Positions 1 to 64,000 of a stretch of DNA of 64,000 nt are shown here, one piece after another. The notes under the pieces were generated by a model. The model was not told the DNA's origin. It saw nothing but the letters and a program-made list of their open reading frames with translations, and did no database searches. The translations under genes were made by a program, and so were the position numbers. How positions within the stretch are numbered: position 1 is the first letter of the stretch; each line of letters begins with the position of its first letter. Source of the stretch: Eubacteriales bacterium (lineage in GTDB: Bacteria; Bacillota; Clostridia; Tissierellales; GPF-1); assembly GCA_030625815.1 (NCBI GenBank), contig DAOUQF010000001.1:62001-126000 (forward strand), given 5' to 3'.

Positions 1-1730
1 GCTGTGGAAAGTCGAAGAATAAGCCTTTTTGTGATGGCACCCACGGGAAAATCGGATTTGATTCTGTGAAAAAGGAGGATCGGATTCCTAGGCTATTAGA
101 ATCATATATTGGAAAAGAAATTACGATTCACGATGATCGAGGCATATGCTCCCATGCCGGGTATTGTACCGATGGATTGCCGAAAGTTTTTCGCATAGGA
201 ACAGAACCTTGGATTGATCCCGATGGGGAAATGTTTGAAAAAATTATTAAGACCATACGTAAATGCCCTTCAGGCGCTCTAAGCTATACAATCCATGGGA
301 GTAAAGTCGATGCATTTTCGGATCATCCAGAGCTTCAAATAAGTGAAGATGGACCATACTATGTGCGGGGCGATATCGAGTTGGTAGACGATGATCATCC
401 GCAAACCATGAATCATTATACCTTGTGCAGATGTGGTCACTCCAATAACAAACCATTTTGCACGGGGCAGCATTGGTATAAAAAATTTGAAGACAATGGG
501 ATTGTTGGGGAGCGAGATACATGCGAATGTTCGGAGCGAGAAGCCTTTGACAATAAGGTTGATGCGATTCGGCAATTAGCCAGAACTGGAAAAAGCGAAA
601 ATTCTGCCATGAGAACGTTAGAAGCTTTTCCGGATTTTACATCCATTTTATTTAAAGGGGCACAATTGGAACCAATGCCTTTAAACGGTGATGTGGGAGT
701 GAATCTCGCAACGATCATTGGGAAACAGGCGAAGAAACCCTTATATTTATCCCTGCCGTTTTACGTCTCTCATATGTCCTTTGGCGCCATATCGAGAGAG
801 GCGAAAATTGCACTGGCAAAAGGAACGACTCTGGTCGATACGGCTATGTGTTCCGGTGAAGGCGGTATGCTGCCTGAATCTAGAGCGGCTGCAAAGACGT
901 ATATCTACGAGTTGGGCACAGCGGCATTCTCCCATGATGATGAAGTGATTCGCCAAGCGGACGCTGTCGAAATCAAAATTGGGCAAGCGGTAAAACCGGG
1001 GCTTGGCGGTCATTTGCCAATCGAGAAGATCACGCCTGAGATTGCGAAAATCAGAGGATTAAAGCCTGGCGAAGCATCGGTATCTCCAGGCAGGCTTTCC
1101 GGTGTGGACAAAATCGAAGATTTAATTGAACTGGTTGCGCATATACGGAATTTAACAGGCGGTGTTCCTGTAGGCATTAAGTTTTCAGCCGGACATATCG
1201 AAGCGGATTTAAAGCAAGCTCTGCAAGCGAACCCTGACTTTATTACCATTGACTGCCGAGGAGGCGCAACGGGTTCTTCCCCTAAATTCCTGAAGGATCA
1301 TGTAGGCGTTCCTGCAATTTATGCAATCACAAGGGCAAGAAAATACCTGGATCTTGTGGAGAGTGATGTAAGCCTTTGCATTACCGGAGGATTTCGAGAT
1401 GCAGCGGATATTGCGAAGGGTTTGGCATTAGGTGCGGATGCGATAGCACTTGCAACGGCTTCTTTGATTGCCATCGGCTGTTTGCAATCGAAGGTTTGTC
1501 ATACGGGAACTTGCCCTGCGGGAATTGCAACACAAGATGAAAATTTGAGAGCATTGTTTGATGAAGAAAAAGCATTGCTCCAGTTTCAGAATTTCTATCA
1601 AGGCACAGCGAAAGAGCTGGAGGTTTTTGCAAGATCAAACGGGAAAGATGACATTCATCAATTGCATGTAGAGGATTTGGTGACCATTAGCAATGAAGTG
1701 TCTACTCATACGGATATTTCACATGTTTGA
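1..1730 (+). CDS. Fe-S/FMN glutamate-synthase-like oxidoreductase (5' end cut off by window)
   Basis: The reading frame is open to the left edge, and codons before the first possible start (GTG at 66) already encode a CDGSH-type motif (CGKSKNKPFCDGTH), so the gene begins upstream. Visible order: first CDGSH motif; a small 4Fe-4S mono-cluster domain (C-SHAGYC... KCPSGAL) about residues 20-80 counted from codon 66; a second CDGSH motif (CRCGHSNNKPFCTGQH) about 120-135; then an FMN-binding glutamate synthase domain from about 190 to 545, with the flavin barrel and the 3Fe-4S-type motif CHTGTCPAGIATQ. Known members of this family lack the glutaminase domain, so a true glutamate synthase role is unproven; an amino-transfer or other Fe-S/FMN redox reaction is possible. 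It faces trpB convergently across a perfect palindrome. Family confidence is high, substrate unknown. Confidence 0.85.
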   Translation, partial: CGKSKNKPFCDGTHGKIGFDSVKKEDRIPRLLESYIGKEITIHDDRGICSHAGYCTDGLPKVFRIGTEPWIDPDGEMFEKIIKTIRKCPSGALSYTIHGSKVDAFSDHPELQISEDGPYYVRGDIELVDDDHPQTMNHYTLCRCGHSNNKPFCTGQHWYKKFEDNGIVGERDTCECSEREAFDNKVDAIRQLARTGKSENSAMRTLEAFPDFTSILFKGAQLEPMPLNGDVGVNLATIIGKQAKKPLYLSLPFYVSHMSFGAISREAKIALAKGTTLVDTAMCSGEGGMLPESRAAAKTYIYELGTAAFSHDDEVIRQADAVEIKIGQAVKPGLGGHLPIEKITPEIAKIRGLKPGEASVSPGRLSGVDKIEDLIELVAHIRNLTGGVPVGIKFSAGHIEADLKQALQANPDFITIDCRGGATGSSPKFLKDHVGVPAIYAITRARKYLDLVESDVSLCITGGFRDAADIAKGLALGADAIALATASLIAIGCLQSKVCHTGTCPAGIATQDENLRALFDEEKALLQFQNFYQGTAKELEVFARSNGKDDIHQLHVEDLVTISNEVSTHTDISHV

Positions 1731-1748
1731 AGATTGTCCTAAAACATA

Positions 1749-1778
1749 ACAATACGGCAGCCTAGGCTGCCGTATTGT
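1749..1778. terminator. Perfect 30-bp palindrome between convergent genes
   Basis: ACAATACGGCAGCCTAGG and its exact complement form a 15-bp stem with no loop bases to spare. It lies between the ends of the oxidoreductase gene and trpB. Only short, broken T-tracts flank it (better on the minus strand), so it is probably a bidirectional terminator of moderate strength. Confidence 0.6.
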
Positions 1779-1814
1779 CTGCTTATAAAATCAAATGAAT
1801 AAAGCTATGGCGGT

Positions 1815-3011
1815 TTAATCATTTGTTGGAGGCGATTGCATCATATCTATGATTTGATTGACGTCCTTGTCACCTCTACCAGAAAGGTTGACAATGATCG
1901 TTTGATCCGGATTTAGTGTCTTGGCAAGCTGCATTGCGTAAGCAATTGCATGAGCACTTTCGATTGCGGGGATGATCCCTTCTGTTTGTGATAAGGCAAA
2001 GAAGGCGTCTAGGCTTTCTTTGTCCGTAATTCCAACATAATCCGCTCTTCCAATTGACTTGTAGTAGCTATGCTCGGGACCAACGCCTGGGTAATCAAGA
2101 CCGGCTGCAACGGAATGAACGGGAAGGGGTTCGCCCTTTTCATCTTGCAGGGTATAGCATTTAAAGCCATGAATGATGCCGACGCTACCCTTGCTGATGG
2201 AGGCGGCATGGTAGGGTGTGTCTAGCCCTTTACCGGCAGGCTCCACACCTACAAGTTTTACATCTTTGTCGTCTACAAACGGGTGGAAGAGTCCAATTGC
2301 ATTGGATCCGCCGCCTACACAGGCAACGAGATAGTCTGGAAGCTTGCCTTCTGTATCCAGGATCTGCTCTCTAGCCTCTTTCCCAATGACGCTTTGGAAT
2401 TCTCTTACCATGGTAGGGTAGGGATGAGGTCCAACGGCAGAACCCAATAGATAGAATGTATCTGATGCGTTTATAACAAAATCGTTTAGGGCTGCATCGA
2501 CTGCGTCTTTCAAGGTGGCGGTGCCATCGGTTACCGGAATGACTTTTGCACCAAGAAGCTCCATGCGAAATACATTCAACTTCTGTCTTTCAATATCAAT
2601 GGCACCCATGTATACCGTACAGTCCATTCCAAATAAGGCACAAACGGTTGCGGTCGCAACGCCATGCTGACCTGCACCGGTTTCAGCAATAATTCTCTTT
2701 TTCCCCATTCTCTTTGCTAAAAGCGCTTGTCCAATGGTGTTGTTGATCTTATGAGCGCCCGTGTGATTCAAGTCTTCTCGTTTCAGATAAATTTTTGCGC
2801 CGCCAAGTTGATTGGTTAATTGCTCGGCAAAATAGAGAGGACTTTCTCGTCCGATATATTGTTTCTGATAATAAGCCAATTCCTCAAGAAATTCAGCATC
2901 ATTGATAAAATGATAGAAATTATCTTCCACTTCTTGCAAGACTACCTTTAAGGGCTCGGGCACAAATCTGCCGCCAAATTCTCCAAAATAACCATTGTTG
3001 TTTGTGATCAT
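1815..3011 (-). CDS. trpB: Tryptophan synthase beta subunit, stand-alone
   Basis: The 398-residue protein is full length for TrpB and joins indole to serine using PLP. The PLP lysine sits in GAHKINNT (Lys about 88), the phosphate-binding glycine loop is GGGSNA, and the conserved C-terminal SGRGDKD is present. Start ATG is preceded by AAGGAGG. No trpA or other trp gene adjoins it, so either the rest of the pathway is elsewhere or the enzyme salvages free indole. It is the only gene behind a T-box leader with a UGG specifier, so expression should rise when tRNA-Trp is uncharged. Confidence 0.95.
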
Positions 3012-3082
3012 GATAAAGCCTCCTTATTGTTCCGGTTAGTAAAGAAATAACAATGCAGGGGGGAAGTAAGATGGATTTTAGA

Positions 3083-3360
3083 CAATAAAAAAGCCCTCTA
3101 CATGTTTAAAAACATATAGAGGACGCGATTAGCGTGGTGCCACCTCAATTGGTTATCAAAATGATAACCCACTCTTTCAGATACGGGTATAACCGATATC
3201 CTATCTCTGTAACGGGAGATGCCCGTGTTGCCTACTCGAAATCTTTCAGCGTCCACTCATAAGCCCATTCAGCATACCTTCAAATGTCGGATTCCCACCA
3301 TTGCCGACTCTCTAAGAATTTTAAGTATACCTACTCTTCTTACTCAACGATTTATATTTA
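3083..3360 (-). promoter_or_regulatory. T-box riboswitch, tRNA-Trp specifier
   Basis: Reading the minus strand, the leader has the Stem I AGAGAG element, then GAA-TGG-GCTTATGAGTGG, where the position after GAA is the specifier codon: UGG (Trp), at 3265-3267. Further down comes the T-box core AGGTGGCACCACG, whose GGTG bulge pairs with an uncharged tRNA acceptor end. The element ends in a terminator just before trpB. The specifier agrees with the gene it controls. Confidence 0.92.
3085..3122 (-). terminator. T-box attenuator hairpin upstream of trpB
   Basis: Minus-strand stem CCTCTAtATGTTT / AAACATgTAGAGG followed by a run of T. It is the alternative to the T-box antiterminator and should form when tRNA-Trp is charged. 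Confidence 0.85.
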
Positions 3361-3373
3361 TGTTGTTGTGATG

Positions 3374-3402
3374 ATTCTATGCAGTTTTTGGTGGTTTGTC
3401 AA
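3374..3402 (-). promoter_or_regulatory. Sigma-A-type promoter for the T-box/trpB transcript
   Basis: On the minus strand TTGACA and TAGAAT are separated by exactly 17 bases, and the predicted start falls just before the T-box Stem I. The rest of this gap, 3403-3643, shows no gene or clear structure. Confidence 0.75.
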
Positions 3403-3643
3403 TAGTTTTTTGAATTTTACAATAATAAACTGAAAAACAATAGTTGGAACCTAAAGAATCGAGCGCTTTGAACAAAGCAAATGAGCGAATTAACGAATCC
3501 TTGCTTGCGGCAATGAGTTGAAAAAGTTGTGCCTGAAATCAAAAAGAGGAGAGCCTTGTTCGGGAAAACAGTAAAAGTCAAGACTTATGCTTGAAAAGGC
3601 ATCGTGGTATGCTTATTTCATCAGGAAATTGAAGGAGGATATT

Positions 3644-3817
3644 ATGAAGATTGAGTTTATTAATCATCCCTATGTTTTTACCGATGCCGGTACGAGACAT
3701 GAAATCAAAGAGATCAAAGGAACGCCAAGAGTGGGTGCGATTTTGGATGACAATTTGAATGTACTGGGCAGTGACATGGATACAGATTGTGTAAGCGGCG
3801 TATGCCCAATTAAGTGA
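3644..3817 (+). CDS. Small protein with C-terminal Cys pair, unknown function
   Basis: A 57-residue protein. I chose ATG 3644 because GAAGGAGGAT sits 4-13 bases upstream; the open frame extends further 5' but without a ribosome site. It is acidic to neutral and ends DTDCVSGVCPIK, with a C-x4-C pair at the extreme C terminus that could bind a metal or form a disulfide. There is no signal peptide or membrane segment. It has its own terminator and so looks monocistronic. I do not recognise the family. The good ribosome site and terminator support a real gene. Confidence 0.6.
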   Translation: MKIEFINHPYVFTDAGTRHEIKEIKGTPRVGAILDDNLNVLGSDMDTDCVSGVCPIK

Positions 3818-3842
3818 GAAATCCCCTTTGGGGATTTTTTTT
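3818..3842 (+). terminator. Rho-independent terminator after the small Cys protein
   Basis: AATCCCC / GGGGATT stem with a 3-base loop followed directly by eight T residues. Confidence 0.85.
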
Positions 3843-3970
3843 ATGGTTTTTATCTTCCTTGTTTGAATCGTGAGCTTTCGGTTTGTTTATTTGAAATGAA
3901 TATCATTTGCTTATTTTTTCCATATATCGAATCGAAATATAAGTTAAATGGAATTGTTTTCGCATTATGT

Positions 3971-4000
3971 TTGCGATTATATAATTATTAATTGTATAAT
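3971..4000 (+). promoter_or_regulatory. Likely promoter of the nucleotidase gene
   Basis: TTGCGA, 18 bases, then TATAAT, about 70 bases before the start codon in a very AT-rich stretch. Upstream, 3896-3910 holds the inverted repeat AAATGA-ATA-TCATTT, reminiscent of a Fur-like site but not close enough to name. Confidence 0.5.
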
Positions 4001-4067
4001 GAGGATGCAGATGTACCGTTTGCACGACCGATACAGACTGTAAATAATTGAATGGGAGGATCTACAT

Positions 4068-6014
4068 ATGACGAATGGCTCGACACGAAAATTTCTGGCA
4101 GTAGTCTTATTTTTGCTTATGACGATGACTACCATGATGACGGGTTTTGCAGCTGATGAGGAGATCACAATAACCATCCTTCAGACAACGGATATGCATG
4201 GGCGAATTTATGACCATGACTATGCTGTTGATGAGCAGGATAAGGACGCAGGTTTTGCAAAGATCTATACATTGATTAAGGAGGAAAGAGCGAAGAATCC
4301 GAATCTTCTTCTGATCGATACAGGGGATACGGTTCAGGATAACAGTGCAGAATTGTTTAATGATAGGCCTGTTCATCCTATGGTCGAGGCCATGAACATG
4401 ATGGGCTACGATCTTTGGACGATTGGCAATCATGAGTTCAATTTTGAGCTGGATTTTCTGAAGAAAAATGTTGAAGCTTTTGAAGGGACTGTGCTTGCAG
4501 CAAATATCTACAAGAAAGCAACCGGCAACAGATGGCTGGACGGCTATAAGATATTTGAAATCGACGGAGTTCGAGTAGCGGTTATCGGCATGCTTCCGCC
4601 ACATATACCAGTGTGGGAGGCATCCAGTCCTAGCCACTTTGAAGGGTTGGAATTCAAAGGCATCGTTGAAGAGACGGGCAAGGTTTTAGAAGAAATCGAG
4701 GGACAATATGATGTGTTGATTGCTGCTTATCATGTTGGACCAGAAGGCGAGCATGGGTATGAAGGTGGCCGTATACTGGCGGAAACCTACCCTCAATTTG
4801 ATGCGATCATGATGGGACATGCCCATTCGAAGATTAACGAAGTGGTTAACGGTGTGCAGCTGATTGAACCGGGAAAATATGGCTGGGCATTGGGCAAGTT
4901 GGAAATCAAGGTTTCAAAAGCTGGAGAGGTTCTGGGAGTTCAGGCAACAAACATCGAGACTTATGAAGTCGAGCCTGATCAAGAGATTTTGGATGCGTTT
5001 GCGGACGTACATCAAGTATCGATTGAAGATGCGAACACGGTCGTCGGCAAGATTTCGAACGACTTTATTGAACGACCTGACTACATTACAGGGGAAGCGA
5101 AGGTCACGACCTTGCCTACCGCTCAGGTTGAAGATACAGCGGTTATTGACTTGATCAACGAAGTGCAGATGTTTTATTCAGATGCGGATATTTCTTCTGC
5201 AGCATTGTTTAACTTCGGTTCTAACCTGACTGGCGGGGACTTTATGAGGAAGGATGTTGCCTTCATCTACAAGTATCCGAATACGCTTTCGGGTGTCAAT
5301 ATCACGGGTGAAAACATGCTGAAGTACATGGAATGGTCTGTATCTTACTACAACACCTACACGCCTGGCGATGTAACCATCAGCTTTGATTCAGATATTC
5401 GCGGGTACAACTATGATATGTTCTCGGGAATGACGTATGACATCGATATCACGAAAGAAGCGGGAAATCGCATTAAGAACGTGTTGGTCGGCGGAGAACC
5501 GCTGAACATGAACAAGACATATAAGCTGGCGGTAAACAACTATAGATTCGGTACTTTGATCAGTCTTGGTCTGGTTGAGTTAACCGATGAGTATTACAAC
5601 TCATATTCTTTGATGCAGGATGCTGGTCGGATCCGCGATCTGATTATCAAATACACGGTTGAAGAGAAAGACGGAGTTTTAACACCCACTGTAGATAACA
5701 ACTGGAAGTTGATCGGCGCTGATTTAGATATTCCGGCACGAGAAGCGGTATTTGAAATGGTACGCAAAGGGGAAATTACAATTCCAACTTCTGAAGATGG
5801 AAGAACGCAAAATGTGGAAGCGCTGAATTTGGTTACCTTAATGAAAGCGGGCGATCTGAAGTCAGAGGCGTACAAAGTGAAGTCTGGTGATGTTCTTTGG
5901 AGAATTGCCAACAAGTATGGAATAACTTGGAAGGATGCGGCACTGATTAATGGTCTGAAGAATCCACATTTGATCTATGTGGATCAAATGCTGTACTTCC
6001 CTGTTGCACAATAG
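4068..6014 (+). CDS. Secreted 5'-nucleotidase / 2',3'-cyclic phosphodiesterase with C-terminal LysM
   Basis: A 648-residue exported protein. A signal peptide with a long hydrophobic core (about residues 8-29, ending TGFAAD) is followed by a calcineurin-type metallophosphatase domain: TDMHGR, DTGDTVQD, GNHEFNF and GHAHSK supply the metal ligands (about 40-260). A 5'-nucleotidase C-terminal domain (about 330-540) carries the substrate-binding region. A LysM module at about 600-648 (YKVKSGDVLWRIANKYGIT) should anchor it to peptidoglycan. The family removes phosphate from extracellular nucleotides and so provides nucleosides. Start has GGGAGG upstream. It stands alone, with a strong terminator. 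Nucleotide scavenging may feed the purine cluster 5 kb downstream, but that link is inference. Confidence 0.9.
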   Translation: MTNGSTRKFLAVVLFLLMTMTTMMTGFAADEEITITILQTTDMHGRIYDHDYAVDEQDKDAGFAKIYTLIKEERAKNPNLLLIDTGDTVQDNSAELFNDRPVHPMVEAMNMMGYDLWTIGNHEFNFELDFLKKNVEAFEGTVLAANIYKKATGNRWLDGYKIFEIDGVRVAVIGMLPPHIPVWEASSPSHFEGLEFKGIVEETGKVLEEIEGQYDVLIAAYHVGPEGEHGYEGGRILAETYPQFDAIMMGHAHSKINEVVNGVQLIEPGKYGWALGKLEIKVSKAGEVLGVQATNIETYEVEPDQEILDAFADVHQVSIEDANTVVGKISNDFIERPDYITGEAKVTTLPTAQVEDTAVIDLINEVQMFYSDADISSAALFNFGSNLTGGDFMRKDVAFIYKYPNTLSGVNITGENMLKYMEWSVSYYNTYTPGDVTISFDSDIRGYNYDMFSGMTYDIDITKEAGNRIKNVLVGGEPLNMNKTYKLAVNNYRFGTLISLGLVELTDEYYNSYSLMQDAGRIRDLIIKYTVEEKDGVLTPTVDNNWKLIGADLDIPAREAVFEMVRKGEITIPTSEDGRTQNVEALNLVTLMKAGDLKSEAYKVKSGDVLWRIANKYGITWKDAALINGLKNPHLIYVDQMLYFPVAQ

Positions 6015-6035
6015 GAGAAGGCAAACTTAAAAAGT

Positions 6036-6080
6036 GGAGGAATCCTCATCTCAAAGAGGATTCCTCCTTTGTGTTTTAAT
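6036..6080 (+). terminator. Terminator after the nucleotidase
   Basis: GGAGGAATCCTC / GAGGATTCCTCC, a perfect 12-bp stem, followed by TTTGTGTTTT. Confidence 0.85.
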
Positions 6081-6382
6081 TGGTTGATTAATGCGGCGGT
6101 CAACATCATGATCTGTAAGCGGCAAATAAGAACGTGTATAGAACCCAAAAAGGAAAAAGAAATTATATCGGGATAATGCGCCCATTATCGGAGATAACAA
6201 GCATGTATAAGCCATTCTAGATATGCGTGTTCAGAATAACAAGGGTTCATTTGCATCGCTTGGGTAAATAATATATGCAATAGAACAAACGAAATGCACT
6301 GTGTGATGAAATTGGAGTGGAGGGACAATATCCAACAAAGAAATAAGGCGACTCTTGAAAATTGAGAGTGAAGGAGGTTGTT
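6081..6382 (+). other. Intergenic stretch with no recognised feature
   Basis: About 300 bases between the nucleotidase terminator and the methyltransferase. I see no open frame with a ribosome site, no convincing promoter pair and no riboswitch core. An 11-base near-palindrome at about 6173-6191 is the only local structure. Confidence 0.5.
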
Positions 6383-7033
6383 ATGTCCAATCTTTTCAAA
6401 TGTAAGACACTGCTTTTGGCTCCGCTTATAAAAGTTGCGATCAAGCATCCTGATTTTATGAAATCAAAATTATTTTTAAAGGCGATGCTTGTTTTCCCTG
6501 CAAAGATAAGTAAAACCTATGATCGAAAAATTTCTGAGAGTAGAGAAAACTATCATGCTGCCTTAGATCAAGGTTTGACTCGAATATTCAATGAGCCGCT
6601 AGATATACTTGATTTATGCACAGGAACCGGCTTTGCTGCGTTCAAAGCTGCTGAGGTTTTTCCAGCGGCTATGATTGATGCTGTAGATCATGTTGAGGAA
6701 ATGATAAAGATTTCTAGAATGAAAAAAGAAGAAAGTAACATTAGAAATATTCGGTTTAAAATAGACAATGCAGTAAATTTAAATTATGGAGACAGTGAGT
6801 TTGACCTCGTATTAACTTCTAATGCACCGGTTTACATATCGGAAGTAGTTAGAGTGTTAAGGCCTAGCGGCTTGTTCCTTCTAGTCTATTCATTTGGTGG
6901 CGATGCTTTTGCAAATGCACAGAACAGCATTGCTAGATATCTTAAAAAAAATGGAATAGAACTGCTGGAGATAAAAAGTATAGGAAATGGAGTATATGTA
7001 CTTGGACAAAAACAAAACAAAGAAAAGACATAG
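6383..7033 (+). CDS. Class I SAM-dependent methyltransferase
   Basis: A 216-residue protein. ATG 6383 is chosen because AAGGAGG lies 6 bases upstream. The SAM-binding glycine motif is DLCTGTGFAA (about residue 80), an acidic residue ends the next strand (DAVDH, about 105), and the later strand FDLVLTSNAP plus the VLRPSG turn complete a Rossmann-like methyltransferase fold of the Methyltransf_11/25 type. The first 60 residues are basic and partly hydrophobic. The target cannot be read from sequence. The gene is AT-richer than its surroundings and is not obviously linked to its neighbours. Confidence 0.8.
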   Translation: MSNLFKCKTLLLAPLIKVAIKHPDFMKSKLFLKAMLVFPAKISKTYDRKISESRENYHAALDQGLTRIFNEPLDILDLCTGTGFAAFKAAEVFPAAMIDAVDHVEEMIKISRMKKEESNIRNIRFKIDNAVNLNYGDSEFDLVLTSNAPVYISEVVRVLRPSGLFLLVYSFGGDAFANAQNSIARYLKKNGIELLEIKSIGNGVYVLGQKQNKEKT

Positions 7034-7063
7034 GTACCAGATACCTTGAGTTAACTGATTGAT

Positions 7064-7089
7064 GAGGATCTTAATGGTCCTTATTTTTT
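7064..7089 (+). terminator. Short terminator after the methyltransferase
   Basis: AGGATC / GGTCCT 6-bp stem, 5-base loop, then TTATTTTTTT. Confidence 0.6.
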
Positions 7090-7216
7090 TGCAGGATTTG
7101 CGGACATGCAAGAGCAGGCAGGATACCGCAAGCTCGAAAGATCGGTTTCAAGAACTTGGCGGTTTGATATAAAATCAGATAGAATAATATCATGCTATGA
7201 ATGGAGAGGGTTGAAG

Positions 7217-7894
7217 ATGAAACTGCCAGTGAAAATAAGATTGAAACAGATGAATAAAGAGACACTTTTTGAAGCATATCAACATGAAGAAGTTTTGACG
7301 TATTGTCAAAGTTGCAGCAACTATGAGAAGAACTATAGTTGTCCGGATTTCGATTTCGATGCAGTTAGCTATTTGGAACCGTATCACTATGCAACCGTTA
7401 TTCTGACGGAAATCGATACGGAACCCATTCAATCGCAAATCGATAGGCTGGACGTATCTGGTTTATCATCAAGGGTTCTTGAAAGTTATCAGAAAGAGAA
7501 GCCTGATGAAACGGTCGATATGACCAGTGTGATTTCCATGTATGCCTTTAACAGCATCAAAGATCAGATGGCCGATCAGTTAATCGAGCTTGAAAAGGAA
7601 ATGGATCATACGATTGGATTGCCGCCAGGATCATGCACCAAATGCGTTGTTTGCTCAAAACTGCAAGGGGAACCATGCAGATTCATAGAGACATTGCGGT
7701 ATTCTCTTGAAGCGCTTGGGTTTCTGGTGTCGGAGATATATAAGCGTAGTTTTGACTTGGAACTCGGATGGGCAAAAAACACATTGCCGGAACGGTTTTG
7801 CAGCTGCAGCGTGTTGATGTCAAAAGAGAGAATCGACGAAACCATGATTCTAAATGAATTAGAGGGTATGGTATTGGAGATCAATGAAGAATAG
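7217..7894 (+). CDS. DUF2284 predicted metal-binding protein
   Basis: A 225-residue protein rich in Cys. Start ATG 7217 follows GGAGAGGG; the frame stays open upstream but has no better start. Cys pattern: CQSCSNYEKNYSCPDF near residues 30-46, CTKCVVCSKLQGEPC about 139-153, and CSCS near the C terminus at about 198-201. This is the layout of DUF2284 (predicted Fe-S or Zn binding). Function is unknown in the family; members often sit near corrinoid or methyl-transfer genes in anaerobes. A decayed copy of its C-terminal third lies at about 29065-29325, so the genome has or had paralogues. Confidence 0.8.
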   Translation: MKLPVKIRLKQMNKETLFEAYQHEEVLTYCQSCSNYEKNYSCPDFDFDAVSYLEPYHYATVILTEIDTEPIQSQIDRLDVSGLSSRVLESYQKEKPDETVDMTSVISMYAFNSIKDQMADQLIELEKEMDHTIGLPPGSCTKCVVCSKLQGEPCRFIETLRYSLEALGFLVSEIYKRSFDLELGWAKNTLPERFCSCSVLMSKERIDETMILNELEGMVLEINEE

Positions 7895-8032
7895 AATCAG
7901 ATAGAGTCGCTCGGTTGGATAAAGAAGATGGCAAGAGTCTTGATGGATGCAAGTGGCGATGCACATTTCTTCATTAAAAAACACCAAAGTATGCGGGGGT
8001 TAGTAGAGCATAATTTTTTTATTGTTTACTTC

Positions 8033-8059
8033 TTGACAAAGTAATGGGGTTGGTATAAT
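8033..8059 (+). promoter_or_regulatory. Promoter of the iron-regulator/feo region
   Basis: TTGACA and TATAAT with a 15-base spacer, just ahead of the palindromic operator at 8066-8085, so a bound repressor would cover the start site. Confidence 0.65.
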
Positions 8060-8065
8060 ATAACA

Positions 8066-8085
8066 TTGTTAACCGGGGCTAACAA
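8066..8085 (+). promoter_or_regulatory. Operator of the DtxR-family regulator (site 1)
   Basis: TTGTTAACCGGGGCTAACAA, an imperfect 20-bp inverted repeat. Its core GTTAAC-N4-GCTAAC matches the GTTAAC-N4-GTTAAC site ahead of feoB. Placement over the predicted transcription start suggests autoregulation. Confidence 0.7.
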
Positions 8086-8103
8086 TCCAAATGGGGGATG
8101 GCG

Positions 8104-8484
8104 ATGGACAATAACGAGTCAAAGGAAATGTATTTGGAAACAATTTATATCCTAGAAGAGAGTCATGGTCATGCGCATGGCGCTGATATTGCTGACCATT
8201 TGGGGGTATCCAAACCGAGTGTGACAAAAGCCATGGAGCGTCTGAAAAAAGAAGGGTTAATTCATAAAGAATCATATGGCTCAATTACGTTGACAAGCAA
8301 GGGAAAAGTATTGTCTAAAAGTATATATGAAAAGCATCGTGTGATATCGAAATACATTCAACATTCGTTGGGCTTATCTTCAGACGAGGCTTCTGCGAAT
8401 GCATGTAAAATGGAACACGTTTTGACTGATGAGATGATCTCAGCGATCAAGTGCTATTTAAAAGAGCATGATATTGAAGAATAA
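8104..8484 (+). CDS. DtxR/MntR-family metal-dependent transcriptional repressor
   Basis: A 126-residue protein. ATG 8104 is preferred over ATG 8098, because GGGGG at 8093-8097 is spaced correctly only for 8104. Residues about 1-60 form the winged helix (YLETIYILEE, GADIADHLGVSKPSVTKAMERLKKEGL). The rest is the metal-binding dimerisation domain with HRVISKYIQ and CKMEHVLTDEM, whose Cys, Glu and His match DtxR-family ligands; there is no C-terminal SH3-like domain. It heads a feoA-feoB set and two matching operators lie nearby, so it most likely senses Fe(II), although MntR-like Mn sensing cannot be excluded. Confidence 0.88.
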   Translation: MDNNESKEMYLETIYILEESHGHAHGADIADHLGVSKPSVTKAMERLKKEGLIHKESYGSITLTSKGKVLSKSIYEKHRVISKYIQHSLGLSSDEASANACKMEHVLTDEMISAIKCYLKEHDIEE

Positions 8485-8504
8485 ATCCCTGTTGGAGGTG
8501 TCCT

Positions 8505-8786
8505 ATGGAAAGTGCTATCAGGAATGATACAATGATTGGTGCGATAAGCAGAAAAGATTATAATGGTTATGTGACAAACTTAGCTCAAGCAAATATAAAC
8601 GCTGAGTATATTATCAAAGAGATTCAAACAAATGACATTGATATGAAGGATTTTTTATTTACGTTAGGTTGTTATGAAGGGGAAACCATAACGGTAATTT
8701 CGATACTTGCCGAGAATTTTGTCATTGCTGTAAAAGATGCAAGATACAGTATTGACATTGATTTGGCAAAAACGATTATTATATAG
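8505..8786 (+). CDS. feoA: FeoA-domain ferrous iron transport accessory protein
   Basis: A 93-residue protein with the SH3-like FeoA fold in about residues 33-93: the turn LGCYEGETITVIS followed by FVIAVKDARYSIDIDLAKTIII corresponds to the canonical FeoA end (ala-x-x-I). The first about 30 residues are an extension without a known motif. FeoA is a small cytoplasmic partner needed for FeoB-driven Fe(II) uptake. It lies 20 bases after the regulator and has a GGAGG site; feoB follows after an operator-containing gap. Confidence 0.8.
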   Translation: MESAIRNDTMIGAISRKDYNGYVTNLAQANINAEYIIKEIQTNDIDMKDFLFTLGCYEGETITVISILAENFVIAVKDARYSIDIDLAKTIII

Positions 8787-8803
8787 CTTTTTTTTATTGT
8801 AAA

Positions 8804-8821
8804 AGTTAACTGCGGTTAACT
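8804..8821 (+). promoter_or_regulatory. Operator of the DtxR-family regulator (site 2, ahead of feoB)
   Basis: AGTTAACTGCGGTTAACT, an 18-bp inverted repeat sharing GTTAAC-N4-GTTAAC with the site before the regulator gene. Its position between feoA and feoB suggests feoB also has its own iron-controlled start. Confidence 0.7.
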
Positions 8822-8890
8822 ATGAGAATCAATTTCATTTATATGAAGTTGAAATTTATTATTAATACTCAATGAGAGATGGAGGTACAT

Positions 8891-10906
8891 ATGAAAGTAG
8901 CACTTGCAGGAAATCCGAATAGTGGAAAAACCACATTATTCAATGCAATAACCGGGAAAATTGAACATGTTGGAAACTGGGCTGGCGTTACCATTGAAAA
9001 GAAGGAAGGCGATATCAAGAAGGCGCTTAATGTAACGGGGGTTACTATGACAGCCGTTGATCTTCCAGGGGCATATTCAATGTCGCCTTTTACATCAGAA
9101 GAAAGCGTCACCAGTGAATTTGTCAAAAATGAGAATCCGGACGTGATTATTAATATCGTTGATGCAACCAATTTGAGCAGGAGCTTGTTCTTTACGACTC
9201 AATTGTTGGAATTGGATATTCCGGTGGTTGTTGCGCTAAACAAGAGTGATTTGAACAAAAAGAAAAAAACAGATATTCAAGTGAGTCAATTATCAGAGAT
9301 TCTGGGATGTCCCGTTATCGAGACGGTATCGACAAGCATGAGCGGTAATGGGCTTGAAAAGTTAATCTCAACGGTTGTTGAAGTAAAAGGGCAAGAGCAA
9401 AAGGCGCCATTTGATGCCAAAAACATGGATCTGTCGAATAAAGAATCAGTCGCGGCATCTGACAAAAAAAGATATGAGTTCATCAAGGAAATTATAGCAA
9501 GAGTTGAAAACAAACAAATACATAGCAATCGTCAAACAAAGCAAGATGCAGCGGATAGAATTATTGCGCATAAGTGGTTGGGTATTCCAATCTTTGCAGC
9601 TGTGATGTGGGTGGTATTCTCAATATCTCAAACGCATTTGGGTCCTTTGCTTGCAGATGTATTTGTAGGGTGGATCGATAGCTTTTATGGTTGGGTTCAA
9701 GGTATGTTGGGGGTTGGCGCATCACCGGTACTCTCAGCCATTCTTTTGGATGGGATCATCGGGGGTGTTGGTGCAGTCGTTGGGTTCTTGCCTTTGATTA
9801 TGGTTTTATTCTTCCTGCTGGCACTTTTAGAAGATTGTGGTTATATGGCGCGCGTTGCAGTTGTTATGGATAGATTTTTTAAACGTGTCGGGTTATCAGG
9901 AAAATCAATCATTCCAATGATCATTGGTACAGGTTGTGCGATTCCGGGTGTTATGGCGACAAGAACGATTAAGAACGAAAGGCAGAGAAGAACGACAGCG
10001 ATGCTGACACCATTTATGCCTTGTGGTGCAAAGCTGCCAGTAATTGCATTATTTGCAGGTCTATTCTTTAATGACGCTGCATGGGTAGGGACATTAATGT
10101 ACTTTATAGGTATTGCGATTATTATTCTTGGCGCTTTAATCGTAGTGAGAATTACTGGTGAAAAAAACAAAAGATCATTCTTTATTATGGAGTTGCCGGA
10201 GTATAGATTTCCGAGTATTAAAAGAGCAACAGTTTCAATGCTTTCTAGAGCGAAAGCATTCATTATTAAAGCAAGTACAATTATCTTATTATGCAATGCA
10301 ATCGTGCAAATCATGCAAACATTTAATTGGCAGTTCCAAGTGGTTGCTGAAGGAGCGGAAAATACAAGTATTCTAGCGAATATCGCTACACCTTTTGCCT
10401 TCTTATTAATTCCATTAGGGTTTGGTGTATGGCAATTGGCAGCAGCCGCGATTACGGGTTTTATTGCAAAAGAAAATGTTGTTGGTACACTTGCTGTCGT
10501 TTATTCAATTACAAATTTTATTGATACGGAAGAGCTTGTTCTTGTTTCGGGTGGGTCTGATGTAGCTGGGATCATGGGTCTAACGTCAGTTGCAGCTTTA
10601 TCGTATTTAATATTTAACTTGTTTACACCGCCATGCTTTGCGGCGATTGGCGCAATGAATGCCGAAATGGAAAATAAAAAGTGGCTTTTTGGTGGTGTTG
10701 CCTTTCAATTTGGCATGGGGTATGTCGCGTCATTCTTCACTTATCAAATTGGTACGTTGATTACAACGGGTGAATTAGGCAGTGGTTTCTTGCCAGGCGT
10801 GATTCTGGTAACAGTGATGATTGGGTACGTTGTTACTCTTGTAAGAAAAGGCGACAAGATAGCAGAAGCAAAGATGGCTGAAGCGAAGATGGCACTCAGT
10901 GCGTAG
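8891..10906 (+). CDS. feoB: Ferrous iron permease FeoB
   Basis: A 671-residue protein, normal for FeoB. ATG 8891 follows GATGGAGG. The N-terminal GTPase has G1 GNPNSGKT (about residues 7-14), the G2 region with VTIEK, G3 DLPGAYS and G4 NKSD, then a helical spacer to about 220. The membrane part contains the paired Gate motifs around FLPLIMVLFFLLALLEDCGYMAR and the conserved GCAIPGVMATRT, NERQRR, PFMPCGAKLPV and NLFTPPCFA, with Cys residues lining the proposed pore. It transports Fe(II) into the cytoplasm. The small Cys-rich protein downstream and the operators on both sides support iron regulation. Confidence 0.96.
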   Translation: MKVALAGNPNSGKTTLFNAITGKIEHVGNWAGVTIEKKEGDIKKALNVTGVTMTAVDLPGAYSMSPFTSEESVTSEFVKNENPDVIINIVDATNLSRSLFFTTQLLELDIPVVVALNKSDLNKKKKTDIQVSQLSEILGCPVIETVSTSMSGNGLEKLISTVVEVKGQEQKAPFDAKNMDLSNKESVAASDKKRYEFIKEIIARVENKQIHSNRQTKQDAADRIIAHKWLGIPIFAAVMWVVFSISQTHLGPLLADVFVGWIDSFYGWVQGMLGVGASPVLSAILLDGIIGGVGAVVGFLPLIMVLFFLLALLEDCGYMARVAVVMDRFFKRVGLSGKSIIPMIIGTGCAIPGVMATRTIKNERQRRTTAMLTPFMPCGAKLPVIALFAGLFFNDAAWVGTLMYFIGIAIIILGALIVVRITGEKNKRSFFIMELPEYRFPSIKRATVSMLSRAKAFIIKASTIILLCNAIVQIMQTFNWQFQVVAEGAENTSILANIATPFAFLLIPLGFGVWQLAAAAITGFIAKENVVGTLAVVYSITNFIDTEELVLVSGGSDVAGIMGLTSVAALSYLIFNLFTPPCFAAIGAMNAEMENKKWLFGGVAFQFGMGYVASFFTYQIGTLITTGELGSGFLPGVILVTVMIGYVVTLVRKGDKIAEAKMAEAKMALSA

Positions 10907-10915
10907 GAGGTTGGT

Positions 10916-11077
10916 ATGACGGATCTAGTTTTAGCGGGTGTGATCTTATTCATTGTTTGTTTATCGATTGCAAAAATTATTCGCGAAAAGCGCAAAGGGG
11001 TTAAATGTATTGGCTGTCCTTTTGCGGGTTGTTCAAAGAATGATTGTAGTTGCGATTCGCTGGTACAACTTAAATAG
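10916..11077 (+). CDS. FeoB-associated small Cys-rich membrane protein
   Basis: A 53-residue protein starting 9 bases after feoB, with GTAGGAGG as ribosome site. One N-terminal membrane helix (LVLAGVILFIVCLSIAKII) is followed by a basic stretch and a Cys cluster, CIGCPFAGCSKNDCSC. This is the layout of the FeoB_associated family (Pfam), found right after feoB in many Firmicutes. It may help deliver iron or stabilise FeoB; its biochemistry is not settled. Confidence 0.85.
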   Translation: MTDLVLAGVILFIVCLSIAKIIREKRKGVKCIGCPFAGCSKNDCSCDSLVQLK

Positions 11078-11126
11078 ACGATTAAATGCTTTGAGTGAAG
11101 AGTCGATCACGAAAATATATCTAGTT

Positions 11127-11157
11127 GCAGTCTGAGGGAAACCTTGGGCTGCTTTTT
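11127..11157 (+). terminator. Terminator of the feo operon
   Basis: GCAGTCTGAGG / CCTTGGGCTGC pairs over 11 bases with wobbles around a GAAA loop, followed by TTTTT. Confidence 0.8.
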
Positions 11158-11470
11158 ATTTGCTTTAAAGCTTTAGACGGACTTGGATTCTTTTCCTGGT
11201 TAGGGGTTTTATGCTCCTTGGTAATGTAATGGTGTGCGACAAGCCGGCGTTCGTCATGAGAAGGGAAAAGATCATACAAGATTTGTAATCAACCCATCAT
11301 TTGAATAGTGCTCGATGATGCGGTGGAGAATTGAGAATTATAAAAGGAATTTTTGCGTGCAAGATAAAGATCGTAGAATATAGGAGGCTTGATTTGTAGA
11401 AAATTCTGTAAATTTAAGTGATATTAGTCAGCAAATGGGTAACTTTATCTTAATGAGGAGGGTGTTTCTT
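11158..11470 (+). other. Leader region ahead of the purine-type operon, no clear element
   Basis: About 310 bases between the feo terminator and the first gene of the 17-gene run. I find no riboswitch core and no confident -35/-10 pair; the promoter of the large operon must lie here or close by. AT-rich patches at 11385-11430 are the likeliest place. Confidence 0.4.
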
Positions 11471-12037
11471 ATGAGGGTCGAAGGTGTTGTGTTGGCAGCG
11501 GGGTTGTCGAGTAGGATGGGCAACAACAAGCTTATGAAAACAATAGATCACATGCCGATGATTGAACGGGTCATTTTGAACATGCTCCCTTTTTGTGAAC
11601 GTATTATCGTGGTGGTAGGCCACCGGCGAGATGATTTGATGGCTGTACTTGGAAAAATCAGCAAAGTGGAAATAGTAGTGAATGACGATTACCAATCGGG
11701 CATGTTTTCATCGGTGAAAGCTGGATGTGAAGCAGTTCGTGGTGATCGTTTTTTTTTAACACCAGCTGATATCCCCTTTGTCAAAAGGGAAACGTATGAA
11801 GTTTTGCTGCAAACCGAAGGGGATATCGTGGTGCCGAGTGTGAATCGGAAAGCGGGCCATCCGATTCTTGTGAAAACCAGTGTGGTTTCTGGGATTGGGG
11901 ATTCGCAAGCCGAACACTTAAGAGCGTTTTTGGCGGGTATGGAAAAGACTTATGTTTGCGTTGAAGATCATGGTGTATTGATTGATATCGATACGCCGGA
12001 AGATTATGCAAAATATATCAAGGAGGGCTGCGAGTGA
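11471..12037 (+). CDS. MobA/MocA-like nucleotidyltransferase (YgfJ type)
   Basis: A 188-residue protein starting at ATG 11471 behind AATGAGGAGGG. N-terminal VVLAAGLSSRMGNNKLM is the nucleotide-binding loop of GT-A-fold nucleotidyltransferases of the MobA/MocA group, and TPADIPFV carries the metal-binding acidic residue. MocA-type enzymes add CMP to molybdopterin to give the cytosine dinucleotide used by xanthine dehydrogenase-type hydroxylases; the YgfJ subgroup is tied to selenium-dependent hydroxylases. It heads the operon, and its TGA overlaps the GTG of the first hydroxylase subunit by 4 bases, which fits a maturation role. Confidence 0.82.
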   Translation: MRVEGVVLAAGLSSRMGNNKLMKTIDHMPMIERVILNMLPFCERIIVVVGHRRDDLMAVLGKISKVEIVVNDDYQSGMFSSVKAGCEAVRGDRFFLTPADIPFVKRETYEVLLQTEGDIVVPSVNRKAGHPILVKTSVVSGIGDSQAEHLRAFLAGMEKTYVCVEDHGVLIDIDTPEDYAKYIKEGCE

Positions 12038-14118
12038 AAATCACAGATGCTGTCCATCGTGTGGATGGTGCGGGAAAGCTTAAGGGAGAGACGAAATACA
12101 TAGAAGACATGCATTTCGATAATATGCTGTATGCGAAGACCCTTAGAAGCAAGATCGCAAAGGGGAGAATAACAAATATCGAGTATCCCGAATTGCCGAA
12201 GGAGATTTTTATCATCGATGCCGAAGACATGCCAGCGAATAATGAAGTTGCGATTATTGAGCGAGATATGCCAGTATTTGCAAAAGATGCTGTCCGTTAT
12301 TTGGGTGAACCGATTGCGCTGGTGGTCGGGGAGGATAAAGATGCCATCCTCAAGTATATGTCCAAGATCAAGATCGAGTATGCGGAAGAAGAACCGGTTT
12401 GCGATTTGTCGCAAGCTGCAAAGAAACCGGACCATATCATGACTGAGCGCGCTTATGAGAAGGGGAATCTGTCTGAGATTGAGTATGACGAAAAGGTTAC
12501 GGAGATATTTGAAACGACTTATCAGGAACAGCTTTACATGGAGAAACAGGGCGTAGTGGGAACGGTTGAGGAAGGCGTAGTCACGGTGTACGGTTCGCTT
12601 CAGTGCCCGTATTATGCGCTTGGCGCGTTGAAGCATGCCATGGGAATGGATGAGACGAAGCTCAGAGTCATTCAAACGCCAACGGGAGGCGCTTTCGGCG
12701 GAAAGGAAGAATACCCTTCATTACTTGCCTGTCAGGTGGCGGCTGCGGCGTATAAGCTGAAACGCCCGGTAAGACTTGTGCTTGATAGACGCGAGGATAT
12801 GGCCTATACCACGAAGAGACATCCTTCAAAGATGGTTATTACCTCCTATATCAAAGACAAGAAGGTGCTCGGCATGGATTTTGATATTATGCTGGATGCC
12901 GGCAGCTATTTGGGACTCAGCGATGTTGTGATGCAGCGTGCGATCTTTACGATGACGGGCGGCTACAAGATCGCGAATTTGAAAATGCGTGGAAGAACCG
13001 TCAGAACGAACAATGTGTTTACGGGAGCCTTCAGGGGCTTCGGCGCTCCGCAGAGCATGTACGCGCTCGAATTGCATATGAGCCATCTTGCAAAGCACTT
13101 GGGGGAAGATCCTCTGAAATTCAGAAGAAGGCATTATGTGAAGCGGGGGGATTTAACGGCCACAAATGGCCGATTCAACGAGGAGATTTACCTGGATCGG
13201 CTAACGGATCTATTGGAGAATATGTCCGGTTATAAAGAGGCGGTTTCAAAAAAAAGAATTTTGGCAGGTTATGGCGTTTCGGTTGTTCCCCACGGCGGCG
13301 GTTTCACCGGTGACGGGGAGGCTGTTCATATCAAAGCCGTTGTAAAACTCAAAAAGGAATCGAATGGCAGGGTGACCATTTTGGTTTCGAATGTTGAAAT
13401 GGGCCAAGGCGCAATCACAACCCTTTCCAAAATTGTAGCAATAGTTCTTGAAATGGATATGGATCGCGTGGGTTATGAAACCCCAGACACCTTTAAAGTG
13501 CCGGATTCCGGACCTACAGTGGCATCACGAACCACAATGGTCGTGGGTGCGCTGCTGGCGAGGGCCGCGGCCAAACTGAAAAACAGGATGCATGAACCCG
13601 GCGAGGTGATAATTACGGAGCATTTTAAACAGCCGGACTATGTCAAATGGAACGCGGAAACGCTTCAGGGGAATGCGTATATGGCCTATTCCTGGTCCGT
13701 TCTACTCGCGCGGGTCGAAGTTGATCCGGTGAGCTATGAAGTGAAATGCACAGACATCTGGGGGGCATATGATGTAGGCGTCCCGATTGACGAGAAACTG
13801 TTGATTGGCCAGATTCAGGGAGGAATGGTTCAAGGGTTGGGTTATGCGATCATGGAGAATATGACGTCGAAAGCCGGCGGCATAGAGCAATTCACTTTCT
13901 CCAGTTACCCGATTCCGACGACGATGGACGTTCCCAAACTGCATGCGGAGTGGATTATCAATCCCTACCAAGACGGACCGTTTGGCGCAAAATCGGTGGG
14001 AGAACTTACGCTTGTAGGTGTGGCGCCGGCTGTCGCAGCTGCGATAGAAGACGCCATTGGCATTATCACTTCGGAAATCCCAGTCACACCGGAGGTCATT
14101 GAAAGGAGCCTTGTATGA
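12034..14118 (+). CDS. Molybdenum hydroxylase large subunit, xanthine dehydrogenase family (set 1)
   Basis: A 694-residue protein starting at GTG 12034 behind AAGGAGGG. It has the aldehyde oxidase/xanthine dehydrogenase domain a/b near the N terminus and the molybdopterin-binding domain after about residue 140: TGGAFGGKEE, GAFRGFGAPQ and the catalytic-glutamate loop FGAKSVGELT (about 640). It should hydroxylate a purine-like ring, taking oxygen from water, and pass electrons to the Fe-S and FAD subunits that follow. It is about 70 residues shorter than the second set (26695) and clearly a divergent paralogue, so the two enzymes probably act on different positions or substrates. Confidence 0.9.
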   Translation: MKITDAVHRVDGAGKLKGETKYIEDMHFDNMLYAKTLRSKIAKGRITNIEYPELPKEIFIIDAEDMPANNEVAIIERDMPVFAKDAVRYLGEPIALVVGEDKDAILKYMSKIKIEYAEEEPVCDLSQAAKKPDHIMTERAYEKGNLSEIEYDEKVTEIFETTYQEQLYMEKQGVVGTVEEGVVTVYGSLQCPYYALGALKHAMGMDETKLRVIQTPTGGAFGGKEEYPSLLACQVAAAAYKLKRPVRLVLDRREDMAYTTKRHPSKMVITSYIKDKKVLGMDFDIMLDAGSYLGLSDVVMQRAIFTMTGGYKIANLKMRGRTVRTNNVFTGAFRGFGAPQSMYALELHMSHLAKHLGEDPLKFRRRHYVKRGDLTATNGRFNEEIYLDRLTDLLENMSGYKEAVSKKRILAGYGVSVVPHGGGFTGDGEAVHIKAVVKLKKESNGRVTILVSNVEMGQGAITTLSKIVAIVLEMDMDRVGYETPDTFKVPDSGPTVASRTTMVVGALLARAAAKLKNRMHEPGEVIITEHFKQPDYVKWNAETLQGNAYMAYSWSVLLARVEVDPVSYEVKCTDIWGAYDVGVPIDEKLLIGQIQGGMVQGLGYAIMENMTSKAGGIEQFTFSSYPIPTTMDVPKLHAEWIINPYQDGPFGAKSVGELTLVGVAPAVAAAIEDAIGIITSEIPVTPEVIERSLV

Positions 14119-14588
14119 GCGAGTATCAATTTGTTTTAAATGGAGAGAAGAGATTTATTGATTGCGAGTTGTCGAGAAGGCTGCTGGATGTAATCCGCAT
14201 CGACGAGGGACTGACGGGAACGAAAGAGGGATGCCAGGAAGGGGAATGCGGTGCATGCCTGGTGTTTATTGACGATGAAATATTTAATTCCTGTCTGGTG
14301 CCCATGTCAAACGTGGTTGGCAAGTCGGTTGTCACCATAGAGGCATACGCCAAGACCGAGGAATACCAGCGCATCGAAAGAGCGTTCTTGGAAGCCGGCG
14401 CGGTGCAGTGCGGCTATTGCACGCCCGGGATGGTCATGGCGGTCTCTTCGCTTTTGAGAAGCGGGAAACCGTTGGATGAAGACGCGGTGCGCATGGGGCT
14501 TTCCGGAAACTTGTGCCGGTGTACGGGGTATCAGACTATTTTCGAAGCGGTCTGCAGCCTCAAAGAGAGCGGTGGACAGGATGTATAA
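14115..14588 (+). CDS. Molybdenum hydroxylase 2Fe-2S subunit (set 1)
   Basis: A 157-residue protein with two [2Fe-2S] sites: the plant-ferredoxin-type CQEGECGACLV...C in the N-terminal half, and the helical-domain pattern CGYCTPGM ... CRCTGY in the C-terminal half. It transfers electrons from the molybdenum site to the FAD subunit. Start ATG overlaps the stop of the large subunit by 4 bases, and its own stop overlaps the FAD subunit start, consistent with a translationally coupled heterotrimer. Confidence 0.93.
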   Translation: MSEYQFVLNGEKRFIDCELSRRLLDVIRIDEGLTGTKEGCQEGECGACLVFIDDEIFNSCLVPMSNVVGKSVVTIEAYAKTEEYQRIERAFLEAGAVQCGYCTPGMVMAVSSLLRSGKPLDEDAVRMGLSGNLCRCTGYQTIFEAVCSLKESGGQDV

Positions 14589-15390
14589 GAACTATCGGCC
14601 AAACAACTTGAAGGAAGCCTTGGACTGGATGGCGGAGCATAAACTGATTCCGGTTGCCGGTGGAACCGACCTTATGATCCGAGCCAGAAACTGGCAGGGC
14701 GCATCAAGAGCCATGAAAGGTGATGTGATCTACATACAGCATTTGGATGAACTCAGGTTTATAACGGAAACGGAAACGGACTATCATATCGGGGCAGGGG
14801 TAACCCAGGCTCAATTCTGCCAATGCGACATGCTGCCTGACTATGCGCGGGAAGTCGTTGGTCAGATGGCGACTCCCGCCATAAGAAATGCGGCGACAAT
14901 CGGAGGCAATATCGCCAATGCGGCAAGCGTTGCGGACCTGCTGCCGCTGTTGTATGCCGCGGATGCGAAGATTGTATTGAGAAGTCGTGACAGCCGGCGT
15001 GTGCTGCCGATTCAATCCTTTGAAATTGGAAAATACAAGACGGCGCGCAGAGCCGATGAATTGATTTTTGAGGTGATTTTGCCAAAGTTGGAAATTAGAA
15101 GAACTCTCTACAAGAAAATGGGACAAAGGAGGGCGAGCATACTTTCGAAGGTATCATTTATGGCACTGGAAGCGGAAGACGGTACACGAATTGCCATTGG
15201 AGCCGTGAATGATACCGTGGTGCGTTCAAAGGAACTTGAAAAACGGATCAATGAAGGCGGTGGCGTTAAAAGTGTGCTGGACGGCTACAAGGCCCTCTTG
15301 CATGGAAGCGACGATAAGCGCTCCACAAAACGATACAGAGAACGGGTAGTGATCAACTTATTGATGAAATGGATGGAGGAAAAACGATGA
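14581..15390 (+). CDS. Molybdenum hydroxylase FAD subunit (set 1)
   Basis: A 269-residue FAD-binding subunit of CoxM/xanthine dehydrogenase type. ATG 14581 is chosen from the upstream GGTGGACAGG and from homology: the protein should begin YKNYRPNNLKEAL. FAD contacts are PVAGGTDLMIRAR (about residues 24-36) and the TIGGNIANAASVADLLP loop (about 105-121). It accepts electrons from the 2Fe-2S subunit and passes them to NAD or another carrier. It overlaps both neighbours by a few bases. Confidence 0.9.
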   Translation: MYKNYRPNNLKEALDWMAEHKLIPVAGGTDLMIRARNWQGASRAMKGDVIYIQHLDELRFITETETDYHIGAGVTQAQFCQCDMLPDYAREVVGQMATPAIRNAATIGGNIANAASVADLLPLLYAADAKIVLRSRDSRRVLPIQSFEIGKYKTARRADELIFEVILPKLEIRRTLYKKMGQRRASILSKVSFMALEAEDGTRIAIGAVNDTVVRSKELEKRINEGGGVKSVLDGYKALLHGSDDKRSTKRYRERVVINLLMKWMEEKR

Positions 15391-15971
15391 AAAATTTGAA
15401 AGACATATTATTCTTCGGCGCGCTATGGGGACTGGCGGAAGCGACACTAGGCTTTATTCTGCACCTTGTCGCCGCTCCCATCGCAGGGCTTGTGATGTTT
15501 CCTATTGGTTTCTTCTTTATGTGGCAGGCGAGACTTCGGACCGATTCGGTCTATGCGCCGATACAGATAGCCGCGGTAGCAGCTTCAATTAAACTGGTGA
15601 ACCTATTTGTCGCACCATTGTGGATAACGGCGACGAACCCGGCGATAGCGATTCTGCTTGAAGGCGGTTTTGTGGTTGTGTTCTTGGCGAGTGCAAAGCG
15701 CAAAACGCCGATCCGATGCCTGCTGTCAACCTATGGCTGGCGATTAGGCTATTTGGCTTTTTTGTTCGTGCTTTTGTCGGCTGGATTCAAGCTCAGGCTG
15801 TTGGATGGCGGCTGGGCAAGTGTTTTTCCGTTCGTGACAATCGACGCCTTGGTGAACGCCGCGTTAGTATTCATAATCGCCAAGTACAGTCTGAAATTCG
15901 AATTCGACTTAAAACCGGCTCTTGTTGGAGCGACTGCGGTGGCTGCAGTAATCGCTACCGTGGTGGTGTAG
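15387..15971 (+). CDS. Membrane protein of unknown function in the purine-type operon
   Basis: A 194-residue hydrophobic protein starting at ATG 15387, overlapping the FAD subunit by 4 bases. I count five to six membrane segments: FFGALWGLAEATLGFILHLV, then helices near residues 35-50, 58-78, 85-100, 115-135 and 145-165, with a last hydrophobic stretch at the C terminus. The pattern and length resemble S-components of ECF transporters or small integral membrane proteins, but no family motif is recognisable. Its place between hydroxylase subunits and the XdhC-like factor suggests a substrate or cofactor transport role. That is inference. Confidence 0.6.
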   Translation: MKNLKDILFFGALWGLAEATLGFILHLVAAPIAGLVMFPIGFFFMWQARLRTDSVYAPIQIAAVAASIKLVNLFVAPLWITATNPAIAILLEGGFVVVFLASAKRKTPIRCLLSTYGWRLGYLAFLFVLLSAGFKLRLLDGGWASVFPFVTIDALVNAALVFIIAKYSLKFEFDLKPALVGATAVAAVIATVVV

Positions 15972-15972
15972 C

Positions 15973-16755
15973 ATGAAGCTTTTCAGAGAAGTGCTCGGAC
16001 TTGCCGATCAAAGGATGGCAATGGTGCTGGCTACGGTGGTCGATAAGCATGGAGACGGTCCCATTCCGCTGGCGGGAAGATTGCTGGTGGACGATGCGGG
16101 AGCCAAGCATGGCACCGTAGGCGGAGGAGCGCTGGAGGAACGGGTGATTCAGACGGCGAAAGAGCTTCTCCACGCAAGGCGGCACAAGCTTTCGAAGTAT
16201 GATTTGAGCGGGGGCTCGTCGAAGCCGGATTTCGAATCGGTACCGATGATCTGCGGCGGGCAGGTGACCATATTTTACGAATATATTTCACCGCTGCCCC
16301 AGCTGATTATTTTTGGCAGCGGCAACGTGGGCGGTGCCCTCTTGAATAAAATGCAGGGAGCGGGATTCGATTTGATCGCTTGCGACAGGATCAGCCCCGA
16401 AGCCCTTGGACAGGCACGATTTATTCGCGACGTATCGGAAGCGGTCGATCAGGTTCATAAGGACAGCTATGTGGTTATCTCAACGGGATCCCACGAGGTG
16501 GACTACACCATTTTGAAGCAAGTGGCGGAAGCGGGTAAGATGCCGTTTTATCTGGGGATGCTTGCCTCTAATAAAAAGCTGAAATCGATGCTTGAAAAAC
16601 TCAGAGGGGAAACCGGCAAAGAAATTGAGAAGATCTACAGTCCCATTGGTTTGGATATAGGCGGTGATACGCCGGATGAAATCGCGATTTCAATTGCCGC
16701 GCAACTCATTGCCAAAAAGCACGGAAAGAACGGCAATCAGGATATGAGCGGATGA
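15973..16755 (+). CDS. XdhC/CoxI-family hydroxylase maturation factor
   Basis: A 260-residue protein. The N-terminal XdhC/CoxI segment has LATVVDKHGDGPIPLAGRLL and GTVGGGALEERV. A Rossmann-type C-terminal domain begins LIIFGSGNVGGALL (about residue 113) and ends with the conserved IYSPIGLDIGGDTPDEIAISI. In this family XdhC binds the molybdenum cofactor, promotes terminal sulfuration (or, in selenium-dependent systems, selenation) and inserts it into the hydroxylase. It starts one base after the membrane protein and overlaps the NTPase gene. Confidence 0.87.
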   Translation: MKLFREVLGLADQRMAMVLATVVDKHGDGPIPLAGRLLVDDAGAKHGTVGGGALEERVIQTAKELLHARRHKLSKYDLSGGSSKPDFESVPMICGGQVTIFYEYISPLPQLIIFGSGNVGGALLNKMQGAGFDLIACDRISPEALGQARFIRDVSEAVDQVHKDSYVVISTGSHEVDYTILKQVAEAGKMPFYLGMLASNKKLKSMLEKLRGETGKEIEKIYSPIGLDIGGDTPDEIAISIAAQLIAKKHGKNGNQDMSG

Positions 16756-17240
16756 TTACCATTGTGACAGGCGGCACGAATACCTACAAGACAACCTATG
16801 TAGAAAACTTTGTTGCGGGCATGGAGAATGCCGATGGGATTTTGAGCAAAAAGAGATTCTTAGGCGAACGATTCGACGGCTATTTTGTAGAGCACATTGG
16901 CTCCGGCGTCAGTAATGGATTCTTATCGTTGAGCGTGCCCTCCGGCGATAGAATTGGAGAATTCTATGTGCAGAAAAAGGGACTCGAATTTGCGAAAAAC
17001 ATGATCAGAAAGGCGATCGAGGAAAACAAAGTTGTTGTAATCGACGAGTTGGGATTGGCTGAGCTTTCCGGAAGGCTGTTCTATGATGAACTGAAGCTGC
17101 TGATCAGCAAAGATGCTGACGCGGTACTCGTTATTCGCAAGAGGCTGCTCTGCAGATATCTGGAAAAGTTTCCGCAATTGACGGGAGCGACGATTATTGA
17201 GGTGACGATGAGTGAAAAACAAGATGAAAAATTGGATTAG
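16752..17240 (+). CDS. Small P-loop nucleoside-triphosphatase-like protein
   Basis: A 162-residue protein beginning ITIVTGGTNTYKTTYV, a degenerate Walker A (G-x4-Y-K-T-T) with a tyrosine where glycine is usual. A Walker B-like strand VVVIDELGLAELSG lies at about residue 95. The layout resembles the NTPase/THEP1 family. Proteins of this kind occur in selenium-dependent hydroxylase clusters, where accessory NTPases are expected to serve cofactor maturation. The start overlaps the XdhC-like gene by 4 bases and the end overlaps the peptidase gene by 29 bases. Exact function is unknown. Confidence 0.65.
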   Translation: MITIVTGGTNTYKTTYVENFVAGMENADGILSKKRFLGERFDGYFVEHIGSGVSNGFLSLSVPSGDRIGEFYVQKKGLEFAKNMIRKAIEENKVVVIDELGLAELSGRLFYDELKLLISKDADAVLVIRKRLLCRYLEKFPQLTGATIIEVTMSEKQDEKLD

Positions 17241-18405
17241 GGAGCATGAAGCGGACGCCTTCGCGTTTTTACGAGATTTGATTGCCATCCCCTCCACCAG
17301 TTGCAATGAAAAGGCTGTGGTGGAGCGCATTTTAGAGGAGATGCGGCTATTGAATTTTGATGAAGTGAAGGTTGATGGCATGGGGAATGTGCTGGGACGG
17401 GTCGGTAGCGGCAGCCGTACGATTGCCTTTGACGGGCATATCGACACAGTGGATGTGGGTGTGCCGGAAAACTGGACATTTGATCCTTTTAAGGGAAAGG
17501 AAGATGCTGAATACATATACGGAAGAGGCGCTTCCGATCAGACTGGAGGGTTTGTTTCGGCAGTCTACGCGGGCGCGATGTTGAGGGCGTTCGGACTGCT
17601 AGCCGATTTGGAAGTCTGGATTGTTGGAACCGTGCAGGAAGAGGACTGTGACGGCCTTTGCTGGCAGTACATTCTCAACGAGCGCGGTTTGAAACCTGAG
17701 TTTGTGGTACTTACGGAACCGACAAGCCTTGGCGTTTATCGGGGTCAGAGAGGCCGGATGGAGATCCGGGTGGATGTGAAAGGCATAAGCGCCCACGGGT
17801 CGGCGCCTGAGCGTGGAGACAATGCTATCTACAAAATGGCCAGAATCCTTTGTGAACTGGAGGCGTTGAACGAAAAACTAGCCTATGATGCGTTTCTTGG
17901 GAAGGGGACCCTCGCGGTTTCTGAAATCTTCTACAGCTCGCCGTCCCGCTGCGCCGTTGCGGACGGCTGCAGCATATCCATAGACAGAAGGCTGACAGCG
18001 GGCGAAACGCCGCAGACGGCTGTCGATGAAATCAGGGCGCTGGAAAGTATTGAAAACAGCGGTGCTGAGGTAAGCGTATATCGGTACAAAAAACCTTCCT
18101 ACACGTCCATGGTACAGGAGGTGTCTTGTGAGTTTCCGACATGGACGATTCCACAAGATCATTTTCTGGTGACGCACTTGGAAAATGCGCATTTAGCAAT
18201 GCATGAGCAAAAGCCTGTCACGGATAAATGGACGTTTTCCACAAATGGCGTGTCGATCATGGGCATGAAGGGGATTCCGTGCATCGGATACGGACCGGGA
18301 GATGAAAGGGAAGCCCATGCACCGAATGAAAAAATCAGGAAAGAAGACATAAGAAGAGCCATAGGCACATATGGTTATTTTGTGGCTACCTTAAAGGAGG
18401 AGTGA
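17212..18405 (+). CDS. ygeY: YgeY-type M20 metallohydrolase
   Basis: A 397-residue M20-family hydrolase. GTG 17212 is preferred over ATG 17224 because GAGGTG at 17199 is correctly spaced for it. Metal ligands appear in FDGHIDTVD, GRGASDQTGG (bridging Asp) and the catalytic TVQEEDCDG; the dimerisation lid carries SAHGSAPERGDNAIYK. Length matches E. coli YgeY (about 403). The YgeY family is linked to selenium metabolism and, by recent genetics in gut bacteria, to anaerobic uric acid breakdown, where it hydrolyses an amide-type intermediate. It sits directly before ygeW, as in other clusters. Confidence 0.9.
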   Translation: MKNKMKNWIREHEADAFAFLRDLIAIPSTSCNEKAVVERILEEMRLLNFDEVKVDGMGNVLGRVGSGSRTIAFDGHIDTVDVGVPENWTFDPFKGKEDAEYIYGRGASDQTGGFVSAVYAGAMLRAFGLLADLEVWIVGTVQEEDCDGLCWQYILNERGLKPEFVVLTEPTSLGVYRGQRGRMEIRVDVKGISAHGSAPERGDNAIYKMARILCELEALNEKLAYDAFLGKGTLAVSEIFYSSPSRCAVADGCSISIDRRLTAGETPQTAVDEIRALESIENSGAEVSVYRYKKPSYTSMVQEVSCEFPTWTIPQDHFLVTHLENAHLAMHEQKPVTDKWTFSTNGVSIMGMKGIPCIGYGPGDEREAHAPNEKIRKEDIRRAIGTYGYFVATLKEE

Positions 18406-18408
18406 GAG

Positions 18409-19371
18409 ATGTACGGAACATTGAAAGGCAAACATTTGGTGTCGCTCAGAGATTGGTCGAACGACGAAATCAATTTGGCGATGGAAACGGCAAAGGATCT
18501 GAAGCGAAGACACTATATGGATCTGCCAACGCCTATTCTGCAATACAAGACGATCGCGCTACTGTTTTTTGAAGCATCGACACGAACGCGAAATTCCATG
18601 GAGATGGGGATCGCCCAGTTGGGCGGACACGCCAATTACTTGGATACATCAACCATGCAGATCAGTCATGGAGAGGTTGCAAAGGACACCGGTGTGATTC
18701 TTTCCAGCTTCGGTCACGGACTCGCGTGCAGAAACTGCAACTGGGGTAAAGGCAACGTATATATCAACGAAATGGCAAAATATGCCTCAAGACCCGTAAT
18801 GAATCTGCAGTGCGATTTGTACCATCCGATGCAGGGGTTGGCGGATTTGATGACGATCCAGGAGAAATGCGGTCCGACCAAGGGACTGAAAGTTTCAATT
18901 ATTTGGGCGTTCGCGACGAGCCATAAAAAGCCGATCAGCGTACCGCTCACCCAAGCGCTGTTGTTCACGAGATATGGAATGGAAGTTACCCTTGCGCACC
19001 CTTCAGGATTTGAGCTTCCTGACTGGGTGATTGAGGAGGCAAAGAAAAACGCGCTGGAAAACGGTGCAAGCTTTCGGGTGATTGATTCCATTGAGGAAGC
19101 CTTCAAGGATGCCGATATCGTCATTCCGAAAAATTGGGGGTCATGGAGCGGAAAGGGACCCGAACCGAAGCTTGAAGACAACAAGCATTGGAAATGTACC
19201 CAAGCGCTAATGGAAACCGCGAGCAGCCATGTTTATTATATGCATGCATTGCCTGCCGACCGGGGCAATGAGGTGGAGGATGCGGTGATAGACGGTTCGC
19301 AGTCGATCGTCTATCAGGAAGCTGAGAATCGACTGCATACAGCAAAAGCCGTAATGGCTTTGACGCTATAG
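18409..19371 (+). CDS. ygeW: YgeW-type carbamoyltransferase homologue
   Basis: A 320-residue transcarbamylase-fold protein. The carbamoyl phosphate signature is FFEASTRTRNSMEMG (about residues 46-60), and the second binding motif is HPMQGLADL (about 140). The C-terminal half is the amino-substrate domain, with DIVIPKNWGSW and the late HALPADRG loop. It is shorter than E. coli YgeW (about 396). In the purine pathway a transcarbamylase of this kind should release carbamoyl phosphate from a ureido intermediate for ATP formation by carbamate kinase, which is not in this window. AGGAGGAG precedes the ATG. Confidence 0.88.
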   Translation: MYGTLKGKHLVSLRDWSNDEINLAMETAKDLKRRHYMDLPTPILQYKTIALLFFEASTRTRNSMEMGIAQLGGHANYLDTSTMQISHGEVAKDTGVILSSFGHGLACRNCNWGKGNVYINEMAKYASRPVMNLQCDLYHPMQGLADLMTIQEKCGPTKGLKVSIIWAFATSHKKPISVPLTQALLFTRYGMEVTLAHPSGFELPDWVIEEAKKNALENGASFRVIDSIEEAFKDADIVIPKNWGSWSGKGPEPKLEDNKHWKCTQALMETASSHVYYMHALPADRGNEVEDAVIDGSQSIVYQEAENRLHTAKAVMALTL

Positions 19372-19381
19372 GAGGGCGAAG

Positions 19382-20779
19382 ATGACAATTCCAGTAGTTG
19401 GACCTACCTATGAAGAAATGCTGCATCCTTGGAAGATCGATAAGACAATTCGGGAGACAGCGAAGAAAATGGCGGTGGAAGATCCACTGCATCCGATTAA
19501 TCTGTTTAATATTACTTGGCGGAATCCTGATGACAGCTATCGCTACTTTGTGTTGCCAAAAGCACTGACGGGAGTGGATGCGAATATTATCGTGTTGGTT
19601 GCGAAGGATTTCCCTTCGGGGTCCCACAAGGTGGGACCGACCTATTCGGTTCTTGCGGAAATGACTGTAACAGGGGTTGTCGATCCTACCTATCATACCC
19701 TGGTTTGGCCATCAACTGGCAACTACGGGGTGGGAGGCGCATGGGTCAGCGCGCGCATGAAATACAAGTCGCTCGTAATTATGCCCGAGGAGATGTCCGA
19801 GGAGCGGTTTGAGATCATTCGACGTTACGGTGCAGACGTGATCGCCACGCCGGGCTGCGAATCCAATGTGAAGGAGATCTATGACAAGACCCATGAACTG
19901 AAAAGAGAATCGCCCGACACCGTTCGGATTCTCAATCAGTTCGATTCCTTCGCTAACTATCGGTTCCATGAATATGTCACGGGCGGAACCATGGTGGAGC
20001 TCGTTAAGGACGAAGCGATTGGGAACAAAGAAATTGCGGCGGTTGTACTTACGGTGGGTTCAGCTGGGACGATCGCGAGCGGGGACCGAGTCAAGAAGGA
20101 CTTTCCCCATGCGAAAATCGTTGCGGGAGAACCTGTCCAATGTCCGACGCTTTCATTGAATGGATATGGCGGTCATGACATACAGGGGATTGGGGACAAG
20201 CATGTCACCTGGATTCACAATGTCATGAATATGGACGGAGTCGTACTGATCGACGATATGGATGCGAAGCGTCTTTTGAAATTGTTCACATCCGAAGAAG
20301 GGAAAAAATATCTGGGCTCTTTTCTGCCGGCTGAATTGATCGAACAGCTTTCATCATGCCTTGGGATCTCCGGGTGCGCGAATATTATCGCAGCGATCAA
20401 GACAGCAAAGTTCTACGAATTTAAGGCGGGAGAAAACGTGATGACGGTAGCCACGGACAGTTTGGATCGTTACTATTCCGTGATGGACAAAATGCCAGAC
20501 TACAACGAATCCGAAGCGGCCGCGGTTTATAAAAGGCTTATTCAGTATCAAACGGCAAGCGACTTTTTTGAAGGTTGCAAATACAACAGGCTGAGATGGC
20601 ATAACCTCAAATACTATACATGGGTTGAACAGCAAGGAAAAGAAGTGAAAGATCTCAATATCATGAAAGACCAGGATTTTTGGAAGCGTGAAGCTTCAAA
20701 GGCGAAGGAAATGGATGAGGCCATTATCAAATGGAGGACGGAACACGAGGAAATGCTAAGAAAAGTATGGGGGTGTTGA
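19382..20779 (+). CDS. Fold-type II PLP enzyme of unknown specificity (possible YgeX substitute)
   Basis: A 465-residue protein of the cysteine synthase/tryptophan synthase beta superfamily. The probable PLP lysine is in PSGSHKVGPTYS (about residue 84), followed by WPSTGNYGVGGAW, the substrate-binding Ser/Thr-Gly-Asn loop. A glycine-rich phosphate loop, TVGSAGTIASG, lies at about 230. The last about 110 residues are a helical, charged tail missing from ordinary cysteine synthases. E. coli purine clusters have diaminopropionate ammonia-lyase (YgeX) here; this protein lacks YgeX's typical N-terminal pattern (lysine in a FGLNAFK-like context) and its length, so I do not call it YgeX. Elimination of ammonia from an amino-acid intermediate is the likeliest role. 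Confidence 0.75.
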   Translation: MTIPVVGPTYEEMLHPWKIDKTIRETAKKMAVEDPLHPINLFNITWRNPDDSYRYFVLPKALTGVDANIIVLVAKDFPSGSHKVGPTYSVLAEMTVTGVVDPTYHTLVWPSTGNYGVGGAWVSARMKYKSLVIMPEEMSEERFEIIRRYGADVIATPGCESNVKEIYDKTHELKRESPDTVRILNQFDSFANYRFHEYVTGGTMVELVKDEAIGNKEIAAVVLTVGSAGTIASGDRVKKDFPHAKIVAGEPVQCPTLSLNGYGGHDIQGIGDKHVTWIHNVMNMDGVVLIDDMDAKRLLKLFTSEEGKKYLGSFLPAELIEQLSSCLGISGCANIIAAIKTAKFYEFKAGENVMTVATDSLDRYYSVMDKMPDYNESEAAAVYKRLIQYQTASDFFEGCKYNRLRWHNLKYYTWVEQQGKEVKDLNIMKDQDFWKREASKAKEMDEAIIKWRTEHEEMLRKVWGC

Positions 20780-20780
20780 C

Positions 20781-22076
20781 ATGCATGATCTGCTGTTGAC
20801 GGGGGGGAGTGTCTATCGAGACGGACGCTTCGAAGAAACGAATATTTATATCGACGGCGAGAAGATTGCTGATGTCACAGGTGAAAGCAAAGAAGCGAAA
20901 ACGGTTGTAAATTGCCATGGTCTTAGGATCTTGCCGGGGCTGATCGACCCCCATGTGCATATGGAGCTGGATTTGGGATTTGCGACAAGTTGCGACGACT
21001 TTCATAAGGGCAGTGTTGCGGCTGTCCGGGGCGGCATCACAACCCTGATTGATTTTTTGGCGCCGATCGAGGACGAGTCGGAAATCGAGGCTGCGTTTGA
21101 ATCGAGACTGCGCCTAGCAAAGAAAAGCGTAACGGACTATGCCATGCATGCCACGCTAGGCAATTTCAAGGGGAATGTAGGCCAGCTGGTTGAAGCCGTG
21201 AAAGCGCTTGGCATGACCAGCGTGAAAGTGTTTACCACCTATTCAGAGTCGAATAGGATGGTGCCGGATAAAGTGCTGAAGCAATTGTTGGACCAAGGCA
21301 TTGTAACCATGGTACATGCGGAAGACGATCGTCTTGTGGATTCCGACTGGGAGGACATTGCCACCTACGAATTGTCCAGACCACTCGACTCAGAATTGAG
21401 CGCCTTGAACAATCTGTTGTCAAAGATGGGAAAGGGCACGCTTTATGTCGTACACGTTTCCAGCGGCAGCGGTGTAGAGCTGCTGGCAGGCAGGGACCGC
21501 GTGATCATCGAAAGCTGTCCGCACTACTTTTATTTGACCAGGGATTCATTCAAGGGAGACTGTGGCGGTCTTTACCTTTTGGCTCCACCGCTCAGAAACA
21601 CCATCGAAAGCACAAAGCTGAACAAGGCGATCGACAAGGTGTATACCATTGGAACCGATCACTGCCCGTTTACCAAGTCTGAAAAGCTGGCAACACGGAG
21701 CGCGAAGTTAATTCCAAAGGGAATCGGCGGCGTCCAGTACAGTTTTCTGCTGATGTACGGCAAGTTTGGCGAGCAAGTGATCGATAAGATGAGCAGTCAT
21801 GTTGCGGAGGTGTTCGGGCTGATAGGCAAGGGCAGACTGGCGAAAGGCTACGATGCGGATCTGTTTCTTTTTGATTCAGAGGGCGAGACTGTCGTCGAAT
21901 CCGATGCGGATGCAGACGACTATTCCGTCTATGAAGGCATGACACTGAAAGGCAAGATTTTGAGCACGATGCGTCGAGGTGAATTTGTGATGGAAGCGGG
22001 CAAGATAACGGAGTCTGGCGGCAAATATATAAGGAGTGAACGTGATGAAGGCACTAATTCATGTAAAGCTTTATGA
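20781..22076 (+). CDS. hyuA: Dihydropyrimidinase/hydantoinase (HyuA/YgeZ type)
   Basis: A 431-residue amidohydrolase. Metal ligands: the HxH in LPGLIDPHVHMELD (about residue 59), the lysine expected to be carbamylated in SVKVFTTYS (about 150), VHAEDD and VVHVSSG histidines, and the catalytic Asp in GTDHCPFTK. The family opens cyclic ureides such as hydantoin or dihydropyrimidine rings; in purine clusters HyuA opens a ring-reduced intermediate. It starts one base after the PLP enzyme and overlaps the next gene by 32 bases. Confidence 0.9.
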   Translation: MHDLLLTGGSVYRDGRFEETNIYIDGEKIADVTGESKEAKTVVNCHGLRILPGLIDPHVHMELDLGFATSCDDFHKGSVAAVRGGITTLIDFLAPIEDESEIEAAFESRLRLAKKSVTDYAMHATLGNFKGNVGQLVEAVKALGMTSVKVFTTYSESNRMVPDKVLKQLLDQGIVTMVHAEDDRLVDSDWEDIATYELSRPLDSELSALNNLLSKMGKGTLYVVHVSSGSGVELLAGRDRVIIESCPHYFYLTRDSFKGDCGGLYLLAPPLRNTIESTKLNKAIDKVYTIGTDHCPFTKSEKLATRSAKLIPKGIGGVQYSFLLMYGKFGEQVIDKMSSHVAEVFGLIGKGRLAKGYDADLFLFDSEGETVVESDADADDYSVYEGMTLKGKILSTMRRGEFVMEAGKITESGGKYIRSERDEGTNSCKAL

Positions 22077-23316
22077 CTACAATACCTATATCGAAAACGG
22101 ATTCGTGGTCTTCGACAGTCAAATTCTCGAAGTCGGCCGAATGGAGACGTTTGATGGAGACAGAGAAATCGATGAAATCATCGATGGGGAAGGGCGCTTT
22201 TTGCTGCCGGGGTTGATCAACTTTCATACCCATATGTATTCAGCTTTCGCTAGGGGGTTTGATTTCAAATGTCAGCCAACCAATTTTACAGAAACCCTTG
22301 AAAGCATTTGGTGGCGGCTAGACGGGTCGCTTACGGCGGAAGACGTCTATTGGTCAGCGGTGGCTCATTGCAAGGACTTGATTATGAAGGGCGTCGTCGG
22401 CGTGTTGGATCACCATGCGAGCGGAGAAATTAAGGGCACGACCTCAGCGGTGGAAAGGGCGATGGATGACGTTGGAATCCATGGGCTGACTTGTTTTGAA
22501 ATAAGTGATCGGTTTGAAGTGCAAGAAGCGATCGAAGAAAATGAGGAAATGACGGGAAGAACAGGCGGTCCATTCGGGCTGCACGCGTCCATGACCCTTA
22601 GTCGCAACACGCTATCCGCCATCAAAAATGCCTTGAAGGATCATCCCATCCATTGTCATGTGTCCGAGAGTATTGATGATCAGATTCATTTCCTCAGAAC
22701 CCCCGTTGAGCGGCTTAATACGGCGGGGCTATTGAATCCGTTGAGCATACTTGCCCATTGTGTACATATCAGCGAATCCGACGCCAAGACCATTGCGCAG
22801 AGCCAGGGAATAATCGCGCTCAATCCAAGGAGCAATCAGAACAATGGGGTAGGAGCAGTCGATTATTCGTTGTTTAAAAAATACGATATTCCGATTGTGG
22901 TTGGAACAGACGGATTGGGGGCGGATGTCGCGAAAAGTTGGCAGATGGTCTACTATTTGTCGAAAGCGTCTGCCAGAAGCCGGAACGTAATGACGCTGGA
23001 GGGGCTTAAAGAGCACATCGTCGAGAGTTATGAAATTTATAAAAAACTCACGGGTCACTCGTTGGGCAGATTCGAGCCTGGATACAGATTCGATGCAATG
23101 TTGATTGACTATGATTGCTTTACGCCTGTTGACGAGAACAATGTTTTTGCCCATGTGTTCTTTGGAATCTTCGATGATCTGCGAATGAAACGACTATGGA
23201 ATGGAGGCGAACTGCTCGTGGATGGATACGAACTGATTAATTCGCCAAAAGTGCCACAGCACCTTGTGAGGGCGTTGTGGAAAAGAATCGAGGGTAATGA
23301 TGAATACAAAAGTTAA
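22045..23316 (+). CDS. ssnA: SsnA-type aminohydrolase
   Basis: A 423-residue amidohydrolase of the guanine deaminase/SsnA branch. ATG 22045 is chosen from AAGGAG 8 bases upstream, although it lies inside the end of hyuA. Metal motifs: FHTHMYSAFARGF (HxH, about residue 58), GLHASMTL, HCHVSES, AHCVHIS and the catalytic Asp in VVGTDGLG. It should hydrolyse a C-N bond (deamination or ring opening) of a purine-derived intermediate. SsnA is one of the markers of the uric acid cluster. It overlaps the next gene by 20 bases. Confidence 0.9.
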   Translation: MKALIHVKLYDYNTYIENGFVVFDSQILEVGRMETFDGDREIDEIIDGEGRFLLPGLINFHTHMYSAFARGFDFKCQPTNFTETLESIWWRLDGSLTAEDVYWSAVAHCKDLIMKGVVGVLDHHASGEIKGTTSAVERAMDDVGIHGLTCFEISDRFEVQEAIEENEEMTGRTGGPFGLHASMTLSRNTLSAIKNALKDHPIHCHVSESIDDQIHFLRTPVERLNTAGLLNPLSILAHCVHISESDAKTIAQSQGIIALNPRSNQNNGVGAVDYSLFKKYDIPIVVGTDGLGADVAKSWQMVYYLSKASARSRNVMTLEGLKEHIVESYEIYKKLTGHSLGRFEPGYRFDAMLIDYDCFTPVDENNVFAHVFFGIFDDLRMKRLWNGGELLVDGYELINSPKVPQHLVRALWKRIEGNDEYKS

Positions 23317-24367
23317 TCTGCTCGGTTTGACCTTCGAAAATCCTGTTTTGCCCGCTTCTGGTCCTTTGACAGAAGGTCTTCCGAATTTGCTGAATCTGAA
23401 TGATTCGCCATTGGGCGGTCTGGTCACCAAGACGATTTCAGTGTCGGGTGCCGTTGTGAAAAAGCCATGTATCGTGGCGACAAAGCATATGGTTTTCAAT
23501 ACAGAATTGTGGAGCGAGCACGATTTGGAATACTGGACGGAGCAGTTGCCTCGCTTGGTTGAAAAAAAGAAAAAGCCCATTGGAGTGAGTGTAGGCTACA
23601 CGGAAGAGCAGTTGCGGATTGTGATCCCTGCAATCGAGGAATATGCAGATTTTATTGAAGTGAGCACGCATTACAACAAAGCTTCGCTCGAAGCCCTTGT
23701 AAAATGCATCACATCCATGACCAAGAAACCGGTTTTCATTAAGATGAGTCCCCATATCGATGATGATCTTCATTTTGTCGAAACAATCTTAACCTGTGGC
23801 GCCAGCGGTGTCGTCGCATTCAATTCCTTTGGACCCGGCATTGTGATCGATTTAAAGAATCGGGCATTGTTATTGGGTAACGAGGATGGTCATTCATGGA
23901 TTTCCGGTCCGGCGATCAAACCATTCGCCCTCAACCGAATTGCCAAGATCAGAAGGCAGTTTCCGAATATGCCGATTATCGGTTGCGGAGGTGTTGAAAC
24001 CGCTGCCGACGTATTGGAAATGATACTGGCAGGTGCGGATTTGGTGCAGATGCTGTCGGCGGCCCTGATTGGCGGTCGCGAAGCCTATGCATCTGTTGTC
24101 GACAATCTGGGTAAGACCATGAAAGACAATGAGATCGAATCGATCGAAGAACTTCGGAATACAATGCTTGAACGCAAGGTAATGGGAAAGGGGGGCTATC
24201 CTTCAATCACCGAAAGATGCATTGGCTGTCAAATGTGTGTGAAAGTATGTCCTTTTGGCGCTTATGATAATGGCATGCCGCCGATTCTAGACAAGTCAAA
24301 ATGCATTCGGTGCGGACTCTGTGAATCAAGATGCATCGCCAACGCGATTGAAGGGGTGCTGACATGA
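23297..24367 (+). CDS. PreA-like flavoprotein with two 4Fe-4S clusters
   Basis: A 356-residue protein: a dihydroorotate/dihydropyrimidine dehydrogenase-type FMN barrel (about residues 1-290; VLPASGPLTEG, VFIKMSPHIDD, GCGGVETAADV) followed by a ferredoxin tail with CIGCQMCVKVCP and CIRCGLCESRC. This matches the PreA half of bacterial dihydropyrimidine dehydrogenase. No PreT/GltD-like partner adjoins it. E. coli-type purine clusters instead carry YgfK, related to the other half of the same enzyme and thought to do the ring reduction. I infer that this protein supplies the reductive step here. The start could be ATG 23297 or the next codon, ATG 23300. Confidence 0.85.
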   Translation: MMNTKVNLLGLTFENPVLPASGPLTEGLPNLLNLNDSPLGGLVTKTISVSGAVVKKPCIVATKHMVFNTELWSEHDLEYWTEQLPRLVEKKKKPIGVSVGYTEEQLRIVIPAIEEYADFIEVSTHYNKASLEALVKCITSMTKKPVFIKMSPHIDDDLHFVETILTCGASGVVAFNSFGPGIVIDLKNRALLLGNEDGHSWISGPAIKPFALNRIAKIRRQFPNMPIIGCGGVETAADVLEMILAGADLVQMLSAALIGGREAYASVVDNLGKTMKDNEIESIEELRNTMLERKVMGKGGYPSITERCIGCQMCVKVCPFGAYDNGMPPILDKSKCIRCGLCESRCIANAIEGVLT

Positions 24368-25512
24368 TTGACCTGACCTGCATCAGTTGCGGCAGGCATT
24401 ATAAAAAAAGCAAAGGGCGCTACTATTGTGAAGATTGCGGTTCTATAATGGGAACCCTTGTGGTCGACTATGATTTTACTGGCATGAAAATTACCAGAGA
24501 CATGTTTAGTCCAACGGCGTCCATCTATCAGTTTGAAAAGTTGTTGCCTGTTAAAAATCATTCAAAAGTGGCAGGCGCCATCGGCGGTACGCCACTGCTT
24601 TTGTTCGAAAATTGCTTTGGGATCGACCAATTGTACGTTAAAAACGACGGCATGAATCTATCGGCGTCCTTTAAAGACCGCGCAAGCATTATCGCAGTGA
24701 ATATGGCCATTGAAGAAGGCTATGACACCATTTTTTGCGCCTCCACTGGAAACGCTGCTTCGTCGTTAGCGCTGGTGAGTGCGAGCAGTTTGCTAAGAAC
24801 GGTGATCTTCGTGCCGAGCAGCATTCCATCCGGAAAGATGGCGCAGCTTCGTGCGGCTGGTGCCGAAGTCAATATTGTGGACGGAAGCTATGACGATGCT
24901 TTTGACCAATCGTTGAAAGTGGGGTTTGAAAACGGGTGGTATTGTAGGAATTCCGCGATCAATCCATATCTTCTTGAAGGAAAAAAGACCGCCGCCTATG
25001 AAATACTCGTGCAGATGAACTATCGGGTTCCCGACTATTGCATAGTAAGCGTTGGGGACGGCACGGTGATCAGCTCGCTGATCAAGGGGTTTGAGGAGTT
25101 CAAAACCCTCGGTCTCGTTGACCGCATGCCCTGCGTGATTGGCGTGCAGGCTGAAAATGCGGCTACGTTGAAGAAGGTCTTCAACGGCGGCGAACCCTTC
25201 GTTCCGATTCGGGAGGAGGTGCACAGTATTGCGGACAGTATAAGCGTAGGCTATCCGCGGGATGTGATCAAAGCATGTAAGTTTTTGGCGAGATCTGGTG
25301 GAGACTTGGTTGCGGTTTCCGATAAGCAAATCAAAGACGCGATTGTCGAACTCGCTACCAGAACCGGCATATTCGCGGAACCAGCGGGTGCGGCACCGCT
25401 TGCTGGCTTAAAACAATTACTTGGGAATAAACGGATTCAAAAGGAAAGCGCGGTAGTCTTGGTCGTCACGGGAAACGGGCTAAAAGATACCAGTGCGGTT
25501 GGAGGTACATAA
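24364..25512 (+). CDS. Threonine synthase-like PLP enzyme with N-terminal zinc ribbon
   Basis: A 382-residue fold-type II PLP protein. The N terminus has a rubredoxin-like zinc ribbon (CISCGRHYKK...YYCEDCG, residues about 6-26). The PLP lysine is in LSASFKDRAS (about 105), the substrate loop is ASTGNAASSLAL, and VSVGDGTVIS replaces the usual phosphate loop. Threonine synthases have this architecture, but there is no homoserine gene nearby and the gene is embedded, with 4-base overlaps, in the purine-type operon. A beta-elimination or replacement on a pathway amino acid is more likely than threonine synthesis. A relative with the same layout is at 32906. Confidence 0.8.
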   Translation: MIDLTCISCGRHYKKSKGRYYCEDCGSIMGTLVVDYDFTGMKITRDMFSPTASIYQFEKLLPVKNHSKVAGAIGGTPLLLFENCFGIDQLYVKNDGMNLSASFKDRASIIAVNMAIEEGYDTIFCASTGNAASSLALVSASSLLRTVIFVPSSIPSGKMAQLRAAGAEVNIVDGSYDDAFDQSLKVGFENGWYCRNSAINPYLLEGKKTAAYEILVQMNYRVPDYCIVSVGDGTVISSLIKGFEEFKTLGLVDRMPCVIGVQAENAATLKKVFNGGEPFVPIREEVHSIADSISVGYPRDVIKACKFLARSGGDLVAVSDKQIKDAIVELATRTGIFAEPAGAAPLAGLKQLLGNKRIQKESAVVLVVTGNGLKDTSAVGGT

Positions 25513-26252
25513 TGAAAATCAAAGAAATTATCAATCCGAGCGACATTCAAGACGCGTATGAGCAGCTGGTCAGTCGGAAGAACGCTACGCTTATGGGCGG
25601 AGGCATATTTCTTAGGTTGCAGCGCAGAACGATTCCGTTTGTGATCGACTTATCGAATCTCGGGCTTAACAGTATTGAGATCACATCGACAGGTTTTACG
25701 ATCGGTGCCATGGTGACCCTCAGGCAAATTGAAACGAACGCGTCAATTCCGGATGGGCTTAGGGCGTGCGTGCGACAGATTGCGGGAGTCGCGGTGAGAA
25801 ACATGGCTACCGTCGGCGGGAGCGTTATGGGGAGGTATCCATTTTCCGATGTATTGACGGCCCTTGTTTCATTGAACGCCACGCTTCACTTCCACAAAAA
25901 AGGCGCAGTGCCAATCGCGCAGTTTGCAGACAATGGCCTTGACGAGCCTGATATATTGCTGAACATTTGCGTGCCAAAGGTGAAGAATAGCCTCTTTGCG
26001 GTATATAAGCCAGTCTATACCGATTTTTCACTTGTGAATCTTTCGATTTCAAAGGAGGAAAAGTATACAATTTCAATGGGAGCCACTCCGAAACACGCGA
26101 CATCAATAACGGTAGAATCTCTTTCCGATTCCCATGCTGTTTTGGATCAATTTGATTTTGAAACTGACCGCAGGGCAAGCGCTGAGTATAGGCGCGCGTT
26201 GGCGAAGGTATTGCTGGAAGACGCATTCGAGGAGGCGAAAGTATGGAAGTAA
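25512..26252 (+). CDS. Molybdenum hydroxylase FAD subunit (set 2, YgfM type)
   Basis: A 246-residue FAD-binding subunit. The FAD loop ATLMGGGIFLRLQRR (about residues 25-39) and ATVGGSVMGRYPFSDVLTAL (about 99-118) correspond to the two FAD-binding regions of CoxM-type subunits. It is shorter and more divergent than the set 1 FAD subunit. The start codon overlaps the preceding stop (TAATG) and the next gene begins 10 bases before its end. It matches YgfM by position and size. Confidence 0.85.
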   Translation: MKIKEIINPSDIQDAYEQLVSRKNATLMGGGIFLRLQRRTIPFVIDLSNLGLNSIEITSTGFTIGAMVTLRQIETNASIPDGLRACVRQIAGVAVRNMATVGGSVMGRYPFSDVLTALVSLNATLHFHKKGAVPIAQFADNGLDEPDILLNICVPKVKNSLFAVYKPVYTDFSLVNLSISKEEKYTISMGATPKHATSITVESLSDSHAVLDQFDFETDRRASAEYRRALAKVLLEDAFEEAKVWK

Positions 26253-26698
26253 CATTGATCATAAACGGGAATCGTTTTTCGGTGTCTGCGGCCCCCGATG
26301 AAGTGCTGTTGGACACGCTTCGAAAACTTGGCTACAAGAGTGTGAAAAGAGGGTGCGACAGCACAAGCTGTGGCATCTGTAATATCCATGTGGACGGCAA
26401 GCTGGTGCCTTCATGCGCGTTCCTGACAGTTCGTGCGGATCAAAAGGAAATCACAACCCTTGAAGGCGTGCAGGATAAAGCCAAGGAGATTGCGGCATAC
26501 GTCACAGCGGAAGGGGCGGAACAATGCGGGTTTTGTTCGCCGGGAAATTTGATGACCCTGATTTCGCTGTTCAATGAAAACGAGAATCCGACAATGGAAG
26601 AAGTGAAGCATTACTTGGCGGGCAACTTGTGCAGATGTTCAGGCTATGAAGGCCAGCATCGGGGAATTGCCAAGTATCTGGAGGTGAAGAAAGCATGA
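26243..26698 (+). CDS. Molybdenum hydroxylase 2Fe-2S subunit (set 2)
   Basis: A 151-residue protein with both [2Fe-2S] sites: CDSTSCGICNIHVDG...C in the ferredoxin-like half, and CGFCSPGNLM ... CRCSGYEG in the helical half. The first motif reads C-x4-SCGIC where set 1 has GECGAC, a small but real difference between the two enzymes. Electron transfer role as in set 1. Overlaps both neighbours. Confidence 0.92.
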   Translation: MEVTLIINGNRFSVSAAPDEVLLDTLRKLGYKSVKRGCDSTSCGICNIHVDGKLVPSCAFLTVRADQKEITTLEGVQDKAKEIAAYVTAEGAEQCGFCSPGNLMTLISLFNENENPTMEEVKHYLAGNLCRCSGYEGQHRGIAKYLEVKKA

Positions 26699-28983
26699 GT
26701 GTGAAAAAATCGATACCCAAGGTAGACGGGTTGGGATTGATGCTCGGCAAACCGGCCTATACAGATGACCTGGCGCCAAGAGACGCCTTGATTGTTAAGG
26801 TGCTTAGAAGTCCCTACGCCCATGCGGAGATCACTTCGATCGACGTCGGTTTGGCCAAGGATATTCCTGAAATCAAATGTGCGCTGACCCATGAAAACGT
26901 GCCAGATCGGGTATTTACAAGGGCGGGGCAGGGCTACCCGGAACCGTCTCCCTATGACGCGCGCATATTGGATAAAACGCTTCGATACATTGGCGACGCT
27001 GTGGCGATTGTCGCGGGAATCACAGAAAACGCAGTGGATTTGGCCATTTCAAAAATCAAGGTCGAATACAAAGTGCTTCCGGCGGTCATCAATTTTGAGA
27101 ATGCGTTGGATTCCAATGTATTGGTGCATGCCCAAGGCGACAGTTCGAGCATGTTTCCAATTGGACATGACCCAAGCAGGAATCTGGCCGCGCAGTACAG
27201 CATGCAGATTGGCGATATGGAAGAAACCCTGAAGAATTGTGATGTTGTTCATCGCTCGACTTTCTACACCCAGGCTCAAGCCCATGCGATGACAGAACCC
27301 CATGCCGCAGTGGCCTACTACGATTTTCAAGGCAGATTAACGATTATTTCGTCCACCCAAACGCCTTTTCATGTCCGTAGAATCTTGGCGAAGAATCTCG
27401 ACGTGCCGCTGTCTACCATACGGGTGATAAAACCCCGATTGGGCGGAGGGTACGGCGGCAAGCAGGCCATCCACGGCGAGTTCTTTGTCGCCCTTGTCAC
27501 ACAGGTGACAAAACAGCCCGCAAAGCTTGTTTATTCAAGGAAAGAGGTGTTTAGGTCCACGTATACAAGACACCAGATGCGGATTGACATTAAGGCAGGT
27601 GCCATGAAAGACGGCACCTTGAAAGCCATAGATGTCGATATCCTTTCAAACACGGGCGCATATGGAGAACATGCCTTGACGGTTTTGATGGTTGCAGGTT
27701 CAAAAACACTACCGCTGTACAATCATGTCGATGCTGTGGCGTTTCGGGGAGATGTGGTGTACACCAACCTGACCCCGGGCGGAGCTTTCAGGGGGTATGG
27801 TGCGGTTCAAGGAAACTTTGCCCTTGAATCCATGATGGATGAACTAGCCGGAATTCTAGAGATCGATCCAGTTGAATTCAGGCGGTTGAACATGATAAAA
27901 GAAGGGGAAACCTCAAAGATCTTTGAAGTTATGGGAGAGGGAACCGAGGGAACGGCAATGACGGTGGATTCGTGCAAACTGGACGAGTGCCTGGATTTGG
28001 CATTGAAAAATCTGGACTGGAAAAACAAGTATCCGCGTACAGTGGTGGATGAGAATCGCGTAAGGGGCGTTGGCTTTGCGATTGCCATGCAGGGATCCGG
28101 GATTCCGTATATCGATATGGCTTCTGCAATTCTTAAGCTCAACGACGATGGATTTTTCAATCTTCTTGTCGGCGCCACTGACCTGGGAACGGGTTCCGAC
28201 ACCATACTCGTGCAGATTGCCGCCGAAACCCTTGGCGTGTCTGTTGACAAGATTATCGTCTATTCTTCGGATACCGACCTGACGCCGTTTGACACCGGAG
28301 CCTATGCGTCAAGCACGACGTATGTATCGGGTCATGGGGTCAGGATTGCGGCAGAACGTATGAAAGAGGCGATCGTCGACAAGGCCAACCGGTTTTTTGG
28401 CGTGGATAATGCCACTTTTGACGGCAAGAACATCGTTGCGGGGGATCAGACCATTTCTCTTGATGAGTTCTCTACATCGTTATATTATTCAGAACAGCAG
28501 GAACAACTTGTATCGCACGGGTCATACGTTGGGAAAAAGTCACCGCCGCCATATATGGCAGGGGCCTGCGAAGTGGAAGTCGACAAGCGAACCGGAAGAA
28601 TAAAAGTGATTGAGTATTTCGCTGCCGTGGACTGCGGTACGCCAATCAATCCGAATCTTGCACGAATTCAAGTGGAGGGAGCGCTACTTCAAGGCATAGG
28701 CATGACACTATATGAAGAAGTGAAATACACCGAAGATGGACATTTGTTCAATGATTCTTTTCTTCGGTATAAAGTCCCCACACGCATGGAGGTAGGCCCG
28801 ATGCATGTCACATTTGTTGACAGCTATGAACCGAGCGGACCGTACGGTGCGAAGTCTGTGGGAGAAATCGGAATTGACACACCGCCTGCGGCGATTGCCA
28901 ATGCAATCTATAATGCGACGGGCGTTCGACTAAGAGCTCTTCCAATTACCAGTGAATCTTTGTGGCGTGAATTGAACAAATAA
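26695..28983 (+). CDS. Molybdenum hydroxylase large subunit, XdhD-like (set 2)
   Basis: A 762-residue molybdopterin subunit, full length for the family. The N-terminal domain begins SIPKVDGLGLMLGKPAYTDD, as in selenium-linked XdhD proteins. Molybdopterin contacts: GGGYGGKQ, GAFRGYGAVQ and a long GTGSDTI segment; the catalytic Glu is in GPYGAKSVGEIG (about residue 720). It closes the operon and is followed by a terminator. Whether the terminal ligand is sulfur or selenium cannot be read from this sequence. It likely acts on hypoxanthine, xanthine or a related ring. Confidence 0.9.
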   Translation: MSVKKSIPKVDGLGLMLGKPAYTDDLAPRDALIVKVLRSPYAHAEITSIDVGLAKDIPEIKCALTHENVPDRVFTRAGQGYPEPSPYDARILDKTLRYIGDAVAIVAGITENAVDLAISKIKVEYKVLPAVINFENALDSNVLVHAQGDSSSMFPIGHDPSRNLAAQYSMQIGDMEETLKNCDVVHRSTFYTQAQAHAMTEPHAAVAYYDFQGRLTIISSTQTPFHVRRILAKNLDVPLSTIRVIKPRLGGGYGGKQAIHGEFFVALVTQVTKQPAKLVYSRKEVFRSTYTRHQMRIDIKAGAMKDGTLKAIDVDILSNTGAYGEHALTVLMVAGSKTLPLYNHVDAVAFRGDVVYTNLTPGGAFRGYGAVQGNFALESMMDELAGILEIDPVEFRRLNMIKEGETSKIFEVMGEGTEGTAMTVDSCKLDECLDLALKNLDWKNKYPRTVVDENRVRGVGFAIAMQGSGIPYIDMASAILKLNDDGFFNLLVGATDLGTGSDTILVQIAAETLGVSVDKIIVYSSDTDLTPFDTGAYASSTTYVSGHGVRIAAERMKEAIVDKANRFFGVDNATFDGKNIVAGDQTISLDEFSTSLYYSEQQEQLVSHGSYVGKKSPPPYMAGACEVEVDKRTGRIKVIEYFAAVDCGTPINPNLARIQVEGALLQGIGMTLYEEVKYTEDGHLFNDSFLRYKVPTRMEVGPMHVTFVDSYEPSGPYGAKSVGEIGIDTPPAAIANAIYNATGVRLRALPITSESLWRELNK

Positions 28984-28989
28984 GGTTGA

Positions 28990-29027
28990 GCACCCATTGT
29001 CCGGAAAATGGACGATGGGTGTTTTTA
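28990..29027 (+). terminator. Terminator of the purine-type operon
   Basis: CACCCATTGTCC / GGACGATGGGTG pairs around a short loop, followed by TTTTTATT. Confidence 0.85.
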
Positions 29028-29064
29028 TTTGATGCATTGCAAAGATGATTGAAAGATGATTGAT

Positions 29065-29325
29065 TGAAACAAGAAGGGAATTCTTGCAGGTTTCCGGAGA
29101 TCTTGCGGCATTTGCTTGAGGCTCTTGGATTTTTAGGTTCTGAGAGATACATAAGTTTTTTGATTTGGAATTTGGCTGGGCAAAAGGAGAGTTGACGGGA
29201 TGGGGAGGGCGGATTCTGCAGATATCCTTTTTGGAATGTCTAAGGAATTTTACAGTCCGGATACGGATGAGACGTTTACGTATATGTTGAATAAAACATG
29301 GAGTAGATGCAAGGGCGGTCTGGAC
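29065..29325 (+). pseudogene. Decayed C-terminal fragment of a DUF2284 gene
   Basis: The stretch aligns without gaps over long runs with the C-terminal third of the DUF2284 gene at 7217-7894. One frame gives LRHLLEALGFLGSERY against LRYSLEALGFLVSEIY, then after a shift FDLEFGWAKGE against FDLELGWAKNT, and later GMSKEF...DETFTYMLN against LMSKERIDETMILNEL. Frame changes and stops break it and no start or ribosome site remains. It is a relic of a paralogue, probably left when this junction was rearranged. Confidence 0.75.
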
Positions 29326-29355
29326 GGAAGGCGCGCTTGATGCGAATAAAACAAT

Positions 29356-29383
29356 TTGACAAAGTCAACTAAATTGATATAAT
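29356..29383 (+). promoter_or_regulatory. Promoter with overlapping palindrome ahead of the MarR-GNAT gene
   Basis: TTGACA, 16 bases, TATAAT. The -35 box is part of the inverted repeat TTGAC-AAA-GTCAA (29356-29368), a plausible autoregulatory site for the MarR-type domain encoded downstream. Confidence 0.7.
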
Positions 29384-29407
29384 CGATTGTATACTGGGGG
29401 TGTCTGT

Positions 29408-30346
29408 ATGAGTCGAAAGTTGTCGATTGTGGAAGAAATACGAGCGTTCAATCGGGAGTACACGAATTTGATTGGTTTAATGAATCGGTATTTGCTTCAA
29501 TCGGAATTTACTTTGCATGAAGTTCGCATCTTGTTTGAGATTCGGGAAACATCGAAGTGTACATCAAAAATCTTGAAATCGAAACTGGATATTGATGGAG
29601 GATATTTAAGCCGCGTTTTAAAAAAACTTGAGATGATGGGATTGATGGATAGGGCGTTGTCATCAGAAGATATGCGGGTCAATGTTCTCATGTTAACCAA
29701 TAATGGGTTATCAGAATTGAAAGTCCTTGAAACATTAGCAAATGAGCAGATCGAAGAATTGATCGAGCACTTAAGCGACGATGGAAAAACGGGGATGGTA
29801 AAATCGATGAAAGAGATTGTAGGCAAAATGAATGAATCGACAAACAAACAGGAATCTTTGAAGGGTTTTTCAATACGGGAAGAGCTGAGGCCGGGAGATT
29901 TGGGTTATCTGGCGTACTTGCACGCGAAGATCTATCACGAGGAATGCGGATATGATTTGGAATTTGAAGGGTATGTGTGCAAAACATTTTCAGAATTCAC
30001 GGAACGCTACTCGACGGAAAGAGATCGGTTTTTTATTGCGGAAAAGGATGGAAAAATGATCGGTAATATTGCTATTCTTGGTCATACGGACGAGGAAGCG
30101 CAATTGAGATGGTTCATCATTGCTCCGAAGTATCGCGGTGTGGGATTGGGTCAAAAACTTTTTCAAAAGGCGATGGAATTTTGCCGTGAGAAGGGATATG
30201 AAAAAGTCTGGCTGCTGACAACATCCGACCAAGAAAAAGCGACTGCCATGTATACGAGGGAAGGATTTGAACTGGTTTCTGAGGCGCAGATCAGTGTTTG
30301 GGGCCGGGAATTTGTTGATCGGAAATATGAACTCAATATGAGATAA
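29408..30346 (+). CDS. MarR-type DNA-binding domain fused to GNAT acetyltransferase
   Basis: A 312-residue fusion. ATG 29408 lies 5 bases after ACTGGGGGTG. Residues about 1-145 form a MarR winged helix (TLHEVRILFEIRE, DIDGGYLSRVLKKLEMMGL, the wing with SSEDMRVNVLMLTNNG). Residues about 158-312 form a GNAT domain with the acetyl-CoA loop APKYRGVGLGQKLFQKAME and the late strand VWLLTTSDQEKATAMYTREGF. Such fusions are a known family; the ligand and acetylation target are unknown. It is monocistronic with its own promoter. Confidence 0.88.
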   Translation: MSRKLSIVEEIRAFNREYTNLIGLMNRYLLQSEFTLHEVRILFEIRETSKCTSKILKSKLDIDGGYLSRVLKKLEMMGLMDRALSSEDMRVNVLMLTNNGLSELKVLETLANEQIEELIEHLSDDGKTGMVKSMKEIVGKMNESTNKQESLKGFSIREELRPGDLGYLAYLHAKIYHEECGYDLEFEGYVCKTFSEFTERYSTERDRFFIAEKDGKMIGNIAILGHTDEEAQLRWFIIAPKYRGVGLGQKLFQKAMEFCREKGYEKVWLLTTSDQEKATAMYTREGFELVSEAQISVWGREFVDRKYELNMR

Positions 30347-30420
30347 ATGTTAATTAAAGGCACTTGATCGTTGATGTTTCAGTATGATTATATGGTCAAG
30401 CTCAAGGAAACGAGGTTCAA

Positions 30421-30615
30421 ATGCAAAAGAAACAAAAACAGATTTCCATGGAAGTTAAACGGATGTTATTTGTTGCGATGGATGCTGCCGATTGGGAAGA
30501 AGCGGAAGACATCTTTGCGAATTGTTATGATTTATTGAATCGATATCATATGCGAGACCGGAGTGCGGTCGATACTGCAAGAGAGAATTGGAAATGGAAT
30601 CATTCAAGCAAATGA
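30421..30615 (+). CDS. Small acidic protein, unknown function
   Basis: A 64-residue ORF starting at ATG 30421 after AAGGAAACGAGG, a weak ribosome site. It is mostly helical and charged (VAMDAADWEEAEDIFANCYDL), with no membrane segment or metal motif. No family recognised. Composition is protein-like rather than random, which is the main reason to keep it. Confidence 0.45.
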   Translation: MQKKQKQISMEVKRMLFVAMDAADWEEAEDIFANCYDLLNRYHMRDRSAVDTARENWKWNHSSK

Positions 30616-30757
30616 AGCCGGTCGAGTAGATTTCGGGTACAATAGTATGAAAAATTGTGGTACAATGGATAAACATATAAAAAAACATCCATTAGGACAC
30701 TTGCCAGAGTGAATTTTGGCGAAGAATTATGCATTCAAATTATAGGAGACCCAAGAT

Positions 30758-30916
30758 ATGGCAAATAAAAACATGGAACGCATGAAAAAACTGATCGAAG
30801 AAAAGAAGAAGGTCAGTGCGCAACAAGGATATAAGAAAGTGGTAGAGGAAAAGCAATCCGTCGAAACGAGAAAGGCATTCCGAAACAAGAAGTCTGGCGG
30901 ACTATTTGACAGGTAG
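30758..30916 (+). CDS. Small highly basic protein
   Basis: A 52-residue lysine-rich protein (MANKNMERMKKLIEEKKK... ends KSGGLFDR) with TAGGAGA upstream of ATG 30758 and a strong terminator after it. It is likely a long helix with about 17 Lys/Arg. It could bind RNA or DNA, and it lies just before a DEAD-box helicase gene, but no family is recognised. Confidence 0.6.
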   Translation: MANKNMERMKKLIEEKKKVSAQQGYKKVVEEKQSVETRKAFRNKKSGGLFDR

Positions 30917-30932
30917 AGTAAAGGTAGGACTG

Positions 30933-30968
30933 AGAACCCAATGGCGTGTATGCGATTGGGTTCTTTTT
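30933..30968 (+). terminator. Terminator after the small basic protein
   Basis: AGAACCCAAT / ATTGGGTTCT perfect 10-bp stem followed by TTTT. Confidence 0.85.
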
Positions 30969-31043
30969 CGCTTTCGCATTGAGGCAATTCGCTTCAAAAA
31001 GTGTGATAAAATATAGGAAGTATTCATGAAGAGGGGACAAACA

Positions 31044-32357
31044 ATGCTATCAAAAAATTTGAACATAAATTCAGCTATCCTGAAAGCGGTAGAGGGGCAA
31101 AACTATAAAAAAGCAACACCCATTCAAGAAAAGGCAATTCCGATTGTACTAAGCGGTAGGGATTTACTTGGATGCGCACAAACCGGCACCGGCAAAACGG
31201 CTGCCTTTGCGATACCGATCTTGCATTTGCTTTCTAAAGAAAGTGCCGATCGAGAAGCCTATCATCCAATTCGGACTTTGGTTCTGGCACCGACTCGAGA
31301 ACTGGCTATTCAAATCGGGGAGAGCTTTAAAACCTATGGGCAGTATTTGGAGGTTCAAATCAGTGTTGTTTATGGCGGAGTGCCAATTAATCGCAATATC
31401 AAGGCATTGAAAAGAGAGCCGAGTATATTGGTTGCAACGCCAGGGCGGCTTCTGGACTTGATTGCAGAAGGGATGATCGACTTAGGCAGCATTGAGTTTT
31501 TGGTGCTTGACGAGGCGGACAGAATGCTTGACTTAGGCATGATTCAAGACGTGAAAGCCATTCTCGCTAGTTTGCCGGAAGTGAGACAAAACATGTTGTT
31601 TTCGGCAACGATGCCAAATGAAATTTCAAAGTTAGCTAATTCTTTTTTAAAGAATCCCGCGCGAGTGGAAGTAAAAGGAAAACCTTCAAGGAAAACTGGA
31701 ATCAAACAACAAGTCTACTATGTGGACGAACCAGATAAAACTGACTTGTTGCTTCATTTGCTTCAGGATCAATCCTTTAATTCAGTATTGGTTTTTGTAA
31801 GAACAAAGAAGAAAGCGGATCAGGTTCTTAAAATGATTCAAGCGGCGAATATAAGCGCTAGCACGATCCATGGAGATAAAAATCAAACAGAAAGACTAGA
31901 AGCTTTGTCGTTATTTAAGAATAAGGAAATACGGGTCTTGGGTGCGACGGATATTGCGGCGAGAGGGATTGATATCGAGAACCTATCCCATGTTGTAAAC
32001 ATGGATATACCGGCTGTTCCGGAAAACTATATTCACCGGATTGGACGAACGGGAAGAGCGGGAATGAGCGGCACGGCGATATCCTTTTGCAACAATCAAG
32101 AAATGCCTCGATTGAAAGCGATTGAAAAGCTTCAAGGCAAAGAAATGGCATGTGTGGAGAATCATCCTTATCTGCTGTTCAATATTGCAATCCAGCAAAG
32201 CCGGGAAAAATATCGAGAAAAGTCGAAGTCGAAAGGCAATCAAAAAAGAAAAAATGAGAAAGCGAATCATAAGCCTAGAAATTTCGGGAAATCCAGGGCC
32301 AAAAATCAGCAGACAAAGAAGCCCGGTGGCAGAGGAAAGAATACAGGAAACAGATGA
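31044..32357 (+). CDS. DEAD-box RNA helicase
   Basis: A 437-residue helicase starting at ATG 31044 behind GAGGGG. The Q motif (ATPIQEKAIP), Walker A AQTGTGKT, PTRELA, TPGRLLD, Walker B DEAD, SAT, TDIAARGID and HRIGRTGR are all present. The C terminus from about residue 385 is a Lys/Arg/Gly-rich tail typical of RhlE-like enzymes that bind structured RNA. It probably serves ribosome assembly or RNA turnover, especially in the cold. Confidence 0.95.
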   Translation: MLSKNLNINSAILKAVEGQNYKKATPIQEKAIPIVLSGRDLLGCAQTGTGKTAAFAIPILHLLSKESADREAYHPIRTLVLAPTRELAIQIGESFKTYGQYLEVQISVVYGGVPINRNIKALKREPSILVATPGRLLDLIAEGMIDLGSIEFLVLDEADRMLDLGMIQDVKAILASLPEVRQNMLFSATMPNEISKLANSFLKNPARVEVKGKPSRKTGIKQQVYYVDEPDKTDLLLHLLQDQSFNSVLVFVRTKKKADQVLKMIQAANISASTIHGDKNQTERLEALSLFKNKEIRVLGATDIAARGIDIENLSHVVNMDIPAVPENYIHRIGRTGRAGMSGTAISFCNNQEMPRLKAIEKLQGKEMACVENHPYLLFNIAIQQSREKYREKSKSKGNQKRKNEKANHKPRNFGKSRAKNQQTKKPGGRGKNTGNR

Positions 32358-32467
32358 ATGGAAAGAAAAGTTTCCTTTTGTAAGTGACTCGGCTACTTGA
32401 ATAGGCAGAAGTTGTGGTAAAATGAGAACAGAAGAAATCAAGCGTCAATAAATCGAGGAGGAAAACA

Positions 32468-32659
32468 ATGAAGTTGAATAGGCGAATGGAAATTGGGATT
32501 TGGTTATTGGCATTGTATTTCATTTTGCATCGATATGGAGGAGTCTCAGATCTGATTCAGGGTATGGTTCTTGGCATTGCTGCAGGATTTATATTATTGG
32601 GGTTATTGTCAGAGCGTACTTGGGCAAAAATAAAGGCGTGGAAATCATTTAAATCATAG
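32468..32659 (+). CDS. Small two-helix membrane protein
   Basis: A 63-residue protein with a strong site (CGAGGAGG) ahead of ATG 32468. It has two hydrophobic helices (IGIWLLALYFILHRY and LIQGMVLGIAAGFILLGLL) and a basic C terminus. No family recognised. It follows the helicase by about 110 bases and ends before a terminator, so it may be cotranscribed with it. Confidence 0.65.
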   Translation: MKLNRRMEIGIWLLALYFILHRYGGVSDLIQGMVLGIAAGFILLGLLSERTWAKIKAWKSFKS

Positions 32660-32706
32660 GAAATATAAATGGTGTGAAAAAAAAAGATGAAGTGATGAAG
32701 CGTATG

Positions 32707-32736
32707 AGGAGGAGCGATTCTCCTCTATTTTTATAG
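32707..32736 (+). terminator. Terminator after the small membrane protein
   Basis: GAGGAG / CTCCTC stem followed by TATTTTTAT. Confidence 0.65.
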
Positions 32737-32905
32737 CAACCAGATATTTAGCTGAATGAATGCAATAGAAAAATGGTTCCTATTGCATGTATCGAGGCAG
32801 TTGGCGATTGCTGTAATTGTAAAACCAGGCAAGCGGGTTGAGAATGGATGATTTTTCGATTAATTTTGGAAAGAGTAAAGAGCAAATCGGTGAGGGAGTG
32901 ATTTT

Positions 32906-34030
32906 ATGACGACCCAGTATAAATGCCATAAATGCGGATTAAAATACGAGCTTGATACCCCTGCATTTCGATGCGAGTGTGGCGGCCTGTTTGATCTGGA
33001 GAAACCAGAATTTGAATTTTCTAGAGATCATATCATCCAGGAAGAATGGAGCTTGTTTCGATATATTGAGGCACTGCCCTTTGAGCAAGGCAGTAAGGTT
33101 TGGAAAGAGATTTCCATGGGAGAAGGGGTAACGCCGATCCTCCCGCTTGACCCAGGAATGGCAGATGTATGGGTGAAATTGGATTATGCCATGCCGACTT
33201 TATCATTTAAAGACAGGGGCGCAGTCGTTTTAATTGCCAAAGCGAAAGAATTAGGGAGTAAGAAAGTCATTCAAGACAGCAGCGGGAATGCGGGAACTTC
33301 TATTGCAGCCTATGCGAGCAGAGCTGGGATTGAGTGTGAAATTTTTGTTCCTGAGGCAACCTCCGTTAAAAAAATCAAGCAAATTTCCGCTTATGGAGCA
33401 AAGGTTCATATCGTGAATGGGAGCAGAGAAGATACCGCTGAAGCGGCTTTGCGTGCGGCAGAGAAGGGCGATGCTTTTTATGCCAGTCATGTATATAATC
33501 CGTTTTTCTATGAAGGCACCAAGACCTTTGCATATGAAATATATGAGCAGTTAAAGGGCGCCATCCCGGACTCGGTCTTTCTTCCATTAGGCAATGGAAC
33601 CTTGGTTTTAGGGTGTTATTATGGATTCCGGGAATTGCATCATCTGAATCTAATAAAGAAAATGCCAAGAATCATTGCGGTTCAAGCTGAAACGTGCGCA
33701 CCAATTTATGAAGCCTTTATTAGGGGAGAGCAATCAATAAAAGAGGTTGTAAACACAGGCACATTGGCGGAAGGCATAGCAATTGCCAATCCTTTGCGAG
33801 GGAAGCAAGTTCTTGAAGCGATTCAAGCGACTGCAGGTGAAATTATCATCGCGCCAGAAAAGCAAATTTTGGATGCCAAAAAAGCGCTTGCTGGAAAAGG
33901 GTTTTATGTAGAAACGACTACAGCGGCAACCTTTGCAGGTTTTTATTCCGTCTATAAGAGTGAAAACCGTGAATCGTTTGGGAAAGTCCTGATTCCATTA
34001 TGTGGCGCTGGATTGAAAAATGAGGAGTAA
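32906..34030 (+). CDS. Threonine synthase-like PLP enzyme with zinc ribbon
   Basis: A 374-residue fold-type II PLP enzyme with an N-terminal zinc ribbon (CHKCGLKYEL...FRCECGG, residues about 7-27). The PLP lysine is in TLSFKDRGA (about 98), the substrate loop is SSGNAGTSIAAYASRAG, and the phosphate loop LGNGTLVLG lies near 231. It has the same architecture as the protein at 24364 but is not in an operon. Threonine synthase is the obvious name; absence of hom and thrB around it leaves specificity open. Confidence 0.8.
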   Translation: MTTQYKCHKCGLKYELDTPAFRCECGGLFDLEKPEFEFSRDHIIQEEWSLFRYIEALPFEQGSKVWKEISMGEGVTPILPLDPGMADVWVKLDYAMPTLSFKDRGAVVLIAKAKELGSKKVIQDSSGNAGTSIAAYASRAGIECEIFVPEATSVKKIKQISAYGAKVHIVNGSREDTAEAALRAAEKGDAFYASHVYNPFFYEGTKTFAYEIYEQLKGAIPDSVFLPLGNGTLVLGCYYGFRELHHLNLIKKMPRIIAVQAETCAPIYEAFIRGEQSIKEVVNTGTLAEGIAIANPLRGKQVLEAIQATAGEIIIAPEKQILDAKKALAGKGFYVETTTAATFAGFYSVYKSENRESFGKVLIPLCGAGLKNEE

Positions 34031-34053
34031 TTCCATTTCGAAAAGTGCTGATG

Positions 34054-34097
34054 AACCACCGATTCACCTGAATTTTGGGGAGAATTGGTGGTTTTTA
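34054..34097 (+). terminator. Terminator after the threonine synthase-like gene
   Basis: AACCACCGATTC / GAATTGGTGGTT, a 12-bp stem with one wobble pair, followed by TTTATTT. From here to 34303 I see no gene. Confidence 0.85.
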
Positions 34098-34303
34098 TTT
34101 GCGGGTTTGCGATGGCTTTTGGTGTTGAATTGAATTGTCAAATTTTACGTGTTTCATTCAATTTCCAGCGGGTAATCATTTAACGGAAACATAAACGAAA
34201 GCTAACGATTCGGGCATATGCTTATTAAAAAGGCAATAGATTCCAATTGCTAGTCGGAAGTTTAGTTGTATCTCGAAGAATCCAACAAAACTTTAGGATG
34301 TAA

Positions 34304-34385
34304 AAAGGCAAGCTTGTCGAAAGATAAGTGCGCAAAGTTGTGAGTCTAAAGTATCGAAAAGATGCAAGGATTGTCAGACTGCCAT
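34304..34385 (+). promoter_or_regulatory. c-di-GMP-I (GEMM) riboswitch
   Basis: The core fits GEMM-I: GGCAAG, a stem CTTGTC-GAAA-GATAAG with the GAAA tetraloop, the conserved GCGCAAAG, then GAGTCTAAAG leading into the second stem, closing with GACTGCC. The closing strand TGCC (34380-34383), which pairs with GGCA (34306-34309), is also the left arm of the terminator at 34376. Ligand binding should therefore block termination and switch the gene on. The gene controlled encodes a surface protein, a usual c-di-GMP target. Confidence 0.82.
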
Positions 34386-34412
34386 GTTCTATGGCGGTCT
34401 TTTGTTTTTTTT
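34376..34412 (+). terminator. Riboswitch-controlled terminator
   Basis: AGACTGCCAT / ATGGCGGTCT 10-bp stem with a 5-base loop and a long T tract. The left arm overlaps the 3' strand of riboswitch stem P1. Confidence 0.85.
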
Positions 34413-34578
34413 GAAAGGGGGGGATTGAATTCGAGCTTGAAATTTCCAGCGTCTCAGGGATAATTGGCAGCTTTACTGGCTGTTTGCACACGGAAGGAGG
34501 CGATGAACTTATAGAAACGACGTTGCGTAATATGATTTGTATGGCTATAGATTTAATCAGATGAAAGGAGAAAGAAAA
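34413..34578 (+). other. Long leader between the c-di-GMP terminator and the surface protein gene
   Basis: 166 untranslated bases. It contains GGAAGGAGG followed by ATGAACTTATAG, a three-codon frame with a perfect ribosome site, and a small CAGC/GCTG hairpin. I see no second riboswitch. It may be a relic or a translational control element. Confidence 0.35.
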
Positions 34579-35994
34579 ATGAAACGTGGTATGAGAAAAG
34601 TTTTAGGTATCGTACTGACCATGTTGCTGATTCTGAATCTAGCGTCTGCGGCGAGCGCCTATGTGGCGCCATCATTCTTGGAAACGGTGTTAATTGCGGG
34701 TTCTTCTACCGATGAAATTAAATTGGTTACATTTGATTTGCCAGAAGAAGCTGACATTGTTTTTGCGTTTGACTTAACAGGAAGCATGAGTGGCGTCATC
34801 GATGCTGCGAAAGCAAATGCTGGCGCGTTGATGTCTGAATTGGATACATGGGGCGGCGTGCATGGCATTGATTTTGATTATGGCGTCATGTCGTATATGG
34901 ATTATGTAGGCTCTTATGCCTCATGTGGATATGAAGCGTTTTATGGATATCCAGGCGATTATCCATATAGCTTGGATCAGGGAGTAACTTCAAACAATGC
35001 ATTCGTTGATACTGCGATTGCCGGATTGGCTCTTGGCAGCGGTGGAGACGGTCCGCAGGATTATACTCGAATTTTTTATGAGAGTTATGCGGATTGTTGT
35101 GTAAATTGGCGAACGGGTGCGGAGAAAGTGCTCTTGAACTTTGGGGATAATGTACCGCATGATTGCGATTTGAACGAAGACGTTCCCGGCATGATGGGCA
35201 CTTGGTCTACCGGTGGCGACCCGGGTCGAGATGCGATTATGGGTACACCTGACGATCTTGATCTTCAAACTGTTTTAGCGGATATGGCTGATGAAGAGAT
35301 TAAGCTTTTGGAAAGTCACTCAACAACGTATGCAAGCGTGTACTGGGAGTACTGGACGGGGATTACAGGCGGTCATATGTTTGTTACCGAATCTGGTTCG
35401 TGGCTCGATCAAGTGGGCGATGCAATTAAAGAATCGCTTGCATATGTCGAAGATTTGCACTTTGAAGCCGAACCGGGGTTTGAAGCATGGCTGACATCTG
35501 AAATTGTAGATGGCTGGAAGTATGATGAAATTGAAGTGGAAATTACCTTTACTGTTCCTTGGGCAACCCCTGCAGGAGATTATCCATTTGTCATTACTGC
35601 AATGGATGGACAAGGGAATGAATACGGGGATCAGGAAGTTCTGATTCACGTAGTAAGAACACTAATTAACATTGACATCAAACCAGGCAGCTTCCCAAAT
35701 AGCATCAATTTGAAAAACAAAGGTGTTATTCCGGTAGGAATTTTGGGCAGTGCATGCTTTGATGTTACGACAATAGATTTTGAAACTGTTGTATTTGCGG
35801 GAGCAGCACCACAAGATAAAGCGCCTTCGTATGAAGATGTAAACGGAGATGGATTTACTGATCTTGTCTTGCACTTTGCTACGCAAGAGACTGATATTCA
35901 GCCGGGAGATACGGGTGCATGTCTGACGGGATGGACATATGAACTGATGGAATTCGAAGGATGCGACAGTGTTCGAACGATTCCTAAGGAATAA
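34579..35994 (+). CDS. Secreted von Willebrand A domain surface protein
   Basis: A 471-residue exported protein; ATG 34579 follows AAAGGAG. Signal peptide about residues 1-32 (VLGIVLTMLLILNLASAASA). A VWA domain starts at about 55 with the MIDAS motif VFAFDLTGSMSGV (D-x-T-x-S variant of DxSxS) and further metal-site residues in GGDGPQDYTRI. The C-terminal part (about 370-471) begins INIDIKPGSFPNSINLKNKGVI, a module common in secreted bacterial proteins, with the calcium-binding-like DVNGDGFTDL. No sortase motif or membrane anchor is visible. It likely serves adhesion or matrix and is controlled by c-di-GMP. Confidence 0.82.
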   Translation: MKRGMRKVLGIVLTMLLILNLASAASAYVAPSFLETVLIAGSSTDEIKLVTFDLPEEADIVFAFDLTGSMSGVIDAAKANAGALMSELDTWGGVHGIDFDYGVMSYMDYVGSYASCGYEAFYGYPGDYPYSLDQGVTSNNAFVDTAIAGLALGSGGDGPQDYTRIFYESYADCCVNWRTGAEKVLLNFGDNVPHDCDLNEDVPGMMGTWSTGGDPGRDAIMGTPDDLDLQTVLADMADEEIKLLESHSTTYASVYWEYWTGITGGHMFVTESGSWLDQVGDAIKESLAYVEDLHFEAEPGFEAWLTSEIVDGWKYDEIEVEITFTVPWATPAGDYPFVITAMDGQGNEYGDQEVLIHVVRTLINIDIKPGSFPNSINLKNKGVIPVGILGSACFDVTTIDFETVVFAGAAPQDKAPSYEDVNGDGFTDLVLHFATQETDIQPGDTGACLTGWTYELMEFEGCDSVRTIPKE

Positions 35995-36017
35995 GTATTA
36001 TTGCAAACTAGAAAATG

Positions 36018-36066
36018 AACACCTGATAACTGAAGGCGTGTCCTTTGGTTATCAGGTGTTTTTATA
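36018..36066 (+). terminator. Terminator after the VWA protein
   Basis: AACACCTGATAAC / GGTTATCAGGTGTT stem of 13 pairs followed by TTTTAT. Confidence 0.88.
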
Positions 36067-36303
36067 TCCGGAATACGGGTGTTGAATGGGCGGCGTACGT
36101 CAGAGCTTGGTTCTCTTTTATGTGAAAGTACGACGAAAACTATCCAACGGGATCAAGAAATTGTTATGGAAAACGATTTATTGTGGATGAATAGGGAAAA
36201 ATTGATGAGCTGCTAAATGCATATTGAAAAGCAAGTGCGAATGATATAAACTGTAAATATATTACATCGTTAAATTCACGGTACCGATTAATTGAATAGC
36301 GAT
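36067..36303 (+). other. Intergenic stretch with possible decayed coding and a weak promoter
   Basis: A frame around 36165-36260 reads protein-like but holds two stops, suggesting a decayed gene of unknown kind. TTGAAA (36224-36229) and TATAAA (36245-36250), 15 bases apart, could be the promoter of the operon that starts with the riboswitch leader. Confidence 0.35.
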
Positions 36304-36400
36304 AATTCCGAGTCTATCGTTCTACGGGAAACTATGAGCGGTAAACCTATGGGTAAACGAAGAAATTCAATTGCCTCCCGTGTTTGGAAAGGAAGAATAG
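36304..36400 (+). promoter_or_regulatory. Structured leader, probable Mo/W-cofactor (Moco/Wco) riboswitch, copy 1
   Basis: Core elements in order: TCCGAGT (36307-36313), ACGGGA (36324-36329) pairing with TCCCGT (36376-36381), GGTAAACC (36340-36347), GGGTAAAC (36351-36358), GCCTCCCGT (36373-36381), AAAGGA. The same order (TCCGAGT, GGGAA, GGGTTA, GCCTGCCGT, AAAGGA) is in the leader of the tungsten oxidoreductase operon at 57331. GGAAGAAT (36391-36398) can pair perfectly with ATTCTTTC of the terminator as an antiterminator; stem P1 would sequester its GGAA, so ligand should switch the operon off. Naming the class rests on the shared core plus the genes controlled. Confidence 0.55.
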
Positions 36401-36413
36401 TAAAGCTTTTTTT

Positions 36414-36447
36414 AGCATTCTTTCTTATGGAAAGAATGCTTTTTTTT
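36414..36447 (+). terminator. Terminator controlled by the copy 1 leader
   Basis: AGCATTCTTTC / GAAAGAATGCT perfect 11-bp stem, TTATG loop, then eight T. It lies 28 bases before the first gene. Confidence 0.9.
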
Positions 36448-36474
36448 GGATTGATTTACCGATGGAGGTGAGAA

Positions 36475-36993
36475 ATGAAAAGAATCAAGCAAATTTTATG
36501 GGCTGGTATCACTGTGATTATCATATTTTCCATACGAGGATGGGCGATTCACAATCAAGCCACGCCTCTTGCGAAACGGTTCGCCCCTGAGATGGAAAGC
36601 TTTGAAGCAAAATATGGAAAGGGCGAGAAAAACACAGGGGATGAGCATGTTTTGCTTCGTTATCGATTGGATCAGGACGAAGAGCGGTTTCTCACCGCCG
36701 GAGAGGGCTATGAGGATTGGATCTTATTGGATGTGGTGATTGCCGAGCAAGAAGTTATTGAGGTAGAGGTGGTTTACAGCAAAGAATCGGATGGCTATGG
36801 ATCCTATGTTGAGGAGGAGTGGTTCCTTTCACGCACCTTGCTTTCTACGGATCCAGCTCTTGAGTTGGTTAAGTATCGAAAAGAATTATCCAATGAAGTG
36901 GTAGCGATAACTGGGGCGACAATGACCAGTCAGGGTGTTGTTGATGCGATTAATGCATGCATTAAGGTGAAGGAGGAGACGGAAAATGAGTGA
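36475..36993 (+). CDS. Membrane-anchored FMN-binding domain protein
   Basis: A 172-residue protein with GGAGGTGAG ahead of ATG 36475. One N-terminal membrane helix (ILWAGITVIIIFSIRGWAI), then an extracellular domain ending VAITGATMTSQGVVDAINA. The TGATMTS segment matches the covalent flavinylation motif (D/S-G-A-T-x-T) of FMN_bind domains, where ApbE attaches FMN through the threonine. These domains carry electrons outside the membrane. First gene of the operon; the next start overlaps its end by 8 bases. Confidence 0.8.
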   Translation: MKRIKQILWAGITVIIIFSIRGWAIHNQATPLAKRFAPEMESFEAKYGKGEKNTGDEHVLLRYRLDQDEERFLTAGEGYEDWILLDVVIAEQEVIEVEVVYSKESDGYGSYVEEEWFLSRTLLSTDPALELVKYRKELSNEVVAITGATMTSQGVVDAINACIKVKEETENE

Positions 36994-38587
36994 AAAGTGG
37001 AAATCGGGGTTTAGTTTAGGTTTGGTTGTTTTGATGGGTTTAATGATATTTGGAGGCTGCGCTACGTCGGAGACAAGCGAAGCTCCGGAATCGCCTGCGG
37101 CAGTGGAGGCAGGCTATCATTACGAGGGAGATTTGGTGTTTACGGGTGAAGGCGTATCTTTTGCGATCGCCTATGATGACATCTATCAGCGAGAAGCGGT
37201 TACTCGCGAGGTGAAAAATATTTCTTCAAGTGGTGAAGAAAGTGTAAATCAGGTCAAGGGCATTGTATTGGGCGATTTGCTGCAAGAGCAAGGTTTGTCA
37301 CAAGGGGATTATTCGAGCATGCGGTTTACCGCGGCAGATGGATATGCCATTGATGTGCCTTATGAAATCTTGGTGGAGAAAGAGATTATTTTAGCCTATG
37401 AATTTGACGGTGAAGCATTGGGCGAGAAAAAAATGCCTTTGCGCGTTGCCATTGATGATGTTCGCTCCATGTATTATGTGTCGAACCTGGCATCTATAGA
37501 ATTTTTCTCTGAGACGGTTGAAGACGCAGTCGTTGAGGCGAATGACCGTAAAATTGTTTTTATTGAAACGGCCAGCCAAGGGATTCCTTCAGAAGTCTAT
37601 ACATATTATGAAAATGAAGATCAAGCCATTATGATGAAAGATCTTTTAGCGGCATATGTTGATGCGGAATTTACAAAGGTGGAATTTGTTGCATCGGACG
37701 GATTTGAAAAGACTGAAAGCGCGGATGTGGCGAATCAAGCCTACTTGAAAATCACGGGAGAAGAGGCGCCGTTATTTACGGGAATTGATCTGCCAAAGGG
37801 AATGAACATTAAGAGTGTGACCGTGATGGATGCGGCGAACGTGTCTTTTGTTTCTGCTGAGCAAGCGAAGCAATTATTGGGTGAATTTACGACCAATGAT
37901 TCTGTTGGCGTTTGTTTGGATCAGGTGGTGGAATTGACGGACCTTGAGGGCGAATATTTTGTGTTGGCCTCAAATGATGGATATGTAGTGGAAGTGTCAA
38001 AGAGCGCCTTGAAGGATGCGGTTGTTTATGTGAACAACGATAGAACGAACACGGTTAAATTCGATGTCAAATACCCAAAAAACACGAAGGTGAAAAACTT
38101 GCTTTCCATCACCATTGGGGATGGGGCAAATGCGATTGTCGTTGAGGCGGAGGAAGCTGAATCGGGAACTGATGCACAAGTTGCAGAGGCAGTTGTTCAG
38201 TCAGCTGAGTGGGAGATCGAATTTGATGGCTTGGCGGACGGATCCTTTACTCTCTCAAGCAGCAAAGCGGAACGAAAACTAGAGCGAGTTGCGCTTCATA
38301 CGGAGCGAACGAAAAATGATGAAAAGAAACCGGAGGATTGGGAAGGCTACCGCCTGCTGGATGTTTTGGATTTCTTGCATGTTGAGAGTTTCAACGAGCT
38401 TACGATCACTGCGGCTGACGGGTATGAGGTCGTGTTAACGGCAGATCAAGTTGATGAAGAAACCCTCTTGGCAATCGTTCGAAATGGGGAAGCGCTCAGT
38501 AAGCCGGACAATTTGGTTCAAATGGTGCAAAATACTGAGTTTTCAACAACATGGATAAAAGGGGTTGCTAAGATTACGGTGAAATAG
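36986..38587 (+). CDS. Lipoprotein with repeated molybdopterin-oxidoreductase-like domains
   Basis: A 533-residue lipoprotein: lipobox GLMIFGGC with Cys about residue 25, then a Ser/Pro/Glu linker. At least two, probably three or four, repeats follow the pattern L-(G/L)-D-L-L ... F-(T/V)-A-x-D-G-Y ... LA-(Y/I)... (about 85-185, 200-270, 300-375, 420-530): GIVLGDLLQEQG/FTAADGYAIDV, KDLLAAYVDAE/FVASDGFEK, YRLLDVLDFLH/ITAADGYEVVL. This resembles the sulfite-oxidase-type molybdopterin-binding fold, but I cannot find the conserved cofactor-ligand cysteine, so it may bind a pterin or other ligand without catalysis. The domain recurs in the two other extracellular proteins of the operon. Confidence 0.65.
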   Translation: MSEKWKSGFSLGLVVLMGLMIFGGCATSETSEAPESPAAVEAGYHYEGDLVFTGEGVSFAIAYDDIYQREAVTREVKNISSSGEESVNQVKGIVLGDLLQEQGLSQGDYSSMRFTAADGYAIDVPYEILVEKEIILAYEFDGEALGEKKMPLRVAIDDVRSMYYVSNLASIEFFSETVEDAVVEANDRKIVFIETASQGIPSEVYTYYENEDQAIMMKDLLAAYVDAEFTKVEFVASDGFEKTESADVANQAYLKITGEEAPLFTGIDLPKGMNIKSVTVMDAANVSFVSAEQAKQLLGEFTTNDSVGVCLDQVVELTDLEGEYFVLASNDGYVVEVSKSALKDAVVYVNNDRTNTVKFDVKYPKNTKVKNLLSITIGDGANAIVVEAEEAESGTDAQVAEAVVQSAEWEIEFDGLADGSFTLSSSKAERKLERVALHTERTKNDEKKPEDWEGYRLLDVLDFLHVESFNELTITAADGYEVVLTADQVDEETLLAIVRNGEALSKPDNLVQMVQNTEFSTTWIKGVAKITVK

Positions 38588-38602
38588 TCCGAAGGAGTTG
38601 AG

Positions 38603-39160
38603 ATGAAAGGATTGCGGGGGTTTAGTATTTATGAATTGGTCTTAATGGCTTTGATGGCATCCCTGGGGATTGCCACAAAGCCGATCGTTGTGCCGCTGGC
38701 TCATATGGTGACGGGGCCTCTCTTTATTCCGGGGGGCGCCTTTGCCGGCGGATTTTACATGCTTTGGCTTGTTCTGGCGGCAGGAATGATTGGCAAGCGA
38801 GGAGTACCAACGATAACGGCATTGATTCAAGCCTTGATGATTGTCGTTACAGGAGCCTTTGGGAGTCATGGATTGATAAGTATTCTTACGTATACATTGC
38901 CTGGTTTGATGATTGATTTGGTTTTTTTCACATTCCGTCGCAAATGGGAAACTCCCATTGATTTCTTTTTCGCTGGAATGGTGGCGAATGTAACGGGAAC
39001 CTACTTAACCAATTTGGTGTTCTTTCGTTTGCCTTGGATTCCCTTGTTGATGAGTTTGGCGAGTGCCTTGCTGTCTGGTGGAATCGGCGGTGTGATTGCA
39101 TATCAGATTTATTGCCGAATTCAAGCGACGGGGAGGAGAAAAAATGAAGAGAAAGAATGA
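38603..39160 (+). CDS. ECF transporter S component (substrate-binding subunit)
   Basis: A 185-residue membrane protein starting at ATG 38603 after GAAGGAG. Six hydrophobic segments, an N-terminal YELVLMALMASLGIATKP, and the loop GPLFIPGGAFAGGFYMLW look like the S components of energy-coupling factor importers. The paired ATPases and the EcfT-like protein are encoded 2 kb downstream in the same operon. The substrate is not readable; cofactor-related neighbours suggest a pterin or vitamin-like molecule. Confidence 0.75.
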   Translation: MKGLRGFSIYELVLMALMASLGIATKPIVVPLAHMVTGPLFIPGGAFAGGFYMLWLVLAAGMIGKRGVPTITALIQALMIVVTGAFGSHGLISILTYTLPGLMIDLVFFTFRRKWETPIDFFFAGMVANVTGTYLTNLVFFRLPWIPLLMSLASALLSGGIGGVIAYQIYCRIQATGRRKNEEKE

Positions 39161-40625
39161 GAAGCGTTTTGCGATTCTTTTCCTTGTGGTCGGAATACTA
39201 CTGGTTTTTTCAGGGTGTCAGCAGGCGGAGACGCTTGCTCCTTTAGAAATTAAAGGAGATGTGACGGAAACCATTGAAGTCCATGAGGTATGGCCGAGTT
39301 TGGAAAAAATAAAGGTTGAATGGAATAAAGAGAAGGTCGAAGCGGTTGAAGTGAAGGGTTTGGTAGAAGATTTCGCCTTGTATCGGCACTATGACTGGAT
39401 GCTTGTTGCGGAGGATGGATTTATGGTGCGGATTGGCGGCGAAAGTGTCGATGACACCTATCTTTCGTATTCCGAGGACAAACAGTGGTACTACATTTCG
39501 GAGAAACATCCGGTAAACAGTCGTGTGAAACGAATCAAGGAGATCATCCTTATTAAGGATGAATCGGAAGACCTGGTGTATGATACGGGGTTGACGCTGA
39601 TTATAGAGGGTGAGAATCATCATTTTTCCACGGGGGAACTGCTTGCAAGGGATCACAGGATTGTTATGCAGACCGATGGAGTTAGTCGCTCCGGGGACAT
39701 ATCGATTGAAGTGATGAAGCAAAAACGGGTCATTCCTCTGAGTGATTTGCTGGATTCCGTCGATCGGCAGGTGCTGCTGATGAGCCATTCCGGGGAGATA
39801 CGGTATGAGTCGGCTTTGGATGGATCGATCGAATTGGAAAATGGAGAGATTCATTATCGAGGATTGGATTCGAACACCTCTATGCGCAATCTCCTTGGGA
39901 TCATTGTCGATCCGCCAAAAGCATCAATTATGGATGCTTATCACGATGCGAAATACTATCTGGAACATCAGGTTCCCGTTTTGATGATTTTTCTTGATGG
40001 ATTTTCGTATGCGGAGTATCAAGACCTGGTGAAAATGCATCCGGATTATTATCTGGCGTCCCTACCGGAGTTTGCGATGGCGACATCCGTCTACAAACCG
40101 GTGACCAATGCGGGATTTGCCGCCATGATTACGGGACAATCGCCGGCGGTCAATGGGGTGCATGATCGTAGCGTGCGCGAGCTGGAGTGCGCAACAATTT
40201 TTGACGATGTGAGTGAACGCGGGGAAAAAAGTCTTTTGGTGGAAGGCGAACTGAAGATTTTAAATATCGCGGGTGAAACGCTATTGAATCTCGATCAGAA
40301 TCAGAATGGAACCAGTGATGATGAAATTTTTACAACGGCGATGGAGCGGTTGGATTCTCAGAAATATGCCTATACGATGGTGCATTTTCACAGCATAGAT
40401 GATGCGGGGCACATGAGCGGTCCTCAAGGCGAGCTTACCTGGGAGCGCATTGAAGCCGTTGACGGTTATGTTCGTGATTTGGTGGAAATGTGGGATGGAC
40501 AAGTGATAATTACTGCCGATCATGGGATGCATGCGGAGGAAGAGGGGGGAACCCACGGTGAATTTCGAGCTGAGGATCTGATTGTTCCCTATCTGGTGAT
40601 GCAAGGAGGCAAAGATGAAGAATAA
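39144..40625 (+). CDS. Surface lipoprotein with alkaline phosphatase/nucleotide pyrophosphatase domain
   Basis: A 493-residue lipoprotein; ATG 39144 follows GGGGAGG and overlaps the S-component gene. Lipobox LLVFSGC (Cys about 24). Residues about 30-270 are related to the extracellular repeats of the operon (YDWMLVAEDGFMVRI, VIPLSDLLDS). Residues about 285-493 are an alkaline phosphatase/phosphodiesterase domain: FLDGFSYAEY (metal Asp), the nucleophile region PVTNAGFAAMITGQSP, HSIDDAGHMSGP and TADHGMHAEEEGGTHGEF (metal His/Asp). Enzymes of this type cleave phosphomonoesters or pyrophosphates such as dinucleotide cofactors on the cell surface. Confidence 0.8.
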   Translation: MKRKNEKRFAILFLVVGILLVFSGCQQAETLAPLEIKGDVTETIEVHEVWPSLEKIKVEWNKEKVEAVEVKGLVEDFALYRHYDWMLVAEDGFMVRIGGESVDDTYLSYSEDKQWYYISEKHPVNSRVKRIKEIILIKDESEDLVYDTGLTLIIEGENHHFSTGELLARDHRIVMQTDGVSRSGDISIEVMKQKRVIPLSDLLDSVDRQVLLMSHSGEIRYESALDGSIELENGEIHYRGLDSNTSMRNLLGIIVDPPKASIMDAYHDAKYYLEHQVPVLMIFLDGFSYAEYQDLVKMHPDYYLASLPEFAMATSVYKPVTNAGFAAMITGQSPAVNGVHDRSVRELECATIFDDVSERGEKSLLVEGELKILNIAGETLLNLDQNQNGTSDDEIFTTAMERLDSQKYAYTMVHFHSIDDAGHMSGPQGELTWERIEAVDGYVRDLVEMWDGQVIITADHGMHAEEEGGTHGEFRAEDLIVPYLVMQGGKDEE

Positions 40626-41142
40626 ACAAAATCGATGGATTATCGGGATTATCATGGTATTGGCTGTGATTCTCGGCGTGACCGGATTCTTGAACCGCGG
40701 CGCCGCATCGGAAAAAGCGGCATTGAATGAAAATGCTGTTTTCAAGGTGTTTGTGAATGGGGAAGAAATCCTCAGCCGAAGTATGGGGGAGATCCAGGCG
40801 CTGGGCGAATCTGATTTTCATGCAAATCTAAAGACGAATGGAAAAGAGGCGGTTGAACACCAGTATACCGGTGTCTTGTTAAAAACCATCCTTGAAGATT
40901 CAGGAGTGGATTTGCAGAATGCGAAAGGGGTTGTGGTGTCCGCCGTTGATGGATACGCGGTTTCTGTCTCAATGGAGAAGATATTGGATGAGGACAATGT
41001 GTATCTTGCCTATAAACGGGATGGAGAGCCGATTGGCACTCGAGATGAAGGCGGGAAGGGACCCTATCAAATGATTATTCGAAAAGATGCCTTTAGCCAG
41101 CATTGGTGCAAATATGCCTTAACCGCAGATGTGCAGAAATAA
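40615..41142 (+). CDS. Membrane-anchored single molybdopterin-oxidoreductase-like domain
   Basis: A 175-residue protein starting at ATG 40615, overlapping the phosphatase gene by 11 bases. N-terminal membrane helix (IIGIIMVLAVILGVTGFL), then one domain of the same family as the lipoprotein repeats: YTGVLLKTILEDSGVDL, VSAVDGYAVSVSMEKIL, VYLAYKRDGEPIG, GPYQMIIRKDAFSQHWCKYA. The LAYxxDGEPIG and GPxxMI spacing is the clearest match to sulfite-oxidase-type domains in the operon. A single Cys near the C terminus (HWCKYA) is not at the canonical ligand position. Confidence 0.65.
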   Translation: MKNKQNRWIIGIIMVLAVILGVTGFLNRGAASEKAALNENAVFKVFVNGEEILSRSMGEIQALGESDFHANLKTNGKEAVEHQYTGVLLKTILEDSGVDLQNAKGVVVSAVDGYAVSVSMEKILDEDNVYLAYKRDGEPIGTRDEGGKGPYQMIIRKDAFSQHWCKYALTADVQK

Positions 41143-41828
41143 TGAAAGAGGCTATGGTTCAAATCCAAGGCTTGGATTTTTGTTATCAAAAGGAGAAACC
41201 ATTGTTTCGGGAGACCAGAGCGGAATTCTACGGCGGCCAGATTACCGGAATCGTCGGATTGAGCGGTTGTGGAAAATCGACATTGTTGCGGTTGATCAAC
41301 GGAAACTTGAGCATGGAAAAGTGGCCGGATGTTTCTGGACAGATTCTGATTGAGGGAAAAAATCGTGAGACTTGGAATCAGGATGAACTGATTCAAAAGA
41401 TGGGAACGGTTTATCAGGATCCGGACTGTCAAATTCTCTTTTCTCATGTTGAGGATGAATGGGTTTTTGGCATGGAGAATTATCAGTTAACAGCCGAAGT
41501 GATGGAAGAAAGAATGACGGCGGTATGCGATTTGCTGCAGATTCATCATCTGCGCTATCGGAATCCCAACCATTTATCGGGTGGAGAAAAGCAGTTGGTG
41601 ATCTTGGCGTCGATTTACTGTCTTGAAGCAGAAATTTTGATTCTGGATGAATGCATGGCGCAGGTGGATCCGGATGGGCGTCAATTGATCGGCGAAGCGC
41701 TGCAGAAATTACGGGATGCTGGAAAAACCCTGATTATGGTGGAACATGAAGAGAAAAATTTACAAATTGCGGATCGGATCTATCGGGTGATCAATCAAAA
41801 ACTGATCGAAGAGGTAATTTCGGGATAA
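41142..41828 (+). CDS. ECF transporter ATPase subunit 1
   Basis: A 228-residue ABC ATPase. Walker A GLSGCGKST, Q-loop YQDPDCQIL, signature LSGGEKQ, Walker B ILILDECMAQVDP (Cys replaces the usual Pro after the Glu) and switch His in VEHEEKN. The Q-helix with DPDCQ is typical of EcfA. The ATG shares one base with the previous stop (TAATG). Confidence 0.88.
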   Translation: MKEAMVQIQGLDFCYQKEKPLFRETRAEFYGGQITGIVGLSGCGKSTLLRLINGNLSMEKWPDVSGQILIEGKNRETWNQDELIQKMGTVYQDPDCQILFSHVEDEWVFGMENYQLTAEVMEERMTAVCDLLQIHHLRYRNPNHLSGGEKQLVILASIYCLEAEILILDECMAQVDPDGRQLIGEALQKLRDAGKTLIMVEHEEKNLQIADRIYRVINQKLIEEVISG

Positions 41829-41846
41829 GAAGAAGGGGTTGGAAGC

Positions 41847-42503
41847 ATGGCGTATTACGAAGCAAATAAGATCTCTTATGAAATTCGCGGACGGACCATT
41901 TTTAAAGAGATTAGTTTTCAATTGGAGCAAAAGGAATTTGTTTCTTTGGTGGGAGCCAATGGGATTGGGAAAACGACGCTAAGCAAACTCATGATTGGGA
42001 TTCAAAAACCAAGCGGAGGAGAAATTCGATTGGACGGGGTTCCGGTTTCGGAGTATGCCCTTTTTGAAGTGGGGCGGAAAGTTGGATATCTGTTTCAAAA
42101 CCCCAGCTGTCAAATCTTTTGCCCGACAATAATGGAAGAATTGCTTTTCTCCCTTCGGTTTCAAGGTGGGGAGACGCCTGAAGGACGGGATCGAGCAGTA
42201 GAAATGATGCGACGATTTTCCCTCTTAGATGCGCAAAACAGTCCGACCCATTGTTTGAGTCAAGGGGAGAAGCAGCGATTGGCGTTGGCAACGATTTTAA
42301 TGAATCAACCGGAATATTTGATGCTGGACGAGCCAACCACGGGACTTGATCAAGTTCGAAAGACCGAATTGGGACACTATCTGCAAGAAATTCACCAATC
42401 CGGGGTGGGGATCTTGATGATTAGCCATGATCAGGATTTTGTGAAGCAGATGAGCCAGCGAATCTTGCGACTGGATGATGGAGGTCTGTATGAAGAAGAT
42501 TGA
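41847..42503 (+). CDS. ECF transporter ATPase subunit 2
   Basis: A 218-residue ABC ATPase with Walker A GANGIGKTT, Q-loop FQNPSCQIF, signature LSQGEKQRL, Walker B LMLDEPTTGLDQ and switch His in ISHDQDF. It pairs with the preceding ATPase as EcfA/EcfA'. The end overlaps the EcfT gene by 14 bases. Confidence 0.9.
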   Translation: MAYYEANKISYEIRGRTIFKEISFQLEQKEFVSLVGANGIGKTTLSKLMIGIQKPSGGEIRLDGVPVSEYALFEVGRKVGYLFQNPSCQIFCPTIMEELLFSLRFQGGETPEGRDRAVEMMRRFSLLDAQNSPTHCLSQGEKQRLALATILMNQPEYLMLDEPTTGLDQVRKTELGHYLQEIHQSGVGILMISHDQDFVKQMSQRILRLDDGGLYEED

Positions 42504-43212
42504 ATTTGATCCTCGGACCAAGATCTTTGTGGTGTTCTTTCTTTCGACCTTGGCGGTCATGTTTTCTGATTGGATGAGCCTTTTCCGCTTATCGCTGATT
42601 GGGATTGGATTTGGATTGGTTTTTCGTGTCCCATTTCATTTGTTATTGCGGCGCTTTTCAAAGATTCTCCTTGTCTTTCTTGGATTGATCATTGTTCAAA
42701 GTATCTTTATTCATGAAGGCGAGGCGCTCATTGAGGTTTTTGGAATCCAGATTCTTACGGTCGTCGGATTGCAGCGAGGACTGGGATATGTTTTTCGAGT
42801 GGGAATTGTTCTATTGTCCGGGGCGATTTTATCAACTTCCAGCATGCGGGACTTATTGCAAGCGCTTCAGCAACTGAAAGTGCCCTATGTGATTGGATTG
42901 ATGGTGGCCATTGGGGTGAAATTTTTGCCGATCTTTGTGCAAGAAGTGCAGGATGCCTTCGTGGCCATGCAGTTGAGGGGAATTGATGTGAAGCATCTTC
43001 GGATGAAACGTCGCATTCAGGTGATTGCCTACTTGTTTATTCCCTTGATTCTATCGACATTGGACAAGGCGGAGCGATTGGCGGCAACCATTGAGAGCCG
43101 TGGTTTCCGGATTGGGGCAAAGCGCTCGCAGTATCGGAAACTTCAGCTGAAACGACAAGATGTGATCTGTATGATGATTGTACCGATGATCATGCTTTTA
43201 ACACAGAACTAA
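42490..43212 (+). CDS. ECF transporter transmembrane coupling protein EcfT
   Basis: A 240-residue protein; ATG 42490 follows TGGAGGT. Five to six membrane helices and the EcfT coupling motifs: the Ala-Arg-Gly-type AMQLRGIDVKHLRMKRR (about residues 155-171) and AATIESRGFRIG (about 193-204), which contact the two ATPases. Together with the S component and both ATPases this gives a complete group II-like dedicated ECF importer. Confidence 0.88.
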   Translation: MKKIEFDPRTKIFVVFFLSTLAVMFSDWMSLFRLSLIGIGFGLVFRVPFHLLLRRFSKILLVFLGLIIVQSIFIHEGEALIEVFGIQILTVVGLQRGLGYVFRVGIVLLSGAILSTSSMRDLLQALQQLKVPYVIGLMVAIGVKFLPIFVQEVQDAFVAMQLRGIDVKHLRMKRRIQVIAYLFIPLILSTLDKAERLAATIESRGFRIGAKRSQYRKLQLKRQDVICMMIVPMIMLLTQN

Positions 43213-43256
43213 GAATTTTAAACTAGGTCTAAATATAGCATACGAGGAGGAAACAG

Positions 43257-44018
43257 ATGAAGGTATTATCCGTTATCGGGTATTCAAAATCAGGCAAAAC
43301 AACCACGATTGAAACGATTATTCGGGAGTTGCGAAAGCGAAACTATCGTGTGGGCAGCATTAAGGATATTCATTATGAAGGATTTCAAATGGATACAGAT
43401 GGAACCAATACGGATCGCCATCGGAAGGCAGGCGCGGAATTAGTGACGGCACGGGGCTTGCATGAAACCGACGTGCTGTTTTCAGAGCGATTGGACTTGT
43501 ATGCCATGGCTCGATTTTATGATGTGGATTACTTAGTCGTTGAAGGAATTCGGGAAGCGAACACACCGATTATTCTTACCGCCGACAACGTGGAAGATTT
43601 GGACGAACGTTGGAGCGATCATGTATTTATGGTTTCCGGGAAGATTGCAGACACGATTGACGCGTATCGGGGTGTGCCGGCCATCAGTGTCTTGGAAGAT
43701 CCGATGGCGCTGGTTGATTGCGTTGAAGAAACAACCTTTGAATTGTTGCCGGATTTTCCGGCAAGCTGTTGTACCGCGTGCGGGGGGACTTGTCGGGAAC
43801 TTTGCGCAGCCATTTTAAAGGGGGAGCGAAAGCGGGAAGATTGCGTGCTCGATCAAACACAAGTACGATTGACTGTGAATGATCAGCCGATTTCCATAGT
43901 TCCCTTTGTTCAAAATATTCTTCGAAACGCGATGCTTGGCGTTGTGAAGGAATTGGATGGATTTCAAGAGGATGCGAAGATCAAAGTGGAGCTGGGTCCA
44001 TCATGGCAGCAGAAATGA
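43257..44018 (+). CDS. MobB-type GTPase with C-terminal Cys-rich domain
   Basis: A 253-residue protein with CGAGGAGG ahead of ATG 43257. The N-terminal about 160 residues are MobB-like: P-loop GYSKSGKTTTIE (about 8-19), the switch region DTDGTNTDRHRKAGA and LVVEGIREANTPII. A Cys motif CCTACGGTCRELCAA...C (about 174-200) suggests an Fe-S or Zn site, and the tail LTVNDQPISIVPFVQNIL resembles MobB fusions in anaerobes and archaea. MobB assists molybdopterin dinucleotide formation. Its place beside an ECF importer is the key clue to the operon's substrate. Confidence 0.8.
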   Translation: MKVLSVIGYSKSGKTTTIETIIRELRKRNYRVGSIKDIHYEGFQMDTDGTNTDRHRKAGAELVTARGLHETDVLFSERLDLYAMARFYDVDYLVVEGIREANTPIILTADNVEDLDERWSDHVFMVSGKIADTIDAYRGVPAISVLEDPMALVDCVEETTFELLPDFPASCCTACGGTCRELCAAILKGERKREDCVLDQTQVRLTVNDQPISIVPFVQNILRNAMLGVVKELDGFQEDAKIKVELGPSWQQK

Positions 44019-44653
44019 GAGTGTTGGAGCAATGCGTTCCCATGAATTCAAAGCGGAACGATGTGCGGCTTTGTCAGTGGGATGGAGAAGCGGTGGTGGT
44101 GAAAGACTTTGCTTCTTTCGAGGACTATTGGCGGGAAAAAGAGATCTACCAGCATCTGCTGAAGATTGCGCCGCAATTGTGTCCGCGTGTGATTGTGTTT
44201 GACGATCAGAAGAAAGAATTGATTATGGCATATCTTTCGGGTGTCACGGTTTTAGAGGCGTTGGAACGAGCGGAGAAAGAAAATGATCAAGCGAAGGGGA
44301 CTGAAATACTCACTCGATTGCTCGCTTGGATGCAAGGCTTTTATGAAAGTCTAAAGGCGGAAGAGCATCAGGAAATTATGGGAGATATCAATTTGCGGAA
44401 TTTTTTGTGGGCTGAGCAGCGCGTCGTCGGAATTGATTTTGAGGGATGCTGTGCAGGCAATCCTGCCGATGAGGTTCTGCAAGTGATTGCTTTTTATCTC
44501 CTCTATGAGCCCGAAAGAACAGCGTTCAAGTTGTCGGTGGTTCGATCCATAATTGATCCGCTTCTTCGGATGACGAACTGCTCCGTGCTGTTATTTTGGG
44601 AAACTCTGGATGAGGAAATGGTAAAAATTCGAGCAAGAAGAAATCAAAACTAA
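44003..44653 (+). CDS. Kinase-like protein of the aminoglycoside phosphotransferase/RIO fold
   Basis: A 216-residue protein. Either ATG 44003 or ATG 44015 (overlapping the previous stop as ATGA) could start it. Kinase-fold signs: VVVKDF (ATP lysine about residue 33), LIMAYLSGVTVLEAL (hinge), the catalytic loop GDINLRNFLW with Asp and Asn (about 132-141), and the metal-binding VGIDFEGC. The HRD-like histidine is missing, as in several small-molecule kinases. It could rephosphorylate an imported molecule. No phosphotransferase of this fold has a settled role beside MobB, so function is inference. Confidence 0.7.
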   Translation: MAAEMRVLEQCVPMNSKRNDVRLCQWDGEAVVVKDFASFEDYWREKEIYQHLLKIAPQLCPRVIVFDDQKKELIMAYLSGVTVLEALERAEKENDQAKGTEILTRLLAWMQGFYESLKAEEHQEIMGDINLRNFLWAEQRVVGIDFEGCCAGNPADEVLQVIAFYLLYEPERTAFKLSVVRSIIDPLLRMTNCSVLLFWETLDEEMVKIRARRNQN

Positions 44654-44793
44654 TTCGGAAAAGAAATTGCAAGAAGCGAATGCTCCTCTTTTTTTGAACA
44701 AGCGTAAAGGTATAAAAAGATAAATCAATTGCAACACAAGTCGCGCATTTCATGATATGGTTATGTCATAAATTTCAGTTTTGGAGGGAAACA

Positions 44794-45597
44794 ATGATTA
44801 GATTTGTGGCGCTGGATGTGGATGGAACGCTATTAAATAGTAACCGGGAAGTTAGCGAATCAACGATTGAAGCAGTGAAAGAAGCCAAGGCGAAGGGAAT
44901 CCTTGTCACGATTTGTACCGGAAGGCCGGTTCAAGGGGCTATTCCGTTTGTGGAGTTATTTGGATTGAAATCCCCGATTATCGCCTATAATGGGGGAATG
45001 ATTGTCGATTCCAAATCCATGGAAATCTTGTATGAACAAGGGGTTAGCCCGGAAGATGCAAGACGGATCATTGCTTTGGGAGAAGAGCGAAAAACAACGA
45101 TTATCATCTGGTCAAACAATCAATTGTATGTAAATGAATTGAATGAGCAGGTCCATGCGTACAAACAGTTGTCCAATGTGCAGCCGATAAAAATCAATGA
45201 TTACGAAGAGATTATTCAGCAGGGGATTACAAAACTGCTGTGGATTGATGAGGTGGAATCCATTCAGGCATACAAGGTTGAGCTTCAAGCGGAATTGCAG
45301 GAGACTGTCAATGTGTGCACCTCGAAAGCGCATTATCTGGAGTTTGTCGATCGAGAAGTATCAAAAGGGGAAGCCTTGAAACATATTGGCGAAATCTACG
45401 GAATCAAACAAGACGAGATGATGGCAATTGGGGATGGCGACAATGATTTGCCGATGCTCGAGTATGCCGGATTGGGCATTGCCATGGGAAACGCGCCGGA
45501 TTTGGTGAAGGAGAAGGTACAGTTTGTAACAGCATCCAATGATGAAGAGGGGATTGCGATTGCAATCAGGAAATTTATTGTGGATGCAGAAGTATAG
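44794..45597 (+). CDS. Cof-type HAD phosphatase
   Basis: A 267-residue HAD hydrolase of the Cof/YidA subgroup; ATG 44794 follows TTGGAGGG. Motif I is ALDVDGTLL (nucleophile Asp about residue 8), motif II TICTGRP, and motif III/IV KGEALKHI ... GDGDNDLPML. A C2 cap lies in between. These enzymes dephosphorylate sugar phosphates or pyridoxal phosphate with broad specificity. It starts about 140 bases after the kinase-like gene without a strong terminator, so it could share its transcript. Confidence 0.9.
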   Translation: MIRFVALDVDGTLLNSNREVSESTIEAVKEAKAKGILVTICTGRPVQGAIPFVELFGLKSPIIAYNGGMIVDSKSMEILYEQGVSPEDARRIIALGEERKTTIIIWSNNQLYVNELNEQVHAYKQLSNVQPIKINDYEEIIQQGITKLLWIDEVESIQAYKVELQAELQETVNVCTSKAHYLEFVDREVSKGEALKHIGEIYGIKQDEMMAIGDGDNDLPMLEYAGLGIAMGNAPDLVKEKVQFVTASNDEEGIAIAIRKFIVDAEV

Positions 45598-45622
45598 CAG
45601 ATGAATGGGGAGGTCCGCGAGG

Positions 45623-46114
45623 ATGGCTAGAATTGATTCATTTGAACCCATAGTTGGAGAGAATCCAAAGATCTTGATTTTGGGTACCATGCCCAGTGTC
45701 ATGTCTTTGGAGGTTCAGGAATATTACGGTCATGGACGCAATCAATTTTGGAGAATCATGGGGGATCTGCTTGGGTTTCACCGGGACGATCCCTATGAAA
45801 TACGAAAGGCCCACGTGATGGAGAATGGGATTGCCGTATGGGATGTGATGCAATCCTGCGAACGCAAAGGCAGTCTCGATAAGGATATCAAAAATGCGGA
45901 GTATAATGATATTGTCGGATTGATTCGCTCATATCCCAGCATCCGATTTGTGATCGCAAACGGCAGCAAGGCGCGGGATGTTTACAACAGGCAGTTTCGT
46001 GAAGCGTTGCCGCAGATCGAAATGATTCCTTATTATTCTACAAGTCCTGCCAATGCCATTGCCTACGAAAAAAAGATGCAACAGTGGCGAGGAATCATCC
46101 AATTTCTTGAATAG
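45623..46114 (+). CDS. Hypoxanthine/uracil-DNA glycosylase (HDG family)
   Basis: A 163-residue protein of the UDG superfamily; ATG 45623 lies 8 bases after GGGGAGGT. The motif ILGTMPSVMSLEVQEYYGHGRNQFW matches the family 6 (HDG) active-site region with Asn in motif A, and YYSTSPANA is motif B. The family removes deaminated bases, mainly deoxyinosine, from DNA. It is 25 bases from the HAD gene and likely cotranscribed. Confidence 0.85.
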   Translation: MARIDSFEPIVGENPKILILGTMPSVMSLEVQEYYGHGRNQFWRIMGDLLGFHRDDPYEIRKAHVMENGIAVWDVMQSCERKGSLDKDIKNAEYNDIVGLIRSYPSIRFVIANGSKARDVYNRQFREALPQIEMIPYYSTSPANAIAYEKKMQQWRGIIQFLE

Positions 46115-46121
46115 ACAAGTA

Positions 46122-46150
46122 AAGTCATCGCGATCAGATGACTTTTTTTT
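46122..46150 (+). terminator. Terminator after the DNA glycosylase
   Basis: AAGTCATC / GATGACTT 8-bp stem followed by TTTTTT. Confidence 0.85.
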
Positions 46151-46357
46151 ATTGATAAAATTTCCAATTCTCCATAATGAATATTCATCGGAATACGATG
46201 GTTTTTGCTGAAAAATCCGTTGGTCCAATGATTCGAAGCAAACATTCATGGAATGTTAAAAATTTTGTGAAACGCTGCGATGTTCGCGCATCAAGCACAA
46301 TTGCGCTTCATAAGGAAACGTGATATCATTCGATTTATTACACGTTTTGGAGGAATT

Positions 46358-47758
46358 ATGGAGTTATTATTAAGAATCGATTCATTGGTATGGGGACCGC
46401 CGCTATTGATCTTGCTTGTTGGAACAGGCTTTTACTTAACCTTGCGATTGGGTTTGCTGCAGATCTTCAAGTTGCCGTTGGCAATCAAGTATCTGTTTTC
46501 GAAGGATGAACAGGCTGCAAAAGGGGACGTTTCCAGTTTTGCAGCATTGTGTACCGCGTTGGCGGCAACGATCGGCACCGGGAATATTGTGGGGGTAGCA
46601 ACGGCCATTAAAGTGGGCGGCCCCGGCGCTTTGTTCTGGATGTGGATTGCGGCTTTCTTTGGCATGGCAACGAAATACGCGGAAGGCTTGTTGGCGGTTA
46701 AATATCGAGAGGTCGACGACAATGGGAATATGTCTGGTGGACCCATGTATTATTTGCAGAACGGATTGAACAGCAAGTTCTTGGCGAAGATGTTCGCGCT
46801 CTTTGGAATCTTTGTTGCTTGTTTTGGAATTGGAACCTTTCCGCAGGTCAATGCAATTACCGCGGTAGTGAAGACGACCTTTGATATTCCAGTGATTGTG
46901 ACAGCTGTTGTGCTTACGGGTTTGGCGGCCATGGTGATTGTCGGAGGGATCAAGAAAATCTCCAAGGTATCCGAAACGATCGTACCCTTTATGGCGGTGT
47001 TTTATTTTGTTGGCGCTATGATCATCCTGGTGCTGCATGCCGATGCGATTCCTTCTTCCATTGCTCTTGTCATAAGAAGCGCCTTTACGCCGACAGCGGC
47101 ATCGGGTGGTTTTTTGGGAGCGACCATTATGATGGCTGTGCAAAGCGGGATTGCAAGAGGGGTCTTTTCCAATGAATCTGGATTGGGAAGCGCACCGATT
47201 GCAGCGGCGGCAGCGAAGACCAATTCTTGTGTGAGGCAGGGGCTGATCTCAATGACGGGAACCTTTGTCGATACGATTCTTATTTGTACCATGACAGGGT
47301 TGGTTTTGATTATCACTGGCGAATGGTCAGGTGAATTAAGCGGTGCCGCCATGACAACGGCTGCTTTTTCTGGAGGATTGAGTTTTGTCGGTCAGTTTAT
47401 CGTGACCATTGGATTGATCTTCTTTGCCTTTACAACGATTCTGGGATGGAGTTATTATGGGGAACGTTGCACCGAGTATCTGTTTGGTGTAAAGGGGATC
47501 AAGATTTTCAAGGCATTCTATATTTCTATGATCGGTCTTGGCGTGTTTTTGAAATTGGAAGCCATTTGGGTGATTGCCGATATCGTCAATGGATTAATGG
47601 CAGTGCCGAATCTAATTGGATTGGTGGGTTTGAGCAATGTAGTTGTCTATGAGACGAGAAGTTATTTTAAGAAGTTGAAATCAACGGATGGGATCTCGGA
47701 GAAGCCGATCGATGAAAGCAAATCGTTAGAAGTAGAAGACGAAAGAATGATTGGATAG
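46358..47758 (+). CDS. Sodium:alanine/glycine symporter (AGCS family)
   Basis: A 466-residue transporter; ATG 46358 follows TTGGAGG. About ten to eleven membrane helices and the family signatures ALCTALAATIGTGNIVGVATA, GGPGALFWMW, GGPMYYL and GVFSNESGLGSAPIAAAAAKT. It imports alanine or glycine with sodium. Glycine is an end product of classic purine fermentation, but there is no direct link here. The C-terminal about 30 residues are acidic and cytoplasmic. Confidence 0.94.
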   Translation: MELLLRIDSLVWGPPLLILLVGTGFYLTLRLGLLQIFKLPLAIKYLFSKDEQAAKGDVSSFAALCTALAATIGTGNIVGVATAIKVGGPGALFWMWIAAFFGMATKYAEGLLAVKYREVDDNGNMSGGPMYYLQNGLNSKFLAKMFALFGIFVACFGIGTFPQVNAITAVVKTTFDIPVIVTAVVLTGLAAMVIVGGIKKISKVSETIVPFMAVFYFVGAMIILVLHADAIPSSIALVIRSAFTPTAASGGFLGATIMMAVQSGIARGVFSNESGLGSAPIAAAAAKTNSCVRQGLISMTGTFVDTILICTMTGLVLIITGEWSGELSGAAMTTAAFSGGLSFVGQFIVTIGLIFFAFTTILGWSYYGERCTEYLFGVKGIKIFKAFYISMIGLGVFLKLEAIWVIADIVNGLMAVPNLIGLVGLSNVVVYETRSYFKKLKSTDGISEKPIDESKSLEVEDERMIG

Positions 47759-47775
47759 CCATGGCAGCAAAGAAG

Positions 47776-47799
47776 AGAGGGGCGGAAGCCCCTCTTTTT
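47776..47799 (+). terminator. Terminator after the symporter
   Basis: AGAGGGGC / GCCCCTCT 8-bp stem, GGAA loop, TTTTT. Confidence 0.88.
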
Positions 47800-47886
47800 G
47801 ATTGGAATGAATAACAGTTTGGATGAAACTTTTTTATGACGAATGAGTCTAGTAGTGTAGAACAAGACAATTAAGGAGGATTTCAC

Positions 47887-48360
47887 ATGAAAAAGAAAAT
47901 GTTAATTGGAGTCGTATTGATCATTGCGTTATTGGCGGCAGGGTGCACAAGCGCGGTTGAAGAAAAGTCGGATTTTGAAAGAACAGAACTGATAGCCAGT
48001 AATCGTGGAGATTCAAATTTGGTAGAGATTGAAAAGGCGGATCCGATGAATCTATCGGAAGAGGCGCAAAAAGAATTGGGAGAACGAAGAAATAAAGAGG
48101 GATCTTATGTCTTTACGGATAACGGCAAAAACTATTTGGCCGTGTTTGCGGGAGAACGGAACACGGGTGGCTATGGCCTTGAGATTATTGAGGTTGTTTT
48201 GGTTGATTCAGAGTTGATGGGGAGTGTTGAAATGATGGAACCGGGATCTGATATGGTGACGACACAAGCATTGACTTACCCCATGGATCTTGTCGAATTG
48301 ATAAATATTGAGAATATTGGAGACTTGAATGTGTCTATCGAATTGGAAAATATCAGGTGA
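47887..48360 (+). CDS. Lipoprotein with PrcB-like domain
   Basis: A 157-residue lipoprotein with AAGGAGG ahead of ATG 47887. Lipobox LLAAGC (Cys about residue 20). From about residue 75: YLAVFAGERNTGGYGLEIIEV ... EPGSDMVTTQALTYPMDLVELI, the PrcB C-terminal fold seen in protease-complex accessory proteins. Role in Clostridia unknown. After the TGA another frame stays open for about 25 codons to 48428 and reads protein-like, but the domain already looks complete. Confidence 0.75.
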   Translation: MKKKMLIGVVLIIALLAAGCTSAVEEKSDFERTELIASNRGDSNLVEIEKADPMNLSEEAQKELGERRNKEGSYVFTDNGKNYLAVFAGERNTGGYGLEIIEVVLVDSELMGSVEMMEPGSDMVTTQALTYPMDLVELINIENIGDLNVSIELENIR

Positions 48361-48443
48361 GTGTTGAAAGGGACGGTCGTACAGATGAGCGCTATAATGT
48401 TTCTCTGACAAGGGACTATATTGAATAAGAGATGGAATAAGAA

Positions 48444-48480
48444 ACAGACCTGAGAGAAGATGCCTCTCAGGTCTGTTTTT
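48444..48480. terminator. Terminator between convergent genes
   Basis: ACAGACCTGAGAG / CTCTCAGGTCTGT perfect 13-bp stem with T5 on the plus side. It probably also serves the minus-strand peptidase gene. Confidence 0.85.
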
Positions 48481-48504
48481 ACATAAAAATTGATGATCAA
48501 TGGA

Positions 48505-49539
48505 TTAACGTACTGCCGATTCCAGAATGGAAAAGGATTGCGATTCGCAATTGATTTCTGCCATCGCGCCGTAAGGCAAGCAGATTTTGGGCTCGGTATG
48601 GCCGAAGTTCAAATTGGTTAGCACCGGCAGGTTTTCATGACCGAATTCAGCAAGTACCTTCTTAATGACTTTTTTGTAGTCTTCATAGTGGGTTTCATCC
48701 ATGGGTTTTCCCCAGATCATGCCGTTGATGCGATCGAGGATGCCCATTATCCCATAGGTGCGCAGCGCGCATTCCATGAACCACGCGGGCGGCTTGTCCT
48801 CCGAGGTTTCAAGGAATAGGATGGCGCCATCAAATTCCTCTAATTCCGGAAAAAGCGGTGTGCCGCGCAGGGCATCGAATACCTCGAGACAGCCTCCTAG
48901 CAAGGGTCCTTGAACCGTTCCTTCGCCTTGCAAGAGTTCATACCCGCGATTGGACGAATAAGATCTGGAGGTGTTTTTGTTTTCGATGATCCATGGCAGA
49001 TGCTCACTTGTCCATTCCGGTGCCGGGTTAATTTCACCAACTGGAAGATTTGTAAAAAGGGTTCTTTTCAGATGCTCAACGGTATAGTCGTGCATTTCTA
49101 CATTCTCAGCAAAGTCGACGAGCAGGGTGGGACCATAGATGCTTGAAATGCCGGCCTTCATGCAAATCATATGGGTGGTTGTGGAGTCTGAATAGCCCAC
49201 AAAGATTTTTGGGTTTTGTCGAATCACTTCGAAATCGATATAGGGAAGCATGCGAATGCTTTCAATGCCGCCGATACAGGCAATAATTCCTTTGATCGAA
49301 GGATCTTTGAATGCATTCATCAGATCTTCGGCGCGTTTTTCCGGATGCGCATAAATAAAATCGGTTCCCTTTAATGTATGTTCCATTTCCACAACTTCAA
49401 GGCCAAATACGGTTTCGAGACGCACTTTTCCCTGCTGATATCTCCAGAGAATTTCTTTATCTCCGGCACCGCCCCAGGATAGACTGATGGTTGCGACCTT
49501 ATCGCCCTTTTTTAGTTGATTTGGTTTCAATAGATTCAT
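48505..49539 (-). CDS. S66 peptidase (LD-carboxypeptidase/MccF-like)
   Basis: A 344-residue S66 serine peptidase. Nucleophile Ser in VGYSDSTTT (about residue 118), catalytic Glu in LFLETSED (about 243) and His in NFGHTEPK (about 313). The family trims peptidoglycan L,D-bonds or, in the MccF branch, inactivates aminoacyl-nucleotide antibiotics such as microcin C; length and the SYSSNRGYELLQG insert fit the MccF-like subgroup. GGAGGTGTTTGC precedes its ATG. No toxin or antibiotic genes adjoin it. Confidence 0.88.
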   Translation of the reverse strand: MNLLKPNQLKKGDKVATISLSWGGAGDKEILWRYQQGKVRLETVFGLEVVEMEHTLKGTDFIYAHPEKRAEDLMNAFKDPSIKGIIACIGGIESIRMLPYIDFEVIRQNPKIFVGYSDSTTTHMICMKAGISSIYGPTLLVDFAENVEMHDYTVEHLKRTLFTNLPVGEINPAPEWTSEHLPWIIENKNTSRSYSSNRGYELLQGEGTVQGPLLGGCLEVFDALRGTPLFPELEEFDGAILFLETSEDKPPAWFMECALRTYGIMGILDRINGMIWGKPMDETHYEDYKKVIKKVLAEFGHENLPVLTNLNFGHTEPKICLPYGAMAEINCESQSFSILESAVR

Positions 49540-49724
49540 GCAAACACCTCCAAGTAAAACTTGAGTATTATCATACCACGAAACAGGAAACCTGTGAATA
49601 TACGACTAGGAAACGGAAATAATTCTTTCTGTGTTGTGAATCACACTCGGATTCTTTCAGGGAGGGGGCTCTGAAACGTGATAAACGGGTATACATTTTC
49701 TGAGAGGGCAGAAAGGAGCAAGTG

Positions 49725-50012
49725 ATGAAAAAGCAATGGTCTGATGGCATGTGGATGGCAATTGGAATCACTACGGGTGTTGTTTTGGGTGGGATCCTAT
49801 GGATCATCTTTGACAAACCTTCTGTTTTGGTGGTCCTTGGATATCCCCTTGGGCTAGTGTTGGGAATCTTTTTAAAGAATAGATTTGGGCAGTCGAAAAA
49901 ATTTGGAGCTGATTTGTCTCCGGAACAACGAAAAACACAATTGGTGATGATTGTTGTGATTTCCATTTTGGTTGTGGTTGGGATGGTGATTGTTTCGTAC
50001 CTGATAAAATAA
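49725..50012 (+). CDS. Small membrane protein, unknown
   Basis: A 95-residue protein with GAAAGGAGC before ATG 49725. Hydrophobic segments at about 10-28, 32-48 and 72-93, with a basic-polar loop (KNRFGQSKKFGADLSPEQRK) between the second and third. No family recognised. It is transcribed away from the peptidase gene. Confidence 0.6.
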   Translation: MKKQWSDGMWMAIGITTGVVLGGILWIIFDKPSVLVVLGYPLGLVLGIFLKNRFGQSKKFGADLSPEQRKTQLVMIVVISILVVVGMVIVSYLIK

Positions 50013-50136
50013 GACATTCCCGAGTAATGGACAGAGCGTTTCATTCAACCATGGACACAGGATATAATCAAATAATGCATGTGAGATGACTGCGTTGAAT
50101 AGGGAACGGCTGTGAACGGAACGGGTTTTGCAGGGG

Positions 50137-50322
50137 ATGTCCGTTCATGATCTTGCCGTTCACCTTTATTACTGCCGGAATCATACGGAGTGGGATTATA
50201 AGCATGTAAAGGCGGCATTGGTGAAAGGCTATGCGCGGATTTTGCCATCGCCTGAAGTGACGGAAGAAAGGTGTAAAGATTATACTTTCAAATCGAGGTA
50301 TGATATAGTGAAAATCATATAA
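50137..50322 (+). CDS. Possible small protein, unknown
   Basis: A 61-residue frame from ATG 50137, with AGGGG too close to be a good ribosome site; TTG 50128 is an alternative. The sequence reads like a real soluble protein (HLYYCRNHTEWDYKHVKAAL ... CKDYTFKSRYDIVKII), but no family is recognised. It may be a remnant. It fills most of the 340-base gap before the GntR gene. Confidence 0.35.
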   Translation: MSVHDLAVHLYYCRNHTEWDYKHVKAALVKGYARILPSPEVTEERCKDYTFKSRYDIVKII

Positions 50323-50352
50323 ATGATCAGAGTGCGATGAAAGGATGAAGCT

Positions 50353-51072
50353 ATGTTTGTTCAAGTGAAAACCAAAAAAGTGTATCAGCATGTGATTGAG
50401 CAAATACAGAATATGGTGATGACGGGAGTCTTGAAAAAGGGAGATAAGCTACCATCAGAACGGGATTTGGTTGAGCAATTGGGTGTCAGCCGCGCCTCAA
50501 TTCGGGAAGCCATTCGCGCATTGGAGATGATCGGATTAATTGAAAGTCGTCAAGGGGAAGGCAATTTTATCGGAGGCGATATCAACAGTAGTTTCTTTGA
50601 GCCCTTGTCTGTCATGTTTATGTTGAATGGCGGCCAACCGGAGGATGTATTGGAATTGCGCCGTGTCATTGAGGTGGAAGCTGTCGCGTTGGCGGCCGAT
50701 AAGATTACTGCGGAGCAAAGTGTTGAATTGCAGGAATTGATGGAAGAGTTTCGAACCGCTGCGGATGAAATGGAGCGGGTGCATATCGATAAGGCGGTCC
50801 ATGACAAAATTGCGGAAATTGGCGGCAATTATCTGATCCTTATCCTGTTGAACACGATTTCTTCGCTATTGGAATCCTTTATTCGGGATGCACGAGGCAT
50901 GATTTTGAGGGAAGAGTCGAATCGGGATTTACTGCTGGTACAGCATCAGGAAATCTGCGATGGGATTATCGCAAAGGATTCAAAACGCGCGATTAAGGCA
51001 ATGAAGATTCATTTGGAAACGATCAATACGACCATGAAGAAATTGCATGAATCACAAGCTGCCGAGAGGTAG
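50353..51072 (+). CDS. lctA: FadR-type GntR regulator of the lactate dehydrogenase operon
   Basis: A 239-residue GntR/FCD regulator. The winged helix (residues about 10-75) has KLPSERDLVEQLGVSRASIREAIRALEMIGLIESRQGEGNF; the FCD effector domain follows, with metal-binding residues in ELRRVIEVEA, HDKIAEIGGN and HQEICDGI. It lies just before the Etf/lactate dehydrogenase genes, whose promoter carries a TGGTC-A-GACCA palindrome of the LldR/PdhR kind. Position and content match lctA of the Acetobacterium lct operon. Lactate is the likely effector. Confidence 0.85.
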   Translation: MFVQVKTKKVYQHVIEQIQNMVMTGVLKKGDKLPSERDLVEQLGVSRASIREAIRALEMIGLIESRQGEGNFIGGDINSSFFEPLSVMFMLNGGQPEDVLELRRVIEVEAVALAADKITAEQSVELQELMEEFRTAADEMERVHIDKAVHDKIAEIGGNYLILILLNTISSLLESFIRDARGMILREESNRDLLLVQHQEICDGIIAKDSKRAIKAMKIHLETINTTMKKLHESQAAER

Positions 51073-51081
51073 CTTTTTTTA
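51057..51081 (+). terminator. Terminator overlapping the regulator stop codon
   Basis: AAGCTGCC / GGTAGCTT stem with GAGA loop followed by T7; the TAG stop is in the right arm. It separates the regulator from the lct operon. Confidence 0.8.
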
Positions 51082-51159
51082 TGCCGGAACAAGAGTTTTG
51101 GATAGGAAAGCTTATATTGTTCGATAGGACTTATTTTATTGTTAATAAAAAAACAATTG

Positions 51160-51188
51160 TTGCATTGGGAAACGTTTCGCCATAAGAT
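51160..51188 (+). promoter_or_regulatory. Promoter of the lactate dehydrogenase operon
   Basis: TTGCAT, 17 bases, TAAGAT; the operator palindrome begins 12 bases downstream. Confidence 0.6.
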
Positions 51189-51200
51189 AGAAACAGATTA

Positions 51201-51215
51201 ACTGGTCAGACCAGT
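51201..51215 (+). promoter_or_regulatory. GntR-family operator of the lct operon
   Basis: ACTGGTC-A-GACCAGT, a perfect 15-bp inverted repeat matching the TGGTnnnACCA pattern of FadR-type regulators. It lies just downstream of the promoter, so binding should repress. Confidence 0.8.
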
Positions 51216-51248
51216 AGACCGAGAGAACATGATATGGGAGGTTTCGTA

Positions 51249-52037
51249 ATGAAGATTGCAGTGTGCATTAAGCAAGTGCCGGGCACGTCGGAAGTGGAAG
51301 TGGATGAAAAGACGGGTGTATTGAAGCGGGATGGAATTGATTCGAAGATGAATCCTTATGATTTGTACGCCATTGAAACGGCGGTAAAGTTGAAAGAGGA
51401 ACATGGTGCACATATTACGGCTATTAGCATGGGCCCACCACAGGCTGCGGCGGTGATCAAAGAAGCCTTTATGATGGGCGTCGATGAAGGGGCATTGTTA
51501 ACGGATCGAAAATTTGCCGGTGCCGATGTATTGGCGACATCTTACACCTTGGCGCAGGGAGTGAAAAAAACGGGGAATCCGGACTTGGTGATTTGCGGCA
51601 AGATGACCACCGATGGCGATACGGCGCAAGTTGGTCCGGAGATGGCAGAGTTTTTGGGGATACCCCACATTGCCAATGTTTTGCGAATTTTAGAAGTCAG
51701 GGAGAAATCGATAGTTGTGGAGATGGATATGCCGAGTACGGTAGAGGTGGCGGAAATCGCCTTTCCATGTTTGATTACTGTTGAAAAGGGAATTTTTCAG
51801 CCAAGATTGCCGTCTTTCAAATTGAAAATGGCAACGAAAGGCAAGGCGATTCCTTTTTATAGCTTGCAGGATTTTGAGGATACCGATGAAAAAAATTATG
51901 GACTGAATGGTTCGCCAACGCAAGTGAAACGGATTTTTCCTCCGGCAAGCAATACAGATCATGAAATCTGGAACGGATCCAACGGAGAGCTGTCGGAGCA
52001 ATTGTTTAGCAAGTTGAAAGAGTTGAAATTCGTTTAA
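51249..52037 (+). CDS. lctB: Electron transfer flavoprotein beta subunit (LctB type)
   Basis: A 262-residue EtfB; ATG 51249 follows TGGGAGG. Starts MKIAVCIKQVPGTSEV; the nucleotide-binding stretch is VICGKMTTDGDTAQVGPEMAEFLG. With EtfA and the FAD dehydrogenase that follow it forms the Etf-lactate dehydrogenase complex, which in Acetobacterium oxidises lactate with NAD by electron confurcation with reduced ferredoxin. Confidence 0.93.
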   Translation: MKIAVCIKQVPGTSEVEVDEKTGVLKRDGIDSKMNPYDLYAIETAVKLKEEHGAHITAISMGPPQAAAVIKEAFMMGVDEGALLTDRKFAGADVLATSYTLAQGVKKTGNPDLVICGKMTTDGDTAQVGPEMAEFLGIPHIANVLRILEVREKSIVVEMDMPSTVEVAEIAFPCLITVEKGIFQPRLPSFKLKMATKGKAIPFYSLQDFEDTDEKNYGLNGSPTQVKRIFPPASNTDHEIWNGSNGELSEQLFSKLKELKFV

Positions 52038-52055
52038 TCAGGAGGAGAAATCAGT

Positions 52056-53276
52056 ATGGCAAAAATCATCATTCATCAAGAGCAAGTGGTCGATTTGGAA
52101 GCGGCAAAGGCTTTATGTCCCTTTGGAGCCATTGAAGAGATCGGTGGAAAATTGGAAATCAATGCTGCCTGCAAGATGTGTAAAATCTGTGTAAAGCAAG
52201 GTCCGAAAGGCGCCTTTGAATTTGTAGAAAATCAGGCAATTGAGATCAATAAGGACGAGTGGAAGGGAGTCGTCGTCTATGTCGATCACGTAGAAGGGGA
52301 GATTCATCCCGTTACCTATGAGTTGATCGGAAAGGCGAGAGAGATGGCGGACAAGATCAATCATCCTGTATATGCGCTGTTTATGGGATCTGGGATTGCG
52401 GATCAGGCCAATGAATTGCTGCATTATGGCGTCGATGAAGTCTTTGTCTATGACGAAGAAGCCCTGAAAGATTTTCGGATCGAACCCTATGCGGCGGTCT
52501 TCGAGGATTTTATCAAGTTGAAGAAACCGTCGATCGCCTTGGTGGGCGGAACAACTATTGGACGTTCCATCGCTCCACGGGTGGCGGCGCGTTTCAGGAC
52601 GGGTTTGACTGCGGACTGCACGATTCTGGATGTTCAGGACAATACGGATTTGGATCAAATTCGGCCCGCTTTTGGCGGAAATATTATGGCGCATATCTAT
52701 ACGCCGCATCATCGGCCGCAATTTGCAACCGTCCGCTATAAGATTTTCACGGCGCTGGAACGGAAGGCTACAGCGGAGGGCGTTGTGACGAGGTGTGAGA
52801 TTGCACAAGAAAGACTTGCATCCAAGATTCGTGTTCTTGAGGTGAAGCAAAAAGAAAAAGTGCAGAGCATTGAAGACGCGGAAGTGATTGTTGTGGCGGG
52901 TCGCGCCATTCAAAAGCAGGAAGATTTGCAGATGATTGAAGAGCTTGCAGATCTTTTGGGCGGGCAGGTTGCCTGTACAAGACCGCTGATTGAGGCGGGA
53001 TGGATCGACGCGCGAAAACAGATTGGCTTGAGCGGCCGTACCGTGAAGCCAAAACTGATCATCACCTGCGGGGTATCCGGTGCAATTCAATTTGTTGCTG
53101 GCATGAACAACTCGGATTGCATCATTGCGATCAATCAAGATGAGAAGGCAACAATCTTTCAGGCTGCGCATTATGGCATTATTGGTGACGTGTATGAAAT
53201 CATTCCGGGATTGATCGGAAAATTGAAATCCGGAGAGCTGTCTGTTGAGGCGTTAAAATCGGCTGTGAACGAATAG
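52056..53276 (+). CDS. lctC: Electron transfer flavoprotein alpha subunit with ferredoxin-like N terminus (LctC type)
   Basis: A 406-residue EtfA with an N-terminal about 65-residue extension holding ALCPFGAI and [12 protein letters not shown], a single 4Fe-4S-like module as in LctC of lactate-oxidising acetogens. The C-terminal FAD domain has [27 protein letters not shown] and the [21 protein letters not shown] motif. The [4Fe-4S] extension is the expected ferredoxin contact. GGAGGAG precedes the ATG; the gene is 18 bases after etfB. Confidence 0.93.
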
Positions 53277-53286
53277 GGGGAGCGGA

Positions 53287-54684
53287 ATGGAATACAAGAG
53301 AATTAATCAAAATGATGTGGATGTTCTCGTCTCGCTATGCGGGAAAGAGTACGTATATGTAGGAGAATCGGAGATCAATGAAGATTTCAGTCATGACGAA
53401 TTGGGCGGCATTCATCAGTATCCCGAGGTGATGATTGAAGTAAGGAGTACGGAAGAAGTTTCATCCATTATGAAATATGCATACGAGCAAAACATTCCGG
53501 TTACACCCCGCGGTCAGGGAACGGGTCTGGTGGGCGCTTCTGTCGCCATGTACGGCGGGATCATGCTGAACTTTTGCAAGATGAATCAGATCCTGGAATT
53601 GGATGAAGAAAATTTGACCCTAACGGTGGAGCCGGGGGTCTTGCTAATGGAAATCTCCAAGTATGTGGAAGAGCAGGATCTTTTTTATCCGCCGGATCCG
53701 GGCGAAAAGAGCGCGACGATTGCCGGCAATATCAACACCAATGCCGGCGGGATGCGAGCGGTGAAATATGGAGTGACGCGAGATTATGTGCGTGGTCTTG
53801 AGGTGGTGCTGCCCAATGGCGAGGTTATGGAAATCGGCGGCAAAGTCGTCAAGAACAGTTCGGGATATAGTCTGAAGGATTTGATTGTCGGCTCTGAAGG
53901 AACCCTGGCGCTTGTGACAAAAGCTACCTTGCGATTATTGCCTTTGCCGAAAAAAGCGATCAGTTTGTTGGTTCCGTTTCCGAGTTTGGAGATGGCAATT
54001 GAAACGGTTCCGAAGATTATCAAATCGAAGGTCATTCCTACGGCAATCGAATATATGGTGCGGGACGTCATCTTGGCCGCGGAAGAGTTTTTGGGCATGA
54101 CTTTCCCGGATAGCTCGGCGGACGCCTACCTCTTATTGACCTTTGATGGAAACAGCACGGAGGAAATCGAACAAGCCTATGATCGTGTCGCTCATATTTG
54201 TTTGGAAGCCGGAGCATTGGATGTCTTGATCTCCAATACCCAGGAACGACAAGAGTCGATCTGGAAAGCACGGGGCGCGTTTTTGGAAGCCATTAAAGCG
54301 ACGACAACCGAGATGGATGAATGCGACGTGGTGGTGCCAAGAAACCGCATCGCTGAGTTTGTGAAGTTTGCAGATGAGTTGCAGGAGCGATGCAACGTGC
54401 GGATTAAGGGCTTCGGACATGCGGGGGACGGCAATCTCCATATCTATGTTTTGCGGGATGAGTTGGATGCGGAAACCTGGGAACGGAAATTGCGGGAAGT
54501 GTTTGAAATCATGTACGCGAAATCGCGAGAATTGGGCGGCAAGGTTTCCGGCGAGCATGGCATCGGCTATGCAAAGAAACCGTATTTGCAGGAGTCGAAA
54601 GGCGGCGCCGGTATGGAATTGCTGAAGAATATTAAACTCGCTTTTGATCCGAAGAATTTATTGAATCCGGGAAAAGTGTGTTAA
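53287..54684 (+). CDS. lctD: FAD-linked lactate dehydrogenase subunit (LctD/GlcD type)
   Basis: A 465-residue FAD-binding oxidoreductase of the GlcD/D-lactate dehydrogenase family. The PCMH FAD motif is [16 protein letters not shown] (about residues 75-90), with [21 protein letters not shown] and later [20 protein letters not shown]. The C-terminal cap has [17 protein letters not shown] and [11 protein letters not shown], with the active-site histidines. It oxidises lactate and passes electrons to the Etf pair. No lactate permease or racemase follows within this operon. Confidence 0.92.
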
Positions 54685-54690
54685 ATACAA

Positions 54691-54723
54691 AAGACTGGCT
54701 GAGTTTTCTCTGCCAGTCTTTTT
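54691..54723 (+). terminator. Terminator of the lct operon
   Basis: AAGACTGGC / GCCAGTCTT 9-bp stem followed by TTTG. Confidence 0.85.
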
Positions 54724-54799
54724 GTTGGTTTACATAGCGGCGAATCATTCTTTTGGTATACTGAAGATAGAAGGACTGTTCAAGAAGGAGGAGTTAGCG

Positions 54800-56356
54800 A
54801 TGAAATTGGTAACGGCGGAAGAGATGAAAGCGTTGGAAGAAGCGGCGATCCAAGAAATTGGAATCCCAAGCATCATTTTGATGGAACATGCCGGGAAGAG
54901 CTTGGCGATGAAATGCATGGATCTAATGAAACAAAATAAGTGTCGTCAGCGGGTATGGATTTTTGTTGGAAAAGGAAACAATGGCGGAGACGGATTAGTC
55001 GCCGCGCGTCATCTTGTGAACGAAAGAGTTGAAACGCATGTGATTTTACTCTGCGAGCCGAGAGACTTGAAGGGCGATGCGAAAACCAATTTCGAGATTG
55101 CGCGAAACTTATTTTTGGAAAATCTTGTGTATTTGGATGATCTGGATTTTGACGCAATGGGAAAAGAAATCAGGGCAGAAGACCTTGTGATTGATGCGAT
55201 CTATGGAACGGGTTTCAAAGGGGTTGCCATGGGAATCGACGGTGCGGTGATTCGTATTCTGTCGCAACATGAAGGGATTGTGATTAGTGCAGATCTGCCT
55301 TCGGGTATGGAAGCGAACACAGGGAAAGTGAACGGTCCATGTGTCAGGGCGGATTATACCCTAACCTTTGGACTGCCGAAACTTGGCATGTTTCGCGATC
55401 CCGATGCAGTGTTCTGCGGGGAGATTGAGGTTGTCGACATTTCGTTGCCAAGGGCGCTGATTGACTCCTTTGAGGTTAAATGCAGTTTAATTACGGAAGA
55501 ATGGGCAAAAAAACATTTGCCTAAGCGAAGAAGGGACAGCCACAAGGGAGACTATGGCCATGTTTTTGTTGTTGGCGGGTCGACGGGAATGACGGGTGCA
55601 GTTGCTCTGGCCTGCCGCGCTGCCCTTGTTTCGGGTGCTGGATTGGTGACGGCGGGGGTGCCTGCTTCCCTGCACGATATATTGGAGATCAAATTGACGG
55701 AGGTTATGACCAAGCCGCTTCCCGAGATTCAGGCAGGCGATTTCAGCCAATCTGCAGGAGAAGTTATTTTAAGATTTTTGGGTAAGGCGTCCGCCTTCGT
55801 GCTGGGACCGGGAATGGGTGTCCATCGTTCAAGCAAGGAACTGATCAATGAAATGCTCCCCCAAGTGAGTGTTCCAACGGTGATTGATGCCGACGGCCTG
55901 AATCTGATTGCTGAAATCGCAAGGGATCGGAAAGATTTCTTGAATCGGTTGAAAATGCCTTTGGTTCTGACGCCTCATCCGGGTGAAATGGCGCGGTTAA
56001 CGGGACTTTCCATTGGGGAGATCGAAGCGGATCGGGTGAACATCGCGGCGAAATATTCAAAGCAATGGGGCTGTGTTGTGGTTTTGAAAGGCGCATACAC
56101 GATTGTTGCGAATGCAGAGGGCGAAATCCTGATCAATACGACGGGCAATGCGGGCATGGCAACAGGCGGTTCTGGGGATGTGTTGGCTGGAATCATCGGA
56201 GCGTTGATCGGGCAGGGAATGCAGCCCTTTGAGGCTGCCGGGTTGGCTGTAACCCTTCATGGGAGAGCGGGAGACTTTGCCGCAAAAACGAAAGGGATGA
56301 TGAGTATGACGGCTGAGGACCTTATCCGGCATTTATCGGATTCGCTGACGGAATAG
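54800..56356 (+). CDS. nnr: Bifunctional NAD(P)HX epimerase/dehydratase
   Basis: A 518-residue protein; ATG 54800 follows AAGGAGGAG. The N-terminal YjeF epimerase domain (about 1-215) has VGKGNNGGDGLVAARHL and DAIYGTGFKG. The C-terminal ADP-dependent dehydratase domain (about 225-510) has HKGDYGHVFVVGGSTGMTGA, LTPHPGEMARL, VVLKGAYTIV and the catalytic NAGMATGGSGDVLAGIIGAL. It repairs damaged hydrated NADH and NADPH. Monocistronic. Confidence 0.95.
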   Translation: MKLVTAEEMKALEEAAIQEIGIPSIILMEHAGKSLAMKCMDLMKQNKCRQRVWIFVGKGNNGGDGLVAARHLVNERVETHVILLCEPRDLKGDAKTNFEIARNLFLENLVYLDDLDFDAMGKEIRAEDLVIDAIYGTGFKGVAMGIDGAVIRILSQHEGIVISADLPSGMEANTGKVNGPCVRADYTLTFGLPKLGMFRDPDAVFCGEIEVVDISLPRALIDSFEVKCSLITEEWAKKHLPKRRRDSHKGDYGHVFVVGGSTGMTGAVALACRAALVSGAGLVTAGVPASLHDILEIKLTEVMTKPLPEIQAGDFSQSAGEVILRFLGKASAFVLGPGMGVHRSSKELINEMLPQVSVPTVIDADGLNLIAEIARDRKDFLNRLKMPLVLTPHPGEMARLTGLSIGEIEADRVNIAAKYSKQWGCVVVLKGAYTIVANAEGEILINTTGNAGMATGGSGDVLAGIIGALIGQGMQPFEAAGLAVTLHGRAGDFAAKTKGMMSMTAEDLIRHLSDSLTE

Positions 56357-56462
56357 AATGATTCGCGCTGATTTTATTGAATTCAAGAATTTCTGAACTT
56401 GATAAATGCAGAAGGATCTTGATCGGCGACAGAAAAGGATTCCTTTTTATGAGAGGTGAAAG

Positions 56463-57284
56463 ATGACAAAACTGAGTATTGGCAAGATGGCAAATTTGAA
56501 TCAAGTAACCGTGCAAACCCTGCGGTATTACGAGAAGATTGGTTTGCTGGTTCCGGACCTTGTGGATCGGGAATCGGGTTATCGATATTATCATATCAAT
56601 CAATGCGCCCGTCTGGATATGATTCAGTATATGAAATGTTTGGGTATGTCCTTGGAAAGCATCAAGCATTATTTTGATCAGCGGGACATTCAGGATTTTT
56701 CAGCGATGCTTGAAGAGCATGAGGCTTGGATTCACAAGAAGATCGAGGAACTGACGGCCATGCAGGCCGCGGCGCGGCAATATCAAAAGAATATTGGGCG
56801 ATATATGAAAGCGCCGGCTGCTGGCGTGATTCAGCTGGAAAAGATGGAAGAACGCCGGATATTCTCCTACGATGCGGGGGTTAATTTTTATGAGAAAGGA
56901 ATGGACACCTGGGAGTATATGATTCGCGGATTGAAAACGCAGATTGCGGTTGCCCATTTGCCTATGGTAAAATTTTGCAATGTGGGATCCATCCTACGCA
57001 AAGACTGGGTTCAAGAACGCTCTTTCTATTCGACGGAGATTTTCATTTTTGTCGATGAACCGGAGGAAACAACGGAAATTTTGCCGGCCGGGATGTATCT
57101 GACCGTTTATTTTGACGACTTTTATCGGGAGATGGAATATGGGAATCTCTTGCTTGATTACGCGCAAGCGCAAGGCTACGAAGTGGCGGGTGATTATATC
57201 TGCGAAGTGGTTGTGGAGTTGCCGATTTTCGAGGAAAAACGAAATATGTTTATCAAGGTGCAAATTCCTGTGAAAATGCCTTGA
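56463..57284 (+). CDS. MerR-family regulator, likely of the aldehyde:ferredoxin oxidoreductase operon
   Basis: A 273-residue protein starting at ATG 56463 after GAGAGGTG. The MerR helix-turn-helix (residues about 1-75) has YYEKIGLLVPD and ESGYRYYHINQCARLDMIQYMKCLG, then a dimerisation helix and a GyrI-like effector-binding domain from about 125 to 273 (EERRIFSYDAG...MFIKVQIPV). Its stop codon lies inside a promoter with a 19-base spacer and a central dyad, the hallmark of a MerR target. The ligand is unknown; an aldehyde or aromatic acid would fit. Confidence 0.85.
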   Translation: MTKLSIGKMANLNQVTVQTLRYYEKIGLLVPDLVDRESGYRYYHINQCARLDMIQYMKCLGMSLESIKHYFDQRDIQDFSAMLEEHEAWIHKKIEELTAMQAAARQYQKNIGRYMKAPAAGVIQLEKMEERRIFSYDAGVNFYEKGMDTWEYMIRGLKTQIAVAHLPMVKFCNVGSILRKDWVQERSFYSTEIFIFVDEPEETTEILPAGMYLTVYFDDFYREMEYGNLLLDYAQAQGYEVAGDYICEVVVELPIFEEKRNMFIKVQIPVKMP

Positions 57285-57311
57285 CTCTATGCTTAGAATA
57301 GAGTTTATACT
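57281..57311 (+). promoter_or_regulatory. MerR-type promoter with 19-bp spacer and internal dyad
   Basis: TTGACT and TATACT are separated by 19 bases, too long for unaided sigma-A, and the spacer region carries the perfect inverted repeat ACTCTAT-N7-ATAGAGT (57284-57304). MerR activators untwist exactly this kind of promoter. It overlaps the end of the MerR gene and drives the riboswitch-oxidoreductase transcript. Confidence 0.82.
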
Positions 57312-57330
57312 GGAGATAGAATTGGAGAAC

Positions 57331-57417
57331 GACTCCGAGTTCTATTGGCCAGAGATGGGGAATAGAATCGTTAGGGTTAAATCAGTAATGGGTTAGCCTG
57401 CCGTTTGCAAAGGAGTT
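57331..57417 (+). promoter_or_regulatory. Structured leader, probable Mo/W-cofactor riboswitch, copy 2
   Basis: Core elements in order: GACTCCGAGT (57331-57340), GGGAA (57358-57362), GGGTTA (57374 and 57390), GCCTGCCGT (57396-57404), AAAGGAGTT (57409-57417). Stem P1 pairs GACTCC with GGAGTT. The same TCCGAGT, GGGAA, GCCTnCCGT and AAAGGA order is in the leader at 36304. Here the 3' strand of P1 is the left arm of the terminator, so ligand should block termination and switch on the tungsten-pterin enzyme. That is opposite to copy 1, as expected for an enzyme that uses the cofactor. Confidence 0.55.
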
Positions 57418-57458
57418 CAGTCTACTGTGATTTATTATAGTGGATTGGACTCCTTTTT
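57409..57458 (+). terminator. Terminator controlled by the copy 2 leader
   Basis: A 22-pair stem with several G-U pairs and a TTTA loop (left arm 57409-57430, right arm 57435-57456), ending in a T tract. The left arm overlaps stem P1 of the leader. Confidence 0.85.
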
Positions 57459-57557
57459 CGTACAAAAGGAGGGATGGGACTGTTTATCAGGTTGGGTGCT
57501 GAGTAACGGCAATCATGTGGGATTGTCAATTTGTGGTGGCGGATAAGGAGGAAATGT

Positions 57558-57959
57558 ATGAAGCCAGGAAGAATCAAGATTCAAGTGAATGCAAACGTGT
57601 GTCAAGGTTGTCGTGTGTGTGAAAGCGTCTGTAGTCTGAGTCATATTGGAGCGGTGAATCCGAATCAAACGGGGATCAAGATCACGGAAACCAAGATCCT
57701 CGGCAGATTTAAGCAAACCGTCTGTCAGCAATGCATCGATATGCCTTGTGCGAGCGCGTGTCCGGAAAAAGTCATCACGCGGGATCGATATTCTGGTGCG
57801 GTTGTGATCGGTGATGGATGTATTGGTTGCGGTGCTTGCCAAGAGGCTTGTCCCATCGATGCGATTCAAATGTGGAATAACACGGCGGTCAAATGCGATC
57901 TTTGCGGAGGAGCGCCAAAATGTGTGGAAGCTTGTCCGAGACAAGCATTGAGCTGGTAA
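57558..57959 (+). CDS. Polyferredoxin subunit of aldehyde:ferredoxin oxidoreductase
   Basis: A 133-residue protein; ATG 57558 follows ATAAGGAGG. Four cysteine groups, CQGCRVCESVC, CQQCIDMPCASACP, CIGCGACQEACP and CDLCGGAPKCVEACP, provide for four 4Fe-4S clusters in the DMSO reductase-type electron-transfer layout. It lies 10 bases before the catalytic subunit and should carry electrons to or from it, as in the multi-subunit tungsten oxidoreductases of anaerobes. Confidence 0.9.
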   Translation: MKPGRIKIQVNANVCQGCRVCESVCSLSHIGAVNPNQTGIKITETKILGRFKQTVCQQCIDMPCASACPEKVITRDRYSGAVVIGDGCIGCGACQEACPIDAIQMWNNTAVKCDLCGGAPKCVEACPRQALSW

Positions 57960-57969
57960 GGAGGGGACG

Positions 57970-59829
57970 ATGAAAGGGTATCGAGACTGTGAATTGCGAA
58001 TCAATCTAAAAGAAAAGTCGATTGAAAAGAAGACCTTGAATCAGGAATACGTTGAAAAATATATGGGCGGAGAAGGGTATGGGATTGCCCTGCTGTGGGA
58101 TGACATGCCTCATGAAATTGATCCCTTTGATGATCAGAATTTATTGAGTTTCAACACGGGGCCGTTGACTGGAACGCCCGCGCCAAGCGCGTCGCGCACC
58201 AGCATTGTGTTTATTTCGCCTTTGACGGGAACAATTGGGGCGTCGAATATGGGCAGTCATTGGGGGGCGGAGTTGAAATTCGCCGGATACGATTCGATTG
58301 TTCTGGAAGATGCAGCGAAAGAACCGGTTTACATACTTATCGAAGAGGATCAGGTTTCCATCCATGACGCCAAAGCACTATGGGGATTGGATACGAGGGA
58401 AACTACGGAAGAATTGAAAAAGATCCATGGCGAGAATCACAAAGTGGTTTGCATCGGCCCTTCGGGGGAAAAGCAGAATAAGCTGGCCGCCATTTTTAGC
58501 GATGACTGTTTTGCTGGCCGAGGCGGTGCCGGTGCGGTGATGGGACAGAAAAAGTTAAAAGCCATTGTTGTTCGCGGAAACGGCAGTGTGGAAGTTGCGG
58601 ATCCAGAAGGTTTTATGGTGATGCAGAAGAAAGCGATTCAAGAGCTGAGAACGGAAGAATATACCTGGGGTCCGGTTCATGGATATGGAACACCGGCATG
58701 GTTGGATGGGTCCAACGAGTGTGGATTGTTGCCTGTCGATAATTTTCAGAAGAATCAAACCGATCAGCTGGATCCGATTCTGCCGATCAATCTTTGGAAT
58801 GATCGCGAGAAGTTTGATGTTAAACGAAGAACCTGCTATGCCTGCCAATTGGGTTGTCACAAATTCGTGATGATGGGGGATGTTGAAGTCGGTGAATTGG
58901 AGTACGAAACCATTGCCGCCTTTGGTCCGCGATGCGGAGTCTATAACTATAAGGATATCTCCATGGCGAATTATTATGCATCGATTTATGGCATTGATAC
59001 GATTTCCGCTGGAGCTACAGTCTCGGCGGCTATGGAATGGTATGAAAAAGGAATTTTGACGCAAGATGATTTGGATGGGCTTGATTTGAAATTCGGCAAT
59101 GGGGAAGCCATGGTGGAATTGATTCGAAAGATGTGCCTGCGGGAAGGCTGTGGAGAACTTTTTGCAGACGGGTCCTATTGGGCGGGAGAAAGAATTGGAG
59201 AAAAAGCGAAACCTTATGTGATGACAGTGAAAAAGATGGAGATTTCTGCTTGTGATCCAAGGGGAGCTGCATCCATGGCCATCGCTTTTGGAACCAGTGA
59301 GCGCGGCGCCTGTCATATGCGGCCATATGCGGCGACGATTGATTCCTTTGGGTATCTTTTCCCGGATTTGGGCATTGAGGAAGCCAAGGATCCTTTCAGT
59401 GAAACGGAGTCGAAAGAATGGTTGAAGGCGCTCAAGGAATATTTTGTCGTCACAAACCTGATCGGACTCTGTGATTTCAATGTAATCAATATGGAGATTC
59501 AACCGTCGACGATGGCGGAACTCTATGTGAAAACAACGGGCATCCCGTGCGACAAGGTCGAATTGCTTCGGAAAGCGGAACGAACCATCGCCTTGGAACG
59601 GGCATTGAATTATGAGCGGGGATTTAGACGGAAAGACGATCACCTGCCAAAACGCTTTATGAGAGAACCGGCTTTTGGCGGTCCTGCGAAAGGCAGAACC
59701 ATCGATATGGATGTGGCTTTGGATCGATTCTATGAAGCTTGTCATTTTGACAAGGAAACAGCCATACCGACAAAAGAAAAGTATGAAGAATTGGGTATGG
59801 AGAAAGTTGCGGAGGCGTTATATCGGTAG
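57970..59829 (+). CDS. Tungsten-containing aldehyde:ferredoxin oxidoreductase, catalytic subunit
   Basis: A 619-residue AOR-family enzyme. The N-terminal domain with FNTGPLTGTPAPSASRT and GAELKFAGYDSIVLE binds the bis-pterin cofactor; GRGGAGAVMGQKKLKAIVV follows. The 4Fe-4S ligands are in RRTCYACQLGC (about residue 290) and a last Cys in GLCDFN (about 500). It interconverts aldehydes and carboxylic acids using ferredoxin. AOR also carries DPRGAASMAIAF near the active site. The operon has MerR plus cofactor-type control. Substrate range cannot be read. Confidence 0.93.
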   Translation: MKGYRDCELRINLKEKSIEKKTLNQEYVEKYMGGEGYGIALLWDDMPHEIDPFDDQNLLSFNTGPLTGTPAPSASRTSIVFISPLTGTIGASNMGSHWGAELKFAGYDSIVLEDAAKEPVYILIEEDQVSIHDAKALWGLDTRETTEELKKIHGENHKVVCIGPSGEKQNKLAAIFSDDCFAGRGGAGAVMGQKKLKAIVVRGNGSVEVADPEGFMVMQKKAIQELRTEEYTWGPVHGYGTPAWLDGSNECGLLPVDNFQKNQTDQLDPILPINLWNDREKFDVKRRTCYACQLGCHKFVMMGDVEVGELEYETIAAFGPRCGVYNYKDISMANYYASIYGIDTISAGATVSAAMEWYEKGILTQDDLDGLDLKFGNGEAMVELIRKMCLREGCGELFADGSYWAGERIGEKAKPYVMTVKKMEISACDPRGAASMAIAFGTSERGACHMRPYAATIDSFGYLFPDLGIEEAKDPFSETESKEWLKALKEYFVVTNLIGLCDFNVINMEIQPSTMAELYVKTTGIPCDKVELLRKAERTIALERALNYERGFRRKDDHLPKRFMREPAFGGPAKGRTIDMDVALDRFYEACHFDKETAIPTKEKYEELGMEKVAEALYR

Positions 59830-59983
59830 AGCTGCAAAAAACAGGCACAGGCATGAATGGTTTTTTTGATGAAAAATGGGTTTGTTCTCGATTTTTTATT
59901 GGTAAAATTAAAACGATTGTTGTATCGTCGGGAAGTTAGCGATAAAATAAGAGTAAGATTTTGCTAAGAGACGAGGGTGCGGA

Positions 59984-60241
59984 ATGTTCGAATATGAAAT
60001 CAACAGTGGAATTCCAGAAGCAGAGATCCTTTCATATTTTTCGGATGCAGCCTTGAGGTGTAAAAAAATTGAACGAATATTTTTTGGAGATGGATGGGAG
60101 GTCCGGCTGCTTGCGCTGCCGTACGCCATCCATCGTTCTATTATTATCCCTAGAACCTTGATTCAATTTCGAGGCGAAAAGGCGAAATGTGAATCGTTGA
60201 TTCATTCCTTCCGCAAGGCGTTTATGCGGGGTGGGGCTTAA
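59984..60241 (+). CDS. Small protein between oxidoreductase and sigma-54 activator, possibly MoaD-C-terminal-like
   Basis: An 85-residue protein at ATG 59984 with GAGGGTGCGG upstream. It ends IIIPRTLIQFRGEKAKCESLIHSFRKAFMRGGA; the PRT...F-x-G...F-RGG pattern recalls the small domain sometimes fused to MoaD-type sulfur carriers (DUF1952-like). I am unsure of this. Located between two tungsten oxidoreductase loci, it may serve cofactor assembly. No membrane segment. Confidence 0.5.
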   Translation: MFEYEINSGIPEAEILSYFSDAALRCKKIERIFFGDGWEVRLLALPYAIHRSIIIPRTLIQFRGEKAKCESLIHSFRKAFMRGGA

Positions 60242-60284
60242 ATGGAGTGAGCAATCGTATAAGAAAACGGATGGAGGGAATGCC

Positions 60285-62198
60285 ATGTTGCCTATGAAAA
60301 CAATTGAAAATCAAATTGACACAGAGAAAGCCTATGTAAAGAATGCCAATAAACGCTGTTTGGGATATGATCTTGATCGGGATTTGGTTGTGAGCAAAAA
60401 AGTGATAACCGACACGGAGTTGAATCTTAAATTGATTGAAAATCACGAACTGATGACGACGGCAAAACCGTTTATTGAAAATCTTTGTGACTTTGTTCGC
60501 GGATCCAATTTTTTTGTGATACTGACAGATCATGAGGGCTGTATCTTAAGTGTGACGGGGGATCCTGAAATTGCGGAAAAGGCGAGGAAAAATCAAATGA
60601 TCCCAGGAGCCTATATGTCGGAGGAATGCATTGGAACCAACGCGATGGGAACTGCAATCGTTGAAAATCAGCCCGTGCAAATTTCGGGTGAGGAGCATTT
60701 TATCAACGCGTATCATACATGGACTTGTTCAGGCGCTCCAATCCATGATGAAAACGGGAATATTATTGGGTCTCTGGACTTGACGGGTAATAGCGATGCG
60801 GTTCATTCCCATACCTTGGGGATGGTTGTGGCTGCAGTAAGCGCGATTGAATCGATCTTGAGATTGAATCAAAAGCATCATCAATTGGAGAAGAGCAAGG
60901 TTCTCATAGAATCACTTTTTGATTCCATTAAAGAAGGTATCGTCTACGCGGATTTGGAAGGCAAGATATTAAGCTCCAATGAACAGGCATGCCGGATGTT
61001 CGGGTATAAGAAAACAACCTTTGAAAACTTGGACTTGCGTGATTTGATCGAGAATTGGCGCAGCATTCTAGCAAGTTGCTTGACTATGGAAGACTACTTT
61101 AACGATGAGGTCATGATCCGCGCGCGCACCAACAAAGCACATTTTCATTTAAATGCCTATAAGGTGCATCAACATGGAGAAATTCATGGAATTATTTTAA
61201 TGTTTAGCGATGTGAAAAAGGCTCGTCGATTGGCGAACAAGATTATGGGACGAAGAGCGGTCTATACCTTCGAGAAAATTATTGGAGAATCGCCGCAGAT
61301 GATCGAATTGATTGAATTTGCCAAGAAAATAGCAGACAGCAAATCAACGATCCTAATCACTGGTGAAAGCGGCTGCGGAAAAGAGGTGTTCGCTCAAGCC
61401 ATTCAGAATTATAGTCCCAGGAAGAAAGAGCCATTTGTGGCTATTAATTGCGGCGCGATTCCGCGAAATTTGATCGAGTCTGAGTTCTTTGGCTACGATG
61501 AAGGCGCCTTTACGGGAGCAAAACAAGGGGGTCAAATCGGCAAATTCGAATTGGCGGATGGTGGAACTGTTTTTCTGGACGAGATCGGAGAGATGCCTCT
61601 GGAAATGCAAACCAAATTGCTGAGGACCATCGAAGAGGGAACCATTGTTCGAATCGGCGGCAGCCAGGAAATTACGGTTGATGTTCGCATCATTGCAGCA
61701 ACAAACAAAAAACTGCGCGATGAGGTGAAGAAGGGGAAGTTTCGGCATGACTTGTATTATCGCCTCAATGTGATTCCGTTGGAAATTACGCCTTTGCGGG
61801 ACCGGGAAGAGGATATTCCGTTATTGGCAAATTATTTCATGCGGAAAATTGCCCATCGGATCAATAAGCGTTCAATTGAAATTACCGACGAACAGATGAC
61901 GAAGATGAAGCAGTATGCATGGCCGGGTAATGTGCGCGAATTGGAAAATTTTATCGAGTTGGCGATTAACAAAGAGAGACTGCCGATTGCCTTGTTGTCA
62001 TTAAAAAAGCAAGAGCTCTCAAGCCCGAGGCTTGAATTGGAAGCGATCTCTTTGGAAGAGATGGAGAAGACGCATATTCAGCGGATCCTTCAGCAAGAAC
62101 ACTACAATATGAGCAATGCGGCAAAGGTGTTGGGGATTGGCCGCAACACCTTATATCGCAAGGTAGAAAAATATGGAATTCCTATGATTGAAGATTAA
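60285..62198 (+). CDS. Sigma-54-dependent activator (AcoR-like) of the second AOR
   Basis: A 637-residue regulator. ATG 60285 is chosen from GGAGGG 6 bases upstream. An N-terminal GAF-type sensor (about 55-190; EECIGTNAMGTAIVENQP), a PAS domain (about 205-315; GIVYADLEGKILSSNEQA), the AAA+ domain with Walker A TGESGCGKEVFA, the sigma-54 contact GAFTGAK and Walker B GGTVFLDEIGEM, and a C-terminal Fis-type helix-turn-helix (SNAAKVLGIGRNTLYRKVEKYGI). It is the only such activator here and lies right before a sigma-54 promoter. Confidence 0.92.
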   Translation: MLPMKTIENQIDTEKAYVKNANKRCLGYDLDRDLVVSKKVITDTELNLKLIENHELMTTAKPFIENLCDFVRGSNFFVILTDHEGCILSVTGDPEIAEKARKNQMIPGAYMSEECIGTNAMGTAIVENQPVQISGEEHFINAYHTWTCSGAPIHDENGNIIGSLDLTGNSDAVHSHTLGMVVAAVSAIESILRLNQKHHQLEKSKVLIESLFDSIKEGIVYADLEGKILSSNEQACRMFGYKKTTFENLDLRDLIENWRSILASCLTMEDYFNDEVMIRARTNKAHFHLNAYKVHQHGEIHGIILMFSDVKKARRLANKIMGRRAVYTFEKIIGESPQMIELIEFAKKIADSKSTILITGESGCGKEVFAQAIQNYSPRKKEPFVAINCGAIPRNLIESEFFGYDEGAFTGAKQGGQIGKFELADGGTVFLDEIGEMPLEMQTKLLRTIEEGTIVRIGGSQEITVDVRIIAATNKKLRDEVKKGKFRHDLYYRLNVIPLEITPLRDREEDIPLLANYFMRKIAHRINKRSIEITDEQMTKMKQYAWPGNVRELENFIELAINKERLPIALLSLKKQELSSPRLELEAISLEEMEKTHIQRILQQEHYNMSNAAKVLGIGRNTLYRKVEKYGIPMIED

Positions 62199-62269
62199 GT
62201 GTTCGAAAACGGAACACTGTTCAATAACGATACAGTATTTATGATTTTATTGTTCCATATTGATACAGT
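62199..62269 (+). promoter_or_regulatory. Upstream activator sites for the sigma-54 promoter
   Basis: Three related elements: GTGTTC-N7-GAACAC (62199-62217), TGTTCAATAACGATACAGT (62218-62236) and TGTTCCATATTGATACAGT (62251-62269). The last two share 15 of 19 bases and lie 33 bases apart, three helical turns. They are the expected binding sites of the activator encoded next door. Confidence 0.75.
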
Positions 62270-62327
62270 TTCACGGGCTGTGAAAACCTTATCATGAAAA
62301 CCTTCCTGACCATCAGGCTTTGCGGGA

Positions 62328-62344
62328 TTGGCACAATTCTTGCA
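62328..62344 (+). promoter_or_regulatory. Sigma-54 (-24/-12) promoter of the second AOR gene
   Basis: TTGGCACAATTCTTGCA matches TGGCAC-N5-TTGCA exactly, with GG and GC 10 bases apart. The start codon is 35 bases further on, behind AAAGGAGG. Confidence 0.92.
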
Positions 62345-62378
62345 TTGATTGATAGTAATAAAACAAAGGAGGCTATTT

Positions 62379-64000
62379 ATGTACGGATATCATGGCAAGA
62401 TTTTACGAATTAATTTGAAGACGCAAGAAGTTAAGGTGGATGCCTTGGATCTTGAGATCGCTAAAAAGTTTATTGGCGGACGAGGACTCGGCACAAAATT
62501 TATGATGGATGAAGTGGATCCTAAGGTGGATGCCTTAAGCCCGGAAAATAAGTTGATGGTGGTTACAGGTCCATTGACTGGAACGGCGACGCCAACTGGC
62601 GGACGATATATGGTCGTTACAAAATCACCTTTGACTGGGACGATCGCAAGTTCCAATTCAGGCGGATTCTTTGGCGCAGAATTGAAGTTTTGTGGGTATG
62701 ACATGATTATTTTGGAAGACAAGTCTGAAGAGCCTGTATATCTGAATATCGTGGATGATCAAGTTGAATTTAAATCTGCAACCCATCTTTGGGGCAAGTT
62801 GGTTGGGGAAGTTACCGATGAATTGCAAGCGGAGCATGGGAAAAAAGCAAAGGTTATGACCATCGGTCCAGCCGGGGAAAATCTTTCCTTGCTGGCGGCC
62901 ATCATGAATGAAAAGGATCGCGCGGCTGGCCGTTCTGGCGTTGGTGCGGTTATGGGATCGAAAAATCTGAAAGCAATTGTCGTGAAGGGTTCCAAAAAAG
63001 TGGGTATTCATGACGCAGATGCATTGAAAGCAGTGTTCAAGGACAGCGTGAAGAAGATTCGCGAGAATGGGGTTACCGGTGAAGGGTTGCCTACATATGG
63101 AACTGCGGTACTGGTAAACATCATTAACGAAAATGGTGTGTATCCGGTGAAAAACTTTCAAGGGGCTTATGATCCCGATGCAGACAAGATCAGTGGCGAG
63201 AGCTTGAAAGAACAATTTTTGATTCGAAAGAATCCGTGCTATCGTTGTCCGATTGCCTGTGGGCGTTGGTGCGAGGTGGACGGCAAGGAAATGGCGGGTC
63301 CGGAATACGAAACTCTTTGGGCCTTCGGTTCCGATTGCGGCATTACCGATTTAAAAGAAGTAGTATTAGCGAACGACTGGTGTAATGAGCTTGGTCTTGA
63401 TACAATATCAGCAGGTACAACTTTGGCGGCTGCCATGGAGCTTCGTGAATTGGATCTTGTGAAAGCAGAAGAAATCGATGGACAACCTTTGGAGTTTGGA
63501 AATGTGAACGCCATTGTAGAGTGGACGAAGAAGATGGCATACCGAGAAGGATTTGGTGATAAATTAGCCTTGGGATCCTATCGTTTAACTGAAATGTATG
63601 GACGCCCTGATCTTTCCATGAGTGTTAAGAAACAAGAGCTTCCAGCTTATGATCCACGCGGTATTCAAGGTCAAGGTTTGCAGTATGCGACATCAAACCG
63701 TGGCGGTTGCCATGTGCGCGGCTACCTGATTTCTCCAGAGATCTTAGGCTTGCCGGAGAAGATTGACAAGAATGCATTGGAAGGGAAAGCATTCTGGGCA
63801 AAAGCGTTCCAAGACTTGACTGCTTCCATCGATTCTGCAGGATTGTGTTTGTTTACTTCTTTCGCGCTTGGTGCTGACGATTATGCGGCATTGATCAATG
63901 CGGTCTGCGGCACGGACCACACTGGCGATACGATTTTTGAAGCAGGAGAAAGAATTTGGAATATCGAAAAAATGTTCAACTTGGAATCCGGCGTTGCTCC
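62379..64000 (+). CDS. Second aldehyde:ferredoxin oxidoreductase (3' end beyond window)
   Basis: 540 complete codons are visible and the frame is still open at the right edge; the family is about 600 residues. ATG 62379 follows AAAGGAGG. Pterin-binding signatures: TGPLTGTATPTGGRYMVV, SNSGGFFGAELKFCGYD and RSGVGAVMGSKNLKAIVV. 4Fe-4S ligands are in NPCYRCPIACGRW (about 286-298) and a later Cys in SAGLCLF. It is a paralogue of the enzyme at 57970, of the single-subunit FOR/AOR type, with no polyferredoxin subunit upstream. Controlled by sigma-54, unlike the first copy. Confidence 0.93.
   Translation, partial: MYGYHGKILRINLKTQEVKVDALDLEIAKKFIGGRGLGTKFMMDEVDPKVDALSPENKLMVVTGPLTGTATPTGGRYMVVTKSPLTGTIASSNSGGFFGAELKFCGYDMIILEDKSEEPVYLNIVDDQVEFKSATHLWGKLVGEVTDELQAEHGKKAKVMTIGPAGENLSLLAAIMNEKDRAAGRSGVGAVMGSKNLKAIVVKGSKKVGIHDADALKAVFKDSVKKIRENGVTGEGLPTYGTAVLVNIINENGVYPVKNFQGAYDPDADKISGESLKEQFLIRKNPCYRCPIACGRWCEVDGKEMAGPEYETLWAFGSDCGITDLKEVVLANDWCNELGLDTISAGTTLAAAMELRELDLVKAEEIDGQPLEFGNVNAIVEWTKKMAYREGFGDKLALGSYRLTEMYGRPDLSMSVKKQELPAYDPRGIQGQGLQYATSNRGGCHVRGYLISPEILGLPEKIDKNALEGKAFWAKAFQDLTASIDSAGLCLFTSFALGADDYAALINAVCGTDHTGDTIFEAGERIWNIEKMFNLESGVA

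What the first reader, a model, noticed from the sequence alone, without database searches (positions are those of the whole stretch)
36304..44653. Possible extracellular molybdenum/tungsten-cofactor salvage operon
Seen: one codirectional run encoding an FMN-binding membrane protein, three surface proteins that share a sulfite-oxidase-type (molybdopterin-oxidoreductase-like) domain, one of them fused to an alkaline phosphatase/nucleotide pyrophosphatase domain, then a full ECF importer, a MobB GTPase with a Cys-rich tail, and a kinase-fold protein. Known: pyrophosphatases of this type can split dinucleotides, ECF importers take up vitamins, MobB acts in molybdopterin dinucleotide formation. 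Inferred: surface domains capture the cofactor, the phosphatase trims its nucleotide and phosphate, the ECF importer brings in the core, and the kinase plus MobB rebuild it. The leader looks like a cofactor riboswitch that turns the operon off when cofactor is present. I know of no described bacterial uptake system for this cofactor.
Basis: partly seen in the sequence, partly recalled or inferred. Interest (0 to 1): 0.92.

Follow-up and report, generated by a model that had tools for sequence, protein, structure and literature searches.

The report
Candidate bacterial molybdenum/tungsten-cofactor importer
A conserved set of genes under a molybdenum/tungsten-cofactor riboswitch looks like a system that captures this cofactor from outside and imports it, which would explain how some bacteria run molybdenum and tungsten enzymes without the known genes for making the cofactor.

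Summary
The operon is real and its leader is a Moco riboswitch (RF01055, 64.3 bits, gathering 36) of the P3-less type linked in print to the tungsten cofactor. Order: FMN_bind; double-SUOX protein; YkoE-fold S component; NPP-like pyrophosphatase; single-SUOX protein; two ATPases; T component; MobB; APH-fold kinase.

Of 100 related genomes, 30 carry a strong S homologue; 25 of these have RF01055 upstream on the same strand. Decisive: 13 of 30 have neither MoaC nor MoaA over cut-off, yet all 13 encode AOR and/or XDH-family enzymes; one is a single-contig genome with a formate dehydrogenase read through one TGA. Ten of 13 also lack MoeA and none has a TupA- or ModA-like hit (13 of 17 MoaC+ carriers do), which favours import of metal-bearing cofactor. 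SUOX domains lack the Mo-ligating Cys (29 of 29 aligned); nearest solved relatives include the pterin-binding PruR.

Not confirmed: a SUOX domain fused to the phosphatase. Untested: substrate, kinase and MobB steps. Against: 17 of 30 carriers, the window's genome included, keep MoaC.

The parts
36294..36410 (+). Moco/Tuco riboswitch aptamer (RF01055), P3 stem absent
   Evidence: cmscan 64.3 bits, E 3.6e-13; 4 bases where P3 would stand
36414..36440 (+). intrinsic terminator-like stem; its 5' arm (36417-36426) can instead pair with 36389-36398 at the 3' end of the aptamer (candidate antiterminator): predicted OFF switch
   Evidence: terminator scan; constrained folds -39.1 kcal/mol with terminator, -35.1 with antiterminator
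36475..36993 (+). FMN_bind protein (RnfG-like) with an N-terminal hydrophobic stretch
   Evidence: PF04205 42.9 bits; rnfG models matched below cut-off
36986..38587 (+). putative lipoprotein with two SUOX-type (Oxidored_molyb) stretches
   Evidence: PF00174 53.7 bits, 2 stretches
38603..39160 (+). ECF S component, YkoE fold
   Evidence: PF09819 43.1 bits; AlphaFold2 mean pLDDT 87.2; Foldseek 5edl E 6.6e-5, TM 0.76
39138..40625 (+). putative lipoprotein phosphodiesterase/nucleotide pyrophosphatase (alkaline phosphatase superfamily) with an N-terminal extension of unproven fold; start codon uncertain
   Evidence: PF01663/PF01676; AP-superfamily/NPP fold over residues 276-491, Z about 20; catalytic residues conserved
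40615..41142 (+). single SUOX-type domain with N-terminal hydrophobic stretch, without the Mo-ligating Cys
   Evidence: PF00174 39.4 bits; no Cys in the aligned segment in 29 of 29 rows
41145..41828 (+). ECF ATPase 1
   Evidence: PF00005 88.7 bits; TIGR04520 best NCBIfam model, 160 vs cut-off 315
41847..42503 (+). ECF ATPase 2
   Evidence: PF00005 105.8 bits; TIGR04520 best, 152 vs 315
42475..43212 (+). ECF T component (CbiQ family)
   Evidence: PF02361 103.7 bits
43257..44018 (+). MobB GTPase with Cys-rich, possibly Fe-S, C-terminal part
   Evidence: PF03205 75.1 bits; TIGR00176 80.8 vs cut-off 76.2
44003..44653 (+). APH-fold small-molecule kinase
   Evidence: PF01636 29.8 vs 23.2; invariant D128, N133, D145 in 19 sequences

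Best explanation
The operon is a capture, trimming, import and re-activation system for the molybdenum/tungsten pterin cofactor. Shown: a P3-less Moco-type riboswitch followed by a terminator-like stem stands upstream, and the set occurs in genomes that have cofactor-dependent enzymes but no MoaA/MoaC. Inferred: surface SUOX-fold domains without the Mo-ligating Cys bind released cofactor; the NPP-like enzyme removes the nucleotide (and perhaps the terminal phosphate) from dinucleotide forms; the YkoE-fold S component with the T component and two ATPases imports the remaining pterin, most likely with its metal; the kinase restores the phosphate and MobB (with GTP) hands the cofactor on. The FMN protein may keep the pterin or dithiolene reduced. 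Cofactor inside the cell shuts the operon off. In makers such as the window's genome it would be a supplement; in MoaA/MoaC-negative genomes the only source in sight.
For: RF01055 at 36294-36410; upstream of S on the same strand in 25 of 30 strong carriers (coordinates); cmscan of 16 of the carrier loci found it in 15. Partner genes beside S in the 30 carriers, window included: single-SUOX 29, T 27, phosphodiesterase 27, MobB 25, kinase 19. 13 of 30 carriers lack MoaC and MoaA over cut-off; all 13 have AFOR_N or MoCoBD_1 hits. Of the 40 MoaC-negative genomes, enzyme-positive are 13 of 13 with S and 8 of 27 without (Fisher p 1.9e-5); RF01055-positive are 13 of 13 and 3 of 27 (p 4.7e-8). G031, one contig, lacks MoaA, MoaC and MoeA but has Fdh-alpha (TIGR01591, 889.6 vs cut-off 666.25) with one TGA read through; G057 likewise (874.4). 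MoeA_N in 3 of 13 MoaC-negative vs 14 of 17 MoaC-positive carriers; TupA-like or ModA-like (PF13531 E under 1e-30) 0 of 13 vs 13 of 17. SUOX domains without Cys in 29 of 29 aligned, of 42 found; nearest PDB sequences 7kom and PruR 7kos. AP-superfamily catalytic residues conserved in 24 sequences. Longer operons add S-layer-anchored proteins with SUOX matches, in three f3 genomes and in G093 under a riboswitch of their own. Elsewhere: 247 stretches encode an S relative, 80 kept; 54 of the 80 have a leader match upstream.
Against: No binding or uptake data. 17 of 30 carriers, the window's genome included, have MoaC; MoaC is missing about as often in non-carriers (27 of 70), so the cassette tracks enzyme retention, not loss of synthesis as such. 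Several MoaC-negative genomes are fragmented; G059 is 71%, G093 86%, G026 and G074 88% complete; G031 has 6% contamination. G044 (negative) and G020 (positive) have S proteins identical at 169 of 183 places, so one call may be an assembly gap. G021, G059 and G069 keep a MoeA_N hit, and G069 a riboswitched MobA-MoeA fusion with MobB and a BtuC/FecCD-type importer, which would suit import of metal-free pterin. PruR is said to have a site too small for Moco (PMC13259868, passages). G090 and G057 lack MobB and kinase directly beside S, G090 also the phosphodiesterase. G085 and G093 have no riboswitch directly before S; seven named loci with room upstream have none by cmscan. Eight MoaC-negative genomes without S also have enzyme hits. 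Fisher tests treat related genomes as independent, and the 1e-30 cut for ModA-like was chosen after seeing the list.
Confidence: 0.68

Rival explanations
1. The transporter takes up a metal-free precursor (molybdopterin, or cyclic pyranopterin monophosphate), and Mo/W is inserted inside by MoeA.
For: G069 (MoaA/MoaC-negative, 2 contigs) keeps a riboswitched operon with a MobA-MoeA fusion, MobB and a BtuC/FecCD-type importer; G021 and G059 keep weaker MoeA_N hits. MoaE is found in only 4 of 31 genomes, so it cannot tell which intermediate enters.
Against: 10 of 13 MoaC-negative carriers have no MoeA_N hit and 0 of 13 have TupA- or ModA-like hits; other Mo/W importers were not searched. The pyrophosphatase would have little use on a precursor that carries no nucleotide.
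Confidence: 0.14
2. It is a metal importer (molybdate, tungstate or a metal chelate) under the cofactor riboswitch.
For: ECF-type CbiMNQO/NikMNQO carry metals (recalled), and molybdate transporters are known under Moco RNAs (PMC2408646, abstract). The window's genome has no TupA-like hit though it has MoaA, MoaC and MoeA.
Against: Would not supply genomes without MoaA, MoaC and MoeA; the window's genome has another riboswitched ABC importer of BtuC/FecCD type (L085); S is YkoE-like; SUOX domains, pyrophosphatase, MobB and kinase are unexplained.
Confidence: 0.07
3. It takes up another pterin or a thiamine-type precursor; the riboswitch couples it to cofactor status indirectly.
For: S is YkoE-fold (5edl) and YkoE serves thiamine precursors (recalled); PruR SUOX-fold proteins bind tetrahydromonapterin (PMC13259868, passages).
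Against: No TPP riboswitch in the window at gathering threshold; MobB sits in the cassette in 25 of 30 carriers; S presence tracks Mo/W enzymes and the Moco riboswitch.
Confidence: 0.06
4. It is an extracellular redox system: surface SUOX and FMN proteins are enzymes or electron carriers, and the ECF genes serve it only incidentally.
For: FMN_bind, Fer4_5+FMN_bind and FAD+FMN_bind proteins recur in the operons.
Against: The Mo-ligating Cys is absent in 29 of 29 aligned single-SUOX domains; the ECF genes are the part most often found with S (A2 75, A1 71, T 70 of 80 loci; ATPase labels may include other ABC ATPases nearby).
Confidence: 0.05

Closest known systems
YkoEDC and other ECF vitamin importers
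   Same: S component of YkoE family and fold, T component, two ATPase domains; riboswitch control by the end-product cofactor (known for vitamin importers, recalled)
   Different: Moco/Tuco riboswitch; two separate ATPase genes (YkoD fused, recalled); SUOX domains, pyrophosphatase, MobB and kinase in the operon
Moco/Tuco riboswitch regulons (Regulski 2008, PMC2408646, abstract and passages read)
   Same: RF01055 aptamer; P3-less type correlated with tungsten cofactor
   Different: Targets named in what I read are synthesis, molybdate/tungstate transport and enzymes; the words salvage and cobalt do not occur in its main text
PruR pterin-binding proteins (7kos; PMC13259868, passages read)
   Same: Exported SUOX-fold domain without the Mo-ligating Cys; among the two nearest solved sequences
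   Different: PruR feeds c-di-GMP signalling and is said to have a site too small for Moco; here the domains, some S-layer anchored, sit with an importer
Orphan molybdoprotein genomes (PMC6147048, passages read)
   Same: Molybdoproteins without a complete synthesis pathway, most without known Mo transporters
   Different: In the passages read it suggests unknown synthesis genes or Mo-independent forms; import is proposed here
Dietary Moco use by C. elegans (PMC9793310, two passages read)
   Same: Mature cofactor taken from outside supports a Mo enzyme
   Different: Animal; transport mechanism stated as unknown

Membership tests
Moco/Tuco riboswitch RF01055 | covariance-model score over gathering threshold | tested here: met
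   64.3 vs 36 bits
Moco/Tuco riboswitch RF01055 | P3-less subtype (correlated with tungsten cofactor in PMC2408646) | tested here: met
   3 to 6 bases in place of P3 in 25 of 25 aligned leaders
Moco/Tuco riboswitch RF01055 | binds Moco or Tuco | not testable with these tools
   needs a binding or reporter assay
ECF importer | S component, CbiQ-type T component and two ATPases together | tested here: met
   ATPases are below the NCBIfam ECF cut-off (160 and 152 vs 315 bits)
YkoE (thiamine-precursor) S component | PF09819 match and YkoE fold | tested here: met
   43.1 vs 25.2 bits; 5edl TM 0.76, 20% identity
YkoE (thiamine-precursor) S component | thiamine context (TPP riboswitch) | tested here: not met
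   no TPP riboswitch in the window at gathering threshold; RF01055 instead
SUOX-family molybdoenzyme | Oxidored_molyb domain | tested here: met
   PF00174 over cut-off in two window proteins
SUOX-family molybdoenzyme | Mo-ligating Cys | tested here: not met
   T, S or K at the aligned place and no Cys in the segment in 29 of 29 single-SUOX rows; the place rests on a recalled motif; the double-SUOX protein was judged by eye only
PruR-type pterin-binding protein | sequence relation to solved PruR | tested here: inconclusive
   profile hit to 7kos at E 0.0037, to 7kom at 1.4e-4
PruR-type pterin-binding protein | binds a pterin | not testable with these tools
   needs a binding assay
Nucleotide pyrophosphatase/phosphodiesterase (NPP) | AP-superfamily fold with Thr nucleophile and Asp/His metal ligands | tested here: met
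   Z about 20 to NPPs, PafA and phosphonoacetate hydrolase alike; T323, D287, D421, H425, D461, H462, H473 in 24 of 24 (their roles recalled). The fold does not separate NPP from other AP enzymes
MobB | MobB model over cut-off | tested here: met
   PF03205 75.1 vs 26.6; TIGR00176 80.8 vs 76.2; the longer MobB/FeS models PRK14494 are matched below cut-off
Cofactor salvage system | present in genomes that need but cannot make the cofactor | tested here: met
   13 of 30 carriers have Mo/W enzymes without MoaC and MoaA
Cofactor salvage system | measured uptake of the cofactor | not testable with these tools
   wet-lab

The most novel reading that the evidence does not exclude
A first dedicated bacterial system for scavenging the intact, metal-bearing molybdenum/tungsten cofactor from the surroundings, with S-layer-anchored arrays of catalytically dead SUOX-fold domains as cofactor traps; recurrent loss of cofactor synthesis would then make many anaerobic Bacillota cofactor auxotrophs that live on cofactor released by neighbours.
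Probability: 0.55. Interest if true: 0.95.

Novelty: new variant of a known kind. Interest (0 to 1): 0.88.

Why it matters
Free cofactor is thought to be labile (recalled), and a 2018 survey left several hundred genomes with part of the Mo trait, orphan molybdoproteins above all, unexplained (PMC6147048, passages read). A dedicated importer would make Moco/Tuco a shared good in anaerobic communities, explain some of those genomes, and give a tool for feeding or labelling the cofactor. The carriers, their riboswitches and their missing genes make the idea directly testable.

Tried and rejected
SUOX domain in the N-terminal part of the phosphatase protein: Pfam on 10 members gave nothing relevant, a PDB profile search only weak unrelated hits, hhalign against the SUOX profile probability 24.6%; pdb_via rows spanned residues 276-491. 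Left open.

MoaE as a marker: 4 of 31 genomes only (30 carriers plus G092), absent also from most MoaC-positive ones, so it says nothing on auxotrophy here. PF13531 at E 1e-5 hits 30 of 31 genomes, too broad; only hits under 1e-30 (G020, G048, G065, G094, G098) were counted as ModA-like, a cut set after seeing the list. The TupA-like query itself is below the NCBIfam TupA cut-off (251.6 vs 400).

Five weak S homologues (L063-L067, 28-35% identity) show no other cassette gene and were not counted as carriers; this drops G009 and G038, so 30 rather than 32 of 100.

Rows left out of alignments: 27 of 30 S proteins (A1), 24 of 27 phosphodiesterases (A2), 29 of 42 single-SUOX sequences (A3), 25 leaders (A5); near-copies and fragments were dropped by eye.

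Named genomes: MoaC was sought for 50 of the 80 loci (those already in the first set and part of the tail left out); 49 were held and 34 had MoaC. They carry no completeness figures and were not used in the tests. Of the 26 named loci without a leader match before S, 14 have under 4.5 kb before S, two (L145, L165) have surface genes reaching towards the edge of the stretch, and ten lack it with more room; seven of those ten were also scanned with Rfam, without a match to RF01055.

Novelty rests on ten paper searches in an open-access library, none of which listed, by title and abstract, a bacterial importer of this cofactor; subscription papers were not seen. Papers were seen as search listings, abstracts or passages, none in full.
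Full report
What is there. The window (G000:C12:62001-126000) holds ten codirectional genes from 36475 to 44653. A Moco riboswitch aptamer lies at 36294-36410, followed by a terminator-like stem at 36414-36440. The 3' end of the aptamer (36389-36398) can pair with the terminator's 5' arm over ten bases, so the two are exclusive; constrained folds give -39.1 kcal/mol with the terminator and -35.1 with the antiterminator. This is the layout of an OFF switch; it is a prediction. Pfam identities are in the parts list. The genome has three more RF01055 sites: before a moeA gene at C12:127085, before a ferredoxin-type and an AOR gene at window 57322, and at C9:46273 before a small protein and a BtuC/FecCD-type ABC importer. 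Where the operon ends was not determined.

Conservation. The S protein was sought in 100 genomes, the window's own among them: 32 match at 1e-5, 30 strongly (E at or under 7.5e-27; one, G040, is a fragment at a contig end). In the 30 carriers, neighbours by blastp at 1e-8 are: single-SUOX protein 29, T component 27, phosphodiesterase 27, MobB 25, kinase 19 (maps). Some absences are contig ends; G090 lacks phosphodiesterase, MobB and kinase beside S and G057 MobB and kinase. RF01055 lies upstream of S on the same strand in 25 of 30 (coordinates), from under 0.1 to about 9.5 kb away, the longer gaps filled by further surface genes. Of the other five, G070, G020 and G074 are cut by contig ends; G085 and G093 have no riboswitch directly before S, but one stands before a surface array elsewhere in the genome.

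Longer versions. In many f5, f7 and f19 carriers the operon starts with further surface genes. Those of L059 were scanned: a 387 aa protein with three SLH stretches and a sub-threshold SUOX match (21.7, cut-off 24); a 1311 aa protein with SLH, propeller and SUOX matches; a 272 aa SUOX protein; a 391 aa Fer4_5/FMN_bind membrane protein. A second small SUOX protein follows. In three f3 genomes (L072-L074) and G093 (L082) such an array is a separate operon behind its own RF01055.

The auxotrophy test. On the same 100 genomes: MoaC 60, MoaA over its cut-off 54, MoeA_N 59, AFOR_N 62, MoCoBD_1 63, RF01055 58. Thirteen of the 30 carriers lack MoaC and MoaA: G004, G018, G021, G026, G031, G033, G034, G044, G057, G059, G069, G074, G093. 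All 13 have AOR and/or XDH-family hits. MoaC is missing about as often without S (27 of 70), so loss of synthesis as such is not tied to S; what differs is whether the enzymes stay. Among the 40 MoaC-negative genomes the enzyme count is 13 of 13 with S and 8 of 27 without (p 1.9e-5); RF01055 is in 13 of 13 and 3 of 27 (p 4.7e-8). Of the eight exceptions, G076 has MoeA and, at a contig edge, MoaA; G092 has a riboswitched surface array cut by a contig end, a MogA-like and a TupA-like gene; G086 is 84% complete and has MoeA; the other five (G014, G019, G029, G067, G078) have one enzyme hit each and no RF01055. These tests treat genomes as independent, which they are not. On the S tree of 27 rows the MoaC state changes at least seven times, and the negatives lie in six coded families, so one shared loss does not explain them. 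Incomplete assemblies may add false negatives: G044 (negative) and G020 (positive) have S proteins alike at 169 of 183 places.

Stronger single cases. G031 is one contig, 98% complete (6% contamination), without MoaA, MoaC or MoeA, and encodes formate dehydrogenase alpha (TIGR01591, 889.6 vs cut-off 666.25) when its one TGA is read as selenocysteine. G057 (98%), whose contig length equals that of Anaerosalibacter massiliensis ND1, is alike (874.4), has three XDH-family hits, and carries a second formate-dehydrogenase-like gene (474.8, below cut-off) right behind its T component gene.

What enters. MoeA_N is found in 3 of 13 MoaC-negative and 14 of 17 MoaC-positive carriers (p 0.0024). TupA-like or ModA-like proteins occur in 0 of 13 and 13 of 17 (p 2.2e-5; the ModA-like cut of 1e-30 was set after seeing the list, and other importer types were not searched). 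Without insertase and without these importers, import of metal-bearing cofactor is the simplest reading. G069 is different: it keeps a riboswitched operon of BtuC/FecCD-type importer, MobA-MoeA fusion and MobB and could take metal-free pterin. MoaE is found in 4 of 31 genomes, mostly absent also from makers, and decides nothing.

The proteins. The S model (pLDDT 87.2) is closest to YkoE 5edl (TM 0.76; the entry's title says only S component of an ECF transporter, the name YkoE is recalled). The phosphodiesterase model (pLDDT 91.0) matches NPPs and other AP-superfamily enzymes over residues 276-491, with catalytic residues conserved; the fold does not fix its substrate. The single-SUOX domains have no Cys at the place where, by a recalled motif, the Mo ligand sits, in 29 of 29 aligned. 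Their only PDB sequence matches up to E 0.01 are 7kom and PruR 7kos. A review (PMC13259868, passages) says PruR lacks that Cys, sits in the periplasm, binds tetrahydromonapterin, and has a site probably too small for Moco. So pterin binding by such a domain has precedent; binding of the full cofactor does not. The kinase keeps D128, N133 and D145 in 19 sequences.

Tungsten. All 25 aligned leaders have only 3 to 6 bases where the P3 stem would stand; Regulski et al. tie P3-less RNAs to tungsten-cofactor users (PMC2408646, passages). Carriers often have several AORs.

Spread. A pattern scan of the genome collection gave 247 stretches that encode an S relative, of which the best 80 were kept, by their titles mostly Bacillota with a few others. 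In these 80, on the strand of S: A2 75, A1 71, T 70, single-SUOX 66, MobB 57, double-SUOX 54, phosphodiesterase 53, kinase 45 (tblastn 1e-6); a match to a model built from the 25 leaders lies upstream in 54. MoaC was found in 34 of 49 of their genomes searched.

Verdict. It remains a genomic inference until binding or uptake is measured.

Noticed in passing
L070:1619-3477 and L071:9595-11581: In G031 and G018 a second Moco riboswitch stands directly before a glutamate-semialdehyde dehydrogenase (TIGR01236, over cut-off): a Moco-independent aldehyde dehydrogenase apparently under cofactor control.
   Followed up: partly
window 57322-59829: A second Moco riboswitch (39.9 bits) precedes a ferredoxin-type protein and an AOR gene.
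   Followed up: no
31 genomes: MoaE is missing from most MoaC-positive genomes among them (4 of 31 hits in all); their molybdopterin synthase may be non-canonical.
   Followed up: no
L168:700-2784 (G057:C19): A formate-dehydrogenase-like gene (TIGR01591 474.8, cut-off 666.25) follows the T component gene of the cassette on the same strand.
   Followed up: partly
window 15369-15971: 200-residue, hydrophobic protein without Pfam match inside an XDH-type cluster with a MobA-like NTP transferase, XdhC and an NTPase_1 protein.
   Followed up: no
window 34297-35994: c-di-GMP-I riboswitch (63.1 bits) before a 485 aa probable exported protein without Pfam match.
   Followed up: no
window 1815-3356, minus strand: T-box leader (120.5 bits) before trpB (TIGR00263, over cut-off).
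   Followed up: partly
L075:7525-13058: G069: riboswitched operon of BtuC/FecCD-type ABC importer, MobA-MoeA fusion (602 aa) and MobB in a genome without MoaA/MoaC.
   Followed up: partly
L082 and L072-L074: Riboswitched arrays of large proteins (up to 1338 aa) resembling the SLH/SUOX proteins of L059, apart from the importer genes.
   Followed up: partly
L035:12852-13394, L036:6358-6900: A cobalamin adenosyltransferase gene (PF01923; TIGR00636 over cut-off) follows the kinase in two f3 cassettes.
   Followed up: partly
L063-L067: Weak S homologues (28-35% identity) without the other cassette genes: probably S components of another substrate.
   Followed up: no
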